Source: Leptolyngbyaceae cyanobacterium M33_DOE_097
Lineage (GTDB): Bacteria > Cyanobacteriota > Cyanobacteriia > Leptolyngbyales > Leptolyngbyaceae
Reading direction: 5' to 3'
Assembly: GCA_015296075.1 (NCBI GenBank)
Contig: DVDV01000273.1
Location: 1-40,995, forward strand
Length of the DNA: 40,995 bases
Shown here: positions 1-40,995 of the stretch, piece by piece
Numbering within the stretch: the stretch's first letter is position 1
Layout of the letters: the number at the start of each line of letters is the position of its first letter
Made by a program: the position numbers and the translations under genes
Notes under the pieces: model-generated
Told to the model about the DNA's origin: nothing
Database searches by the model: none
The model's input: the letters and a program-made list of their open reading frames with translations, nothing else

Positions 1-37
1 AAGCAGGCTATACACTAATCCTTGGGCGTGTTGAACA

Positions 38-403
38 ATGGTTTCCATAACCGTTCAGTTAAATTTTGATTACGCCCTTTCTTTCAGATTTTTCCTTCTT
101 TGGCAACCCCTTGTTGAAACTGGTGCAAGATCTCAGTTAGCAAACACCTTACTAGGAAGCGGAATCGGTGCAGCTGGTGGCGGTTTGGTCGGTGCATTGA
201 TTGGCTGGGGTGTGCCTGAGGAGCAAGCAAACTATTACAATACTCGCCTCAACGAGCATGGTCATTATCTAATCATGGTTGAGGGAACCCAGCGAGATAT
301 ACAGACTGCTGAATCGATTTTAGGAAATCATGGTATTCAAGATTGGAATACCTACGACGTTCCCCGCTCAAGCAGCGATCGCCCAAGTACCGTAGGTCTC
401 TAG
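38..403 (+). pseudogene. General stress protein-like C-terminal fragment, 5' end degraded
   Basis: From about residue 35 the 121-residue product resembles the C-terminal half of cyanobacterial general-stress (YflT/17M-like) proteins: a glycine-rich hydrophobic segment (GSGIGAAGGGLVGALIGWG), a PEEQANYYNTRL helix, then HYLIMVEGT and AESILGNHGIQDW. Family members usually have a further N-terminal domain of roughly 80-100 residues. Here the first ~35 residues (MVSITVQLNFDYAL...) do not look like that domain. The frame is closed upstream by a TGA at 32-34, so the missing part does not continue leftward in this frame. Either the gene lost its 5' half or a frameshift lies near bases 1-120. A terminator-like hairpin follows at 443-471, which suggests the 3' end is authentic. 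Family assignment is moderate; pseudogene status is inferred. Confidence 0.45.
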
Positions 404-442
404 GTTCACTTCGCTCAGCATCGTCTTCATACTTGACGAGTT

Positions 443-471
443 TAGGATGAGAGTCACAGGCTTTCATCCTA
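443..471 (+). terminator. Terminator-like hairpin after the stress-protein fragment
   Basis: Arms TAGGATGA (443-450) and TCATCCTA (464-471) pair perfectly over 8 bp with a 13-nt loop and are followed by a T-rich stretch (tttcttatactttt). This fits a Rho-independent terminator 40 nt past the stop at 403. Confidence 0.5.
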
Positions 472-833
472 TTTCTTATACTTTTACTGCTTTAGCTGAA
501 GTTGTATATACAAAACCGATTATTTTGTGATCAGCAACTAAAAAATAGTTGTACTTAAAGATTTTAGGTTACAGTTTATTTTATCGAGCCACATTGTAGA
601 GTTAAAGTGAGCTAACCAAAAGCATCTTAAGGCTTCTTTTTCTTTTGTTTAAAAATATTTGGAGTAGGTTGTAATAATAGCCAGTAGGGAATTATCTCAA
701 CTCGGTTTTTCTATCAATATCGTGTACCTGCTGAAATACTCTTTCTGATAGAAGATTTTTTCTATCTTTTAGTAGATACTTTCAAACCAGCAGCTTGCGA
801 CACAATTGTTTGTAGAAAAGGTAAATAAAACGT
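472..833. other. AT-rich intergenic region upstream of the PAS kinase
   Basis: No ORF with coding character is visible. The stretch is AT-rich and presumably holds the promoter and leader of the PAS kinase gene, but I cannot point to a convincing -35/-10 pair or operator. No strong Shine-Dalgarno sequence precedes the ATG at 834; only a weak AAGGTAAATAAAACGT leader is present. Confidence 0.4.
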
Positions 834-3800
834 ATGACTGAAGTCAGTAAGACAGCCACCGAGGAGGTGTTTGTCGCAAGAGGTGAGCTTGATGCATTAC
901 TTCGCTCTGGCTTTTCTACAAGCAAAACCGTCGCGCTACAACCTCTGCTCGACTTGCCTGAGCTGCGATCGCAACGATTTAAAACAGCCCTGGGGCTTTT
1001 GCTAAACGCCTGTTGCCCAGCATTTTTGGTCTGGGGGCGCGATCGCCTGCTGTTCTACAACAATGCTTACGCTGACTTGCTTGAGCAGAGTGATATTTTG
1101 GCACCTTTGGGTCAATCGATTAATCAAACTCGCAACCGTGATTGGCGACAGGTGCGATCGCGGGTAGAACAGACTTTTGCAACCGGACAGGCTGCCCGAT
1201 ACGAAAATGAAGGGTTACTTGGAAAATTAAGCAATTCCATTAAAGTGGGCATTTTTACCTGGGCATACGCACCTTTATGGGATGCAGTCGGTAAGGTAGA
1301 GGGTGCCTTTGTAACAGGCTACCCAGTGTTTAACGCTCAGGGAAACTCTTCTGTTCATGCTGAAACAGTTGTCGCAGATTTAGACCATGAAACTGTTGCA
1401 CCCGCAAATGCGATCTCGTTTCATCAGATTGGTGACCACCTACCGATGATGATTTGGATCTCGGCACCCGACGGAGCCGGAGCCTGGTTTAACCAGCCAT
1501 GGTATGAGTTTACGGGTCAAACACAAGAAGAAGCATTAGGTGATGGTTGGCTGACGATGTTACACCCCGATGACGCGGTGGTGGTGTATCAAACATGTAT
1601 GCAGGCTCATCAAAACCATGAGTCGGTGCAGCTTGAGTATCGGTTGCGGCGGCACGATGGTCAGTATCGTTGGGTTTTTGATTCGGCTGTTCCCTGGTTT
1701 GACAAAAACGGCGCTTATCTCGGCTATATCGGTTCCATCATCGATATTACTGAGCGCAAACGCATCGAAACCGATCGCAAACAAGCGCAGATAGAGCGAG
1801 AACGCTTATTTACAGAACTGGCGGAAGAACGTGCCCATTTTGAGGCTGTGCTACGTCAGATGCCGGAAGGAGTGCTAATTGCTGATGCAGCTACAGGCAA
1901 TTTAGTGTTAGCCAACGATCAGACGAAGCAGATTCTTTGTTATAAGCATGAGCTAAACGTTGAGCTGAAGTCTCAAGAACTTCTGGTACCATTTCAGGCT
2001 TATCGTCCCGATGGGCGACTATATGCGGTCGAAGAATATCCGCTGATGCGATCGCTGCAACAGGGCGAAGTGATTAGCCATGAAGAGATAGAGCTTCGCT
2101 ATGACGATGGTAGACGCATCATTATTGATGTTAACTCTTCCCCTATTTTTGACAGCCAGGGCAACATTACCTCAGCAGTTGCAGTGTTTCAAGACATTAC
2201 AGAACGACAGCAGACCGAAGCCGCCCTGCGATCAAGTGAGATCTCGCACCGTACCTTGAGTGAGGCAGTTCCCGATTTTGTCTGGGCGTGTGATGAGAAT
2301 GGTCGCGCTGATTTTGTAAATGCTCGCTGGCTAGAATATACCGGGCTAACGATTGAAGAACTGAATCGGGGCGGACTTGATCAGGTCAACCATCCAGATG
2401 ACTTCCCGCGACTGATGGCAGAGTGGGAGAGCGCTCGCCAACGAGGAGAATCATTTGAATCAGAATTTCGCTATCGCCGCAAAGATGGTGAATATCGTTG
2501 GTTTATGGGTCGGGCTGTGCCAATCAAAGATGACAGGGGTAAGATCGTGCGCTGGGTTGGCACAACAACCGATATCCACGCGCTCAAACAGGCTGAAGCC
2601 GCTCTCCGCCAAAGTGAAACGATTCTCAAGTCGTTTATTGCGAGTTCTCCGATTGGAATGGCATTTTTTGATCGAGATTTTCGCTACATCTACGCAAATG
2701 AAGCCTTAGCCGCGATTAACGGCATTCCTTTAAGCGATCACCTCAATCGCACGCTTCGAGAAGTGTTACCGCAGTGGGCACCAATTGTTGAACCGATCTT
2801 CCAACAGGTGATGGATTCTCAAATCCCCTTGTTAAATCAGGAGGTTATTGGCGCAACGAATCCTGATGACTTTGTGCGTTATTGTCTGGTGAATTTCTTC
2901 CCGGTTTGCCTGCCCGATGGAACGGTGATTGGTCTGGGTGTAACCGACTTGGATATAACAGAACACCGACAGGCTGAAGAAGCTCTGCGCCGCAGTGAAG
3001 AACGACTGCGCATTAGCCAAGACCTCTCGCTTGATGGGTTTACGATTTTGGATTGTGTGCGCGACGAAACACATGCGATCGCTGATTTTGTTTGGTCCTA
3101 CGTTAATCCTAAAGCGGCTGAAATCTTGCAACACCCTGCGGCAGAGCTAATTGGACAAAGCCTGCTCAGCGTGCTACCGAGTAATCGATTCAACCTGGAT
3201 CTGTTTGAGCGTTACGTTAGGGTTGTTGAAACCGGTGAATCCCACGATATAGAGCTAAATTATGAAGCCGCTGGAATGCTGCGTTGGTTCCGGAATATGG
3301 CGGTCAAACTTGAAGATGGAGTTGCCGTTTTCTTTAGCGACATCACAGAGCGCAAACACTCTGAGCAAGCGTTGTTAGCGAGTGAGACAACCGCCCGCCG
3401 CCGAGCCGAAGAGTTAGCCGCTTTAATGGAAGTCACACCTGCCGCTATTTGGATTGCGCGTGACCCTCTATGTCATCGGGTCAATGCGAACCAGACGGCC
3501 CATCAGTTGATGCGAACTCAACCGGGCATCGTCACTACCGCTACACCCGAAGATGGCAACTGTGTGCTGCCGTTTAAGCAACTCAGGAATGGACAAGAGC
3601 TTGCACCCCAGGATTTGCCACTACAAAAAGCCATTCGGTTAGGGCAAGAGATTGTAGATGAACTGGAATTTGTCTTTGAGGATGGCACAGTTCGATTTCT
3701 CTACGGTAAGGCGGTGCCGCTGCATAACGCCGATGGTCAGGTAAGAGGGGCGGTTGCAGCCTTTATCGATATCAGCGATCGCAAGCAAATTGAGCAAGCC

Positions 3801-6800
3801 TTGCAAAGCAGTGAAGAACGCTTACGGTTTGCGTTAGAAGGGGCTGACCTCGGCACGTGGGAATATGATTTAGTATCTGGTCAAATCATCTGGTCTGAGC
3901 GAACTCGAATCATGACTGGAGTTCCACTGGATGTTCCTGTGGATTATGAACGATTCATCCATTCAATTCATCCCGACGATCGCAACTGGGTCAGCCTTGC
4001 CATTGAACGGGCGATCGCTGAGCAGTCACTTTACGATGTTGAAATGCGGATCATTTGGGCAGATGGCTCAACGCATTGGGTGCGATCGATTGGGCGGACG
4101 CAATATGACGATCACGGTACGCCAGTGCGCATGATCGGTGTAGCTCTGGATGTCACGGCTCGCAAACAAACCGAAGCGGCACTGCGACAAAGCGAAGAAC
4201 GTCTGCGGCTAGCGATGGAAGGGGCGCAAATGGCGACCTGGGATGTGGATTTGATCACTGGAAAAGCGATTTGGTCTGACTACCACTTCGCAGTCTTAGG
4301 CTATGAGCCTACTTCAACTGGGGAAGCATCTGTCGCGTTGTGGTATGACCGCGTTCATCCTGACGATCGCGATTGGGTGACGCAAGAATGGAATCAGGCT
4401 CAGCAAGAACACCGCCTCTACCGAGCTGAGTATCGAGTGATTCGGGCAGATAATGGGCAACTTGCCTGGATAGAAGGGCTGGGCAGGTTTACCTACAACC
4501 AAAACGATGAGGCGATTCGCTCGATTGGCATTTTGCTGGATATCAGCGATCGCAAGCAAACAGAAATCAGCTTAGCGGCTCAAGAACAACGATACCGCTA
4601 CATTTTTCAGGCGGTCAATGTCTCAATTTGGGAAGAAGATTTTTCGGAAGTAAAAGCGGCGATTGATCAGCTGAAAGCAACAGGCATCAAGGACTTTCGC
4701 CAGTATTTCAGTGAGCATCCCGAATTTGTCCAGGAAGCGATCGACAAAGTACGCTTATGCGATATTAACCAGGCTTCGCTACAACTATTTAAAGCTCAAG
4801 ATAAAGTTGAGTTGTTAAATTCCCTAGAGCAAATTTTTACCCCTGAAACTCAAGCTGCTTTTGTTGAAGAACTTGTTGCAATTGCCAGAGAAGAAACGAG
4901 TTTTGCAACTGAGACAGTGCTGCGAACACTGCAAGGCGAGCATATAAATGTCTGGTTTAGCATTTCCTTTCCACCTCCCGCAGAACCCTACGATCGCGTG
5001 TTGATTTCACTGCTGGATATTAGCGATCGCAAACGCACAGAAGCAGCCCTGCGAGAGAGTGAAGGACAGTTGCGATTGGCTCAGCAAGCGGCAGGCGCGG
5101 GTCTCTGGGATTGGAACATTGAGAGTAATCAGGTTACGTGGTCGGAGGAATACTATCAACTTTATGGATTGGATCGTCGATCCGTTATGCCTTCCTATGA
5201 AAACTGGTTGATGTCTATTTTAGAAATCGATCGCGAGCGGGTCGATCGGGCAGCCCGCGAAGCCCTGGAATACTGCACCAACTTAAATGTCGAGTTTCGC
5301 GTTCAACATCCAACTAAAGGGTTGTGTTGGCTAACGGCAATTGGACAGACCTTTTATAACGCTGATGGGCAACCGATTCGCATGACTGGAATTGCACTCA
5401 ATATCAGCGATCGCAAACAAGCCGAAGCCGCCCTGCGAGACAGTGAAGAACGGTTGCGTCTGGCACTGGTGGCTGCCCATCAAGGACTGTATGACTTAAA
5501 TGTGCAAACAGGCGAGGCAATTGTCAGTCCAGAGTATGCCCAAATGTTAGGCTACGAGCCGAGTGAGTTTAAGGAGACGCAGGAAAAATGGCGCGATCGG
5601 CTCCACCCCGATGATATGGCTGCGACCTATCAAGCCTATGTGGACTATGTCAGTGGTAAGCTTGACACCTATCGAGTCGAGTTTAGACAGCGCACAAAAC
5701 AAGGAAGCTGGAAGTGGATTCTTTCATTAGGCAAGATTGTGGCTTGGGATGGTGATGGCAGTCCTCTTCGTATGGTGGGCACGCATACCGATATTACCGA
5801 CCTCAAGCAGGCACAACAGGAGCGAGAAAAGCTACTAGCTCGTGAGCAAGCAGCCCGCGAACAAGCTGAAAATGCCAATCGCATCAAAGATGAGTTTTTG
5901 GCAGTGCTTTCCCATGAGTTGAGATCGCCGCTCAACCCTATTCTTGGCTGGTCGCGACTTTTGCAAACCGGGAAGCTCAACGAGACTAAGACCCAACAAG
6001 CTCTAGAAACAATTGAGCGAAATGCTCGCTTGCAATCCGAGCTAATTGAAGACTTACTCGATGTTTCTCGGATCTTGCAGGGTAAGCTGAGTCTGGCGGT
6101 TAGTCCCGTGAATCTAACCACTACTGTGCAGGCGGCGATCGAAACTGTGCGATTAGCGGCTGAAGCAAAATCGATTCAACTCGAGATGAGGCTGGAATCA
6201 AGGGGAGGACTGGTGCTGGGCGATTCAACTCGATTACAACAAGTTGTGTGGAACTTACTTTCAAATGGAGTCAAGTTTACACCAGCGGGAGGTCGCGTTG
6301 AAGTGCGTTTAGAGCAGATAGAAAGACAAATTGAAGGACAGACAAGCAGAAGTATAGAAGGACAAGAGATCAACCCTCTCAGCTCTCAAACAGCCACCAC
6401 TTCGCTGCTTCACCCGTATGCCCAAATTACAGTTAGTGATACGGGTAAAGGAATTGCCCCTGACTTTTTACCCTATGTATTTGACTATTTTCGGCAGGAA
6501 GATGGCGCAACCACCCGCAAGTTTGGCGGTTTAGGGTTAGGACTGGCGATCGTCCGTCACCTTGTAGAACTGCATGGGGGAACGATTCGAGTGGAAAGCC
6601 CCGGAGAGAATAGGGGAGCAACATTCATCGTGCAACTGCCCCTACTCAAGGAAGAAGATCCAGACATGAGGGAAAGCGTGACAAATGCAGCTCTGAAACT
6701 CCCAACCGTTTACCCTCTGGCTAATCTACACATCCTCGTTGTCGATGATGATGCCGATACTCGCGACTTGATTGTTTTCTTACTAGAACAATCGGGAGCC

Positions 6801-7100
6801 TCGGTCACTTCGGCAAGTTCGGCAGCGAAAGGGATTGAGGCTCTCTTACAAACTCGATTTGACATTTTGGTTAGTGATATTGGCATGCCTGAAATGGATG
6901 GTTATATGCTGATGCGTCAGATTCGATCGCTCCCCAATGAGCAGAGAAGACAGATACCCGCGATCGCATTAACCGCCTATGCAGGCGAAATTGATTATCA
7001 GCAGGCGATCGCAGCCGGGTTTCAACGACATATCTCTAAACCTGTCAGCCCCAATGACTTAATCAAAGCAATCTTACAATTGTTAGGACGAGACACTTAA
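834..7100 (+). CDS. Multi-PAS hybrid sensor histidine kinase with C-terminal receiver (2088 aa)
   Basis: A soluble sensor kinase; no transmembrane segment is evident. I count about twelve PAS/PAC units from roughly residue 50 to 1660. Most end in a PAC-like D-I-[ST]-[DE]-R-K/H linker followed by a short coiled segment of the ALRxSEERLR type. The kinase core follows: an H-box (SHELRSPLNP) with the expected phospho-accepting His1694, an N-box with Asn1811 (LLSNGVKFTP), then DTGKGIAP and GGLGLGLAI. The last ~125 residues are a receiver domain (ILVVDDDADTRD), with phospho-acceptor Asp2015 in VSDIGMPEMDGY and a KP motif near the end. By family, it should autophosphorylate on His and pass phosphate to its own receiver, probably then to an HPt protein or separate regulator not in the window. 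The signal is unknown; PAS domains may bind haem, flavin or small ligands, and none can be assigned from sequence. The gene stands alone. Confidence 0.95.
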   Translation: MTEVSKTATEEVFVARGELDALLRSGFSTSKTVALQPLLDLPELRSQRFKTALGLLLNACCPAFLVWGRDRLLFYNNAYADLLEQSDILAPLGQSINQTRNRDWRQVRSRVEQTFATGQAARYENEGLLGKLSNSIKVGIFTWAYAPLWDAVGKVEGAFVTGYPVFNAQGNSSVHAETVVADLDHETVAPANAISFHQIGDHLPMMIWISAPDGAGAWFNQPWYEFTGQTQEEALGDGWLTMLHPDDAVVVYQTCMQAHQNHESVQLEYRLRRHDGQYRWVFDSAVPWFDKNGAYLGYIGSIIDITERKRIETDRKQAQIERERLFTELAEERAHFEAVLRQMPEGVLIADAATGNLVLANDQTKQILCYKHELNVELKSQELLVPFQAYRPDGRLYAVEEYPLMRSLQQGEVISHEEIELRYDDGRRIIIDVNSSPIFDSQGNITSAVAVFQDITERQQTEAALRSSEISHRTLSEAVPDFVWACDENGRADFVNARWLEYTGLTIEELNRGGLDQVNHPDDFPRLMAEWESARQRGESFESEFRYRRKDGEYRWFMGRAVPIKDDRGKIVRWVGTTTDIHALKQAEAALRQSETILKSFIASSPIGMAFFDRDFRYIYANEALAAINGIPLSDHLNRTLREVLPQWAPIVEPIFQQVMDSQIPLLNQEVIGATNPDDFVRYCLVNFFPVCLPDGTVIGLGVTDLDITEHRQAEEALRRSEERLRISQDLSLDGFTILDCVRDETHAIADFVWSYVNPKAAEILQHPAAELIGQSLLSVLPSNRFNLDLFERYVRVVETGESHDIELNYEAAGMLRWFRNMAVKLEDGVAVFFSDITERKHSEQALLASETTARRRAEELAALMEVTPAAIWIARDPLCHRVNANQTAHQLMRTQPGIVTTATPEDGNCVLPFKQLRNGQELAPQDLPLQKAIRLGQEIVDELEFVFEDGTVRFLYGKAVPLHNADGQVRGAVAAFIDISDRKQIEQALQSSEERLRFALEGADLGTWEYDLVSGQIIWSERTRIMTGVPLDVPVDYERFIHSIHPDDRNWVSLAIERAIAEQSLYDVEMRIIWADGSTHWVRSIGRTQYDDHGTPVRMIGVALDVTARKQTEAALRQSEERLRLAMEGAQMATWDVDLITGKAIWSDYHFAVLGYEPTSTGEASVALWYDRVHPDDRDWVTQEWNQAQQEHRLYRAEYRVIRADNGQLAWIEGLGRFTYNQNDEAIRSIGILLDISDRKQTEISLAAQEQRYRYIFQAVNVSIWEEDFSEVKAAIDQLKATGIKDFRQYFSEHPEFVQEAIDKVRLCDINQASLQLFKAQDKVELLNSLEQIFTPETQAAFVEELVAIAREETSFATETVLRTLQGEHINVWFSISFPPPAEPYDRVLISLLDISDRKRTEAALRESEGQLRLAQQAAGAGLWDWNIESNQVTWSEEYYQLYGLDRRSVMPSYENWLMSILEIDRERVDRAAREALEYCTNLNVEFRVQHPTKGLCWLTAIGQTFYNADGQPIRMTGIALNISDRKQAEAALRDSEERLRLALVAAHQGLYDLNVQTGEAIVSPEYAQMLGYEPSEFKETQEKWRDRLHPDDMAATYQAYVDYVSGKLDTYRVEFRQRTKQGSWKWILSLGKIVAWDGDGSPLRMVGTHTDITDLKQAQQEREKLLAREQAAREQAENANRIKDEFLAVLSHELRSPLNPILGWSRLLQTGKLNETKTQQALETIERNARLQSELIEDLLDVSRILQGKLSLAVSPVNLTTTVQAAIETVRLAAEAKSIQLEMRLESRGGLVLGDSTRLQQVVWNLLSNGVKFTPAGGRVEVRLEQIERQIEGQTSRSIEGQEINPLSSQTATTSLLHPYAQITVSDTGKGIAPDFLPYVFDYFRQEDGATTRKFGGLGLGLAIVRHLVELHGGTIRVESPGENRGATFIVQLPLLKEEDPDMRESVTNAALKLPTVYPLANLHILVVDDDADTRDLIVFLLEQSGASVTSASSAAKGIEALLQTRFDILVSDIGMPEMDGYMLMRQIRSLPNEQRRQIPAIALTAYAGEIDYQQAIAAGFQRHISKPVSPNDLIKAILQLLGRDT

Positions 7101-7240
7101 CCTTCTCTATAAACCCCAAATAGCATTGTCTTCACTGCAAGCTTTGATCTCCTTGCGCTTAGACGCTGCTGCGCTAGAGAAAGAAAAGACTTTCAACCGT
7201 TTATCATCCCCTGCTCTGACTGAATCACTAAAAACCAAAT

Positions 7241-7319
7241 AACCGACCTCTCCTATTTTCATCTTCCTGTACAGGAATAATCCTGCGCTAGCAATTCAGA
7301 GATGAAAGAGAGATCGGTT
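7241..7319. terminator. Long imperfect hairpin downstream of the PAS kinase
   Basis: Outer arms AACCGACCTCTC (7241-7252) and GAGAGATCGGTT (7308-7319) pair with one mismatch. The next segments TTTCATC (7257-7263) and GATGAAA (7301-7307) extend the stem. A perfect 14-bp palindrome, TTCCTGTACAGGAA (7264-7277), sits in the loop. It lies between the kinase stop (7100) and the convergent methyltransferase stop (7577), so it may terminate one or both. A clear U-tract is missing. Confidence 0.4.
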
Positions 7320-7420
7320 AGAGATCGAATCAAGGAACTAAAGCCACCAATTGTGCTGATAATGATTCAACAAAAAAGAGAAATCATTTTACAGAATTGG
7401 AGTCATAGCGAAAGAGATTA

Positions 7421-7542
7421 TACCAATTCTCTAAATCCCATTTACAGATCCTCGCAGGGGCGGTTCGCGTTCGCGTAGCGTCTCCATCAGAGACAACGCC
7501 CTTACAGATAATCAGCTGTAGCCTAGTTTTGAAGAATTGGTA
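7421..7542. repeat. MITE-like element with 10-bp terminal inverted repeats
   Basis: Perfect inverted repeats TACCAATTCT (7421-7430) and AGAATTGGTA (7533-7542) bound about 120 bp. Inside are a GTCTC-catca-GAGAC hairpin and a GGGCGG...CGCCC pairing around a GCGTTCGCGTAGCG segment. Such small non-coding palindromic elements are frequent in filamentous cyanobacteria. No transposase is present. Family identity is inferred from shape only. Confidence 0.45.
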
Positions 7543-7576
7543 TTACAGAGGATACGCTTTCAAAAACCCCTTCAGG

Positions 7577-8248
7577 CTACTTAGAGGTTTCACTTTGCAA
7601 GTTTGCAGGTACTTTTTCGGGGATTGTCCACAGATAGACTGTATGGGTGCGGCTAGGGCCTTCGACTTGCACAACGCGATCGGGTTTCCAGTCTCCCATT
7701 GCAAAATCATGAGAGACGATTCGCGTACCCGGTTTCAGCTGTTGAAATAGCTGCGGTCTAAGTTTTACGTTCAGTTCTGGCAGGAGATACAGCGTGACAA
7801 CAGTAGCGTCACTAAATTGGCTAGTAAACAAATCTTGGTTGAGAAACTTGACGCGATCAGTAACACCTGCTTTTTGCGCATTCTCATTTGCTTCCCGGAT
7901 TCGCTCAGGGTTAATATCGATCCCGGTTGCCTGAATCCCAAATCGTTGCGCCGCTGTAATTGGAATACGTCCATCTCCACTACCCAAGTCATAGAGAACA
8001 TCTTTCTCATTCACATTGGCGATCGCCAGCATTTGATCAACAACGTTCTGAGGCGTAGGTACGTAAACAACATCAGGTTCTCGTAACTGCGTCGTTGGAG
8101 ATGATTGAGCTTGCTGTTGGTCAACGGGTGCAGCTTGCACTTGCTCAGAGGGGGTTGAGCGATCGGCTTGCACCTGATTACACCCTAGCGACGCGGCTCC
8201 GGCGGTTAAAACGCTGACCAGTAAAATATTAAACTTACGAGATGCCAT
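7577..8248 (-). CDS. Exported class I SAM-methyltransferase-like protein (223 aa)
   Basis: I place the start at the ATG at 8248 rather than the upstream in-frame start at 8266, because AGGAGG at 8255-8260 is ideally spaced for it. The product then begins MASRKFNILLVSVLTAG: a positively charged tip, a hydrophobic core and a Cys at 23. That is a signal peptide, possibly of lipoprotein type although the residues before Cys23 (SLG) make a weak lipobox. A Gln/Ser/Pro-rich linker follows to about residue 55. The methyltransferase fold starts near VVYVPTPQNVVDQM and has SAM motif I YDLGSGDGR (86-94) and an acidic GIDINPER strand end. Related signal-peptide-bearing methyltransferase-fold proteins exist in cyanobacteria and other bacteria; their substrate is not known to me. 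It is translated 19 nt after the APC permease stop, so the two are probably co-transcribed. Activity outside the cytoplasm is doubtful because SAM is cytoplasmic. Confidence 0.85.
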   Translation of the reverse strand: MASRKFNILLVSVLTAGAASLGCNQVQADRSTPSEQVQAAPVDQQQAQSSPTTQLREPDVVYVPTPQNVVDQMLAIANVNEKDVLYDLGSGDGRIPITAAQRFGIQATGIDINPERIREANENAQKAGVTDRVKFLNQDLFTSQFSDATVVTLYLLPELNVKLRPQLFQQLKPGTRIVSHDFAMGDWKPDRVVQVEGPSRTHTVYLWTIPEKVPANLQSETSK

Positions 8249-8267
8249 GATAAACCTCCTGATCAAG

Positions 8268-9638
8268 TTATTGTTTGAGAGCTGACTGAGTTCGACGCAT
8301 ACGCTGATGCAGCCACAGCAGTGGAATTCCTAACAGCAAAACGACAACACCCAGCAGTGCGCCCCAGCCAGTAAATACCAGACTGGAATACAACATGTAT
8401 CCACAAATGAGACAAAACAAAATGGGCGTGATTGGGTAAAACGGCACCCGAAACGGACGCTCAATATCCGCATCCTTGCGTCGTAGGATAAAGAAGGAGA
8501 TGCCAACTAACAGAAAGAAAAACCAGAACACAGGGGCGGTGTAGTCAACCATTGTTGTAAACCCTTGCCGGGTCAGACTACCGATTCCAATCAACCCAAT
8601 TGCAACGGCTGTTTGTACCCATAGAGCATTGGTTGGCATAGCGGCTCGATCATTCCATTTACCTAGAAATGAAAGAGGTAAGAAATCATGACCCAGGGCG
8701 TAATTTGTGCGTGCCCCTGTGAAAATCGTGGCATTAATGGAGCAAAGCGTCGCTATAGCAACGATTACACTGATTAACACTGCACCTGGAGCGCCTAAAG
8801 CTTGTCGCATCATATCGGCGGCGACTGCCTCAGAGGATGCCATACCTTGCAAACCAAGCCCATTTAAATAGGCGATATTGACAAGCAAATACAACCCTGT
8901 GATGATACCTAGGCTCCAAAACAGAGATCGCGCCATATTGCGCTGGACATTGCGCAGCTCGGCCGAGATATAGACTGCCTCATTCCAACCGCCGTAGGTG
9001 AGCAAGACAAATACCAGCATCGAGCCAATGTTGCGATCGCCGGTTACAACGGGCGGTGGGGTTGCCCCTGCACCACGAGCCACGAGTAAGCCTGCAACAC
9101 AAACAAGCAACAGCCCCCCGACTTGTAAAACGGCTAACCAGTTCTGAGTTCTAATGCCCTGGCGAATACCAATCCACTGCAAGACGGTCAAAGTCAGAAT
9201 TGCAATAGCGGCATAAAGTGAGGCAGAAAAAGACCCCAAGCGCCACAACTGGCTCATATAGTCGCCAAACACAAAGGCCAAAAGCGCGATCGACCCGGTT
9301 TGAATGACGGCAAGCCGTGCCCAGGCAAATAGAGTAGCAACGCGATCGCCAAAGGCCCGTTGTAAATAAAAGTAATTTCCCCCAGGGTGAGGATAAGCAG
9401 TCGCCAACTCGGCATAGCACAATGCCCCGATGAGTGAAAAACCACCACCGAGTAGCCAGACGAACAGGGCAACTGAGCCGCTACCTGCATTTGCAGCAAC
9501 AAGAGCTGGAGTTTCAAAAATGCCTGCGCCAATTACGATGCCGACAATCAAGCCGATCGCATCCCACAGTCTAAGTGAGGGTTTAGAAAGAGTAAGATTA
9601 CTCGTTATTTCTGGCAAATCGCGCGTTTGTTGAGTCAT
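8268..9638 (-). CDS. APC-superfamily amino acid permease (456 aa)
   Basis: An integral membrane transporter with about twelve hydrophobic segments. The first helix carries the APC signature GIVIGAGIFETPALVA, which lines the substrate site in this fold. The segment GGGFSLIGALCYAELATAYPHPGGNYFYLQRAFG matches TM3 and the loop that follows it in LAT/YfnA-like amino-acid permeases. The C-terminus is short and basic (HQRMRRTQSALKQ). Length is typical for the family. Expected role: uptake or exchange of amino acids across the inner membrane; the substrate cannot be read from the sequence. It is the first gene of a two-gene unit with the exported methyltransferase-like protein. A 1.3 kb non-coding region lies upstream. 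No strong ribosome binding site is visible before the ATG. Confidence 0.9.
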   Translation of the reverse strand: MTQQTRDLPEITSNLTLSKPSLRLWDAIGLIVGIVIGAGIFETPALVAANAGSGSVALFVWLLGGGFSLIGALCYAELATAYPHPGGNYFYLQRAFGDRVATLFAWARLAVIQTGSIALLAFVFGDYMSQLWRLGSFSASLYAAIAILTLTVLQWIGIRQGIRTQNWLAVLQVGGLLLVCVAGLLVARGAGATPPPVVTGDRNIGSMLVFVLLTYGGWNEAVYISAELRNVQRNMARSLFWSLGIITGLYLLVNIAYLNGLGLQGMASSEAVAADMMRQALGAPGAVLISVIVAIATLCSINATIFTGARTNYALGHDFLPLSFLGKWNDRAAMPTNALWVQTAVAIGLIGIGSLTRQGFTTMVDYTAPVFWFFFLLVGISFFILRRKDADIERPFRVPFYPITPILFCLICGYMLYSSLVFTGWGALLGVVVLLLGIPLLWLHQRMRRTQSALKQ

Positions 9639-9847
9639 TGATCCAGTGAGTGCGGTTGGTTAGAGCAAAAACTATTGTTACTGCCGCTTATCAAAAAGGT
9701 ATCGTGCAAACTGCTGCATTTTTAGACTACTTGGATCAAAAGTAGGTTCAAAACAAATGCAGAAGTTTTCAGAAATTCTAATGGAACATTATTCAACTCA
9801 GCCAAGTTTTAACAGTTAACCTTACCTTAATAAAACTGGTTTAACCT

Positions 9848-9970
9848 GTGCCTAAAAATTCAACACCAGCTCCAGAGCTAAAAGCTATGATAGACAGCAT
9901 TTTAGCTCTTCAAGCCAGTATTTTTGAACAACTATTTGCCAAACACCGATACCTTCCAATAAAACATTAG
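9848..9970 (+). CDS. Possible small ORF, 40 aa, unknown
   Basis: A GTG-started frame encodes a product with a helical, amphipathic look (AMIDSILALQASIFEQLF). There is no Shine-Dalgarno sequence, and I recognise no family. It may be the relic of a larger gene or chance. Listed only because the surrounding 1.3 kb is otherwise empty. Confidence 0.15.
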   Translation: MPKNSTPAPELKAMIDSILALQASIFEQLFAKHRYLPIKH

Positions 9971-10605
9971 ACAAGGTTAAACTTACACCCAAGATAAATA
10001 TAATTTACTTATCTAAAAACTATGATCATTAATTCTAAGCAGAGACTCACACTTTAATTCTAAATCATACTTTTGATATATTCTCTTTCTGCTTTTCTCA
10101 TGCATTCAAGCCACCTAGCAATCGCATCCTTTCGAGATTTACTTCATCTATTGGGTCTTAGATTAATGGACTAATTTGAACTTTGTTATAACTCCCTGAC
10201 ATTAAATTGAAGCATAGTTTGTTTAGTAAAACTATGGCTTGCTACCTAAAAGCAAGAAATTCGCGATCGCACCCGATAGATTAGTATAGGTAGACTAATC
10301 GTCACACATGCTCCAAATCTTCATCTAGAGCAAATGCTCTTGCATAAACGACATCGCCGCATCTGTCACTCAGTAGATTTTAATCGCACATTGACAAACC
10401 AGGACACTGAATGAAAGCCTAAAAGGATGCTTTCAGACCAGAGTAAGCTATCAAAGCGTCGCTAAAAAGAGTTTTGGGTTATACCTACTGCTTTTAAAAA
10501 CATGGGATTTCAACCTCACAAATAGAGCCAAAGGCCAATCTTTATCCTCAAACCTCTCCCAAGAGAGATGACAACAGTTGTATTAGTAGTAATTCAATTT
10601 TTTAT

Positions 10606-10655
10606 TGGACTTTAGACTAAACGCGATTTTCCACTATATGTAAGGGCGAACAGCC
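10606..10655 (+). repeat. Dispersed repeat, copy 1 (second copy at 38383-38432)
   Basis: These 50 bp (TGGACTTTAGACTAAA ... GTAAGGGCGAACAGCC) match 38383-38432 at 46 of 50 positions in the same orientation. In this copy the repeat leads into a palindrome-rich segment (10661-10713) containing TTGCGGCAATAGCCTTTGG, TGGCTTCGCCA and GGGCTGCGCTAGCGCCC. A 7-bp inverted pair TTGGACT (10605-10611) / AGTCCAA (10740-10746) may bound the whole element. Confidence 0.7.
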
Positions 10656-10869
10656 ATATAGCCTTGCGGCAATAGCCTTTGGCATGGCTTCGCCAGGGCT
10701 GCGCTAGCGCCCCTCCTAAATATGTGTATTTTTTGAATTAGTCCAAACTCCAGTTTTTATAAATTACGGTAATTGTAAAATTCAAATTCTTAAATAGTCA
10801 ATGCTTGTATCATTAAGTACTGCACGACTGACTAGGTATAGAATATAAACTTTTTGAAAGAAGCTTGAC

Positions 10870-10918
10870 CAGGAGAGGAAAGAAGATAAAAGTGCTTCTC
10901 CTTTTCTTGCCTCTCCTG
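10870..10918 (-). terminator. Hairpin downstream of the ABC ATPase gene
   Basis: The ends CAGGAGAGG (10870-10878) and CCTCTCCTG (10910-10918) pair perfectly, and the stem continues with AAGAA/TTCTT after one mismatch. It lies 21 nt past the ATPase stop. On the minus strand the hairpin is followed by GTCAAGCTTCTTTC, with only a poor T-tract, so it may stabilise the 3' end rather than terminate efficiently. Confidence 0.5.
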
Positions 10919-10938
10919 TTTTTCCTACTCAGTTACCG

Positions 10939-11778
10939 TCAATCGTCACTGCTAAAGTAGCGATCAAGAAAGTTTAGCGCATGATTGCGCAGCTCAAAGT
11001 AGAGCGATGATTCACGGAGCTGCTGGCGATCGCGGGGATGGGGAAACGGTACTTCCAAAATTTCGCCAATTTGCGCGTTAGGGCCATTTGTTAGCATCAC
11101 AATGCGATCGGACATATAGATCGCTTCATCCACATCATGCGTAACCATCATCACGGCCTGTCGATGATTTTCCCAAATATCGAGTACCTGCTTCTGCAAC
11201 TTACCGCGTGTCAGTGCATCCAGCGCCCCAAAAGGTTCATCCATCAGCAACATTTTAGGCCGAATCGCCAATGCGCGAGCAATCCCAACCCGTTGTTTCA
11301 TCCCGCCTGAAATCTCATCAGGATACTTATTGGCTGCCCCCATCAGGTTAACCATTGCCAGGTGTTCATTTACAATTTGAGCCTTTTCTGAATTGGGCAG
11401 CCCTTCTAGCACTTCATCAACTGCTAAACGTATATTCTCGCGTACAGTTAACCAAGGTAAGAGCGAGTAATGCTGAAACACCATCATGCGATCGCACCCC
11501 GGCTTGCGAACCTCCTTACCTTCGAGTGTCACTAATCCAGAGGTGGCCCGTTCTAACCCTGCAACAATTTTAAGCAGGGTAGACTTACCACAACCCGAAT
11601 GCCCAATCAGAGAAACGTACTCATTTGCACTAATTGTCAGGTTGATATTGTCTAACACAACAAACTCGCCCCCATTAGAGGCGGGATAAGCCTTAGTCAG
11701 GTTCTCAATCACGAGAAAGTTAGCCTCGGAAGATTGAGTAGGATTGTTGTCAGGAGATTGAAGTGTTGATTTGAACAT
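10939..11778 (-). CDS. ABC transporter ATP-binding protein, NrtD/CmpD/SsuB type (279 aa)
   Basis: The cytoplasmic ATPase that powers the importer encoded just upstream. Walker A is GHSGCGKST (59-67), the Q-loop follows MVFQHYSLLPW, the signature is SGGMKQR (157-163), Walker B is MLLMDEP (176-182) and the H-loop is in MMVTHDVDEA. Q-loop and signature context match the nitrate/bicarbonate/cyanate/sulfonate class. It is a single-domain ATPase; there is no fused C-terminal binding domain as in NrtC or CmpC. GGAG with 5-nt spacing precedes the ATG. It is the last gene of the three-gene unit, 93 nt after the binding-protein gene. Substrate is unresolved. Confidence 0.92.
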   Translation of the reverse strand: MFKSTLQSPDNNPTQSSEANFLVIENLTKAYPASNGGEFVVLDNINLTISANEYVSLIGHSGCGKSTLLKIVAGLERATSGLVTLEGKEVRKPGCDRMMVFQHYSLLPWLTVRENIRLAVDEVLEGLPNSEKAQIVNEHLAMVNLMGAANKYPDEISGGMKQRVGIARALAIRPKMLLMDEPFGALDALTRGKLQKQVLDIWENHRQAVMMVTHDVDEAIYMSDRIVMLTNGPNAQIGEILEVPFPHPRDRQQLRESSLYFELRNHALNFLDRYFSSDD

Positions 11779-11871
11779 ATTTACTCCAGATGAAAGGGAA
11801 AAGGTCGGGGAATGGAAGAATGTAGATAGATAAAAAGGAATCAGAAGAGATGAAAAATGGAAGGATTGGCG

Positions 11872-13293
11872 TTAACTTAGATAGATTTTGGTGGGTCGAT
11901 GGCTGCCAATTTCAAAGCTATTGAGGTAGCTGACCGGATCACTGGGGTCAAACCCTTTTTTGTCAATAAAAAGGTCGGGTGATTCGACCTTGAAATCATC
12001 TTTAGGACATTCAATTCCCATTTCGGTGGCAACTTCGCGGTAAATGTCGGCTCGCCAACCCTTGACCGCTAATTCTTCGGCGTTTTTAGGAAATTCTTTG
12101 ATCTGCCCCCAACGGGCTGCTTGGGTCATTAACCAGATACTGCGCGATCGCCAGAGAAAAGTAGAGTGTTCGCCTGCTTCTTTGGGGATGTTGTCGGGGA
12201 TGTCGTAGAAGATGGTTGTGTCTGGGGAAGCAATCGTGCGGTTTTTGCCGTCAAATCCCCCATAGTTGTACTCACCCACGATCGCCGGACGGGTAAATTT
12301 ATCGACAGGGCCTGTTTTAGGTTTGGCTCCAGTAAATGAGCGATCAGTAATCAGTTTGGCAACTTCTGCTCGGTTTTCGGGTTTGCTGCAATATTGGCAG
12401 GCTTCGATCATAGCTTTGAGTAGCGATCGATAGGTCTTGGGATAGTTGGTGATGAAGGATTCCATCACACCCAGCAGGCGATCCGGATGTCCTAACCAAA
12501 CTTCTTTACCCTGCGCGAAGGTAAAACCGACTCCAGCATTCCCTGAAATAGCACGGGTGTTCCAGGGTTCAGCAACCATGTAGCCCTGCATTGCGCCAAT
12601 CCGCACGTTAGTCACCATTTGCGGCGGTGGAATGATGATGATCCGAAATTCTTTGTCGGGTTCAACCCCAGCTGCCGCCGCAATATAGCGAATAAAGTAT
12701 TCATAAATCGAAGAACTCAACACCACAGCCCAGACTCGATTTTCGGGCGGTTGGCTAGCAAAATAATTGCGAAACTGCTGACCAAAAGCTTCGAGGTTGC
12801 CGTTGTACTCGTACCAGGGACGCAAGCCAAAATCCCACATGGCTTTATTCATTGTCATCGCGTTACCGTGACGGTGAATCGTCATCCCAGCACAGAGCGG
12901 CGCATGGCGAGCACCCTCTGCACCAATGCGGGCGTTGGTCACGGCTCCAGAAACAACGGGTGCAGCATCCAAGCGGCCAAAAATGACACCATCCCGCGAG
13001 GTTGCCCAGCTGGCTTCCCGGTTGAGTTGCACGTTTAGCCCATACTTGCGAAAGAAGCCTTTTTTCCAGGCGATCGCAAACGGAGCGCAATCATTCACAG
13101 GCACGTAACCTACAGTAATATCGGGTTTTTCCAGTTCTTCCGGGCGAATCACTTGTTGAATAGCGCGGGCTTCTTCGGTTAATCCTTGAGCGGAGCGATC
13201 GGCATTCACATTACAGGCTGCCAGCGCCATTGTTGTGGCGGTTGCTCCAGCACCCAGCAAAAACTCCCGCCGTGTCCAGTGGTTAGTGTTCAT
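11872..13293 (-). CDS. NrtA/CmpA-family substrate-binding lipoprotein (473 aa)
   Basis: The extracytoplasmic receptor of the ABC importer. The N-terminus has a twin-arginine motif (TRREFLLGAG) and a lipobox ending LAAC, so it is probably Tat-exported and lipid-anchored. The mature part shows NrtA/CmpA-family features: VGYVPVNDCAPFAIAWKKGFF near the start, an ASWATSRDGV loop, then PPPQMVTNVRIGAMQGYMVAEPWN and HPDRLLG. The family binds nitrate, nitrite, bicarbonate or cyanate. The match is divergent from textbook NrtA or CmpA around the ligand loops, and I cannot assign the anion. It is the second gene of the unit, between permease and ATPase. At 473 residues it is slightly longer than the usual ~445-452. 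Confidence 0.88.
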   Translation of the reverse strand: MNTNHWTRREFLLGAGATATTMALAACNVNADRSAQGLTEEARAIQQVIRPEELEKPDITVGYVPVNDCAPFAIAWKKGFFRKYGLNVQLNREASWATSRDGVIFGRLDAAPVVSGAVTNARIGAEGARHAPLCAGMTIHRHGNAMTMNKAMWDFGLRPWYEYNGNLEAFGQQFRNYFASQPPENRVWAVVLSSSIYEYFIRYIAAAAGVEPDKEFRIIIIPPPQMVTNVRIGAMQGYMVAEPWNTRAISGNAGVGFTFAQGKEVWLGHPDRLLGVMESFITNYPKTYRSLLKAMIEACQYCSKPENRAEVAKLITDRSFTGAKPKTGPVDKFTRPAIVGEYNYGGFDGKNRTIASPDTTIFYDIPDNIPKEAGEHSTFLWRSRSIWLMTQAARWGQIKEFPKNAEELAVKGWRADIYREVATEMGIECPKDDFKVESPDLFIDKKGFDPSDPVSYLNSFEIGSHRPTKIYLS

Positions 13294-13484
13294 AGCGATA
13301 ATTTTTAGTGTCTGTTAAATTTCTTTTTGCTTGTTCTTCCACATCTAGGACTGATCACTTTTACAATTCAGACTTCTGAGCAGATAGTCTCCTGACATAT
13401 CTCACAAACTCATCCAGAAGTTGTATCCCAATCCTATCTATCGACTCAGATCCTCGATCTCGTTACCAGTTCAGTGCTTGAGCA

Positions 13485-14339
13485 TTAATTGGTTGTGAGC
13501 GGTTTGCGGTGCGTAACTAGAACCTGTAACCGAGCCAGGGCAAAATCCAACAGCAAACCTGTGACACCAATGACTAACACAGCTAGAAAGACTGAACTGA
13601 GATTTAAGCGACTCCACTCATCCCAAACGAAAAAGCCAATGCCAATGCCGCCTGTCAACATCTCGACCGCTACGATAACGAGCCAAGCAATGCCTAAGCT
13701 GATGCGTAAGCCAGTGAAAATATAGGGTAGGCTAGCTGGCAAAATGATCTTGTAGATCTGTCGCCATTTCGGCATTTCCAGCACACAGGCGACATCAATG
13801 AAGTCTTGAGAAACACTCGAAACACCCAGAGCGGTGTTAATAATCGTAGGCCACAAAGACGTAATGAAGATAACAAAGATAGCCGAAGGATCAGCCAGGT
13901 TAAAGATTGCCAGGGCGATCGGCAACCAGGCCAGCGGCGACACAGGCTTAAAGATTTGAATAACTGGGTTTAACGCCAGCATCATCGGGCGTGACATGCC
14001 AATTAAAAAGCCAATCGGAATCGCCACCAAAGCGCCCAGTACAAACCCAATCAAAACCCGTCTTAGACTCGCAATTAGTAACCAACCAATTCCTAAATCA
14101 CCAGGCCCGCGTTGATAAAAAGGATTGAGAATGAAGTCTAAGTTGTTGACAAAAGCTTCGGGTGGAGTCGGCATCAGATCGCTCCGCAGCAGGGCGATCG
14201 CCCACCAAAGCACAATAATGCCGAGAAAACCCAGGGCGGGTAAAAATACACTTTCCTTGGCAAGCAAAGCCTTCGATCCCTTCCAGGTTGCCTGAGTTGC
14301 GACGGCAAAAACTGCCGCCAGATTCATCTGCACGCTCAT
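13485..14339 (-). CDS. ABC transporter permease, NrtB/CmpB/SsuC type (284 aa)
   Basis: Inner-membrane channel subunit of the importer. About six hydrophobic segments are visible. The cytoplasmic coupling (EAA-like) motif is DVACVLEMPKWRQIYKIILP, followed by SLPYIFTGLRISLGIAWLVIVAVEML, typical of the NrtB/SsuC class. Length matches the family. A GGAAGAA purine run precedes the ATG at 14339; an internal ATG at 14327 is possible. It is the first gene of the unit. There is a 191-nt gap before the binding-protein gene, long enough for a separate promoter, though I see none clearly. Confidence 0.9.
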   Translation of the reverse strand: MSVQMNLAAVFAVATQATWKGSKALLAKESVFLPALGFLGIIVLWWAIALLRSDLMPTPPEAFVNNLDFILNPFYQRGPGDLGIGWLLIASLRRVLIGFVLGALVAIPIGFLIGMSRPMMLALNPVIQIFKPVSPLAWLPIALAIFNLADPSAIFVIFITSLWPTIINTALGVSSVSQDFIDVACVLEMPKWRQIYKIILPASLPYIFTGLRISLGIAWLVIVAVEMLTGGIGIGFFVWDEWSRLNLSSVFLAVLVIGVTGLLLDFALARLQVLVTHRKPLTTN

Positions 14340-14897
14340 CTTGATTCTTCCAGTGTCTACGGTTATCAGTTACCGAGCTGTACTGTCAAAGAGACACTGA
14401 CGAGCTAAGCATTACCAATTGGCATGCTGACTCTACAGTCCTCTCTCAAATGCTGACGGAGTTAGCTGACGGACTAGGACTGAGAGATGTCCCTCTTCAG
14501 AAAATCACGCTGAAGATACGCCCCGATGCTCTAAAAGAGCCTGGTTCCCCCGCTTTTCGTCTTAATTGATGTAGTAGCTACCCAAACCAAAACGAAAATT
14601 AAGCTGACTTACTCAGTTCTAAGAGTTGTAGCACTACCCCCTCAGAACTGTCAACATCTAAAGATAGAGTGCTGTTTATCTGGAGATAGAGGATATTGCA
14701 GAGCATGTATGACAGAATTTCGCTTGCGGTCTTGTCCATTGATTGTTCAATTTCGTTTGGTGCAGCAAATAGTTAAAATTATTCCCATTTGCGTTTTTTA
14801 ATGGTCAACAAGATGATGTGCTAAACAGTACAATGTAGTTTCTTACTCATTCACTTCTGAAATACCAGCCGCGATCGCACCCGCTTACGACTCCTGC
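14340..14897. other. Divergent intergenic region between ABC permease and oxygenase genes
   Basis: This 558-bp stretch must contain promoters for both the minus-strand importer operon and the plus-strand oxygenase. I looked for the NtcA consensus GTA-N8-TAC expected for nitrogen-controlled transporters and found only wrongly spaced near misses (for example GTAGTAGCTAC and GTAGCACTAC). No gene is visible. Confidence 0.4.
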
Positions 14898-15512
14898 ATG
14901 AGCTATTACAACCAATCGCCCGACGTTTTTTCGACTCGCTATCTCAGTAAGTTGCGAAGCAAAATTTTGGCGTGTCCCTACTTTGCGGTTAATAATCTAA
15001 ATCGCGATTTTGTGGGAACAAAGGGGTTTTCGGTTGTGTTTCAGCGATCGCACCTGGAGGAAGTTGAGCGACAATTTCCTTTCTTTAAGCCCTACTTAGA
15101 CAAAGCGTTGGAACCAAGTTGTAATGCGTTTTATCTAAATCCTTTGTTGCTTAAGCAGGGTTCGCGGGTTGATCCGCATATTGATCGATCGCTGCGGTCT
15201 TACTGCAAAACGATTGAGCCACCGTTGCTAGTAAGTGTGCTTTATGTACAAGTTCCAGACAGCTTACAGGGGGGCGAGTTAGTTTTGCGAAACCACAGGC
15301 AGCAAGTCGGTTTTATTTACCCCAGGACAAACACGTTGCTGTGTTTTCAAGGTGATCTAACCCATTCAGTCAACGCGGTTGCGGTGCCGGGTGAGCGGCT
15401 GAGCCTCGTCTGTGAGCAGTATTGTCTCGAGGAGAAGGAACTGCAAGATATTCCAGAGTTTGTGATCGAGTCGAGAGCCGCAACACCCAAGGCAAACAAG
15501 ACACGACATTAG
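14898..15512 (+). CDS. 2-oxoglutarate/Fe(II) oxygenase, prolyl-4-hydroxylase-like (204 aa)
   Basis: A small dioxygenase of the jelly-roll fold. The facial triad is readable: His94 and Asp96 in DPHIDRSL, and the distal His156 in GDLTHSVNAV. Arg167 in GERLSLV is placed to bind the 2-oxoglutarate carboxylate. LQGGELVL before the distal His is typical of the P4H-like 2OG-Fe(II) oxygenase group. Such enzymes hydroxylate protein side chains or small molecules; the substrate here is unknown. The gene is alone, convergent with the LivH-like permease, and is followed by two hairpins. The start has no obvious Shine-Dalgarno, but no other ATG fits the domain better. Confidence 0.85.
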   Translation: MSYYNQSPDVFSTRYLSKLRSKILACPYFAVNNLNRDFVGTKGFSVVFQRSHLEEVERQFPFFKPYLDKALEPSCNAFYLNPLLLKQGSRVDPHIDRSLRSYCKTIEPPLLVSVLYVQVPDSLQGGELVLRNHRQQVGFIYPRTNTLLCFQGDLTHSVNAVAVPGERLSLVCEQYCLEEKELQDIPEFVIESRAATPKANKTRH

Positions 15513-15516
15513 GTTT

Positions 15517-15544
15517 CTCAAGGTTAGAGAAGATGCGCCTTGAG
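15517..15544 (+). terminator. Hairpin after the oxygenase gene
   Basis: CTCAAGG (15517-15523) and CCTTGAG (15538-15544) pair perfectly with a 14-nt loop, 5 nt after the stop. No strong T-tract follows. Confidence 0.35.
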
Positions 15545-15556
15545 CATATTACTAAA

Positions 15557-15594
15557 AGTTAAGGGCCGATCCATCTGCTGAATCGACCCTAACT
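15557..15594 (-). terminator. Terminator of the LivH-like permease gene
   Basis: AGTTAAGGGCCGAT (15557-15570) pairs with ATCGACCCTAACT (15582-15594), a stem of about 13 bp with one bulge and one wobble. On the minus strand it is followed by TTTTAGTAATATG, so it reads as an intrinsic terminator 30 nt past the permease stop. It may act in both directions. Confidence 0.6.
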
Positions 15595-15624
15595 GGAATC
15601 CTCTCAATGGCTACGAAGATTGAC

Positions 15625-16494
15625 TTATGTTGTTCCGCGAAAGATGCCCTGTGGCCGGAACAGTAGCACCAGCACCATAATCAAAAGTGCAACGGCTAAC
15701 TTGTACTCCGTCCGCAAAAAGTAAGTGCTGACTTCTTGGGCAACGCCAATTACCAATGCACCCGCGATCGCGCCATAAGGGTTGCCAATCCCACCTAAAA
15801 TCACGGAAGCAAACAAGGGCAAAATCAAAAACCAGCCCATATTGGGTCGCACCGCTTGCACCAGACCCAGCATACCGCCACTCAGCGCCGTGAGTGCCCC
15901 GGCAATAATCCACGTCCACAAGATGACTCGTTCCACATCAATGCCGGTGACGCGCGCCAGATCCACATCATCGGCAACCGCTCGCATCGCCTTACCAATG
16001 CGGGTGTTTTGTAATAGGTAGTGCAACGCCGCGATCGCCACAACCGCCATCACCATCACAATCAGGTTGTAATAAGGAATCCGCAAGCCCCCAAATGACA
16101 AGGCTGAGCTAACAGGCAATCCATAAGACTGATTTTCTCCACCCCAGATCAACAAAATAAGATTGCGGAGAAACAGCGCTAACCCGATGGAGATAATAAT
16201 TAGCGTCGTAGAACTAGCGCGTTGAGTTCGCATAGGTGCCCAGACCCATTTCTCAATTAAAAGCACCACGGCGATCGTCAAAAGAATGCCACCCACCAGC
16301 GATAACCAGATGTTGAGTCCGGTCATGCTTTTGACTAGGAGAGTGAGGTAAGCCCCCAGGGTCATATAGTCGCCGTGAGCAAAGTTTGATAACCGCAAAA
16401 TGCCATAGGTGAGGGTTAAACCAACTGCGGCAAGGGCGATGATGCTGCCAATTGAAATGCCATTGACAAATAGCTGTGCCAGTTGAAGGTCCAT
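15625..16494 (-). CDS. Branched-chain/neutral amino acid ABC permease, LivH/NatD type (289 aa)
   Basis: An inner-membrane ABC permease of the hydrophobic amino-acid transporter class. It starts with LFVNGISIGSIIALAAVGLTLTYGILRLSNFAHGD, the hallmark N-terminus of LivH/UrtB/NatD proteins. The EAA-like region is RIGKAMRAVADDVDLARVTGIDVERV, followed by several transmembrane helices and a terminal RPQGIFRG. I choose the ATG at 16494; the longer frame would begin with TTG at 16503. NatD of cyanobacteria is encoded apart from its partners, and here too no LivM, LivG, LivF or binding-protein gene is adjacent. UrtB is less likely since no urt genes are present. Confidence 0.88.
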   Translation of the reverse strand: MDLQLAQLFVNGISIGSIIALAAVGLTLTYGILRLSNFAHGDYMTLGAYLTLLVKSMTGLNIWLSLVGGILLTIAVVLLIEKWVWAPMRTQRASSTTLIIISIGLALFLRNLILLIWGGENQSYGLPVSSALSFGGLRIPYYNLIVMVMAVVAIAALHYLLQNTRIGKAMRAVADDVDLARVTGIDVERVILWTWIIAGALTALSGGMLGLVQAVRPNMGWFLILPLFASVILGGIGNPYGAIAGALVIGVAQEVSTYFLRTEYKLAVALLIMVLVLLFRPQGIFRGTT

Positions 16495-16503
16495 GCGAGT
16501 CAA

Positions 16504-16808
16504 ATAAACGGAGTCAGGACGTTATTGTACGTTGAAACAAAGCGGAATCAGTGAAATCTTCGCAGGGATTCGTGGCTGCGTCAAACAAGTTCTGTGGCTT
16601 CACAAGTAATGAACGCGAAATGCAGCAACCCCCAGATTTTGTGGTCTGAGGGTTACAACAAGAGCAGCCTAGTACAGTGAGGCGCAAATTCGTATACCAT
16701 CTCTGTTCGTTCTGGTCACTGGTCACTGGTTATTCGCTGACGAATGACGAATGACTGAAGCCGTAAAGGATAAACAAACTTACGCCGTAGACTACTAGGC
16801 TGAGTTTC
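16504..16808. other. Intergenic region with hairpin and heptamer tandem repeats
   Basis: It contains an imperfect hairpin (AACCCCCAGA at 16627-16636 with TCTGAGGGTT at 16645-16654, one mismatch) and tandem heptamers at 16713-16755. The frame on the minus strand at 16514-16726 is Cys-rich, lacks coding character and crosses both repeats, so I do not call it a gene. Confidence 0.45.
16713..16755. repeat. Short tandem heptamer repeats
   Basis: TGGTCAC is repeated twice plus TGGT (16713-16730), then TGACGAA twice plus TGAC (16738-16755). This resembles the STRR class of heptanucleotide tandem repeats known in filamentous cyanobacteria. Confidence 0.6.
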
Positions 16809-18497
16809 TTAATCGAGCTGTTCTTCGCCAATGTCTGACAAGGCAACCGGGGCATGTTCGGGGGTACGCAGGTCATCCACCAGCCGCTGAATTTCAGCCG
16901 GAGGTGGAGGCGTCAGGCGAGAAACAATAAATGTAACCAGAAAGTTGAGCATCATCCCAACTGTACCAAACCCTTCTGCCGAGATGCCAAACCAGGGTGC
17001 CATACCACCAAATTTGACCGCAAACACATAAAAGGTAGTCACGACTAGGCCAAGAATCATGCCCGCGATCGCCCCTTCTCGGTTAGTGCGCTTGTCAAAC
17101 ACACCCAAAATGATGACTGGGAAGAAGCTTGAAGCCGCCAGACCAAAAGCCAGCGCAACCACTTCCGCCACAAAACCAGGAGGATTAATGCCAAAGTACC
17201 CAGCCACGACGATCGCAATCCCTACCATCACCCGTCCGACAAACAAGCGCCTAGCCTCTGACGCGTGCGGATTAATCATGCGGTAGTAGACATCGTGGGC
17301 GATCGCGCTAGAGATCACCAACAGCAAGCCTGACGCGGTAGACAATGCAGCCGCTAAACCACCCGCTGCGACCAGGGCAATTACCCAGGGCGCTAGTTTG
17401 GCAACTTCGGGAGTGGCCAGCACAACAATGTCGCGATCGATGGTGATCTCATTGGAAGCTTTGTCGGGTGTGAGTTGAAATCGGCCATCCCCATTCTTGT
17501 CATCAAACGCCAGCAGCTTGGTATTCTCCCATTTCTTAGCCCAATCGAGTTGTTGCACCTGTTCCACCGTTTTGTTGTGCAAACTGTCGATCAGGTTGTA
17601 GCGTGCAAAGGCAGCCAGAGCTGGAGCGGTAGTGTAGAGAATCGCAATGAATAGAAGTGCCCAACCCGCAGAGCGTCGCGCCGCTTTCACATCCGGTACG
17701 GTGTAGAACCGCACAATAATATGGGGTAAGCCTGCCGTACCAACCATCAGCGCGATTGTGAAGAACAACACGTCGATCATGGGTTTATTCGCAAACGGCT
17801 GCGTATAAGCCTGAAAACCCAGATCGGTCTGAATTCCGTTGAGGCGTGACACAATATCGCTGAAGGTAAAACTCAGTTGCGGAATTGGATTGCCCGTCAG
17901 CAGCAACGAAATTGCGATCGCGGGGATCAGGTAAGCCACAATTAACACACCGTATTGGGCTACCTGCGTCCAGGTAATGCCTTTCATGCCACCCAGGATG
18001 GCAAAGAAGGCAACAATCACCATGCCGATCACAACGCCCGTATTGATATCTACTTGCAGAAAGCGGCTGAAAACGATGCCCACACCGCGCATTTGTCCAG
18101 CGACGTAGGTGAGCGAGACAAAAATTGCGGCAATCACAGCGACAAGGCGAGCCGTGCCAGAGTAGTAGCGATCGCCAACAAAATCGGGCACTGTATATTT
18201 GCCAAATTTACGCAGGTAGGGAGCCAGCAACAGAGCCAGCAGCACGTAGCCACCTGTCCAACCCATCAAGTAGATAGAACCGTCGTACCCTAAAAAGGAA
18301 ATAATCCCAGCCATTGAGATAAACGAGGCGGCAGACATCCAATCGGCTGCGGTTGCCGCACCGTTTGCGAGAGCAGGCACCCCCTGATCGGCAACAAAAA
18401 ACCCTTTTGTGTCACGCACGCGCGATCGCCAACCAATGTAAATGTAGAGAATGAAGGAAAGAATGACTAAAACAGTTGTCCAAGCTTCGGCTGACAT
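16809..18497 (-). CDS. Sodium:solute symporter large subunit (SSS family, 562 aa)
   Basis: An inner-membrane symporter of the SSS family, in the branch that pairs with a DUF4212 small subunit. About thirteen hydrophobic segments are visible, with GFFVADQGVPALANGAATAADWMSAASF early and ALSTASGLLLVISSAIAHD at the Na+-site region. I start at the ATG at 18497 because AAGGA lies 6 nt before it; an in-frame TTG two codons upstream is less likely. A soluble loop at about residues 310-350 contains D333-K-N335-G-D337-G338, an EF-hand-like calcium loop lacking the final Glu. By homology the substrate may be acetate or another short organic acid; the sequence does not decide. It lies 81 nt downstream of its partner subunit gene. 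Confidence 0.93.
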   Translation of the reverse strand: MSAEAWTTVLVILSFILYIYIGWRSRVRDTKGFFVADQGVPALANGAATAADWMSAASFISMAGIISFLGYDGSIYLMGWTGGYVLLALLLAPYLRKFGKYTVPDFVGDRYYSGTARLVAVIAAIFVSLTYVAGQMRGVGIVFSRFLQVDINTGVVIGMVIVAFFAILGGMKGITWTQVAQYGVLIVAYLIPAIAISLLLTGNPIPQLSFTFSDIVSRLNGIQTDLGFQAYTQPFANKPMIDVLFFTIALMVGTAGLPHIIVRFYTVPDVKAARRSAGWALLFIAILYTTAPALAAFARYNLIDSLHNKTVEQVQQLDWAKKWENTKLLAFDDKNGDGRFQLTPDKASNEITIDRDIVVLATPEVAKLAPWVIALVAAGGLAAALSTASGLLLVISSAIAHDVYYRMINPHASEARRLFVGRVMVGIAIVVAGYFGINPPGFVAEVVALAFGLAASSFFPVIILGVFDKRTNREGAIAGMILGLVVTTFYVFAVKFGGMAPWFGISAEGFGTVGMMLNFLVTFIVSRLTPPPPAEIQRLVDDLRTPEHAPVALSDIGEEQLD

Positions 18498-18578
18498 TTT
18501 CAATCCTTAAAAAATAAGATTCAATTTTGTAGCTTTGCCACTGAAATGTGCTGGAAAAATGGGAAAAAGCAAAGCGAT

Positions 18579-18878
18579 TTACTCAGGCAAATCAGAGCTT
18601 TCTGGCTCAGGTGTGAGCGGAGCGGAATTGTTTTTTAAGTAGGTGCGATCGATCTTGTCCATGCGGTTTGCGTAGATGAAGATTAAGACAACAAAGACAT
18701 AAATAGAGCCTTGTTGCGCCATCCAAAAACCTAACGGCACCTGCCCTAAATTAATAGTGTTCAGGAATTGCACGAGCAAAATACTTAGCCCTACTGAGAC
18801 GATCGCCCAAACAATTAATAAACTGCGAATTAAAGTTGTATTCGCTCGCCAATAGGCTCGTTTTTCAGTTTCGTTCAT
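18579..18878 (-). CDS. Sodium symporter small subunit, DUF4212 (99 aa)
   Basis: A two-helix membrane protein beginning AYWRANTTLIRSLLIVWAIVSV, with a second helix near MAQQGSIYVFVVLIFIYANRMDKID. The AYW...N, WF/W-M-AQQGS and Y-x-x-RMDK signatures identify the DUF4212 family, which is encoded immediately upstream of the large SSS subunit, as here. It probably stabilises or is required for the symporter. The C-terminal ~20 residues are acidic and Pro/Ser-rich. Confidence 0.92.
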   Translation of the reverse strand: MNETEKRAYWRANTTLIRSLLIVWAIVSVGLSILLVQFLNTINLGQVPLGFWMAQQGSIYVFVVLIFIYANRMDKIDRTYLKNNSAPLTPEPESSDLPE

Positions 18879-19191
18879 TGTGCTTCTAGTCGGTTTTGTT
18901 CAACTCTTGAAAAGAGGAAAAGCCAAAAAAAATAATAGCCAAAAACAGTTCAAGAGCTGAATTACGCTTTGAACTCATTCTCGCTAAAAGGTTCTGTCAT
19001 ATGTATCGGCAGAAACCAATCATTAACATGAAAAAAGTTTATCGTGCCTGATGAAAGACAGGATTAAACTTTTGTAAAATCGGCAAAACCAAAGCTTTTA
19101 GACACTCTGAAAGCACAAAAGTGTCAAAGCGGAAGAAAATCAAACCTTTCTGCTGACTGAGCGATCGCCTTTTTCCGTTTAACCCTTTGCT
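18879..19191. other. Intergenic region upstream of the symporter operon
   Basis: These 313 bp hold the presumed promoter of the symporter operon and the terminator of the FAD oxidoreductase (hairpin at 19094-19130). No gene or other motif is evident. Confidence 0.4.
19094..19130 (-). terminator. Hairpin downstream of the FAD oxidoreductase gene
   Basis: GCTTTTAGACACT (19094-19106) pairs with AGTGTCAAAGC (19120-19130), with a 2-nt bulge. On the minus strand it is followed by TTTGGTTTTGCC, a plausible U-rich tail, about 60 nt past the stop at 19192. Confidence 0.45.
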
Positions 19192-21294
19192 TCACCAATC
19201 CGTGCGAATTTGTTGCTGAGCCATATAAGCTTTCAAATCGGTGATCCGGTTTTTGGGCACGATATCAGCCGCAATTAGATCAGGGGTTTTGGTTAACCAA
19301 CCTGCAGTCGCCCCCGCTGCGGTGCCAATACTCCATTCGCTGTAGTGGATGCGGGTCATCGCGTTGACAATGTGGCTAACCGCGATCGCCTTTCCTCCTA
19401 CCAACAAGTTATCAACCCCTTGGGGAATCAACGCCTCTAGTGGAATTTCAGTTGGACGAACTCCATCTTCTTTCGTCGGTGCGCTGTTCGCTTCGTGGGT
19501 CTCTTCACCGTTGCGATAGCTACAACCGTGAATGTCGAGGGCATAGTGAGTTGTGGCGATCGCGGTCGCACTAAAATCTCGCCCGACTTGACCTTCGCGC
19601 ACATCTCCTTCACGCATCATAAAGTGATCTTGACCATAGGCGGCTCGTCCTACAATCCGTCTCCCTTCTCGTATGTAAGGGAATAAACTTAATCCCGAAT
19701 CCGTCTTCAGAGGTGAGTCGGCTCCACGCAAATACGTCAGCGGAAAACCTGGCTCTGTCTTCTTTTCCAGCAACCAAAAGGCAAACAAAAAGGCATTATC
19801 TTCTGCATGTCTGAGCGCAGCGGTAGACATACCACCCATCCAGTTTTGGTGTTGTCCTGATGCTTCGATCTCCGCATCTGTCAGAATCAACGGCGGATTC
19901 ATCACACCCCAATCGTTACCCCGGTTCCAGTTAACGACTGTCAAATCGCCTCTAACGGGTGCCTGGTGAAACGGGTCACTGCGGCGAGTGCTAACGATGC
20001 GACGGTAGTTAAAGAAGCTCCGTTTTCCCTGAAACATCGGGAAACCTTCCATGTCATAACGTCGCTGATGTTCTTCGTGCGAGTAACCCGGCTCTAGTAA
20101 GCCAAGGCTGGCAAGACCAGAACTGGGGCCACTATACAACCCCAACACAAACGGATAGGTGAATGCCTGGGTACAGCCAGGGTTCTCTTTTTTGGGGGCG
20201 CTTGTTTCTTGCAAGACCGCTTTTGACTCGGTGCCCAGTCGGTGAGGGATGCCCGACCAACCAACTAACTCGCCCGTATCCGTCGCATCAATCACAATCA
20301 GTTGTTTCCCTGCCGGAGCCTGCAACCGAATCGGCGTCTTATCAAAGGTTTCATCGCTGGCCCAGCCATACCATTGCTCTAATTCTTTTGAGAGGCGTCC
20401 CAAGGGTACATAGCTTGGGTTACGGGGCGATCGCCGCACACCATAAACCGCTGTGATGTACTTCCCTGTCTTGTCAAACTCTGCCCCTTTAAAGGCAATT
20501 TGGGTTTCCCAACGGCTTCCGGGCGCTTTAGCTGCAACAGACTTGAGCATTGTTTCTGCTGCTTGTGCGCCTGCTTCTGGTGGAAAACAGAGGGAACCGA
20601 CCCAGCAACTATTCAGACTACTCACAACCCGCTTGCCAGAAACCCCCGATTCGGGTGGCAACTCAACGAGCTGCTGGCTGATCAACTGCTTAAAATCTAA
20701 CCAGCTCTTTGAAAAATGATTGCCATCCAGCATTCGCAGCGATTCGTCGATCGCCGATACCCCCTGCGAACTGACTTGCCCACCCAACCACGGTGTTAAC
20801 TCAATTAAACAGGTTGATGCGCCTGACTGCATTGCATGGTAGGCTGCTGCCACACCACCCAGCGAGCCACCGACCACTGCCACCTCACACTCCCACACTT
20901 CTTTGGCTTCCGGCTGAGGCGATAATACCGGGCGTGGGCCTGCCGCTGTTTGCAACGTTGAGGAGCCACCGGATTTGGCAAAAATTTGGTGCGCGGCAGC
21001 ATTCAACAGATGTCCCAGCCCGACCACGATAAATAAACCAGGTGTGACAACAACCGCGAGCCGTAACCACGGCAGTACGCCTTTCCGGGAACGGCGGCGA
21101 CGATTGTGAGCCACAGACGACTTAGCTGGATGCGGAGCAAATTGCACCGATCGCCGAACCTTTGACCCATTCAGATCTTTTGGGCGATCGCTCACGTCTC
21201 CCCGGAGCTGACGAACTTTTGGGGTAGAAACACGCTTAGATCCTGCGGATTGTTTGCTTGAGCGCGATCGCTTTGCTCGTAAACGCTGTTTCAA
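19192..21294 (-). CDS. Membrane-anchored FAD-dependent oxidoreductase (700 aa)
   Basis: Three parts are visible. Residues 1-72 are very rich in Arg, Lys and Ser. Residues ~74-95 form one hydrophobic segment (LRLAVVVTPGLFIVVGLGHLL). The rest is a flavin enzyme: the dinucleotide fold is VAVVGGSLGGVAAAYHAMQSG (from ~138) with an acidic LIE (163-165) to bind ribose, and a C-terminal FAD-closing segment LIPQGVDNLLVGGKAIAVSHIV. This matches the FAD_oxidored family; related proteins are often annotated 'xanthan lyase-like', which says little about function. The frame opens with a TTG at 21294, two codons after an in-frame TAA; the GTG of SSVAHN (residue 61) is an alternative that would still keep the membrane anchor. 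The 186-nt gap to the upstream ATPase gene holds a strong inverted repeat, so co-transcription is uncertain. Confidence 0.82.
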   Translation of the reverse strand: MKQRLRAKRSRSSKQSAGSKRVSTPKVRQLRGDVSDRPKDLNGSKVRRSVQFAPHPAKSSVAHNRRRRSRKGVLPWLRLAVVVTPGLFIVVGLGHLLNAAAHQIFAKSGGSSTLQTAAGPRPVLSPQPEAKEVWECEVAVVGGSLGGVAAAYHAMQSGASTCLIELTPWLGGQVSSQGVSAIDESLRMLDGNHFSKSWLDFKQLISQQLVELPPESGVSGKRVVSSLNSCWVGSLCFPPEAGAQAAETMLKSVAAKAPGSRWETQIAFKGAEFDKTGKYITAVYGVRRSPRNPSYVPLGRLSKELEQWYGWASDETFDKTPIRLQAPAGKQLIVIDATDTGELVGWSGIPHRLGTESKAVLQETSAPKKENPGCTQAFTYPFVLGLYSGPSSGLASLGLLEPGYSHEEHQRRYDMEGFPMFQGKRSFFNYRRIVSTRRSDPFHQAPVRGDLTVVNWNRGNDWGVMNPPLILTDAEIEASGQHQNWMGGMSTAALRHAEDNAFLFAFWLLEKKTEPGFPLTYLRGADSPLKTDSGLSLFPYIREGRRIVGRAAYGQDHFMMREGDVREGQVGRDFSATAIATTHYALDIHGCSYRNGEETHEANSAPTKEDGVRPTEIPLEALIPQGVDNLLVGGKAIAVSHIVNAMTRIHYSEWSIGTAAGATAGWLTKTPDLIAADIVPKNRITDLKAYMAQQQIRTDW

Positions 21295-21404
21295 ACCGAT
21301 TTACTTCCACACGACAGGAATGTTGTATCACAGCAGACTGAGACTGCGCGAAAAGTTTTAGATGGTAAATGTAGAAAGTGATTGATACAATCCGGTGGGT
21401 GGAG

Positions 21405-21467
21405 GGGTTTAGCATTCGGGCTGAAAAGATGGCATCCGTTAGGGATGGCTGGCCGAATGCTAAACCC
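21405..21467. repeat. Perfect 15-bp inverted repeat with an inner hairpin
   Basis: GGGTTTAGCATTCGG (21405-21419) and CCGAATGCTAAACCC (21453-21467) are perfect reverse complements. The 33-nt loop contains a second stem, CATCC (21433-21437) with GGATG (21443-21447). It sits 14 nt past the AAA+ ATPase stop. No U-tract follows on either strand, so a REP-like palindromic repeat is likelier than a terminator. Confidence 0.65.
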
Positions 21468-21480
21468 GTACAGGGAAGGG

Positions 21481-23346
21481 TTAGGTTTGCGATCGCTGCT
21501 GAGTGAGACGTGCGAAGGCGTTTTCAAAGTCTTCGTTGGAAATGCGAATCACACTGGGATCGGTCAAGCCTTCTGCCCGGTAACGTCGAATCGCTTCTAA
21601 AGCAGCCTGGTTGCTCAGCAATGCTAGGTCAGCCCCATTCCAGTCTTGAGTTTGAGCAGCCCACCCTGTTAAATCAACGTCCTCTGCAAGGGGGCGATCG
21701 CTGTTGTGGACTCGCAAAATCGCCAAACGACTATCAGCATCGGGCAAGTCAATCTTAAATTGCAGATCCAGCCTGCCAGAGCGGAGCAGCGCCGGGTCAA
21801 GCGCATCAGGACGGTTGGTTGCACCAATCAACAAGACGTTGCGACAGTCTTGCAAGCCATCTAACTCAGTGAGTAGCTGACCAACCACGCGATCGCTCAC
21901 ACCTGAATCACCCATAAATTTGCCACGGGCCGGAGCCAGAGTATCAATTTCATCAACAAAGACCACACAGGGAGCCGCTTGCCGCGCTTTACGGAACAGT
22001 TCGCGTACCTCTTGTTCCGCCGCACCGACCCAACGACTCAGCAGCTCTGGGCCATTTACGGCGATGAAGTTTGCGCGTGCTTGAGAGGCAACCGCTTTGG
22101 CAAGCAGGGTTTTGCCAGTTCCGGGTGGCCCCCACAGCAAGATCCCACGCGGGGCTTTGGCTTTGGTGTGGGCGTACAGTTCAGGATAGAGGAGCGCCCC
22201 TTCGACGGATTCTTGCAGAGTTCGTTTCGTCTCTTCTAAGCCACCGATCGAGTCCCAAGGAACGTTGGGCGACTCGACTTGCACCGACCGCAAAACAGAA
22301 GGCTTGATTTCTTTGAGTGCCTGCAAAAAGTCTTCGCGGTCTACGGTCATCGCTTCGGGAATTGGCTCTCTCAAGGAGGGCACCTGTCGGCGTAGCGCAC
22401 TATAGGCGGCTTTCTGACAGACGGCTTTGAGGTCGGCACCCACCATTCCCACAGTGAGATCGGCAATCATTTCCAGATCAACAGTGGGGTCGAGCGGCAT
22501 CTGCCCGGTGAGAATTTGTAGGATTTCTAGGCGACCGTCGCGATCTGGGACGCGAAACTGCACTTCTCGGTCGAAGCGTCCTGGACGACGCAGGGCAGGG
22601 TCGATGTGATCGGGACGGTTGGTTGCTGCTAGCACAATCACGCCATCGCTCTTAGCAAAACCATCCATTAAGCTTAAGAGCTGAGCCACGACACGCTTTT
22701 CAACTTCACCCTCAACTTTGCTGCGATCGGGAGCAAGCGTATCAATTTCGTCGATAAACACAATGCAGGGAGCCGATCGCGCCGCTTTCTCAAAGATGCT
22801 GCGCAACTTGCCTTCGGCTTCACCGTAGTACTTGCCCATTACTTCGGGGCCAACAATCGCGATGTAGTGAACCCCTAGATCTTCGGCTAAGGCTCGTGCA
22901 GTCAGGGTTTTGCCGGTTCCGGGGGGCCCAACTAACAAGACCCCTTTGGGTGGCTCTAGCCCCAATTTCTTCAGCAGATCAGGCCGCTTCAGCGGAACCT
23001 CAACTAACTCGCGTAATTCTTTTAGGACGCCTGATAAGCCGCCTACATCTTTGAGAGTGGCTTCGGCCTCGGCGGGTGACGCATTCGTATCAGCATCATC
23101 GGCAAACCAATCGGAAGCATCGTTTGGCTTGGGCGATCGACCGCCAACATTGACACTGGGGTTAGCTGAAGGGCGACGCGGGGGGGCACTTCGAGGGATG
23201 CTGCCCTGTCGGGGAATATTGCTCGTTCCAGTTGCACTGCGAGTCTCAAATTGAAAATCGGTCAGAAGCTCACCTTTTTGAATTTTGTCTTCGAGGGAGT
23301 TGACCAAATCGACGAACTGCTCAAACCCTTTAATAAAGTCATTCAT
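21481..23346 (-). CDS. Tandem AAA+ ATPase, CDC48/VCP-like (621 aa)
   Basis: Two complete AAA+ modules lie in tandem. D1 has Walker A GPPGTGKT (140-147), Walker B CIVFIDEID (194-202) and the ALRRPGRFDRE arginine-finger region (251-261). D2 has Walker A GPPGTGKT (406-413), Walker B VVFVDEID (461-468) and ALLRSGRLDLQF. Both keep catalytic Glu and Arg, so both should hydrolyse ATP. The canonical CDC48 N-domain is missing. In its place is a short helical start (MNDFIKGFEQFVDLVNSLED) and a disordered Ser/Pro/Arg-rich linker to about residue 95. By family it should form a hexamer that remodels or unfolds proteins in the cytoplasm; the short N-terminus suggests a different adaptor or substrate interface. 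The gene is divergent from the SbcC-like gene. Confidence 0.92.
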   Translation of the reverse strand: MNDFIKGFEQFVDLVNSLEDKIQKGELLTDFQFETRSATGTSNIPRQGSIPRSAPPRRPSANPSVNVGGRSPKPNDASDWFADDADTNASPAEAEATLKDVGGLSGVLKELRELVEVPLKRPDLLKKLGLEPPKGVLLVGPPGTGKTLTARALAEDLGVHYIAIVGPEVMGKYYGEAEGKLRSIFEKAARSAPCIVFIDEIDTLAPDRSKVEGEVEKRVVAQLLSLMDGFAKSDGVIVLAATNRPDHIDPALRRPGRFDREVQFRVPDRDGRLEILQILTGQMPLDPTVDLEMIADLTVGMVGADLKAVCQKAAYSALRRQVPSLREPIPEAMTVDREDFLQALKEIKPSVLRSVQVESPNVPWDSIGGLEETKRTLQESVEGALLYPELYAHTKAKAPRGILLWGPPGTGKTLLAKAVASQARANFIAVNGPELLSRWVGAAEQEVRELFRKARQAAPCVVFVDEIDTLAPARGKFMGDSGVSDRVVGQLLTELDGLQDCRNVLLIGATNRPDALDPALLRSGRLDLQFKIDLPDADSRLAILRVHNSDRPLAEDVDLTGWAAQTQDWNGADLALLSNQAALEAIRRYRAEGLTDPSVIRISNEDFENAFARLTQQRSQT

Positions 23347-23587
23347 ACTCTACTTTCGCCCAACCCTAACGGTTTTGAAACAACAACTTGATGTGGGTTC
23401 GCCGATGAGTGGGGGCAGAAGGGCAATGCAGACATTGAGAGCAAGGCAGCGAACCGTAATCTTATCCTACTGGTTTTTGAGAAACTGGCGTGACTGTCGG
23501 CTAAAAGCGCGATCGGTTACTTTTGCAGTTTTCCCTAGATGAAGTGTGGATTATACATTGGTAAGGATGGCAACTTAGACGCTCAAG

Positions 23588-23819
23588 GTTAGCTAGCCAA
23601 ACGGTGCGGAATGCAAGTTTGACAACTCGATCGCTTTTGCTACGGGTTAAGCGGAGATTTGGGGGCGGCGGAGCCGCAAGACCGGGGGACTTCCCCCCGC
23701 GCCCCCGCTGTGTAGGGGCCTTACTCCCCTACAACCCCCGCAAGGTTTTGTTGGTGTGAGTTGTAGGGTCGGCTAGCAAAACGGTACGAGTCGCAAGTTT
23801 GCTACGTCGATCGCTGATT
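23588..23819. repeat. Direct repeats flanking a GC-rich hairpin cluster
   Basis: Segments 23588-23639 and 23768-23819 are imperfect direct repeats: both read GCTAGC.AAACGGT.CG......GCAAGTTTG, then TCGATCGCT, and both lead to TACGGGT. Between them are GCGGC-gga-GCCGC, GGGGG-actt-CCCCC and a perfect TGTAGGGG-ccttact-CCCCTACA stem. Confidence 0.6.
23644..23678 (+). repeat. 35-bp dispersed repeat (inverted copy at 33983-34017)
   Basis: This segment (GGGTTAAGCGGAGATTTGGG ... GGCGGAGCCGCA) matches the reverse complement of 33983-34017 at 32 of 35 positions. It contains the GCGGC/GCCGC hairpin. Confidence 0.7.
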
Positions 23820-24176
23820 TAAGGTACGGGTGGGGTGAGGCGGAGGTTACAAGAAAGATTAGACTCGTAGGTTACTTGAAAACTTTGCATTTCTTGGTTA
23901 TGGGTCATTCGGGTTCAGCACACTGTGCCGCTCCAGCCTACCAATGCACACTTTTAGGCTTGCCGACCTAGTAGGTTGAGTTGAAAGGATGGGGTTTGGG
24001 TCGGTGGATTTGGTGCTTAATGAACCTGAGTGAAGCTATATTTAGTGTTCAAGATGGTTTGCGATCCTAAATGTTCTTAAATTTTTTTCGAGGAATCAGT
24101 ACAGAGGTTCTAAAAAGCACGTAGCATTGTTTAAGTTTGCTTAATTCGATTCTTTGCTGTTTAACCTGACATCGAG

Positions 24177-26936
24177 ATGGAAATTCTCTCCGTTGCGCTC
24201 AAGAATTTTAAGTCTCATGCCGATCGCCATTTCGCGTTTGAACCGGGCATGAACGCTATTTGTGGCGAGAATGGAGCAGGTAAAACCAGCATCCTAGAGG
24301 CGATCGCCTGGGCGCTGTTTAATCATCGCGGAGCTTATACAACCGATGATTTGATTCGTAACGGGGCAGGCAGTGCCCAGGTAGCGGTTGAGTTTGTCTC
24401 AAATCGCGATCATCGTACTTATCGCGTTCAACGCTGTACTCGTGCAGGCTACACGATTTACGACCCTCAGTTGGGGCAAAAGCTTGATTACACACGCATC
24501 GATGATGAAGTGATGCCGTGGTTGTGTGATCACTTTGGGTTGCCGCGTGGAACGGACTTAGGACGCTTATTTGCTAACACAATTGGAGTGCCGCAGGGTA
24601 CCTTTACGGCTGATTTCCTCAAAACTGATAAAGAACGTCGCGATACCTTCGACAAAATTCTCAAACTGGAGGAGTATCGTCAGGCGTATCAAAAAATGGC
24701 ATCTTTGGAGAAGTTTGCGAAGGCAGATGCCGAAAGTGTTGAACGCGCGATCGCCCGTTACGACGAAGAGTTAGAAGGGTTTGACCAGTTGCAAACTCGT
24801 CAGCAAGCCCAAGTTCAAGAATTGCAGCAAGCGCAAGCAGAGCTACAACAAACTCAAACCGCGATCGCACAGCTGCAACAAGAGCTAGAGCAACTGACAG
24901 CACAGGCGAACCAGATTCAGCAGCTTGAGCGAGACGGTGAGCAACTGCAACTGCAAATTCAGGCGCAAACTACTTACCTGCAACAGCTTCAGGTCGATTT
25001 GCAACAGTCAGAAACGGCAACTGCTATTTGTACGCAACATCGTCCAGCGTTTCAGGCTTACCAGCAGGCAGAGCAGACGTTGACTGAGCTAGAGCAACAG
25101 CGTAAACAAGAGCGATCGCTGCAACAACAATTGGTCAAGCACAATCAACAACTTGCCAAACACGAAGCCCAACTGGCCGCTTTGACGAGTCAGCAGACAC
25201 GTTTAGCACAAGCACAAGCGACCCTGGAGCAACTAACCCCCAAAATTGAGCAGCAAACGCAGTTAGAAACAGATCTGCAAGCGATTCGTGAGCAACTTCA
25301 GGCGATCGCCGCCCTCAAGCAGACACAGCAGCAGCAAACGATTCAGGTGGCTCAAAAGCAAGCGCAGCTCCAGACCTTAGCTACCAAAATTGCCAAAACT
25401 CAAGCGTTGGCTAAACCAATCCAACAAATTCCAGCGTTAGAGCAGCAACAACACCGACTCCAACAACAAATCAGTCGCATTGCGGCAGCCCAACAGTTTG
25501 AAGCCGACTTGCACCAACTGGTTCAACAAGCCGACCTGACCGGGCAACAGCAGCAAGTGCGCAGCCAACACGCGATCGCCATCCTATCTGAAATTCAGCA
25601 AACAGTGCCATTATGGAGCGATGCGGTTGCATCGGTGGTGCAGGTGATTCAGCAGGGAGGCGACTGGCAAGCCCAGGTGATGCAAGCCCTACGTGGCATT
25701 CTGGCTGACTTGAGTGAGCAAATCGATCCCGACAAGTTGGAGCAACAACTGCACCAGATCCAAACAGATTTGCAATTGGCGCGCCAACAACAAGCCGAGT
25801 ACGCCAATTTAGAGTGGTTGCTTGATCAGCAGGAAGAGCTGACCACCGCGATCACCGAATTGCAAACCAGCTTACCTCTACTGCAACAACAGTTGGCAAC
25901 CGTGCCAGTGTTAGAACAACGGCACACAGTTCTGACCCAACAGTTAACGACTTTGGATGACCCACGCGGGCGGTGTCGGTTGTTGCAACAAGAATTGCGT
26001 CAAGCAGGAAAACTAGAAGGTGAGCTAGAAACTGTTCAGGCAGCCATTTCGACCGTTCAGGGGGCGATCGCGCAGGTTCAAGCAGAACTGGTTGTATTTC
26101 ATGATTTAGATGAACGTGTGCAAGCTCAACAAGCCATTCGGATTGAACATCAAGTAGCCTATCAAGAGTATCTGGCCTATCGTGAACTGGCGAATACGCG
26201 CAAATCAAAACAACAACAGATCCAGGAAGTAACAGACCAGCTTGAGGTCTTGCAAAACAAGTATCAACAGGTGAATCAGGAGGGCGATCGCTGCCGTCAA
26301 AACTTTGATGTGCAGCAGTTTCAAACCCTGCAACTGGCCTACCAAAATGCGAAAGAAAAGCAGATTGCGCTCAACGCCAATTTGCCAACTTTGCAAAAAC
26401 TGTTAGCGGAACTCGATCAACAACTCGGTCGTCTCACGACTCTCAAAACCGAACGAGCTACAGCTGCCGCCCAACTAAAACAACAACAAAAAGTAACCCG
26501 GTTTATCAAATTTGCGCGTGAGAGCTATAAAAAAGCGGGGCCGCGCATTACAGAGCGCTATGTGCAGCGCATTTCCTGGGAAGCCGATCGCCTATTTCGT
26601 GAGTTGCTCAACCGCCCTAATGTCAACCTGGAGTGGACTCGCGATTATGAAATCCTTGTGCGTGAAGAAGCTCATACCCGTCGCTTTGTTAATCTCTCAG
26701 GGGGTGAGCAGATGTGTGCAGCTCTTGCTGTGCGACTCGCGCTGTTAAAGGTGTTAGCCGATCTAGATGTCGCTTTCTTTGATGAACCGACAACCAATAT
26801 GGATAAGGCACGTCGTAGTCATTTAGCCGACGCAATTTCAAATATCAAAAGCTTCCGACAGCTTTTCGTTATTAGTCACGATGATACCTTTGAAAATCTC
26901 ACAGGTAATGTCGTTATCGTCCAGCGGGAAATCTAG
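24177..26936 (+). CDS. SbcC/Rad50-like SMC-family ATPase (919 aa)
   Basis: Architecture is that of Rad50/SbcC: an N-terminal ATPase half with Walker A GENGAGKTS (30-38), a long Gln-rich coiled coil from about 180 to 800, and a C-terminal half with the ABC signature LSGGEQ (840-845), Walker B DVAFFDEP (864-871) and H-loop ISHDD (His901). By family it would form a dimer that tethers and processes DNA ends with the nuclease SbcD/Mre11; no sbcD is adjacent. The CxxC zinc hook expected at the coiled-coil apex is absent: the seven Cys are isolated from one another. The middle (~430-530) instead has a less coiled segment around WSDAVASVVQVIQQGGDW. It is shorter than E. coli SbcC (about 1050 residues). 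Assignment to the family is secure, exact orthology less so. Confidence 0.9.
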   Translation: MEILSVALKNFKSHADRHFAFEPGMNAICGENGAGKTSILEAIAWALFNHRGAYTTDDLIRNGAGSAQVAVEFVSNRDHRTYRVQRCTRAGYTIYDPQLGQKLDYTRIDDEVMPWLCDHFGLPRGTDLGRLFANTIGVPQGTFTADFLKTDKERRDTFDKILKLEEYRQAYQKMASLEKFAKADAESVERAIARYDEELEGFDQLQTRQQAQVQELQQAQAELQQTQTAIAQLQQELEQLTAQANQIQQLERDGEQLQLQIQAQTTYLQQLQVDLQQSETATAICTQHRPAFQAYQQAEQTLTELEQQRKQERSLQQQLVKHNQQLAKHEAQLAALTSQQTRLAQAQATLEQLTPKIEQQTQLETDLQAIREQLQAIAALKQTQQQQTIQVAQKQAQLQTLATKIAKTQALAKPIQQIPALEQQQHRLQQQISRIAAAQQFEADLHQLVQQADLTGQQQQVRSQHAIAILSEIQQTVPLWSDAVASVVQVIQQGGDWQAQVMQALRGILADLSEQIDPDKLEQQLHQIQTDLQLARQQQAEYANLEWLLDQQEELTTAITELQTSLPLLQQQLATVPVLEQRHTVLTQQLTTLDDPRGRCRLLQQELRQAGKLEGELETVQAAISTVQGAIAQVQAELVVFHDLDERVQAQQAIRIEHQVAYQEYLAYRELANTRKSKQQQIQEVTDQLEVLQNKYQQVNQEGDRCRQNFDVQQFQTLQLAYQNAKEKQIALNANLPTLQKLLAELDQQLGRLTTLKTERATAAAQLKQQQKVTRFIKFARESYKKAGPRITERYVQRISWEADRLFRELLNRPNVNLEWTRDYEILVREEAHTRRFVNLSGGEQMCAALAVRLALLKVLADLDVAFFDEPTTNMDKARRSHLADAISNIKSFRQLFVISHDDTFENLTGNVVIVQREI

Positions 26937-26969
26937 CAAGCTCTCAGCAAACTATACAATTTCATCTCA

Positions 26970-27013
26970 TTGACATCCTCCCCGCCTTGTACAAGTAAGG
27001 GGTATCTCGGAGG
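26970..27013. mobile_element. Possible solo IS200/IS605-type terminal hairpin
   Basis: The sequence TTGACATCCTCCCCGCCTTG, then a CTTGTACAAG palindrome, GGGG and GGAGG, forms a nested hairpin. It resembles the subterminal ends of IS605-group (TnpB-bearing) elements, which often read TTGACATCCTCCCCGCC. No transposase or TnpB frame is next to it, so at most this is a relic. It lies between the convergent SbcC-like and TPR-GT genes and could equally serve as a bidirectional terminator. Confidence 0.3.
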
Positions 27014-27101
27014 TTTAGATGATCATCTTTGCTTTTGTGAAACCGCTCTGCCCGTAGTCCAATTCACATCAGTTTGCTTCTTTTCACCTCTCAGAATTTT
27101 C

Positions 27102-30100
27102 TTAGATGTGAAGTTCATATCCAACCTGTTGAATTTTGTGCTTCCAACTCTGTGATTTTAGAAAGTCTGCAGCGATTTGGCTGCGTTGATTAGCTTCCTC
27201 TGGGTTCAAAAAAATGCGTTCCAAAGTTTCTAGCAATTCTTCCACATCAACCTCAGTTAGACCGTCTAGTTCAACATTTAGTCCGGCGCGAGTAGCTACA
27301 TTTTGAGTCAGTAAGGGGTAGCCGAGGTTTTGTTGTGTCAGGTCGCGTAAGCCTGTATTGGCTGCAAGAATTGTTGGCACACCACAGGCAAGACTCGCGA
27401 TCGCCAGCGCATTGTTGACACAACAACGGTTGGGCAAAACCACCACATCGGCTTCACGCAGCAGGCCAGCCAGTTGAAAGTAAGGCGTCGCCCCCAAATG
27501 ACACACCACATCATCCGGTAAATCAATTGGTAGGGCTGCTTCCGTGTTGGCCCAACTTGTAACCAGTAACGCATTAGGATGATGCTTAGCAAAGACCTGA
27601 AAGGCTTTGATTAGCAGGTCTTGTCCATTCAAGTAGTTACAGTCTCCCCCTGAAAAGACAACAAAGCGCCCCTCAAATAGACCACTCCGAGGGGCGGAAT
27701 GAAATTGAGAAGTGTCAACCCCCCAGGCTAAGGTCTGGACATTTTGAATACCCTGTTGGTGTAAGTAGTGCGTCGCCCACTGGCTAGGCGTGATCACCTG
27801 TAAGCAAGACCTTGCCTCCGCGATCGCCCTTGGGCTGAGGTCTTCTGCATCAATCACGATGCCCACACTTGGATCAGAGGTGGAGCTGGTGGCTTGCTCA
27901 CTCAACCGTTGCCATCGGGTGACGACACGCCCCTTAACGGATTGATCCGCTCCCGGAGCCAGCGATCGCAAATGGTGCTGATACAACGGGGGCAAGTGGG
28001 TCGGCGGGTTCACCAATTCGACGGGTTGCGCCGTAACCCTGGGTAAATAGAGAGCAACTTGCAACGCCCAAATGCCTGCATCTGATTCTAAATCGGGTTG
28101 AATTTCGAGCCAGATCGGTGCAGCAGCTGAGGTCTGGGCTGGTTCAGAGAGAAAAACCGTTGGGTGGCGATCGCCCGCTGCCAAGGCTTCTAGCTCGCCC
28201 TGCACCGCTTGAAAGACGCTGCCCCAATCAGCCCACTTCGGCTGGCGAAACAAGCGCATATTGGGATACCAGGGACTATCCGCACGTTGCAACATCCAAC
28301 GCCAATCAGGGGCATAGTGGAGTAGTACCCAAACGGGTTTACCCAGCGCGCCCGCCAGGTGAGCCACCGACGTATCAACCGTGATCACCAGATCTAATTG
28401 CTCCATCCACGCGGCGGTATCAGCAAAATCTTGAACATGGGGACTCAAATTAGCGATCGCTAATTCAGGGTGCTGGTTTAAGTCTTGCTCAGCATCCCCT
28501 TTCTGCAAGCTAAAGAACTGCGTATTTGGGATCTGCAACAACGGCTGAAAGTCGGTCAGCTTACACGACCGCAGATGATTATTCCGATGATTAGGATTTC
28601 CCATCCAGGCAATCCCAATTTTGAGGGCAGGGGATGACAGCATCTCGGCTGGAGCCACAGTGCTACGGAGATAGGGAACCTGCGCCGGAAGATTCTCTAA
28701 AGTGGTACCCAAGGCTTTAGGCAGGCTGAGCAAGGGGATATGGACATCAAAATCCGGTAAAGGGCTCTCTTGCGGAACCAGTTGGTCAATCCCCTCAACA
28801 GATTGCAGCAGCCGCAACAGAGGTGCCTGACACTCGACCACAACCCGTCCGCCTTTGGCTTTCACCAGCGGAGCAAACCGAATAAATTGGAGCGTGTCGC
28901 CAAAACCTTGCTCGGCATGGAGCAAGATTGTTTTACCATTCAGGTCAGAGCCGTCCCACTCTGGCTGGGTGAACGGACGCCGTTGCCAGTGGTCTTGCTG
29001 CCAGCGCCATTCATTCTCAATGAAGCCTTCTAAAAAGTCGCCCTGAATCAGCAGCGCATGCCCCAGGTTTTTGTGGGCACTGACAAAGTCGGGCTTCAGC
29101 TTAATCGCCGTGCGGTAATGGGCGATCGCGCCCTCAATATCCCCCGCTTGCCGTAGCATAAAGCCCAAGTTGTAGTAAATTTCGGGGGCATTGGGTTTGA
29201 GGGCTAAAGCCTGACTTGAATGGGCGATCGCGCCCTCTAGCTCTCCCTGTTCGCGTAGCACAATCGACAAATTTTGGTGCGCTTCGACAAACCCTGGCTG
29301 AATCTCCAACGCTTTGCGATAACCCGCGATCGCCCCATCAGAATCCCCTTGCTCGTGTAATAAGCCGGCCAAATTGCCCCAGGCTTCAGCGTAGTTTGGT
29401 TGCAGCTCTAAAACTTGACGAAGCGTGGCGATCGCGGCATCCGTTTGTTTTAACTGGCAGAGCATCACTCCCAGCGTATGGAGTGCTACCGGATTATCGG
29501 GTTGTTCAGCTAAAATCTGCCGACATAGATTCGCCGCTGTCTCATAGTCTTGCTTTTTGTAGTGCTGAAAGGCTTGATCAATCAGGGCTTGCGCGTCGAT
29601 CGGCGCCTTTGACCGCGATGGCGTTTTAGCAGGAGCGATCGCCCGATTCGCTACGGTTTCTGCCAGTTGTGCCTCAATTTGTTGGAGAACCGGCTTCCAG
29701 TCACCCACACTGACCTGCCGAAAGAGCTGCACCGTCGGATACCAGGGACTATCGCTGCGTGTCATCATCCAGCGCCAGTCGGGGGCAAAGGGCAGAAACA
29801 ACCAAACAGGTTTACCCAACGCACCGGCCAGGTGAGTCACCACCGTATCAACCGAGATGACCAGATCCAGTTGCTGAATCAGCGCTGCTGTGTCAACAAA
29901 GGTTTTCATTTGTTCGCGCAGATCGATCACCTCTGAGTGAGCCGCTAGCAGGGCTGAATCAGCCTCTGTCATCTCTTTTTGCAAGCTGTAGAGCTGCACC
30001 CCTGTCAGCTTTGCCAGTGGCAATAAATCCTGTAAAGGCACGGTGCGCGAGCGGTTGTAGGTATTCTGTGGGTTCCCCGTCCAAACTAGCCCGACCTTAA

Positions 30101-33100
30101 AGGATCGATGGGGTGCGATCGGGGGCGGTAACGTTGCATCTGTTGGCGGCACAGCCAGGTAGGGCAAGGTCGCGGGAATCGTTTCCAGTCGAGTTCCCAG
30201 AATGTGCGGCAAACTCATTAACGGTGCGTGTACGTCAAACCGATCAGGCACGCTGCCGTAGGGCACAACCTGCACCACATGGGGTTGCTGACTCAAGAGC
30301 GGCATCAGTGGTTTGTGACATTCCAGCAGAATCCTGCCGCCTTTGGCCGCCGCGATCGCCACATACCGAAAGAAGTGCAACACATCCCCCATACCCTGCT
30401 CAGCATGCAGAAAGAGAATTTTGCCATTCAGCTCAGATCCATCCCATCGGGGTTGAGAAAATTGACGCATTGGCTGAAAATTGGGCATTTTGACCTGCCA
30501 GCGCCATTCATATTCAGCAAACCCCCGCTCTAAATTCCCCTGCAACAAATGAGTCAGAGCCTGATTCCAATGAGCTTCGGCAAAATTGGGTTCAATTTGA
30601 ATCGCGCGATCGTAATAGGTCATTGCCGTCTGCAACTCACCGCGATCGCGAAAAACGTTACCCCAGTTATTAAAAGCCTTGGCGTAGTCCGGTTTGAGGG
30701 CGATCGCCCGTTCATAACAGAGACTCGCCTCGTCAAAGTCCCCTAATTCTTTCAGGGCATTACCCAGGTGATTGTAGGCTTGATGATAGGTAGGCTTCTG
30801 CTCAATCGCCTGTCGATAAGCGGTTGCAGCCTCAAGAAACTGCCCCTGAGTATAGTAAGCCAGTCCCAAATTATTATAAGCATCGGGATAATCAGGACGA
30901 TGCTGAATCGCTTTTTGATAGTGATAAATAGCCCGGTCTAACTCACCCCGATCGCGGAGAGCATTGGCGAAATTGTTGTGCGCGTCAGCATACGTCGAAT
31001 CAATCGCCAGCGCTTTCTCATAACAGGCGATCGCCTGCTCTAAATTACCCTGTTGTTGGTAAGCAACCGCAAGATTGTTGTAGGTTTCGTGGTGGTTGGG
31101 ATCAATCGTTAAAACCCGATTGTAATAGGCGATCGCCTCATCAAATCGTTTTTGTTGGTGGGTTGCCAATCCCAATAGATGCCAACCTTCTAGTACATCT
31201 TGCTGCGCTACGAGCTGCTGACAGACCTGTTCCGCTGCGCTAAAGTTTCCCTGGTTGTAATACTTAACCGCCACATACAACTCTGCTGGCAGTATTTTTT
31301 CCTGCTTATTTTCAGTAACCGTCTCGGTCTTCAAAGCCACAATCGGTTTAGACTTCGGCGTAGTCTCCCTTACTTTCTTTCCCTTACCTTTAGTCTTTCT
31401 CCCAAATGGCTCCTGACGTTTACCGCCAGACTTCTGTTGATTTACACCTACTGTCTCCTCTTTTTTCGCTTCTTCCGTCCCCGCGATCGCCTGCCGCACC
31501 CGCTCAATCACTCCACCCCATTCCCCAGCTTGCTCTTGCCGAAAGATTTGCAATGTTGGATACCAGGGACTGTCAGCCCGATGCAACATCCAGCGCCAAT
31601 CGGGTGAAAAAGGCAACAACAACCAAACAGGCTGTCCCAAAGCTCCTGCCAGATGGGTAACAGCCGTATCGACGGAGATCACCCGATCCAATTGTTGAAT
31701 CAGAGCTGCCGTATCAACGAAATCACCCATTTCAGCACTGAGGTCAATAACTTCTGGGTGTGCTGCCAGCAAAGCCGCATCTAGTTCAGACACTTCTTTT
31801 TGTAAGCTGTAGAGCTGAATACCAGGCAAGCTCGATAACTCCAACAACCGTTCGAGTGGAACCGTTCGATTGCGATTGTAAGGATTAGCTGGATTCCCTG
31901 ACCAGACGATACCGACCTTGAGCGGGGTGGAGTCGGCTGTTGTTGCCTTTGGCGGTGGCAAGGTTTTGGAGGAACCCGACAATTGCAGGTAAGGCACGTG
32001 CGCGGGTACTGTCTCCTGCGTGCTGCCCATCAAGTATGGGAGGCTAAGCAGCGAAACGTGATAATCGAAATCCACTGGGGTTGGGTTGCCTTGCGGAATC
32101 AATTGATAAATGCCTTCAATCCCCTGCAATAAACGGATTAACGGCAGCGGACACTCAACCAAAACCCGTGCCCCTTGCGCCGCTAACACAGGAACGTAGC
32201 GGATAAATTGAATTGTGTCTCCCAAACCTTGTTCGCAGTAAATCAGTAATGTCTTACCAGCCAACGATGAACCATCCCAGTAAGGCTGTGGGTAAGGCCG
32301 GGGAGGGTGCAGTTGGCAAAACTTGCGCCATTGTCGTCGCCATTCATAACCCGCAAAACCAGACGCAAAATCTCCTTCTAAAAGCTGGTTGAGCGCCAGG
32401 TTCCAACGTGCTTCGACACAATCAGGAGCCAGCTCGATCGCCCGATTGTAGGCGGCTAATGCCTCACTGACACGGCCACAATTACGTAGGGCAATCCCCA
32501 TGTTGTTATAGGTGCCTGCGTGGTCGGGTTGCAGGGTGAGCGCCTGGTCAAAGTGGTGAAACGCGCCTTCATAATCCCCGACATATTGCAGCATATTGCC
32601 CAAATTGCTGTGAACTTCCGCCACATCAGGTTGTAGCTCCAGTGACCGACGGTAGGCCGCGATCGCCTCATCCAGCTTGCCCTGGGCAAAGTAAGTATTG
32701 CCGAGGTTGTTGTGTACCTCTGCCGAGTCAGGTTTGTTAGCAATCGCTTTTTCTAACTCTGCGATCGCTTCCTCGTATTTACCCTGATCACGCAGGGCAG
32801 ACCCTAAATTGCTGTGGGCTTCGGGCATTCCAGGTCGCAACTCAAGTGCCCGTTGATAAAGTGCGATCGCCTCATCCACTTTGTTTTGAGCTTGTAGCGC
32901 ATTGCCCAGATTGTTACAGACTTCAGCGTAGTTTGGGCGCAGCTTCAAAGCCTGCTGATACATAGCGATCGCCTCATCCAGCTTGCCCTGTTGATGCATA
33001 GCATTCGCAACGCCATGATAGGCTTCGGCAAAATCGGGCTTTAACGCAATCGCTTGTTGGTGGTAGGCTTCAGCTTCGGCATATTGACGAAGTTGTTGTA

Positions 33101-33764
33101 AAGTGCCCCCTAAGCCGTGATGCGCTTCGGGATAGTTGGGTTTGAGCGCGATCGCCTGTTTGTAATAGGTGATCGCCTGCGTAAGTTCGCCTTGTTTTTG
33201 AAAGGCTGACCCTAAGTTGTGATGTGCTTCAGGATAATTAGGCTTAAGTTGAATCGCCATTTGATAATGCGCGATCGCATCTTTAAGTTGACCGATATCC
33301 TTTAAGGCAACCCCAAGATTGTTGTGCCCCTCAGCATGATCCGGCTTCAGGTCGAGCGCCTGACGGTAAGCTGAGATCGCCCCTTCTAAATCCCCCATCT
33401 CGCGCAGAGCATTACCCAGATTGCTATATACCTCTGGGTGATCCGCCCGAATCGCGAGTGCTTGTCGATAATAATCAACCGCTTCACGCAGTCGCCCTTG
33501 CGCCCGTAGCACAATGCCCACACTGTTGAGTGGATCCGCATTGGCTGGTTGGAGCGATCGCACCCGTTCAAAACACGCGAGCGACTCATCGAATCGATTC
33601 TGCTGGTAGAGCAGGGCACCCAATAAATTCAACGCATCGACATAGTTGGGGTCTTGCTCTAACGCCCGCCGATATAAGGCTTCTGCCTCGGTCTGTTGTC
33701 CGGCTCGGTAGGCAGCAAGAGCCTGTGAAAGTAGCGATCGCGCTGTTTCTAGCGAGTTAACCAT
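27102..33764 (-). CDS. Three-module TPR/GT9-like glycosyltransferase with GT4-like tail (~2220 aa)
   Basis: Start taken as the ATG at 33764; an in-frame GTG lies at 33788. Three units each consist of TPR repeats followed by a GT9-like (heptosyltransferase-fold) domain. Unit 1: about 14 TPRs to ~475, GT ~480-770. A Lys-rich linker runs ~770-830. Unit 2: about 8 TPRs, GT ~1090-1380. Unit 3: about 6 TPRs from ~1400, GT ~1590-1870. In each GT domain the motif EQGxGD starts near 511, 1122 and 1618, and DTxVxHLAGALGxPVW near 699, 1306 and 1797. Both are typical of bacterial TPR-linked GT9-like proteins. Residues ~1890-2220 form a GT4-like domain (RFVVFSGGDCNYLNGQDLLI, SLACGVPTILA), but the usual EX7E acidic pair reads Cys and Ala. 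Inferred role: protein or surface glycan glycosylation in the cytoplasm, with TPRs choosing partners. The gene is monocistronic. Confidence 0.9.
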   Translation of the reverse strand: MVNSLETARSLLSQALAAYRAGQQTEAEALYRRALEQDPNYVDALNLLGALLYQQNRFDESLACFERVRSLQPANADPLNSVGIVLRAQGRLREAVDYYRQALAIRADHPEVYSNLGNALREMGDLEGAISAYRQALDLKPDHAEGHNNLGVALKDIGQLKDAIAHYQMAIQLKPNYPEAHHNLGSAFQKQGELTQAITYYKQAIALKPNYPEAHHGLGGTLQQLRQYAEAEAYHQQAIALKPDFAEAYHGVANAMHQQGKLDEAIAMYQQALKLRPNYAEVCNNLGNALQAQNKVDEAIALYQRALELRPGMPEAHSNLGSALRDQGKYEEAIAELEKAIANKPDSAEVHNNLGNTYFAQGKLDEAIAAYRRSLELQPDVAEVHSNLGNMLQYVGDYEGAFHHFDQALTLQPDHAGTYNNMGIALRNCGRVSEALAAYNRAIELAPDCVEARWNLALNQLLEGDFASGFAGYEWRRQWRKFCQLHPPRPYPQPYWDGSSLAGKTLLIYCEQGLGDTIQFIRYVPVLAAQGARVLVECPLPLIRLLQGIEGIYQLIPQGNPTPVDFDYHVSLLSLPYLMGSTQETVPAHVPYLQLSGSSKTLPPPKATTADSTPLKVGIVWSGNPANPYNRNRTVPLERLLELSSLPGIQLYSLQKEVSELDAALLAAHPEVIDLSAEMGDFVDTAALIQQLDRVISVDTAVTHLAGALGQPVWLLLPFSPDWRWMLHRADSPWYPTLQIFRQEQAGEWGGVIERVRQAIAGTEEAKKEETVGVNQQKSGGKRQEPFGRKTKGKGKKVRETTPKSKPIVALKTETVTENKQEKILPAELYVAVKYYNQGNFSAAEQVCQQLVAQQDVLEGWHLLGLATHQQKRFDEAIAYYNRVLTIDPNHHETYNNLAVAYQQQGNLEQAIACYEKALAIDSTYADAHNNFANALRDRGELDRAIYHYQKAIQHRPDYPDAYNNLGLAYYTQGQFLEAATAYRQAIEQKPTYHQAYNHLGNALKELGDFDEASLCYERAIALKPDYAKAFNNWGNVFRDRGELQTAMTYYDRAIQIEPNFAEAHWNQALTHLLQGNLERGFAEYEWRWQVKMPNFQPMRQFSQPRWDGSELNGKILFLHAEQGMGDVLHFFRYVAIAAAKGGRILLECHKPLMPLLSQQPHVVQVVPYGSVPDRFDVHAPLMSLPHILGTRLETIPATLPYLAVPPTDATLPPPIAPHRSFKVGLVWTGNPQNTYNRSRTVPLQDLLPLAKLTGVQLYSLQKEMTEADSALLAAHSEVIDLREQMKTFVDTAALIQQLDLVISVDTVVTHLAGALGKPVWLFLPFAPDWRWMMTRSDSPWYPTVQLFRQVSVGDWKPVLQQIEAQLAETVANRAIAPAKTPSRSKAPIDAQALIDQAFQHYKKQDYETAANLCRQILAEQPDNPVALHTLGVMLCQLKQTDAAIATLRQVLELQPNYAEAWGNLAGLLHEQGDSDGAIAGYRKALEIQPGFVEAHQNLSIVLREQGELEGAIAHSSQALALKPNAPEIYYNLGFMLRQAGDIEGAIAHYRTAIKLKPDFVSAHKNLGHALLIQGDFLEGFIENEWRWQQDHWQRRPFTQPEWDGSDLNGKTILLHAEQGFGDTLQFIRFAPLVKAKGGRVVVECQAPLLRLLQSVEGIDQLVPQESPLPDFDVHIPLLSLPKALGTTLENLPAQVPYLRSTVAPAEMLSSPALKIGIAWMGNPNHRNNHLRSCKLTDFQPLLQIPNTQFFSLQKGDAEQDLNQHPELAIANLSPHVQDFADTAAWMEQLDLVITVDTSVAHLAGALGKPVWVLLHYAPDWRWMLQRADSPWYPNMRLFRQPKWADWGSVFQAVQGELEALAAGDRHPTVFLSEPAQTSAAAPIWLEIQPDLESDAGIWALQVALYLPRVTAQPVELVNPPTHLPPLYQHHLRSLAPGADQSVKGRVVTRWQRLSEQATSSTSDPSVGIVIDAEDLSPRAIAEARSCLQVITPSQWATHYLHQQGIQNVQTLAWGVDTSQFHSAPRSGLFEGRFVVFSGGDCNYLNGQDLLIKAFQVFAKHHPNALLVTSWANTEAALPIDLPDDVVCHLGATPYFQLAGLLREADVVVLPNRCCVNNALAIASLACGVPTILAANTGLRDLTQQNLGYPLLTQNVATRAGLNVELDGLTEVDVEELLETLERIFLNPEEANQRSQIAADFLKSQSWKHKIQQVGYELHI

Positions 33765-33954
33765 GAACCCAGAGTACGGGTGAGTCACAAATCCCGTTCT
33801 ACATGGCTCCCTATTCTATCGAGGCTTCTCAATCTTGAACCGACGATCTGTGACTCAATTTTCTGTTTCTGAGCCACATTGGGCACAAATTCTGTCCCAT
33901 TACCCAGAATTGAGATTTGCGACAATCCCAACTACGAATCCTGTCCGGTTGCAC

Positions 33955-34023
33955 CAGAATGGGCTATGGGACTTTTCCCATCTGCGGCTCCGCTGTCCCC
34001 AAATCTCCGCTTAGCCCATTCTG
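33955..34023. repeat. 69-bp palindromic element with 12-bp perfect terminal inverted repeats
   Basis: CAGAATGGGCTA (33955-33966) and TAGCCCATTCTG (34012-34023) are perfect reverse complements. Inside are the stem ATGGGA-cttt-TCCCAT and, at 33983-34017, an inverted copy of the repeat at 23644-23678. The element lies just 3' of aspS and upstream of the TPR-GT gene. Confidence 0.65.
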
Positions 34024-34044
34024 ATTGTGCTGTGGCACCTACAA

Positions 34045-35847
34045 CTAACCTTCCCCTTTCTTCAGCGGCGGCTTGTAAGTCGAAGCAACCTGCAACTCCT
34101 TCAACTGCTTCGCATCGACCCCCGAAGGTGCCCCCGTCAATAAACAACGAGCCTGCTGCGTCTTCGGAAACGCGATCGCATCTCGAATCGACTCCTCGCC
34201 AGTCAACAACATGACCCAGCGATCGATTCCGTAGGCAATCCCACCGTGAGGCGGTGCGCCATACTCAAAGGCTTCAAGGAAAAAGCCAAACTTGCCACGT
34301 GCATCCTCTTCTGACAAGCCAATCAAGTCAAAGATCTGCGCCTGCATCTCAGGTTGGTGGATCCGCACACTACCCCCCGCCGCTTCATAACCGTTGAACA
34401 CGAGGTCATAGGCCAGCGATCGCGCTGTTTTCAAGTCATCCATATCATCGGGGTGGGGAGCCGAAAAGGGGTTGTGGGCTGAATCCAGACGCTTTTCATC
34501 CTCCTTCCACTCAAACATCGGGAAGTCAACCACCCACAAGAGATTAATCTTGTCGGGATCAACTAGCCCTTGCTCGCGCGCCACTACCTGCCGCAAGCGA
34601 TCGAGGGTTTTATTGACAGTCGGGCTGTCTCCCGCGCCAAACAGCAGCAAGCACCCGGCTTCAGCACCTGTTCGCTTGAGAATCTCTTGCTTTTGCGCTT
34701 CAGAGAGATTGTCTTTGATAGCACCAATCGTATCGATCTCGCCATTTTCTCGCACCCGAATATAGGCAAGCCCCTTAGCTCCTGCATCAGTAGCTTCCTT
34801 GAACAAATCCCCACCTGGCTTGATCCGTACGTTGGAGATCAGGTCATTACCGTTGGGAATTGGCAAAATCTTGACGATGCCACCTTTTGCAACCGCATCC
34901 GAAAACACCTTGAAGCCCATGTCCTTCACAACATCAGACACGTTCACCAGCTCCAACCCGTAGCGCGTGTCCGGCTTATCGGATCCATAGCGATCCATCG
35001 CTTCTTCGTAGGTCAAGCGTGGAAAGGGACGCGGAATGTCAATCCCCTTCAGCGTCTTAAACAAGTAGCACACCAGCCCCTCATTCAGATCCAAAATTTC
35101 ATCGCGTGACATGAAACTCATCTCCATGTCGAGCTGGGTAAACTCTGGCTGGCGATCAGCGCGCAAGTCTTCATCGCGGAAGCAGCGAGCCACCTGGTAA
35201 TAGCGATCGCAGCCCGCAATCATCAACAACTGCTTAAACAACTGAGGTGACTGGGGTAAGGCAAACCATTCGCTGGGGTTAACGCGTGACGGCACCAGGT
35301 AGTCTCGTGCGCCTTCGGGTGTGGATTTGGTTAAAATCGGCGTTTCGACCTCCATGAAGCCTTCCATATCTTCAAGGTAGCGACGCATCGCTTTGATCAA
35401 CTCATGCCGCATTTGCAAATTCTTTGCCATCCGTTCGCGCCGAATGTCGAGGTAACGATACTTTAACCGCAACTCTTCACGCACCGCCTCAGTCTCAGCA
35501 CTCGAAACCTGAAAGGGCAACTGTCGGCGCACCGCATTCAAAATCTCAATCTGATCCGCGTAAATCTCAACTTCGCCCGTTGGCAGCTTAGGGTTCAATG
35601 ACTCTGGTGGGCGTTGAGTCACCCGACCTGTGATTTTGACAACGTACTCATTGCGAAGGCTATCAGCCCCACTATAAGAATCAGGCGTACGTTCGGGATC
35701 GCTGACAATTTGGACAATCCCGCTGCGATCGCGCAAATCAACAAAAATGACACCGCCATGATCGCGACGGCGATCGACCCATCCACACAGGGTGACCGTT
35801 TGCCCAATATGTTCCGCTCGGAGCTGACCGCAGTAGTAACTTCGCAT
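34045..35847 (-). CDS. aspS: Aspartyl-tRNA synthetase (600 aa)
   Basis: Charges tRNA(Asp), and in organisms lacking AsnRS also tRNA(Asn). The true start is the ATG at 35847 ([20 protein letters not shown]); the frame extends 43 codons further upstream but that part is unlike the family. In order: an N-terminal OB anticodon-binding domain ([24 protein letters not shown]), class II motif 1 region (FMEVETPIL), [22 protein letters not shown], motif 2 ([20 protein letters not shown]), the bacterial GAD insertion, and motif 3 ([13 protein letters not shown]) with its Arg. The length of about 600 is normal for bacterial AspRS. No T-box or other leader control is apparent. A palindromic repeat element lies right after the stop. 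Confidence 0.97.
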
Positions 35848-36327
35848 GATTTCCCAGAAAAATTGCCAGATATAGAAGTATGGGTTAAGTGTAACGACTC
35901 CAAACCGTCTGGAGAGACTTAAGAGCCGCCTTTTCTGCCAGAATACAAACCTTCTCATTATCGCGTATCCGGTCACGGCTGACGCATTCCCCGCTTGAGA
36001 AGAAGAAACTTACTCAAGAAATCGGGTTGAGACGGCTTAGCAAAACCATTGATCGCCTGTAAAAGTGACAGTTTTTAAGGCTTAGCATTCTTAAATCGCT
36101 GATAACTCGATTGTTTTGATCGCGATCGCGAACATTGACTGCTCGATCTCCTGACAAACCCTTTGAAGCTTAGCGACTAAAACACCAGCACAGGCGAGTT
36201 TGTGATAGATTGAAGAACTATCGGTTAAGTTACTTAAAGAAAAGTAAGTTCCTGATTCTCTCCCTGTAGATCTTTAAAAGGAGGCGGCTATCTCTGAGGC
36301 TTTCAGAGAACTGAAGCCGATTTCAAA
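35848..36327. other. Divergent intergenic region between aspS and ktrA
   Basis: These 480 bp hold promoters of both genes; none is clear enough to call. The 43-codon upstream extension of the aspS frame (35848-35976) looks non-coding. Toward ktrA lies a strong AAAGGAGG (36277-36284) followed by a perfect 7-bp hairpin (36291-36309). Confidence 0.4.
36277..36309 (+). promoter_or_regulatory. Displaced Shine-Dalgarno and hairpin in the ktrA leader
   Basis: AAAGGAGG (36277-36284) would be an excellent ribosome binding site but lies 43 nt before the GTG start of ktrA. Between them is the stem TCTCTGA (36291-36297) / TCAGAGA (36303-36309) with a 5-nt loop. The stem includes an in-frame TGA (36295-36297), so the ktrA frame cannot begin closer to this site. 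It may serve a short leader frame, or be coincidental. Confidence 0.3.
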
Positions 36328-37032
36328 GTGGTTAATCTCTCTTCACTTAGTTTTTTTCAAACGTTACGAGCTGAGCGTCGAAGTAAGCAGTTTGCTGTTA
36401 TTGGTCTAGGGCGTTTCGGACGAGCCGTTGCAGCAACACTTCATAAGCAAGGCTACGACGTTTTGTGCATTGACTCCGACGAAGAAAAAGTGGCCCAGGC
36501 ACTCTCCGATCGCATTGCAACTCACGCCCGCCAACTCGACTCAACTTCGCCCATGGCCCTCAAGGAAGGGGGGATTTTTGAGCAAGACACCGTGATTGTG
36601 GCGATCGGCAATTATGTGCAAGAAAGCGTTATTACCACGCTTAATTTAAAAGAGGGTGGGGTTCCCCATATTGTCGCCAAGGCGTCTTCAGAAATTCACA
36701 TGAAGTTGCTCAAAAAAATTGGGGCTGACCATGTTGTCTTTCCTGAGCATGAGATGGGCTGCGCTCTGGCGCGATCGCTCACCCGTCCTGGCATTTTAGA
36801 ACGCTTCGAGCTAGATCCTGAAAACAGCATCGTTGAAGTGATTGTGCCAGAGTCTTTTGTGGGTAAGAGCATTGCTGAGTTGAGGCTGCGCAGTAGCTAC
36901 GGGTTAAACGTGCTGGCTGTCAGCGAAGACAATCGGTTTGAAATCAACCCCCCGCCCAGCAAGCTGTTAGAGCGTGGCTCTGCAATTGTGGTGATTGGCA
37001 CCAACCACAGCATCGAGAAATTGCCCGTATAA
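36328..37032 (+). CDS. ktrA: TrkA/KtrA-type potassium transport regulator (234 aa)
   Basis: Cytoplasmic RCK protein that gates a K+ channel or transporter (KtrB/TrkH type) in response to bound nucleotide. The N-terminal Rossmann fold has GLGRFGRAVA (26-35) and an acidic Asp49 at the end of strand 2 (DVLCIDSDE), consistent with adenine-nucleotide binding. The C-terminal RCK_C/TrkA-C domain starts near RFELDPENSIVEVIVPESFVGKSI. The length agrees with cyanobacterial KtrA. The start is GTG at 36328 with no good nearby Shine-Dalgarno. No ktrB or ktrE lies in the window, so the partner must be elsewhere. Confidence 0.88.
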   Translation: MVNLSSLSFFQTLRAERRSKQFAVIGLGRFGRAVAATLHKQGYDVLCIDSDEEKVAQALSDRIATHARQLDSTSPMALKEGGIFEQDTVIVAIGNYVQESVITTLNLKEGGVPHIVAKASSEIHMKLLKKIGADHVVFPEHEMGCALARSLTRPGILERFELDPENSIVEVIVPESFVGKSIAELRLRSSYGLNVLAVSEDNRFEINPPPSKLLERGSAIVVIGTNHSIEKLPV

Positions 37033-37164
37033 CAACCAGATCAGGGCTGGCGATGTAGCCGCGATCGCAGGGCAGGCTTAGCACTTAACACACTCTAATG
37101 ACTGCCCCATTTTTGCTCAAATGCCAAACCCCTTTCAAATTGCACCTGCGTGCAGTCTACAGAC

Positions 37165-38250
37165 CTAAGCAGGATGAAAGTAGAAAGCCGTGCCCAACAC
37201 GATATAGGTCGCCAACAGCAAAACCCCCTCTAGCCAGTTTGAGCGACCATCAAGGCTGATCAAGTTCGCGATCAACACCGCGATCGCTACGGCCACCACC
37301 TCAAACAAGTTGAAGTTGAGATCCATCGGTTGCCCAATCAGTTGACCCACCAACACCAATACCGGGGCAATTAGCAACGCAACCAGCAGGCTAGACCCCA
37401 TTGCTACAGAAACAGACAGATCCATATTGTCTTTCATCGCCACGCTAACCGCCGTGACGTACTCTGCCGCACCACCCACAAGCGGCAACAAAATCACCCC
37501 CGTAAAGAGCGGGGTTAAGCCCAGACCCGCCGTTGCTTCTTCAACCGCTCCGACAAAAATTTCTGAGACAAACGCCACCCCGATTGTTGCCACCAACAGC
37601 ACCCCAACCCACAAAACTAAATTGGGCTTGTGAGCTTCGCCTTCTTCGTGCCCTTCTTCGCTAAGTTCCGCTACGCCAACATCGTAGAGATAGCTATGGG
37701 TTTTAAGCGAAAACAATAGCGTTAGCGCGTAGACAACAATCAAAACGATCGCCACCACATCTGACAAATGGCTGATTGCCGAAACTTCAATGCTGTTAGA
37801 AGTTGAGATCACAACCGCCGGAAGCAAAATAGCTGTCACAGCCAGCGTCATATTCGAGCCATTGACCCGCGCCACAATCGGTTTAAAGCTTTGCTCTTTG
37901 TAGCGCAACCCACCCAAGAGCATCGCTAAGCCCATGACCAGCAGCAAGTTACTGATAATCGTGCCAGTGATGCTAGCTTTCACAATATCAACTAGCCCTT
38001 CTCTCAGGGCAACGATCGCGATGATCAGCTCCGTCGCATTACCAAACAGAGCATTCAACAATCCACCAATCGAAGGCCCCACAGAAACCGCCACTTCTTC
38101 AGTCGCGGTGCTGAGCCAAATTGCGAGCGGCACAATCGCAATGCCAGAAAGAATAAAAATTGTCAGGGGTGCCCATTCCAGCTTTTCGGCGGCGATCGCC
38201 AGCGGAATGAAGATTAACAATGCAAAAGAGAGAATCTTTTTAATACCCAT
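37165..38250 (-). CDS. cax: Calcium/proton exchanger, CAX family (361 aa)
   Basis: An inner-membrane antiporter of about eleven helices built from two inverted repeats. Repeat 1 has the cation-site motif GNATELI (70-76); repeat 2 has GGAAEYVTA with Glu263, where the canonical form is GNAAE, so Asn is replaced by Gly. An acidic, His-containing loop between the halves (EEGHEEGEAHKP) is in the position of the CAX acidic linker. Expected role: Ca2+ export in exchange for protons, aiding salt or alkaline tolerance. The length is family-typical. It is convergent with ktrA. Confidence 0.92.
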   Translation of the reverse strand: MGIKKILSFALLIFIPLAIAAEKLEWAPLTIFILSGIAIVPLAIWLSTATEEVAVSVGPSIGGLLNALFGNATELIIAIVALREGLVDIVKASITGTIISNLLLVMGLAMLLGGLRYKEQSFKPIVARVNGSNMTLAVTAILLPAVVISTSNSIEVSAISHLSDVVAIVLIVVYALTLLFSLKTHSYLYDVGVAELSEEGHEEGEAHKPNLVLWVGVLLVATIGVAFVSEIFVGAVEEATAGLGLTPLFTGVILLPLVGGAAEYVTAVSVAMKDNMDLSVSVAMGSSLLVALLIAPVLVLVGQLIGQPMDLNFNLFEVVAVAIAVLIANLISLDGRSNWLEGVLLLATYIVLGTAFYFHPA

Positions 38251-38609
38251 AGCAAAAGGCTTGTCTAGCGTAATCTCTAGACAATCATACGGACTTTAAT
38301 GAGTTTCGCCACCAGGAGTCCTGAAAATCCTCAGATTTACCTAAAAATTCGTTAAATCCATAAAGTTCTTACGTTTCCTAACTGGACTTTAGACTAAATG
38401 CCATTTCCCACTATACGTAAGGGCGAACAGCCGTTCACCCGGCCCAGCCCAAAAGATTCGATTCGATTGCATCTACACCCTAAGCTGCGCGAATTTAATG
38501 AATCCGAAACTTGTACGGGCGTGTTTGGCAGACCTTATCTGCACCTTAGAATGGAGAATGGATTTAACAGCAAAACCCGCCTCTAGCAAACATCGAACTG
38601 ATTTAATTT
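38251..38609. other. Intergenic region between cax and recF, with dispersed repeat
   Basis: These 359 bp include the second copy of the 50-bp dispersed repeat (38383-38432) and the cax upstream region. The short plus-strand frame at 38398-38586 starts inside the repeat and has no coding support. Confidence 0.45.
38383..38440 (+). repeat. Dispersed repeat, copy 2, with hairpin
   Basis: Positions 38383-38432 match 10606-10655 at 46 of 50 positions. In this copy the repeat ends in a hairpin, GGGCGAAC-agcc-GTTCACCC (38421-38440, one mismatched pair). That resembles palindromic elements of the GGGCGAACGGCCGTTCGCCC type common in cyanobacterial intergenic DNA. Confidence 0.7.
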
Positions 38610-39818
38610 CTATTCCTCAGCTTCAACTAATTGACCCGCCTTCACCGTAAAAATTTGAGAAGATTTCAACCATTCCGCATCAAAAGCCCCCAGATGCGTT
38701 GTTGTAATCACCGTTTGAAACCGATCTTGAATCGCATCCAACAATTGATTCTGGCGATTGAGGTCTAACTCAGCCAGTACGTCATCCAGCAAAAGCAACG
38801 GTGGCTCTTGAATCACCGCCTCAATCAACTGCAACTCAGCCAGCTTCAGAGACAGCACTAGCGTACGCTGTTGCCCCTGCGAGCCATATTGCCGTGCGGC
38901 TGCCTGATTAATCACAAATTCGATCTCATCCCGGTGGGGGCCAACCAGGGTTGTACCTTGAAACTGTTCTGCGATCGCCCGTTCTTGCAAGCGCTCCAAA
39001 AATTTTTGCTGAATCACCTGCGGGTCATCCGGCTCAGCAGCGACACTGGGCAAATAGGTAAGCGTCAACGACTCTTGGCTACCGCTAATTGCCTCGTGCC
39101 AGTGCTGGGCAAGGGGAGCAACCCGTTGAATCGCCCGCGATCGCCGCCGAATTACTCGTGTTCCCGCGATCGCCAATTGAGCATCCCAGAGCGCCAACTG
39201 TTCAGTAAAGTTAACACCCAAATTTTCTTCTGAAGCAGCCACCTGCGCCTGGGTGCCAGCATCTTGACGTTGATAGGAGCGATTTGTCGCTTGCTCCCGT
39301 GCTAGCGATCGCTGCCGATCTTTTAACAATGCATTGCGCTGCTTTAAAACATGGTTGTACTGCTGCAACAAGTTGGCATAAACCGGCTCAAGCTGAATCA
39401 ACAGACCATCTAACCAATGGCGGCGCAACTCAGGACTCCCCCGCACCAGCTCCAGATCCAAACTAGAAAATTGCACCGCATTCAGCGTGCCTAAAAAATC
39501 GGTTTGACGCCGTAGATTTTCGCCGTTGACCGTCAACAGCCGCCGACTCCCCTGCCGCAAGGCGATCGCCAGCGAAGCCACCCCCAAGTCGCGCTCGACT
39601 TGAGCCGTAATCATGGCTGCAGTTGCCCCGTCTAAAATCAAATCGCGATCGCGGTGTGTGCGGTGCGATCGCAGGGTCGCTAATAACTCAATCGCCTCCA
39701 ACAGATTCGATTTACCTTGTGCATTTTCTCCCAGTAAGATCGTCTTCGCAGCCGAAAACGCCACCCGTTGCTCACGGTAGTTACGAAACTGGCGCAGGTG
39801 CAGCGATCGAAGGTACAT
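38610..39818 (-). CDS. recF: DNA replication and repair protein RecF (402 aa)
   Basis: An SMC-like ATPase that helps load RecA at single-strand gaps with RecO and RecR. Walker A is GENAQGKSN (30-38), preceded by the classic start [14 protein letters not shown]. The middle has [25 protein letters not shown]. The C-terminal part has [10 protein letters not shown], the signature region [18 protein letters not shown], Walker [13 protein letters not shown] and the [11 protein letters not shown] region. The length is somewhat above the bacterial average of about 360, because of a Gln/Arg-rich insertion near residues 165-195 ([19 protein letters not shown]). It is not beside dnaA or dnaN, as is usual in cyanobacteria. 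Confidence 0.96.
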
Positions 39819-40154
39819 TCAGACTCAGGGGCGATCGACCCCAGTTAAACATTTGCTTTAGGAGTGTACTCAAAAAACCGCCCCTCTGCTCGCTTTCACC
39901 CCAAGTCGCTAACGTAAATCCTTGCCCTTTAAGCATCTTAAAGGTGTTGGCTTAACCAAAATCGATGGTTTGATCCAGAAAGCCGAAACAATAAGGCGAC
40001 CCCAAACGATACAGTCATAACTGCCTGTTATAAAAACGCTTGGAGTCAGCAATAGCGGTGGTTTTGGCAACAGACTGGCCCACGGAACGGTTTGGCAACG
40101 ATTTGGGAACGCCTGCGTGATTAAGCTGGAATCATCCAAGTAAGGAGAAGCCCC
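39819..40154. other. Divergent intergenic region between recF and methyltransferase
   Basis: These 336 bp contain a perfect hairpin CCTTTAAG-cat-CTTAAAGG (39926-39944). AAGGAG at 40142-40147 is the ribosome binding site of the next gene. No other gene is supported; the minus-strand frame at 39909-40190 lacks coding character and overlaps the methyltransferase start. Confidence 0.45.
39926..39944. other. Perfect 8-bp hairpin in the recF upstream region
   Basis: CCTTTAAG and CTTAAAGG are separated by 3 nt, about 110 nt upstream of recF. It could be an operator or structural element; there is no U-tract to make it a clear terminator. Confidence 0.3.
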
Positions 40155-40862
40155 ATGAATACCCAAATTGCCCCAACTCACTTCGATCATGCTAAGGCCG
40201 ATGCCTTCGCTGAAGGGCTGTTAAACATTCTGAATCACAGTGCGATCTCGTTAATGATCTCGATTGGGCATCAAACTGGATTGTTCGACACGCTTGCCAC
40301 CTTACCCCCTGCCACCAGCCAGCAGATTGCTGATGCCGCAGGCTTAAACGAACGCTACGTACGCGAGTGGCTAGGAGCAATGGTGACAGGCCGTTTTGTA
40401 GAATACAACCCAGCTGGGCGCACCTATTTGCTTCCGCCAGAGCATCAAGCCTTTTTGACCCGTAAGGCAGCACCCAATAATTTCGCCATCTCATTTCAGT
40501 TTTTTCCCATCCTGGCAACGGTTGAAGACTTAATTCTTGATTGCTTCTACCACGGCGGTGGGGTTCCCTACTCTGCTTATCAGCGCTTTCATCAGGTAAT
40601 GGCAGAAGAAAGTGCGCAAACCGTTGTTTCAGCCTTAGATGAAGCAGTGCTACCTTTGGTTCCTGGTTTAGTCAAAGCCCTCCAGCAAGGAATAGATGTC
40701 TTAGACATCGGCTGTGGCAGTGGTTATGCCTTGAATAGAATGGCAACTTTATTTCCTCAAAGTCGATTTAAAGGCTATGACTTGTCTGAGGAGGCGATCG
40801 CGACAGCCCGCACAAAAGCACAAGCCCTGGGACTGACAAACGTGCGATTTTACGTTAACTGA
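40155..40862 (+). pseudogene. SAM-dependent methyltransferase, C-terminally truncated (235 aa)
   Basis: Residues 1-110 form a winged-helix/dimerisation-like domain (TSQQIADAAGLNERYVREWLGAMVTGRFVEY), as in Rv2258c-like and O-methyltransferase-type proteins. The methyltransferase fold begins near 178, with SAM motif I DVLDIGCGSGYA (181-192) and GYDLSEEAIATAR. The protein ends at VRFYVN just after motif II, where relatives run on for roughly 110-120 more residues containing the rest of the fold. A downstream 'DLAA' resembling the next family motif follows the TGA, but the similarity then stops. So the 3' end appears lost by recombination, not by a simple point stop. The ribosome binding site (AAGGAG) and start look intact. 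It is probably non-functional as a methyltransferase. Confidence 0.7.
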
Positions 40863-40877
40863 GATCTTGCAGCATTC

Positions 40878-40995
40878 TCAATAAGCCGATTCTAAGCGAG
40901 GTTTGAGGTCAATATCGAACCCAAAATGAGCCGCAATATCAGCGTGAGATTGGATGCGTTTGAGTAACTGAAACCAGATAATCGAAGGGAACAAA
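40878..40995 (-). CDS. C-terminal end of an unidentified gene running off the right edge
   Basis: On the minus strand an open frame enters from the right edge and ends at a TGA at 40878-40880. It gives 39 protein-like residues (IIWFQLLKRIQSHADIAAHF, then GFDIDLKPRLESAY). I do not recognise the family. It lies 15 bp from the truncated methyltransferase stop and converges with it, consistent with a rearrangement joint between the two. Confidence 0.35.
   Translation of the reverse strand, partial: LFPSIIWFQLLKRIQSHADIAAHFGFDIDLKPRLESAY

Follow-up and report, generated by a model that had tools for sequence, protein, structure and literature searches.

The window, that is, the whole stretch of 40,995 nucleotides from Leptolyngbyaceae cyanobacterium M33_DOE_097 that was analysed, carries on its minus strand a single uninterrupted open reading frame (27102–33788) encoding a whole multi-module protein. 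Initiation at a GTG (33788) would give 2228 residues and at an ATG (33764) 2220 residues; the ATG was the end coordinate in the original prediction, which named no strand. Three units, each a TPR array followed by a GT9-like domain, precede a C-terminal GT4-like domain. The array of unit 1 (32379–33746, approximately residues 15–470) leads into GT9-like domain 1 (31428–32366, residues 475–787), that of unit 2 (30495–31286, approximately residues 835–1098) into domain 2 (29613–30530, residues 1087–1392) and that of unit 3 (29034–29561, approximately residues 1410–1585) into domain 3 (28134–29033, residues 1586–1885). The GT4-like domain, predicted to be catalytically degenerate, occupies 27105–28076 (approximately residues 1905–2228); all these features lie on the minus strand. 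An EQGxGD motif is present in every GT9-like domain (EQGLGD at residue 519, EQGMGD at 1130, EQGFGD at 1626), as is DTxxxHLAGA (DTAVTHLAGA at 707, DTVVTHLAGA at 1314, DTSVAHLAGA at 1805). Three TPR-then-glycosyltransferase units with EQGxGD and DTxVxHLAGALG motifs and a different, GT4-like end had been proposed, and this layout is borne out, PF01075 being matched in each unit and PF00534 at the C-terminus. The architecture HMMs were built from the very proteins then scored. A 34-residue TPR HMM of this kind finds 13, 6 and 4 repeats in units 1 to 3; the falling trend proposed earlier (14, 8 and 6) thus holds at lower numbers, and the predicted structure of unit 2, with its eight helix pairs, agrees with the proposed eight. 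The gene is flanked by a convergent reading frame (24177–26936, plus strand), which to judge from its sequence presumably encodes an SbcC/Rad50-like SMC-type ATPase, and upstream by one (34045–35976, minus strand) presumably encoding, on the same grounds, an aspartyl-tRNA synthetase-like protein. The former also adjoins the orthologue in a same-genus genome; the latter was not found in the 5.4 kb upstream of that orthologue. A conserved flank was considered as a functional hint and dropped, since among 18 loci the SbcC-like gene is common to the same-genus genome alone. The genes directly beside the window gene encode neither a glycosyltransferase nor a methyltransferase nor an evident acceptor.

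All three GT9-like domains score above the curated cut-off of PF01075 (Glyco_transf_9; 25.7, 25.7 and 25.3 bits against 22), in a match that covers only a short C-terminal part of the profile, about 156–208 of 247 positions. Searching solved structures by sequence returned none for a GT9-like domain (best E 0.46) and none for the GT4 domain. The predicted model of unit 2 (pLDDT 95.1) combines a TPR part with an alpha/beta glycosyltransferase part, which is GT9-like domain 2, and its best Foldseek matches are SPINDLY (4.8e-19) and OGT (1.8e-16), both TPR protein glycosyltransferases. A second structural comparison listed mostly TPR proteins; TPR domains are also found in scaffolds other than glycosyltransferases. 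Membership of GT41 was rejected, as none of the three domains has a PF13844 match up to E 1, and the PF13844 matches of the genome itself sit on C370 and C344 and none on C7. The TPR superhelix and GT-B build seen in GT41 is present in the unit-2 model as a likeness, not as membership. Within the protein the domains are 54% (1 and 2), 51% (1 and 3) and 48% (2 and 3) identical. EQGxGD, DTxxxHL, SLQ and DWRW are kept in 60 of 60 GT9-like domains tested, and identity to orthologues is nearly equal across the three (65–66%). In 75 columns conservation reaches 90% or more at all three positions; the conserved residue depends on the position in four of these columns, and in three of the four it sets unit 3 apart from units 1 and 2. 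Position-specific residues were tried as proof of different donors and dropped, and with so few differing columns we make no claim of different donors. Two rfaE_dom_II (HldE-like) genes score above cut-off in the same genome; the attempt to argue from missing ADP-heptose genes that the donor is not a heptose therefore failed, and ADP-heptose could possibly be available.

The C-terminal domain scores above the PF00534 cut-off (29.0 bits against 26.4), and its model (pLDDT 83, pTM 0.53) superposes on enzymes of the BshA/HepE type (Z 29–30, rmsd 2.9–3.7, 309–318 residues aligned), with 8qoy, a capsular polysaccharide multienzyme, as the top Foldseek match (E 3.2e-11). The two conserved glutamates of the GT4 EXnE motif, which we assume to be catalytic or nucleotide-binding, are missing from the window motif CCVNNALAIAS. 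Most tails outside the three-unit clade read CEGGTNLxAME at the site of the degenerate window motif NRCCVNNALAIASLACG (27381–27431, minus strand, residues 2120–2136). A first tail alignment held 30 rows, the window and 29 of 37 listed tails; a second added the other eight together with G011, G024, G029, G030, L114 and L126. Within the three-unit clade the second glutamate is missing in 10 of 10 tails and both in 4 of 10. Outside it both are kept in 32 of 34, the exceptions being L114 and L126, so that decay is not confined to the clade. No TPR was found ahead of the GT9 domain in L126. In one genus the GT4 domain is absent altogether. To judge from these residues, the GT4-like domain of the three-unit clade is probably without GT4 catalysis.

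Is the long frame real? The genome is a draft of 437 contigs, and fusion of tandem single-unit genes during assembly would yield such a frame; we found no other support for an artefact and give it virtually no credence. The units are just 56–57% identical to one another in DNA (33–40% at third codon positions), and the longest exact match between them is 14–17 nt. Moreover, a full-length orthologue is present in a same-genus genome, and orthologues in other genera, and in other assemblies including the single-contig genomes G024 and G011, show the same domain order. Misassembly of tandem copies, the danger raised in the original prediction, is thereby excluded. The arrangement of three in a row, for which that prediction knew of no described role, is thus real, but it is one point of a series. 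Cyanobacterial chains carry one to seven TPR-GT9 units, usually with GT4 last (tallied at 70 loci from the best 80 of 318 encoding stretches in a scan of named genomes). Of 42 genomes from the order, 12 encode a complete three-unit chain; of 292 genomes drawn from the phylum, just 12 have a match at a strict cut-off of 1e-105 (up to eight candidates scored per genome among the matches listed). In families other than that of the window, relatives with matching flanks differ in unit count at one syntenic locus. The occurrence of single-unit genes at the same locus had been put forward as a refutation; since L111 (M. vaginatus HSN003), whose genome is complete, has the five-unit form as well, we read the varying counts as genuine gain and loss of modules.

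A tree of 60 domains, from which one short row was dropped, groups GT9-like domains 1 and 2 (100/99) and, within them, the domains at position 2 (99/92), position 1 forming no resolved clade. The proposal that unit 3 is older and that units 1 and 2 stem from a later duplication is supported; triplication, however, is too simple a description, as the deep support (75/74) is too weak to derive unit 3 from the same chain. The Leptolyngbyaceae units 2 and 3 form separate lineages with support, as does each of five positions in Microcoleaceae, and the seven units of Hormoscilla GUM202 are two types of close copies. In a FastTree tree of 101 domains (32 of the 70 named loci, the window protein and its paralogue), the two units encoded by another Hormoscilla gene (L151:17692) branch within the seven of L113, which form a clade only in a smaller tree of 59 of these domains. 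Overall, the trees support several separate expansions of unit number. The paralogue, a TPR-GT9-TPR-GT9-FkbM chain in the same genome (C404, L030) and in the same genus (L031), has the same type of unit, two in a row, but ends in an FkbM methyltransferase where the window protein ends in GT4, and its domains branch outside those of the window protein.

The surroundings of relatives offer hints of function. A GT2-TPR-methyltransferase gene is present at 8 of 18 loci of the order (Pfam was run on one of the eight). In a set of 58 loci, most of them from other families, 13 have a gene of family c3, which combines GT2 and methyltransferase domains, and four have one of family c16, an FkbM methyltransferase; one member of each gene family was scanned. 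In two alphaproteobacterial genomes, GT4 and TPR-GT9 are separate genes near flagellin, once also with Maf-type and PseG-type genes: in the Rhodospirillales genome Glo_3, one stretch brings flagellin together with a stand-alone GT4 that shares 46% identity with a Microcoleus C-terminal GT4 and a TPR-GT9 that shares 32% with window unit 2, and the same stretch includes genes of the PseG type, with a Maf domain and of the TPR-GT41 type. At 3 of 27 places a GT4 homologue has a flagellin match no more than 1.5 kb away, against 0.11 expected, and at 2 of 26 (P about 0.005) when the discovery genome is left out, counting matches at E ≤ 0.001, including those below the family cut-off; six flagellin matches lie within 6 kb of GT4, and three of them (G495, G593, G382) are below it. 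Neighbours were examined at 21 of the 27 places, several of which share one genome (G382 accounts for four); TPR-GT9 was seen in the same stretch at 8 of these 21 alphaproteobacterial GT4 regions and not in 13, and a flagellin gene was not seen in 18. Flagellin_N matches nothing in the 42 genomes of the window's order, so that the link to flagellin runs solely through homologues in another phylum.

Based on these observations, we interpret the protein, with a probability of roughly 0.57, as a cytoplasmic TPR-GT9-type protein O-glycosyltransferase with several TPR arrays and GT-B domains in one chain. This reading is favoured because relatives adjoin glycosyltransferase-methyltransferase fusions and because alphaproteobacterial homologues are found near flagellin; the earlier suggestion of a TPR-dependent protein glycosyltransferase is supported by these homologues and by the SPINDLY and OGT fold matches, while the processive or multi-substrate action suggested with it is conjectural. 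The acceptor would be a protein, conceivably a pilin or some other component of surface filaments or the sheath. The domain layout, its conservation, the kept and lost motifs, the changes in module number and the gene neighbourhoods are observed; activity, protein acceptor, donor and the order in which the sites act we infer. The TPR superhelices may hold the acceptor near three predicted, probably active sites, each of which would transfer a sugar supplied by a nucleotide donor. With nearly all diagnostic residues in common, units 1 and 2 would probably use the same or a similar donor, and unit 3 may differ. The GT4 domain could be a partner enzyme in relatives that has decayed in the three-unit clade to a non-catalytic or vestigial part, and the methyltransferase-glycosyltransferase fusions beside many relatives would probably complete the glycan. 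The gene neighbours of relatives are compatible with polysaccharide synthesis too. A multi-domain polysaccharide or glycolipid synthase, whose GT9-like domains lengthen an oligosaccharide, lipid-linked or free, for exopolysaccharide, O-antigen or sheath and whose TPRs merely scaffold partners, would suit the adjoining GT2/methyltransferase fusions, the heptosyltransferase name of GT9 (PF01075 description), the two rfaE_dom_II genes with the ADP-heptose they could provide, and 8qoy, which tops Foldseek for the C-terminal model and ranks 21 for unit 2. However, the order of TPR and GT-B is that of protein glycosyltransferases and a link to flagellin is seen for the homologues of another class, and we consider such a synthase unlikely. 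A largely non-catalytic scaffold with the glycosyltransferase domains as binding modules accords with the lost GT4 glutamates of the clade, but is hard to reconcile with the invariant motifs and near-equal orthologue identity of the GT9-like domains, and seems very improbable.

How would three sites work together in a protein O-glycosyltransferase? Units of the same specificity might act in parallel, binding a single long or repetitive acceptor more avidly or modifying it at many sites with no ordered chain, a mode of action compatible with that reading. The 4 of 75 differing columns and the two types of close copies in Hormoscilla GUM202 are in line with it, but the separate lineages of Leptolyngbyaceae units 2 and 3 and of the five Microcoleaceae positions suggest roles that are not interchangeable, and we hold parallel action to be a serious contender at somewhat less than even odds. 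We speculate, as a long shot, on a colinear glycan assembly line in which the TPR-GT9 modules work in turn, each contributing one defined sugar, and module number (1 to 7) and order set the length and sequence of a protein-linked glycan, much as modules set the product of peptide and polyketide synthases. If so, module gain or loss at one locus would lengthen or shorten the glycan in evolution. In any case, the family is a natural series in which to ask whether glycan length or site number tracks module number, and a pointer to a protein glycosylation route in filamentous cyanobacteria.

TPR glycosyltransferases with a single unit, among them OGT, SPINDLY and FlmG, are already known. By contrast, the repetition, one to seven times, separately in several lineages and in varying number at one conserved locus, of a whole unit of acceptor binding and catalysis appears undescribed in the literature searched: among the matches listed by a search with most subscription papers outside its scope, no paper dealt with multi-unit TPR-GT9 proteins. 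The search instead surfaced FlmG, papers on flagellin glycosylation and a review of type IV pili. In OGT and SPINDLY (GT41), as in unit 2, a TPR superhelix is joined to a GT-B fold, but their glycosyltransferase domain is PF13844 whereas those of the window protein are PF01075 by sequence, and they are known with one such domain per chain. GT9 heptosyltransferases share PF01075, above cut-off in all three domains, and differ in that the window domains match only a short C-terminal part of the profile and are fused to TPRs. Chlorovirus A064R and bacterial two-domain capsule synthases carry several transferase domains in one chain; such enzymes are not known to have TPRs or to vary in their number of repeats. 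According to one study, an Ogt gene stands beside pilA in many cyanobacteria and is involved in PilA glycosylation (PMC12288463). FlmG, the flagellin O-glycosyltransferase of Caulobacter crescentus, binds flagellin through an N-terminal TPR domain and has a C-terminal GT-B domain, as reported for it (PMC7591256). FlmG is a single unit with flagellin as acceptor, whereas the window protein has three units in an order without flagellin; at 596 residues FlmG is near the size of many single-unit TPR-GT9 proteins found here, and each window unit resembles it in domain order, TPR at the N-terminus and glycosyltransferase at the C-terminus.

The giant TPR-GT9 gene occupies an unbroken minus-strand frame at positions 27102-33788 of the window (2228 aa; 2220 aa, the length originally predicted, when counted from the ATG at 33764). 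It encodes three successive units, each a TPR array followed by a GT9-like domain (GT1 to GT3), with a GT4-like domain at the end of the chain. All three GT9-like domains pass the PF01075 cut-off, with a match that covers only a short C-terminal portion of the profile. The EQGxGD and DTxVxHLAGALG-type motifs of the original prediction occur in every unit, and the TPR count does fall along the chain, from 13 to 6 to 4 repeats by an HMM built in this analysis. Unit 2 is predicted with high confidence (mean pLDDT 95.1) to form a TPR superhelix of eight helix pairs joined to an alpha/beta glycosyltransferase domain. Its top Foldseek matches are SPINDLY and OGT; whole-length TM-scores are low, which we attribute to the TPR and GT parts being oriented differently. 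In a second structural comparison most matches were TPR proteins, so that it holds little information on the GT part. The model of the C-terminal domain (pLDDT 83, pTM 0.53) adopts a GT4 fold (Z 29-30). Elsewhere in the window, judging by sequence, we take 834-7100 to encode a 2088-aa protein with many sensor-like repeats and an end resembling a hybrid histidine kinase with receiver domain, and 10939-14339 to hold a run of ATPase, binding-protein and permease genes resembling those of a nitrate-type ABC transporter.

Is the three-unit chain genuine? The GT9-domain DNA of the units is 56-57% identical (33-40% at third codon positions), the longest exact stretch common to them is at most 17 nt, and a genome of the same genus encodes a full orthologue of 2315 aa (65-66% identity per GT9-like domain, 48% in the GT4 domain). 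Given these data and complete chains elsewhere in the order, the protein is real, and misassembly of tandem copies is excluded. Among 42 Leptolyngbyales genomes, a GT9-like match at E <= 1e-10 is present in 28 and a complete three-unit chain in a single frame in 12; eight of the 12 close with GT4, and the other four, which belong to a single genus, lack it. Some other chains end at contig edges (e.g. in genomes G039, G025 and G003), and the G033 gene has a stop separating unit 2 from unit 3. At L073:6618-12469 a three-unit gene is broken by a stop at this same point into 1505 and 435 aa with 26 bases between, a split also seen in Stenomitos frigidus ULC18 (L093). A tree of 60 domains supports GT1+GT2 (100/99), GT2 (99/92) and GT3 (97/89), with GT1 alone unresolved; by the first grouping, it was units 1 and 2 that duplicated later, in the order first proposed. 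The deep fork bearing on the origin of unit 3 (same ancestor, same chain) has support of only 75/74. The genus's two genomes also keep a paralogue in which two TPR-GT9 units are followed by an FkbM methyltransferase at the C-terminus (L030:293-4369, on contig C404 of the window's own genome, the copy scanned for Pfam domains; L031:4588-8730).

The two kinds of glycosyltransferase domain have fared differently. EQGxGD, the D, T, H and L of DTxxxHL, SLQ, DWRW and other residues are retained in 60/60 GT9-like domains tested. The two glutamates of EGGTNLxAME matter for GT4 catalysis; both are retained, together with GKLExRKGQD, in 32 of 34 GT4 tails outside the three-unit Leptolyngbyaceae clade, including the order's two tails from single-unit proteins (G029 and G030). 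Inside the clade the second glutamate is gone in 10/10 tails and both are gone in 4/10, the window's tail falling in both counts. This loss, with the absence of the domain from one genus, reads as decay. The two outside exceptions, single-unit proteins with glutamate-less GT4-like tails (L114:9449-11755 and L126:254-1864), indicate that GT4 decay took place there too.

Across cyanobacteria the chain forms a series of one to seven units, as seen at 70 named loci representing the best 80 of 318 stretches, many of them metagenome bins. Within this set, one unit plus GT4 is found at L097, L098, L114 and L126 (no TPR detected in the last), two units at L136 and L143, four at L134, six at L151 and seven at L113, with three-unit frames as well. 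Five units occur in 20 frames from Microcoleus, Tychonema, Oscillatoria and relatives, the complete genome of Microcoleus vaginatus HSN003 (L111) among them; GT4 closes 19 of these 20 and neither the six- nor the seven-unit frame. The two-frame genes L103, L106 and L118 may be true splits or sequencing errors. Units group by lineage: the five Microcoleaceae units (100/99), Leptolyngbyaceae units 1+2 (99/96), Laspinema units 2+3 (100/99), three Oscillatoria SIO1A7 units (100/98), three L102 units (94/94) and the seven Hormoscilla GUM202 units (99/95). With a larger domain set, FastTree recovers the first five of these clades; two units from a second Hormoscilla gene fall within the GUM202 group there. 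Such lineage-specific clades argue for separate unit expansions in several lineages. The GUM202 protein (L113:2651-13711, 3686 aa) has units of two types (1, 4, 5 and 2, 3, 6, 7), some of them highly alike, whether because the gene duplicated internally not long ago or through an effect of the assembly. A UbiA prenyltransferase gene lies directly upstream at 29 of 58 loci examined, followed by five units at 19 loci, three at L132 and L141, four at L134 and six at L151, the remainder being split or cut; unit number therefore changes in place, at one locus.

What might such a chain do? We favor, at a probability of about 0.57, a cytoplasmic O-glycosyltransferase with three working GT9-like sites: the TPR arrays would grip an acceptor protein, on which the units would act either in order, one sugar being added by each unit in turn, or in parallel, with different units serving different sites. 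Its main rival, a polysaccharide or glycolipid synthase, we consider rather unlikely, and the boldest reading, a colinear assembly line whose units add sugars in sequence, we regard as improbable. Of 75 strongly conserved columns, only 4 vary with unit position, three of them separating unit 3, which makes it probable that units 1 and 2 have largely the same role; however, by the trees, units 2 and 3 of this chain have been maintained as separate lineages, as has each of the five Microcoleaceae units. As for the product, gene family c3 (methyltransferase and GT2 domains) lies near 13/58 loci and c16 (FkbM methyltransferase) near 4/58, the loci being mostly of other families. A GT2-TPR-methyltransferase gene (one member domain-scanned) is nearby at 8 of 18 loci of the order compared, the window's own having none close by. 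These neighbors point to a methylated glycan. Convergent to one five-unit gene, L100:13550-16804 encodes a protein of 1084 aa that combines GT2 with two methyltransferase domains, likely a partner enzyme, whose family is the one near 13/58 loci.

Alphaproteobacteria encode the GT9-like and GT4 domain types apart. In Rhodospirillales Glo_3 (L195:1253-15414) one stretch holds flagellin, a stand-alone GT4 homologue, TPR-GT9, Maf-domain, TPR-GT41 and PseG-type genes; the last is above the TIGR03590 cut-off, and a cytidylyltransferase is PseF-like, yet under the cut-off of that model. GT4 homologues occur at 27 places in 17 of 289 genomes of the class, with a flagellin match within 1.5 kb at 3/27 against 0.11 expected (2/26 without the genome that prompted the test). 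Among 21 GT4 regions examined, TPR-GT9 shares the stretch in eight, flagellin in three and all three together in two. In Azospirillum halopraeferens there are 23 GT9-like matches, among them divergent chains of three units in 1966 aa and two in 1513 and 1217 aa (L190:804-6704, L190:6628-11169 and L193:4428-8081). Since flagellin had no match in 42/42 genomes of the window's order, the acceptor there must be something different. Ogt is a TPR glycosyltransferase of a family other than these GT9-like proteins. As it modifies cyanobacterial pilin, according to PMC12288463, a surface filament protein is a fair guess at most. The literature searched yielded no description of a repeated-unit TPR-GT9 family; FlmG, OGT and SPINDLY, with which we compare it, have one unit each, and the single TPR-GT9 unit is itself of a known kind.
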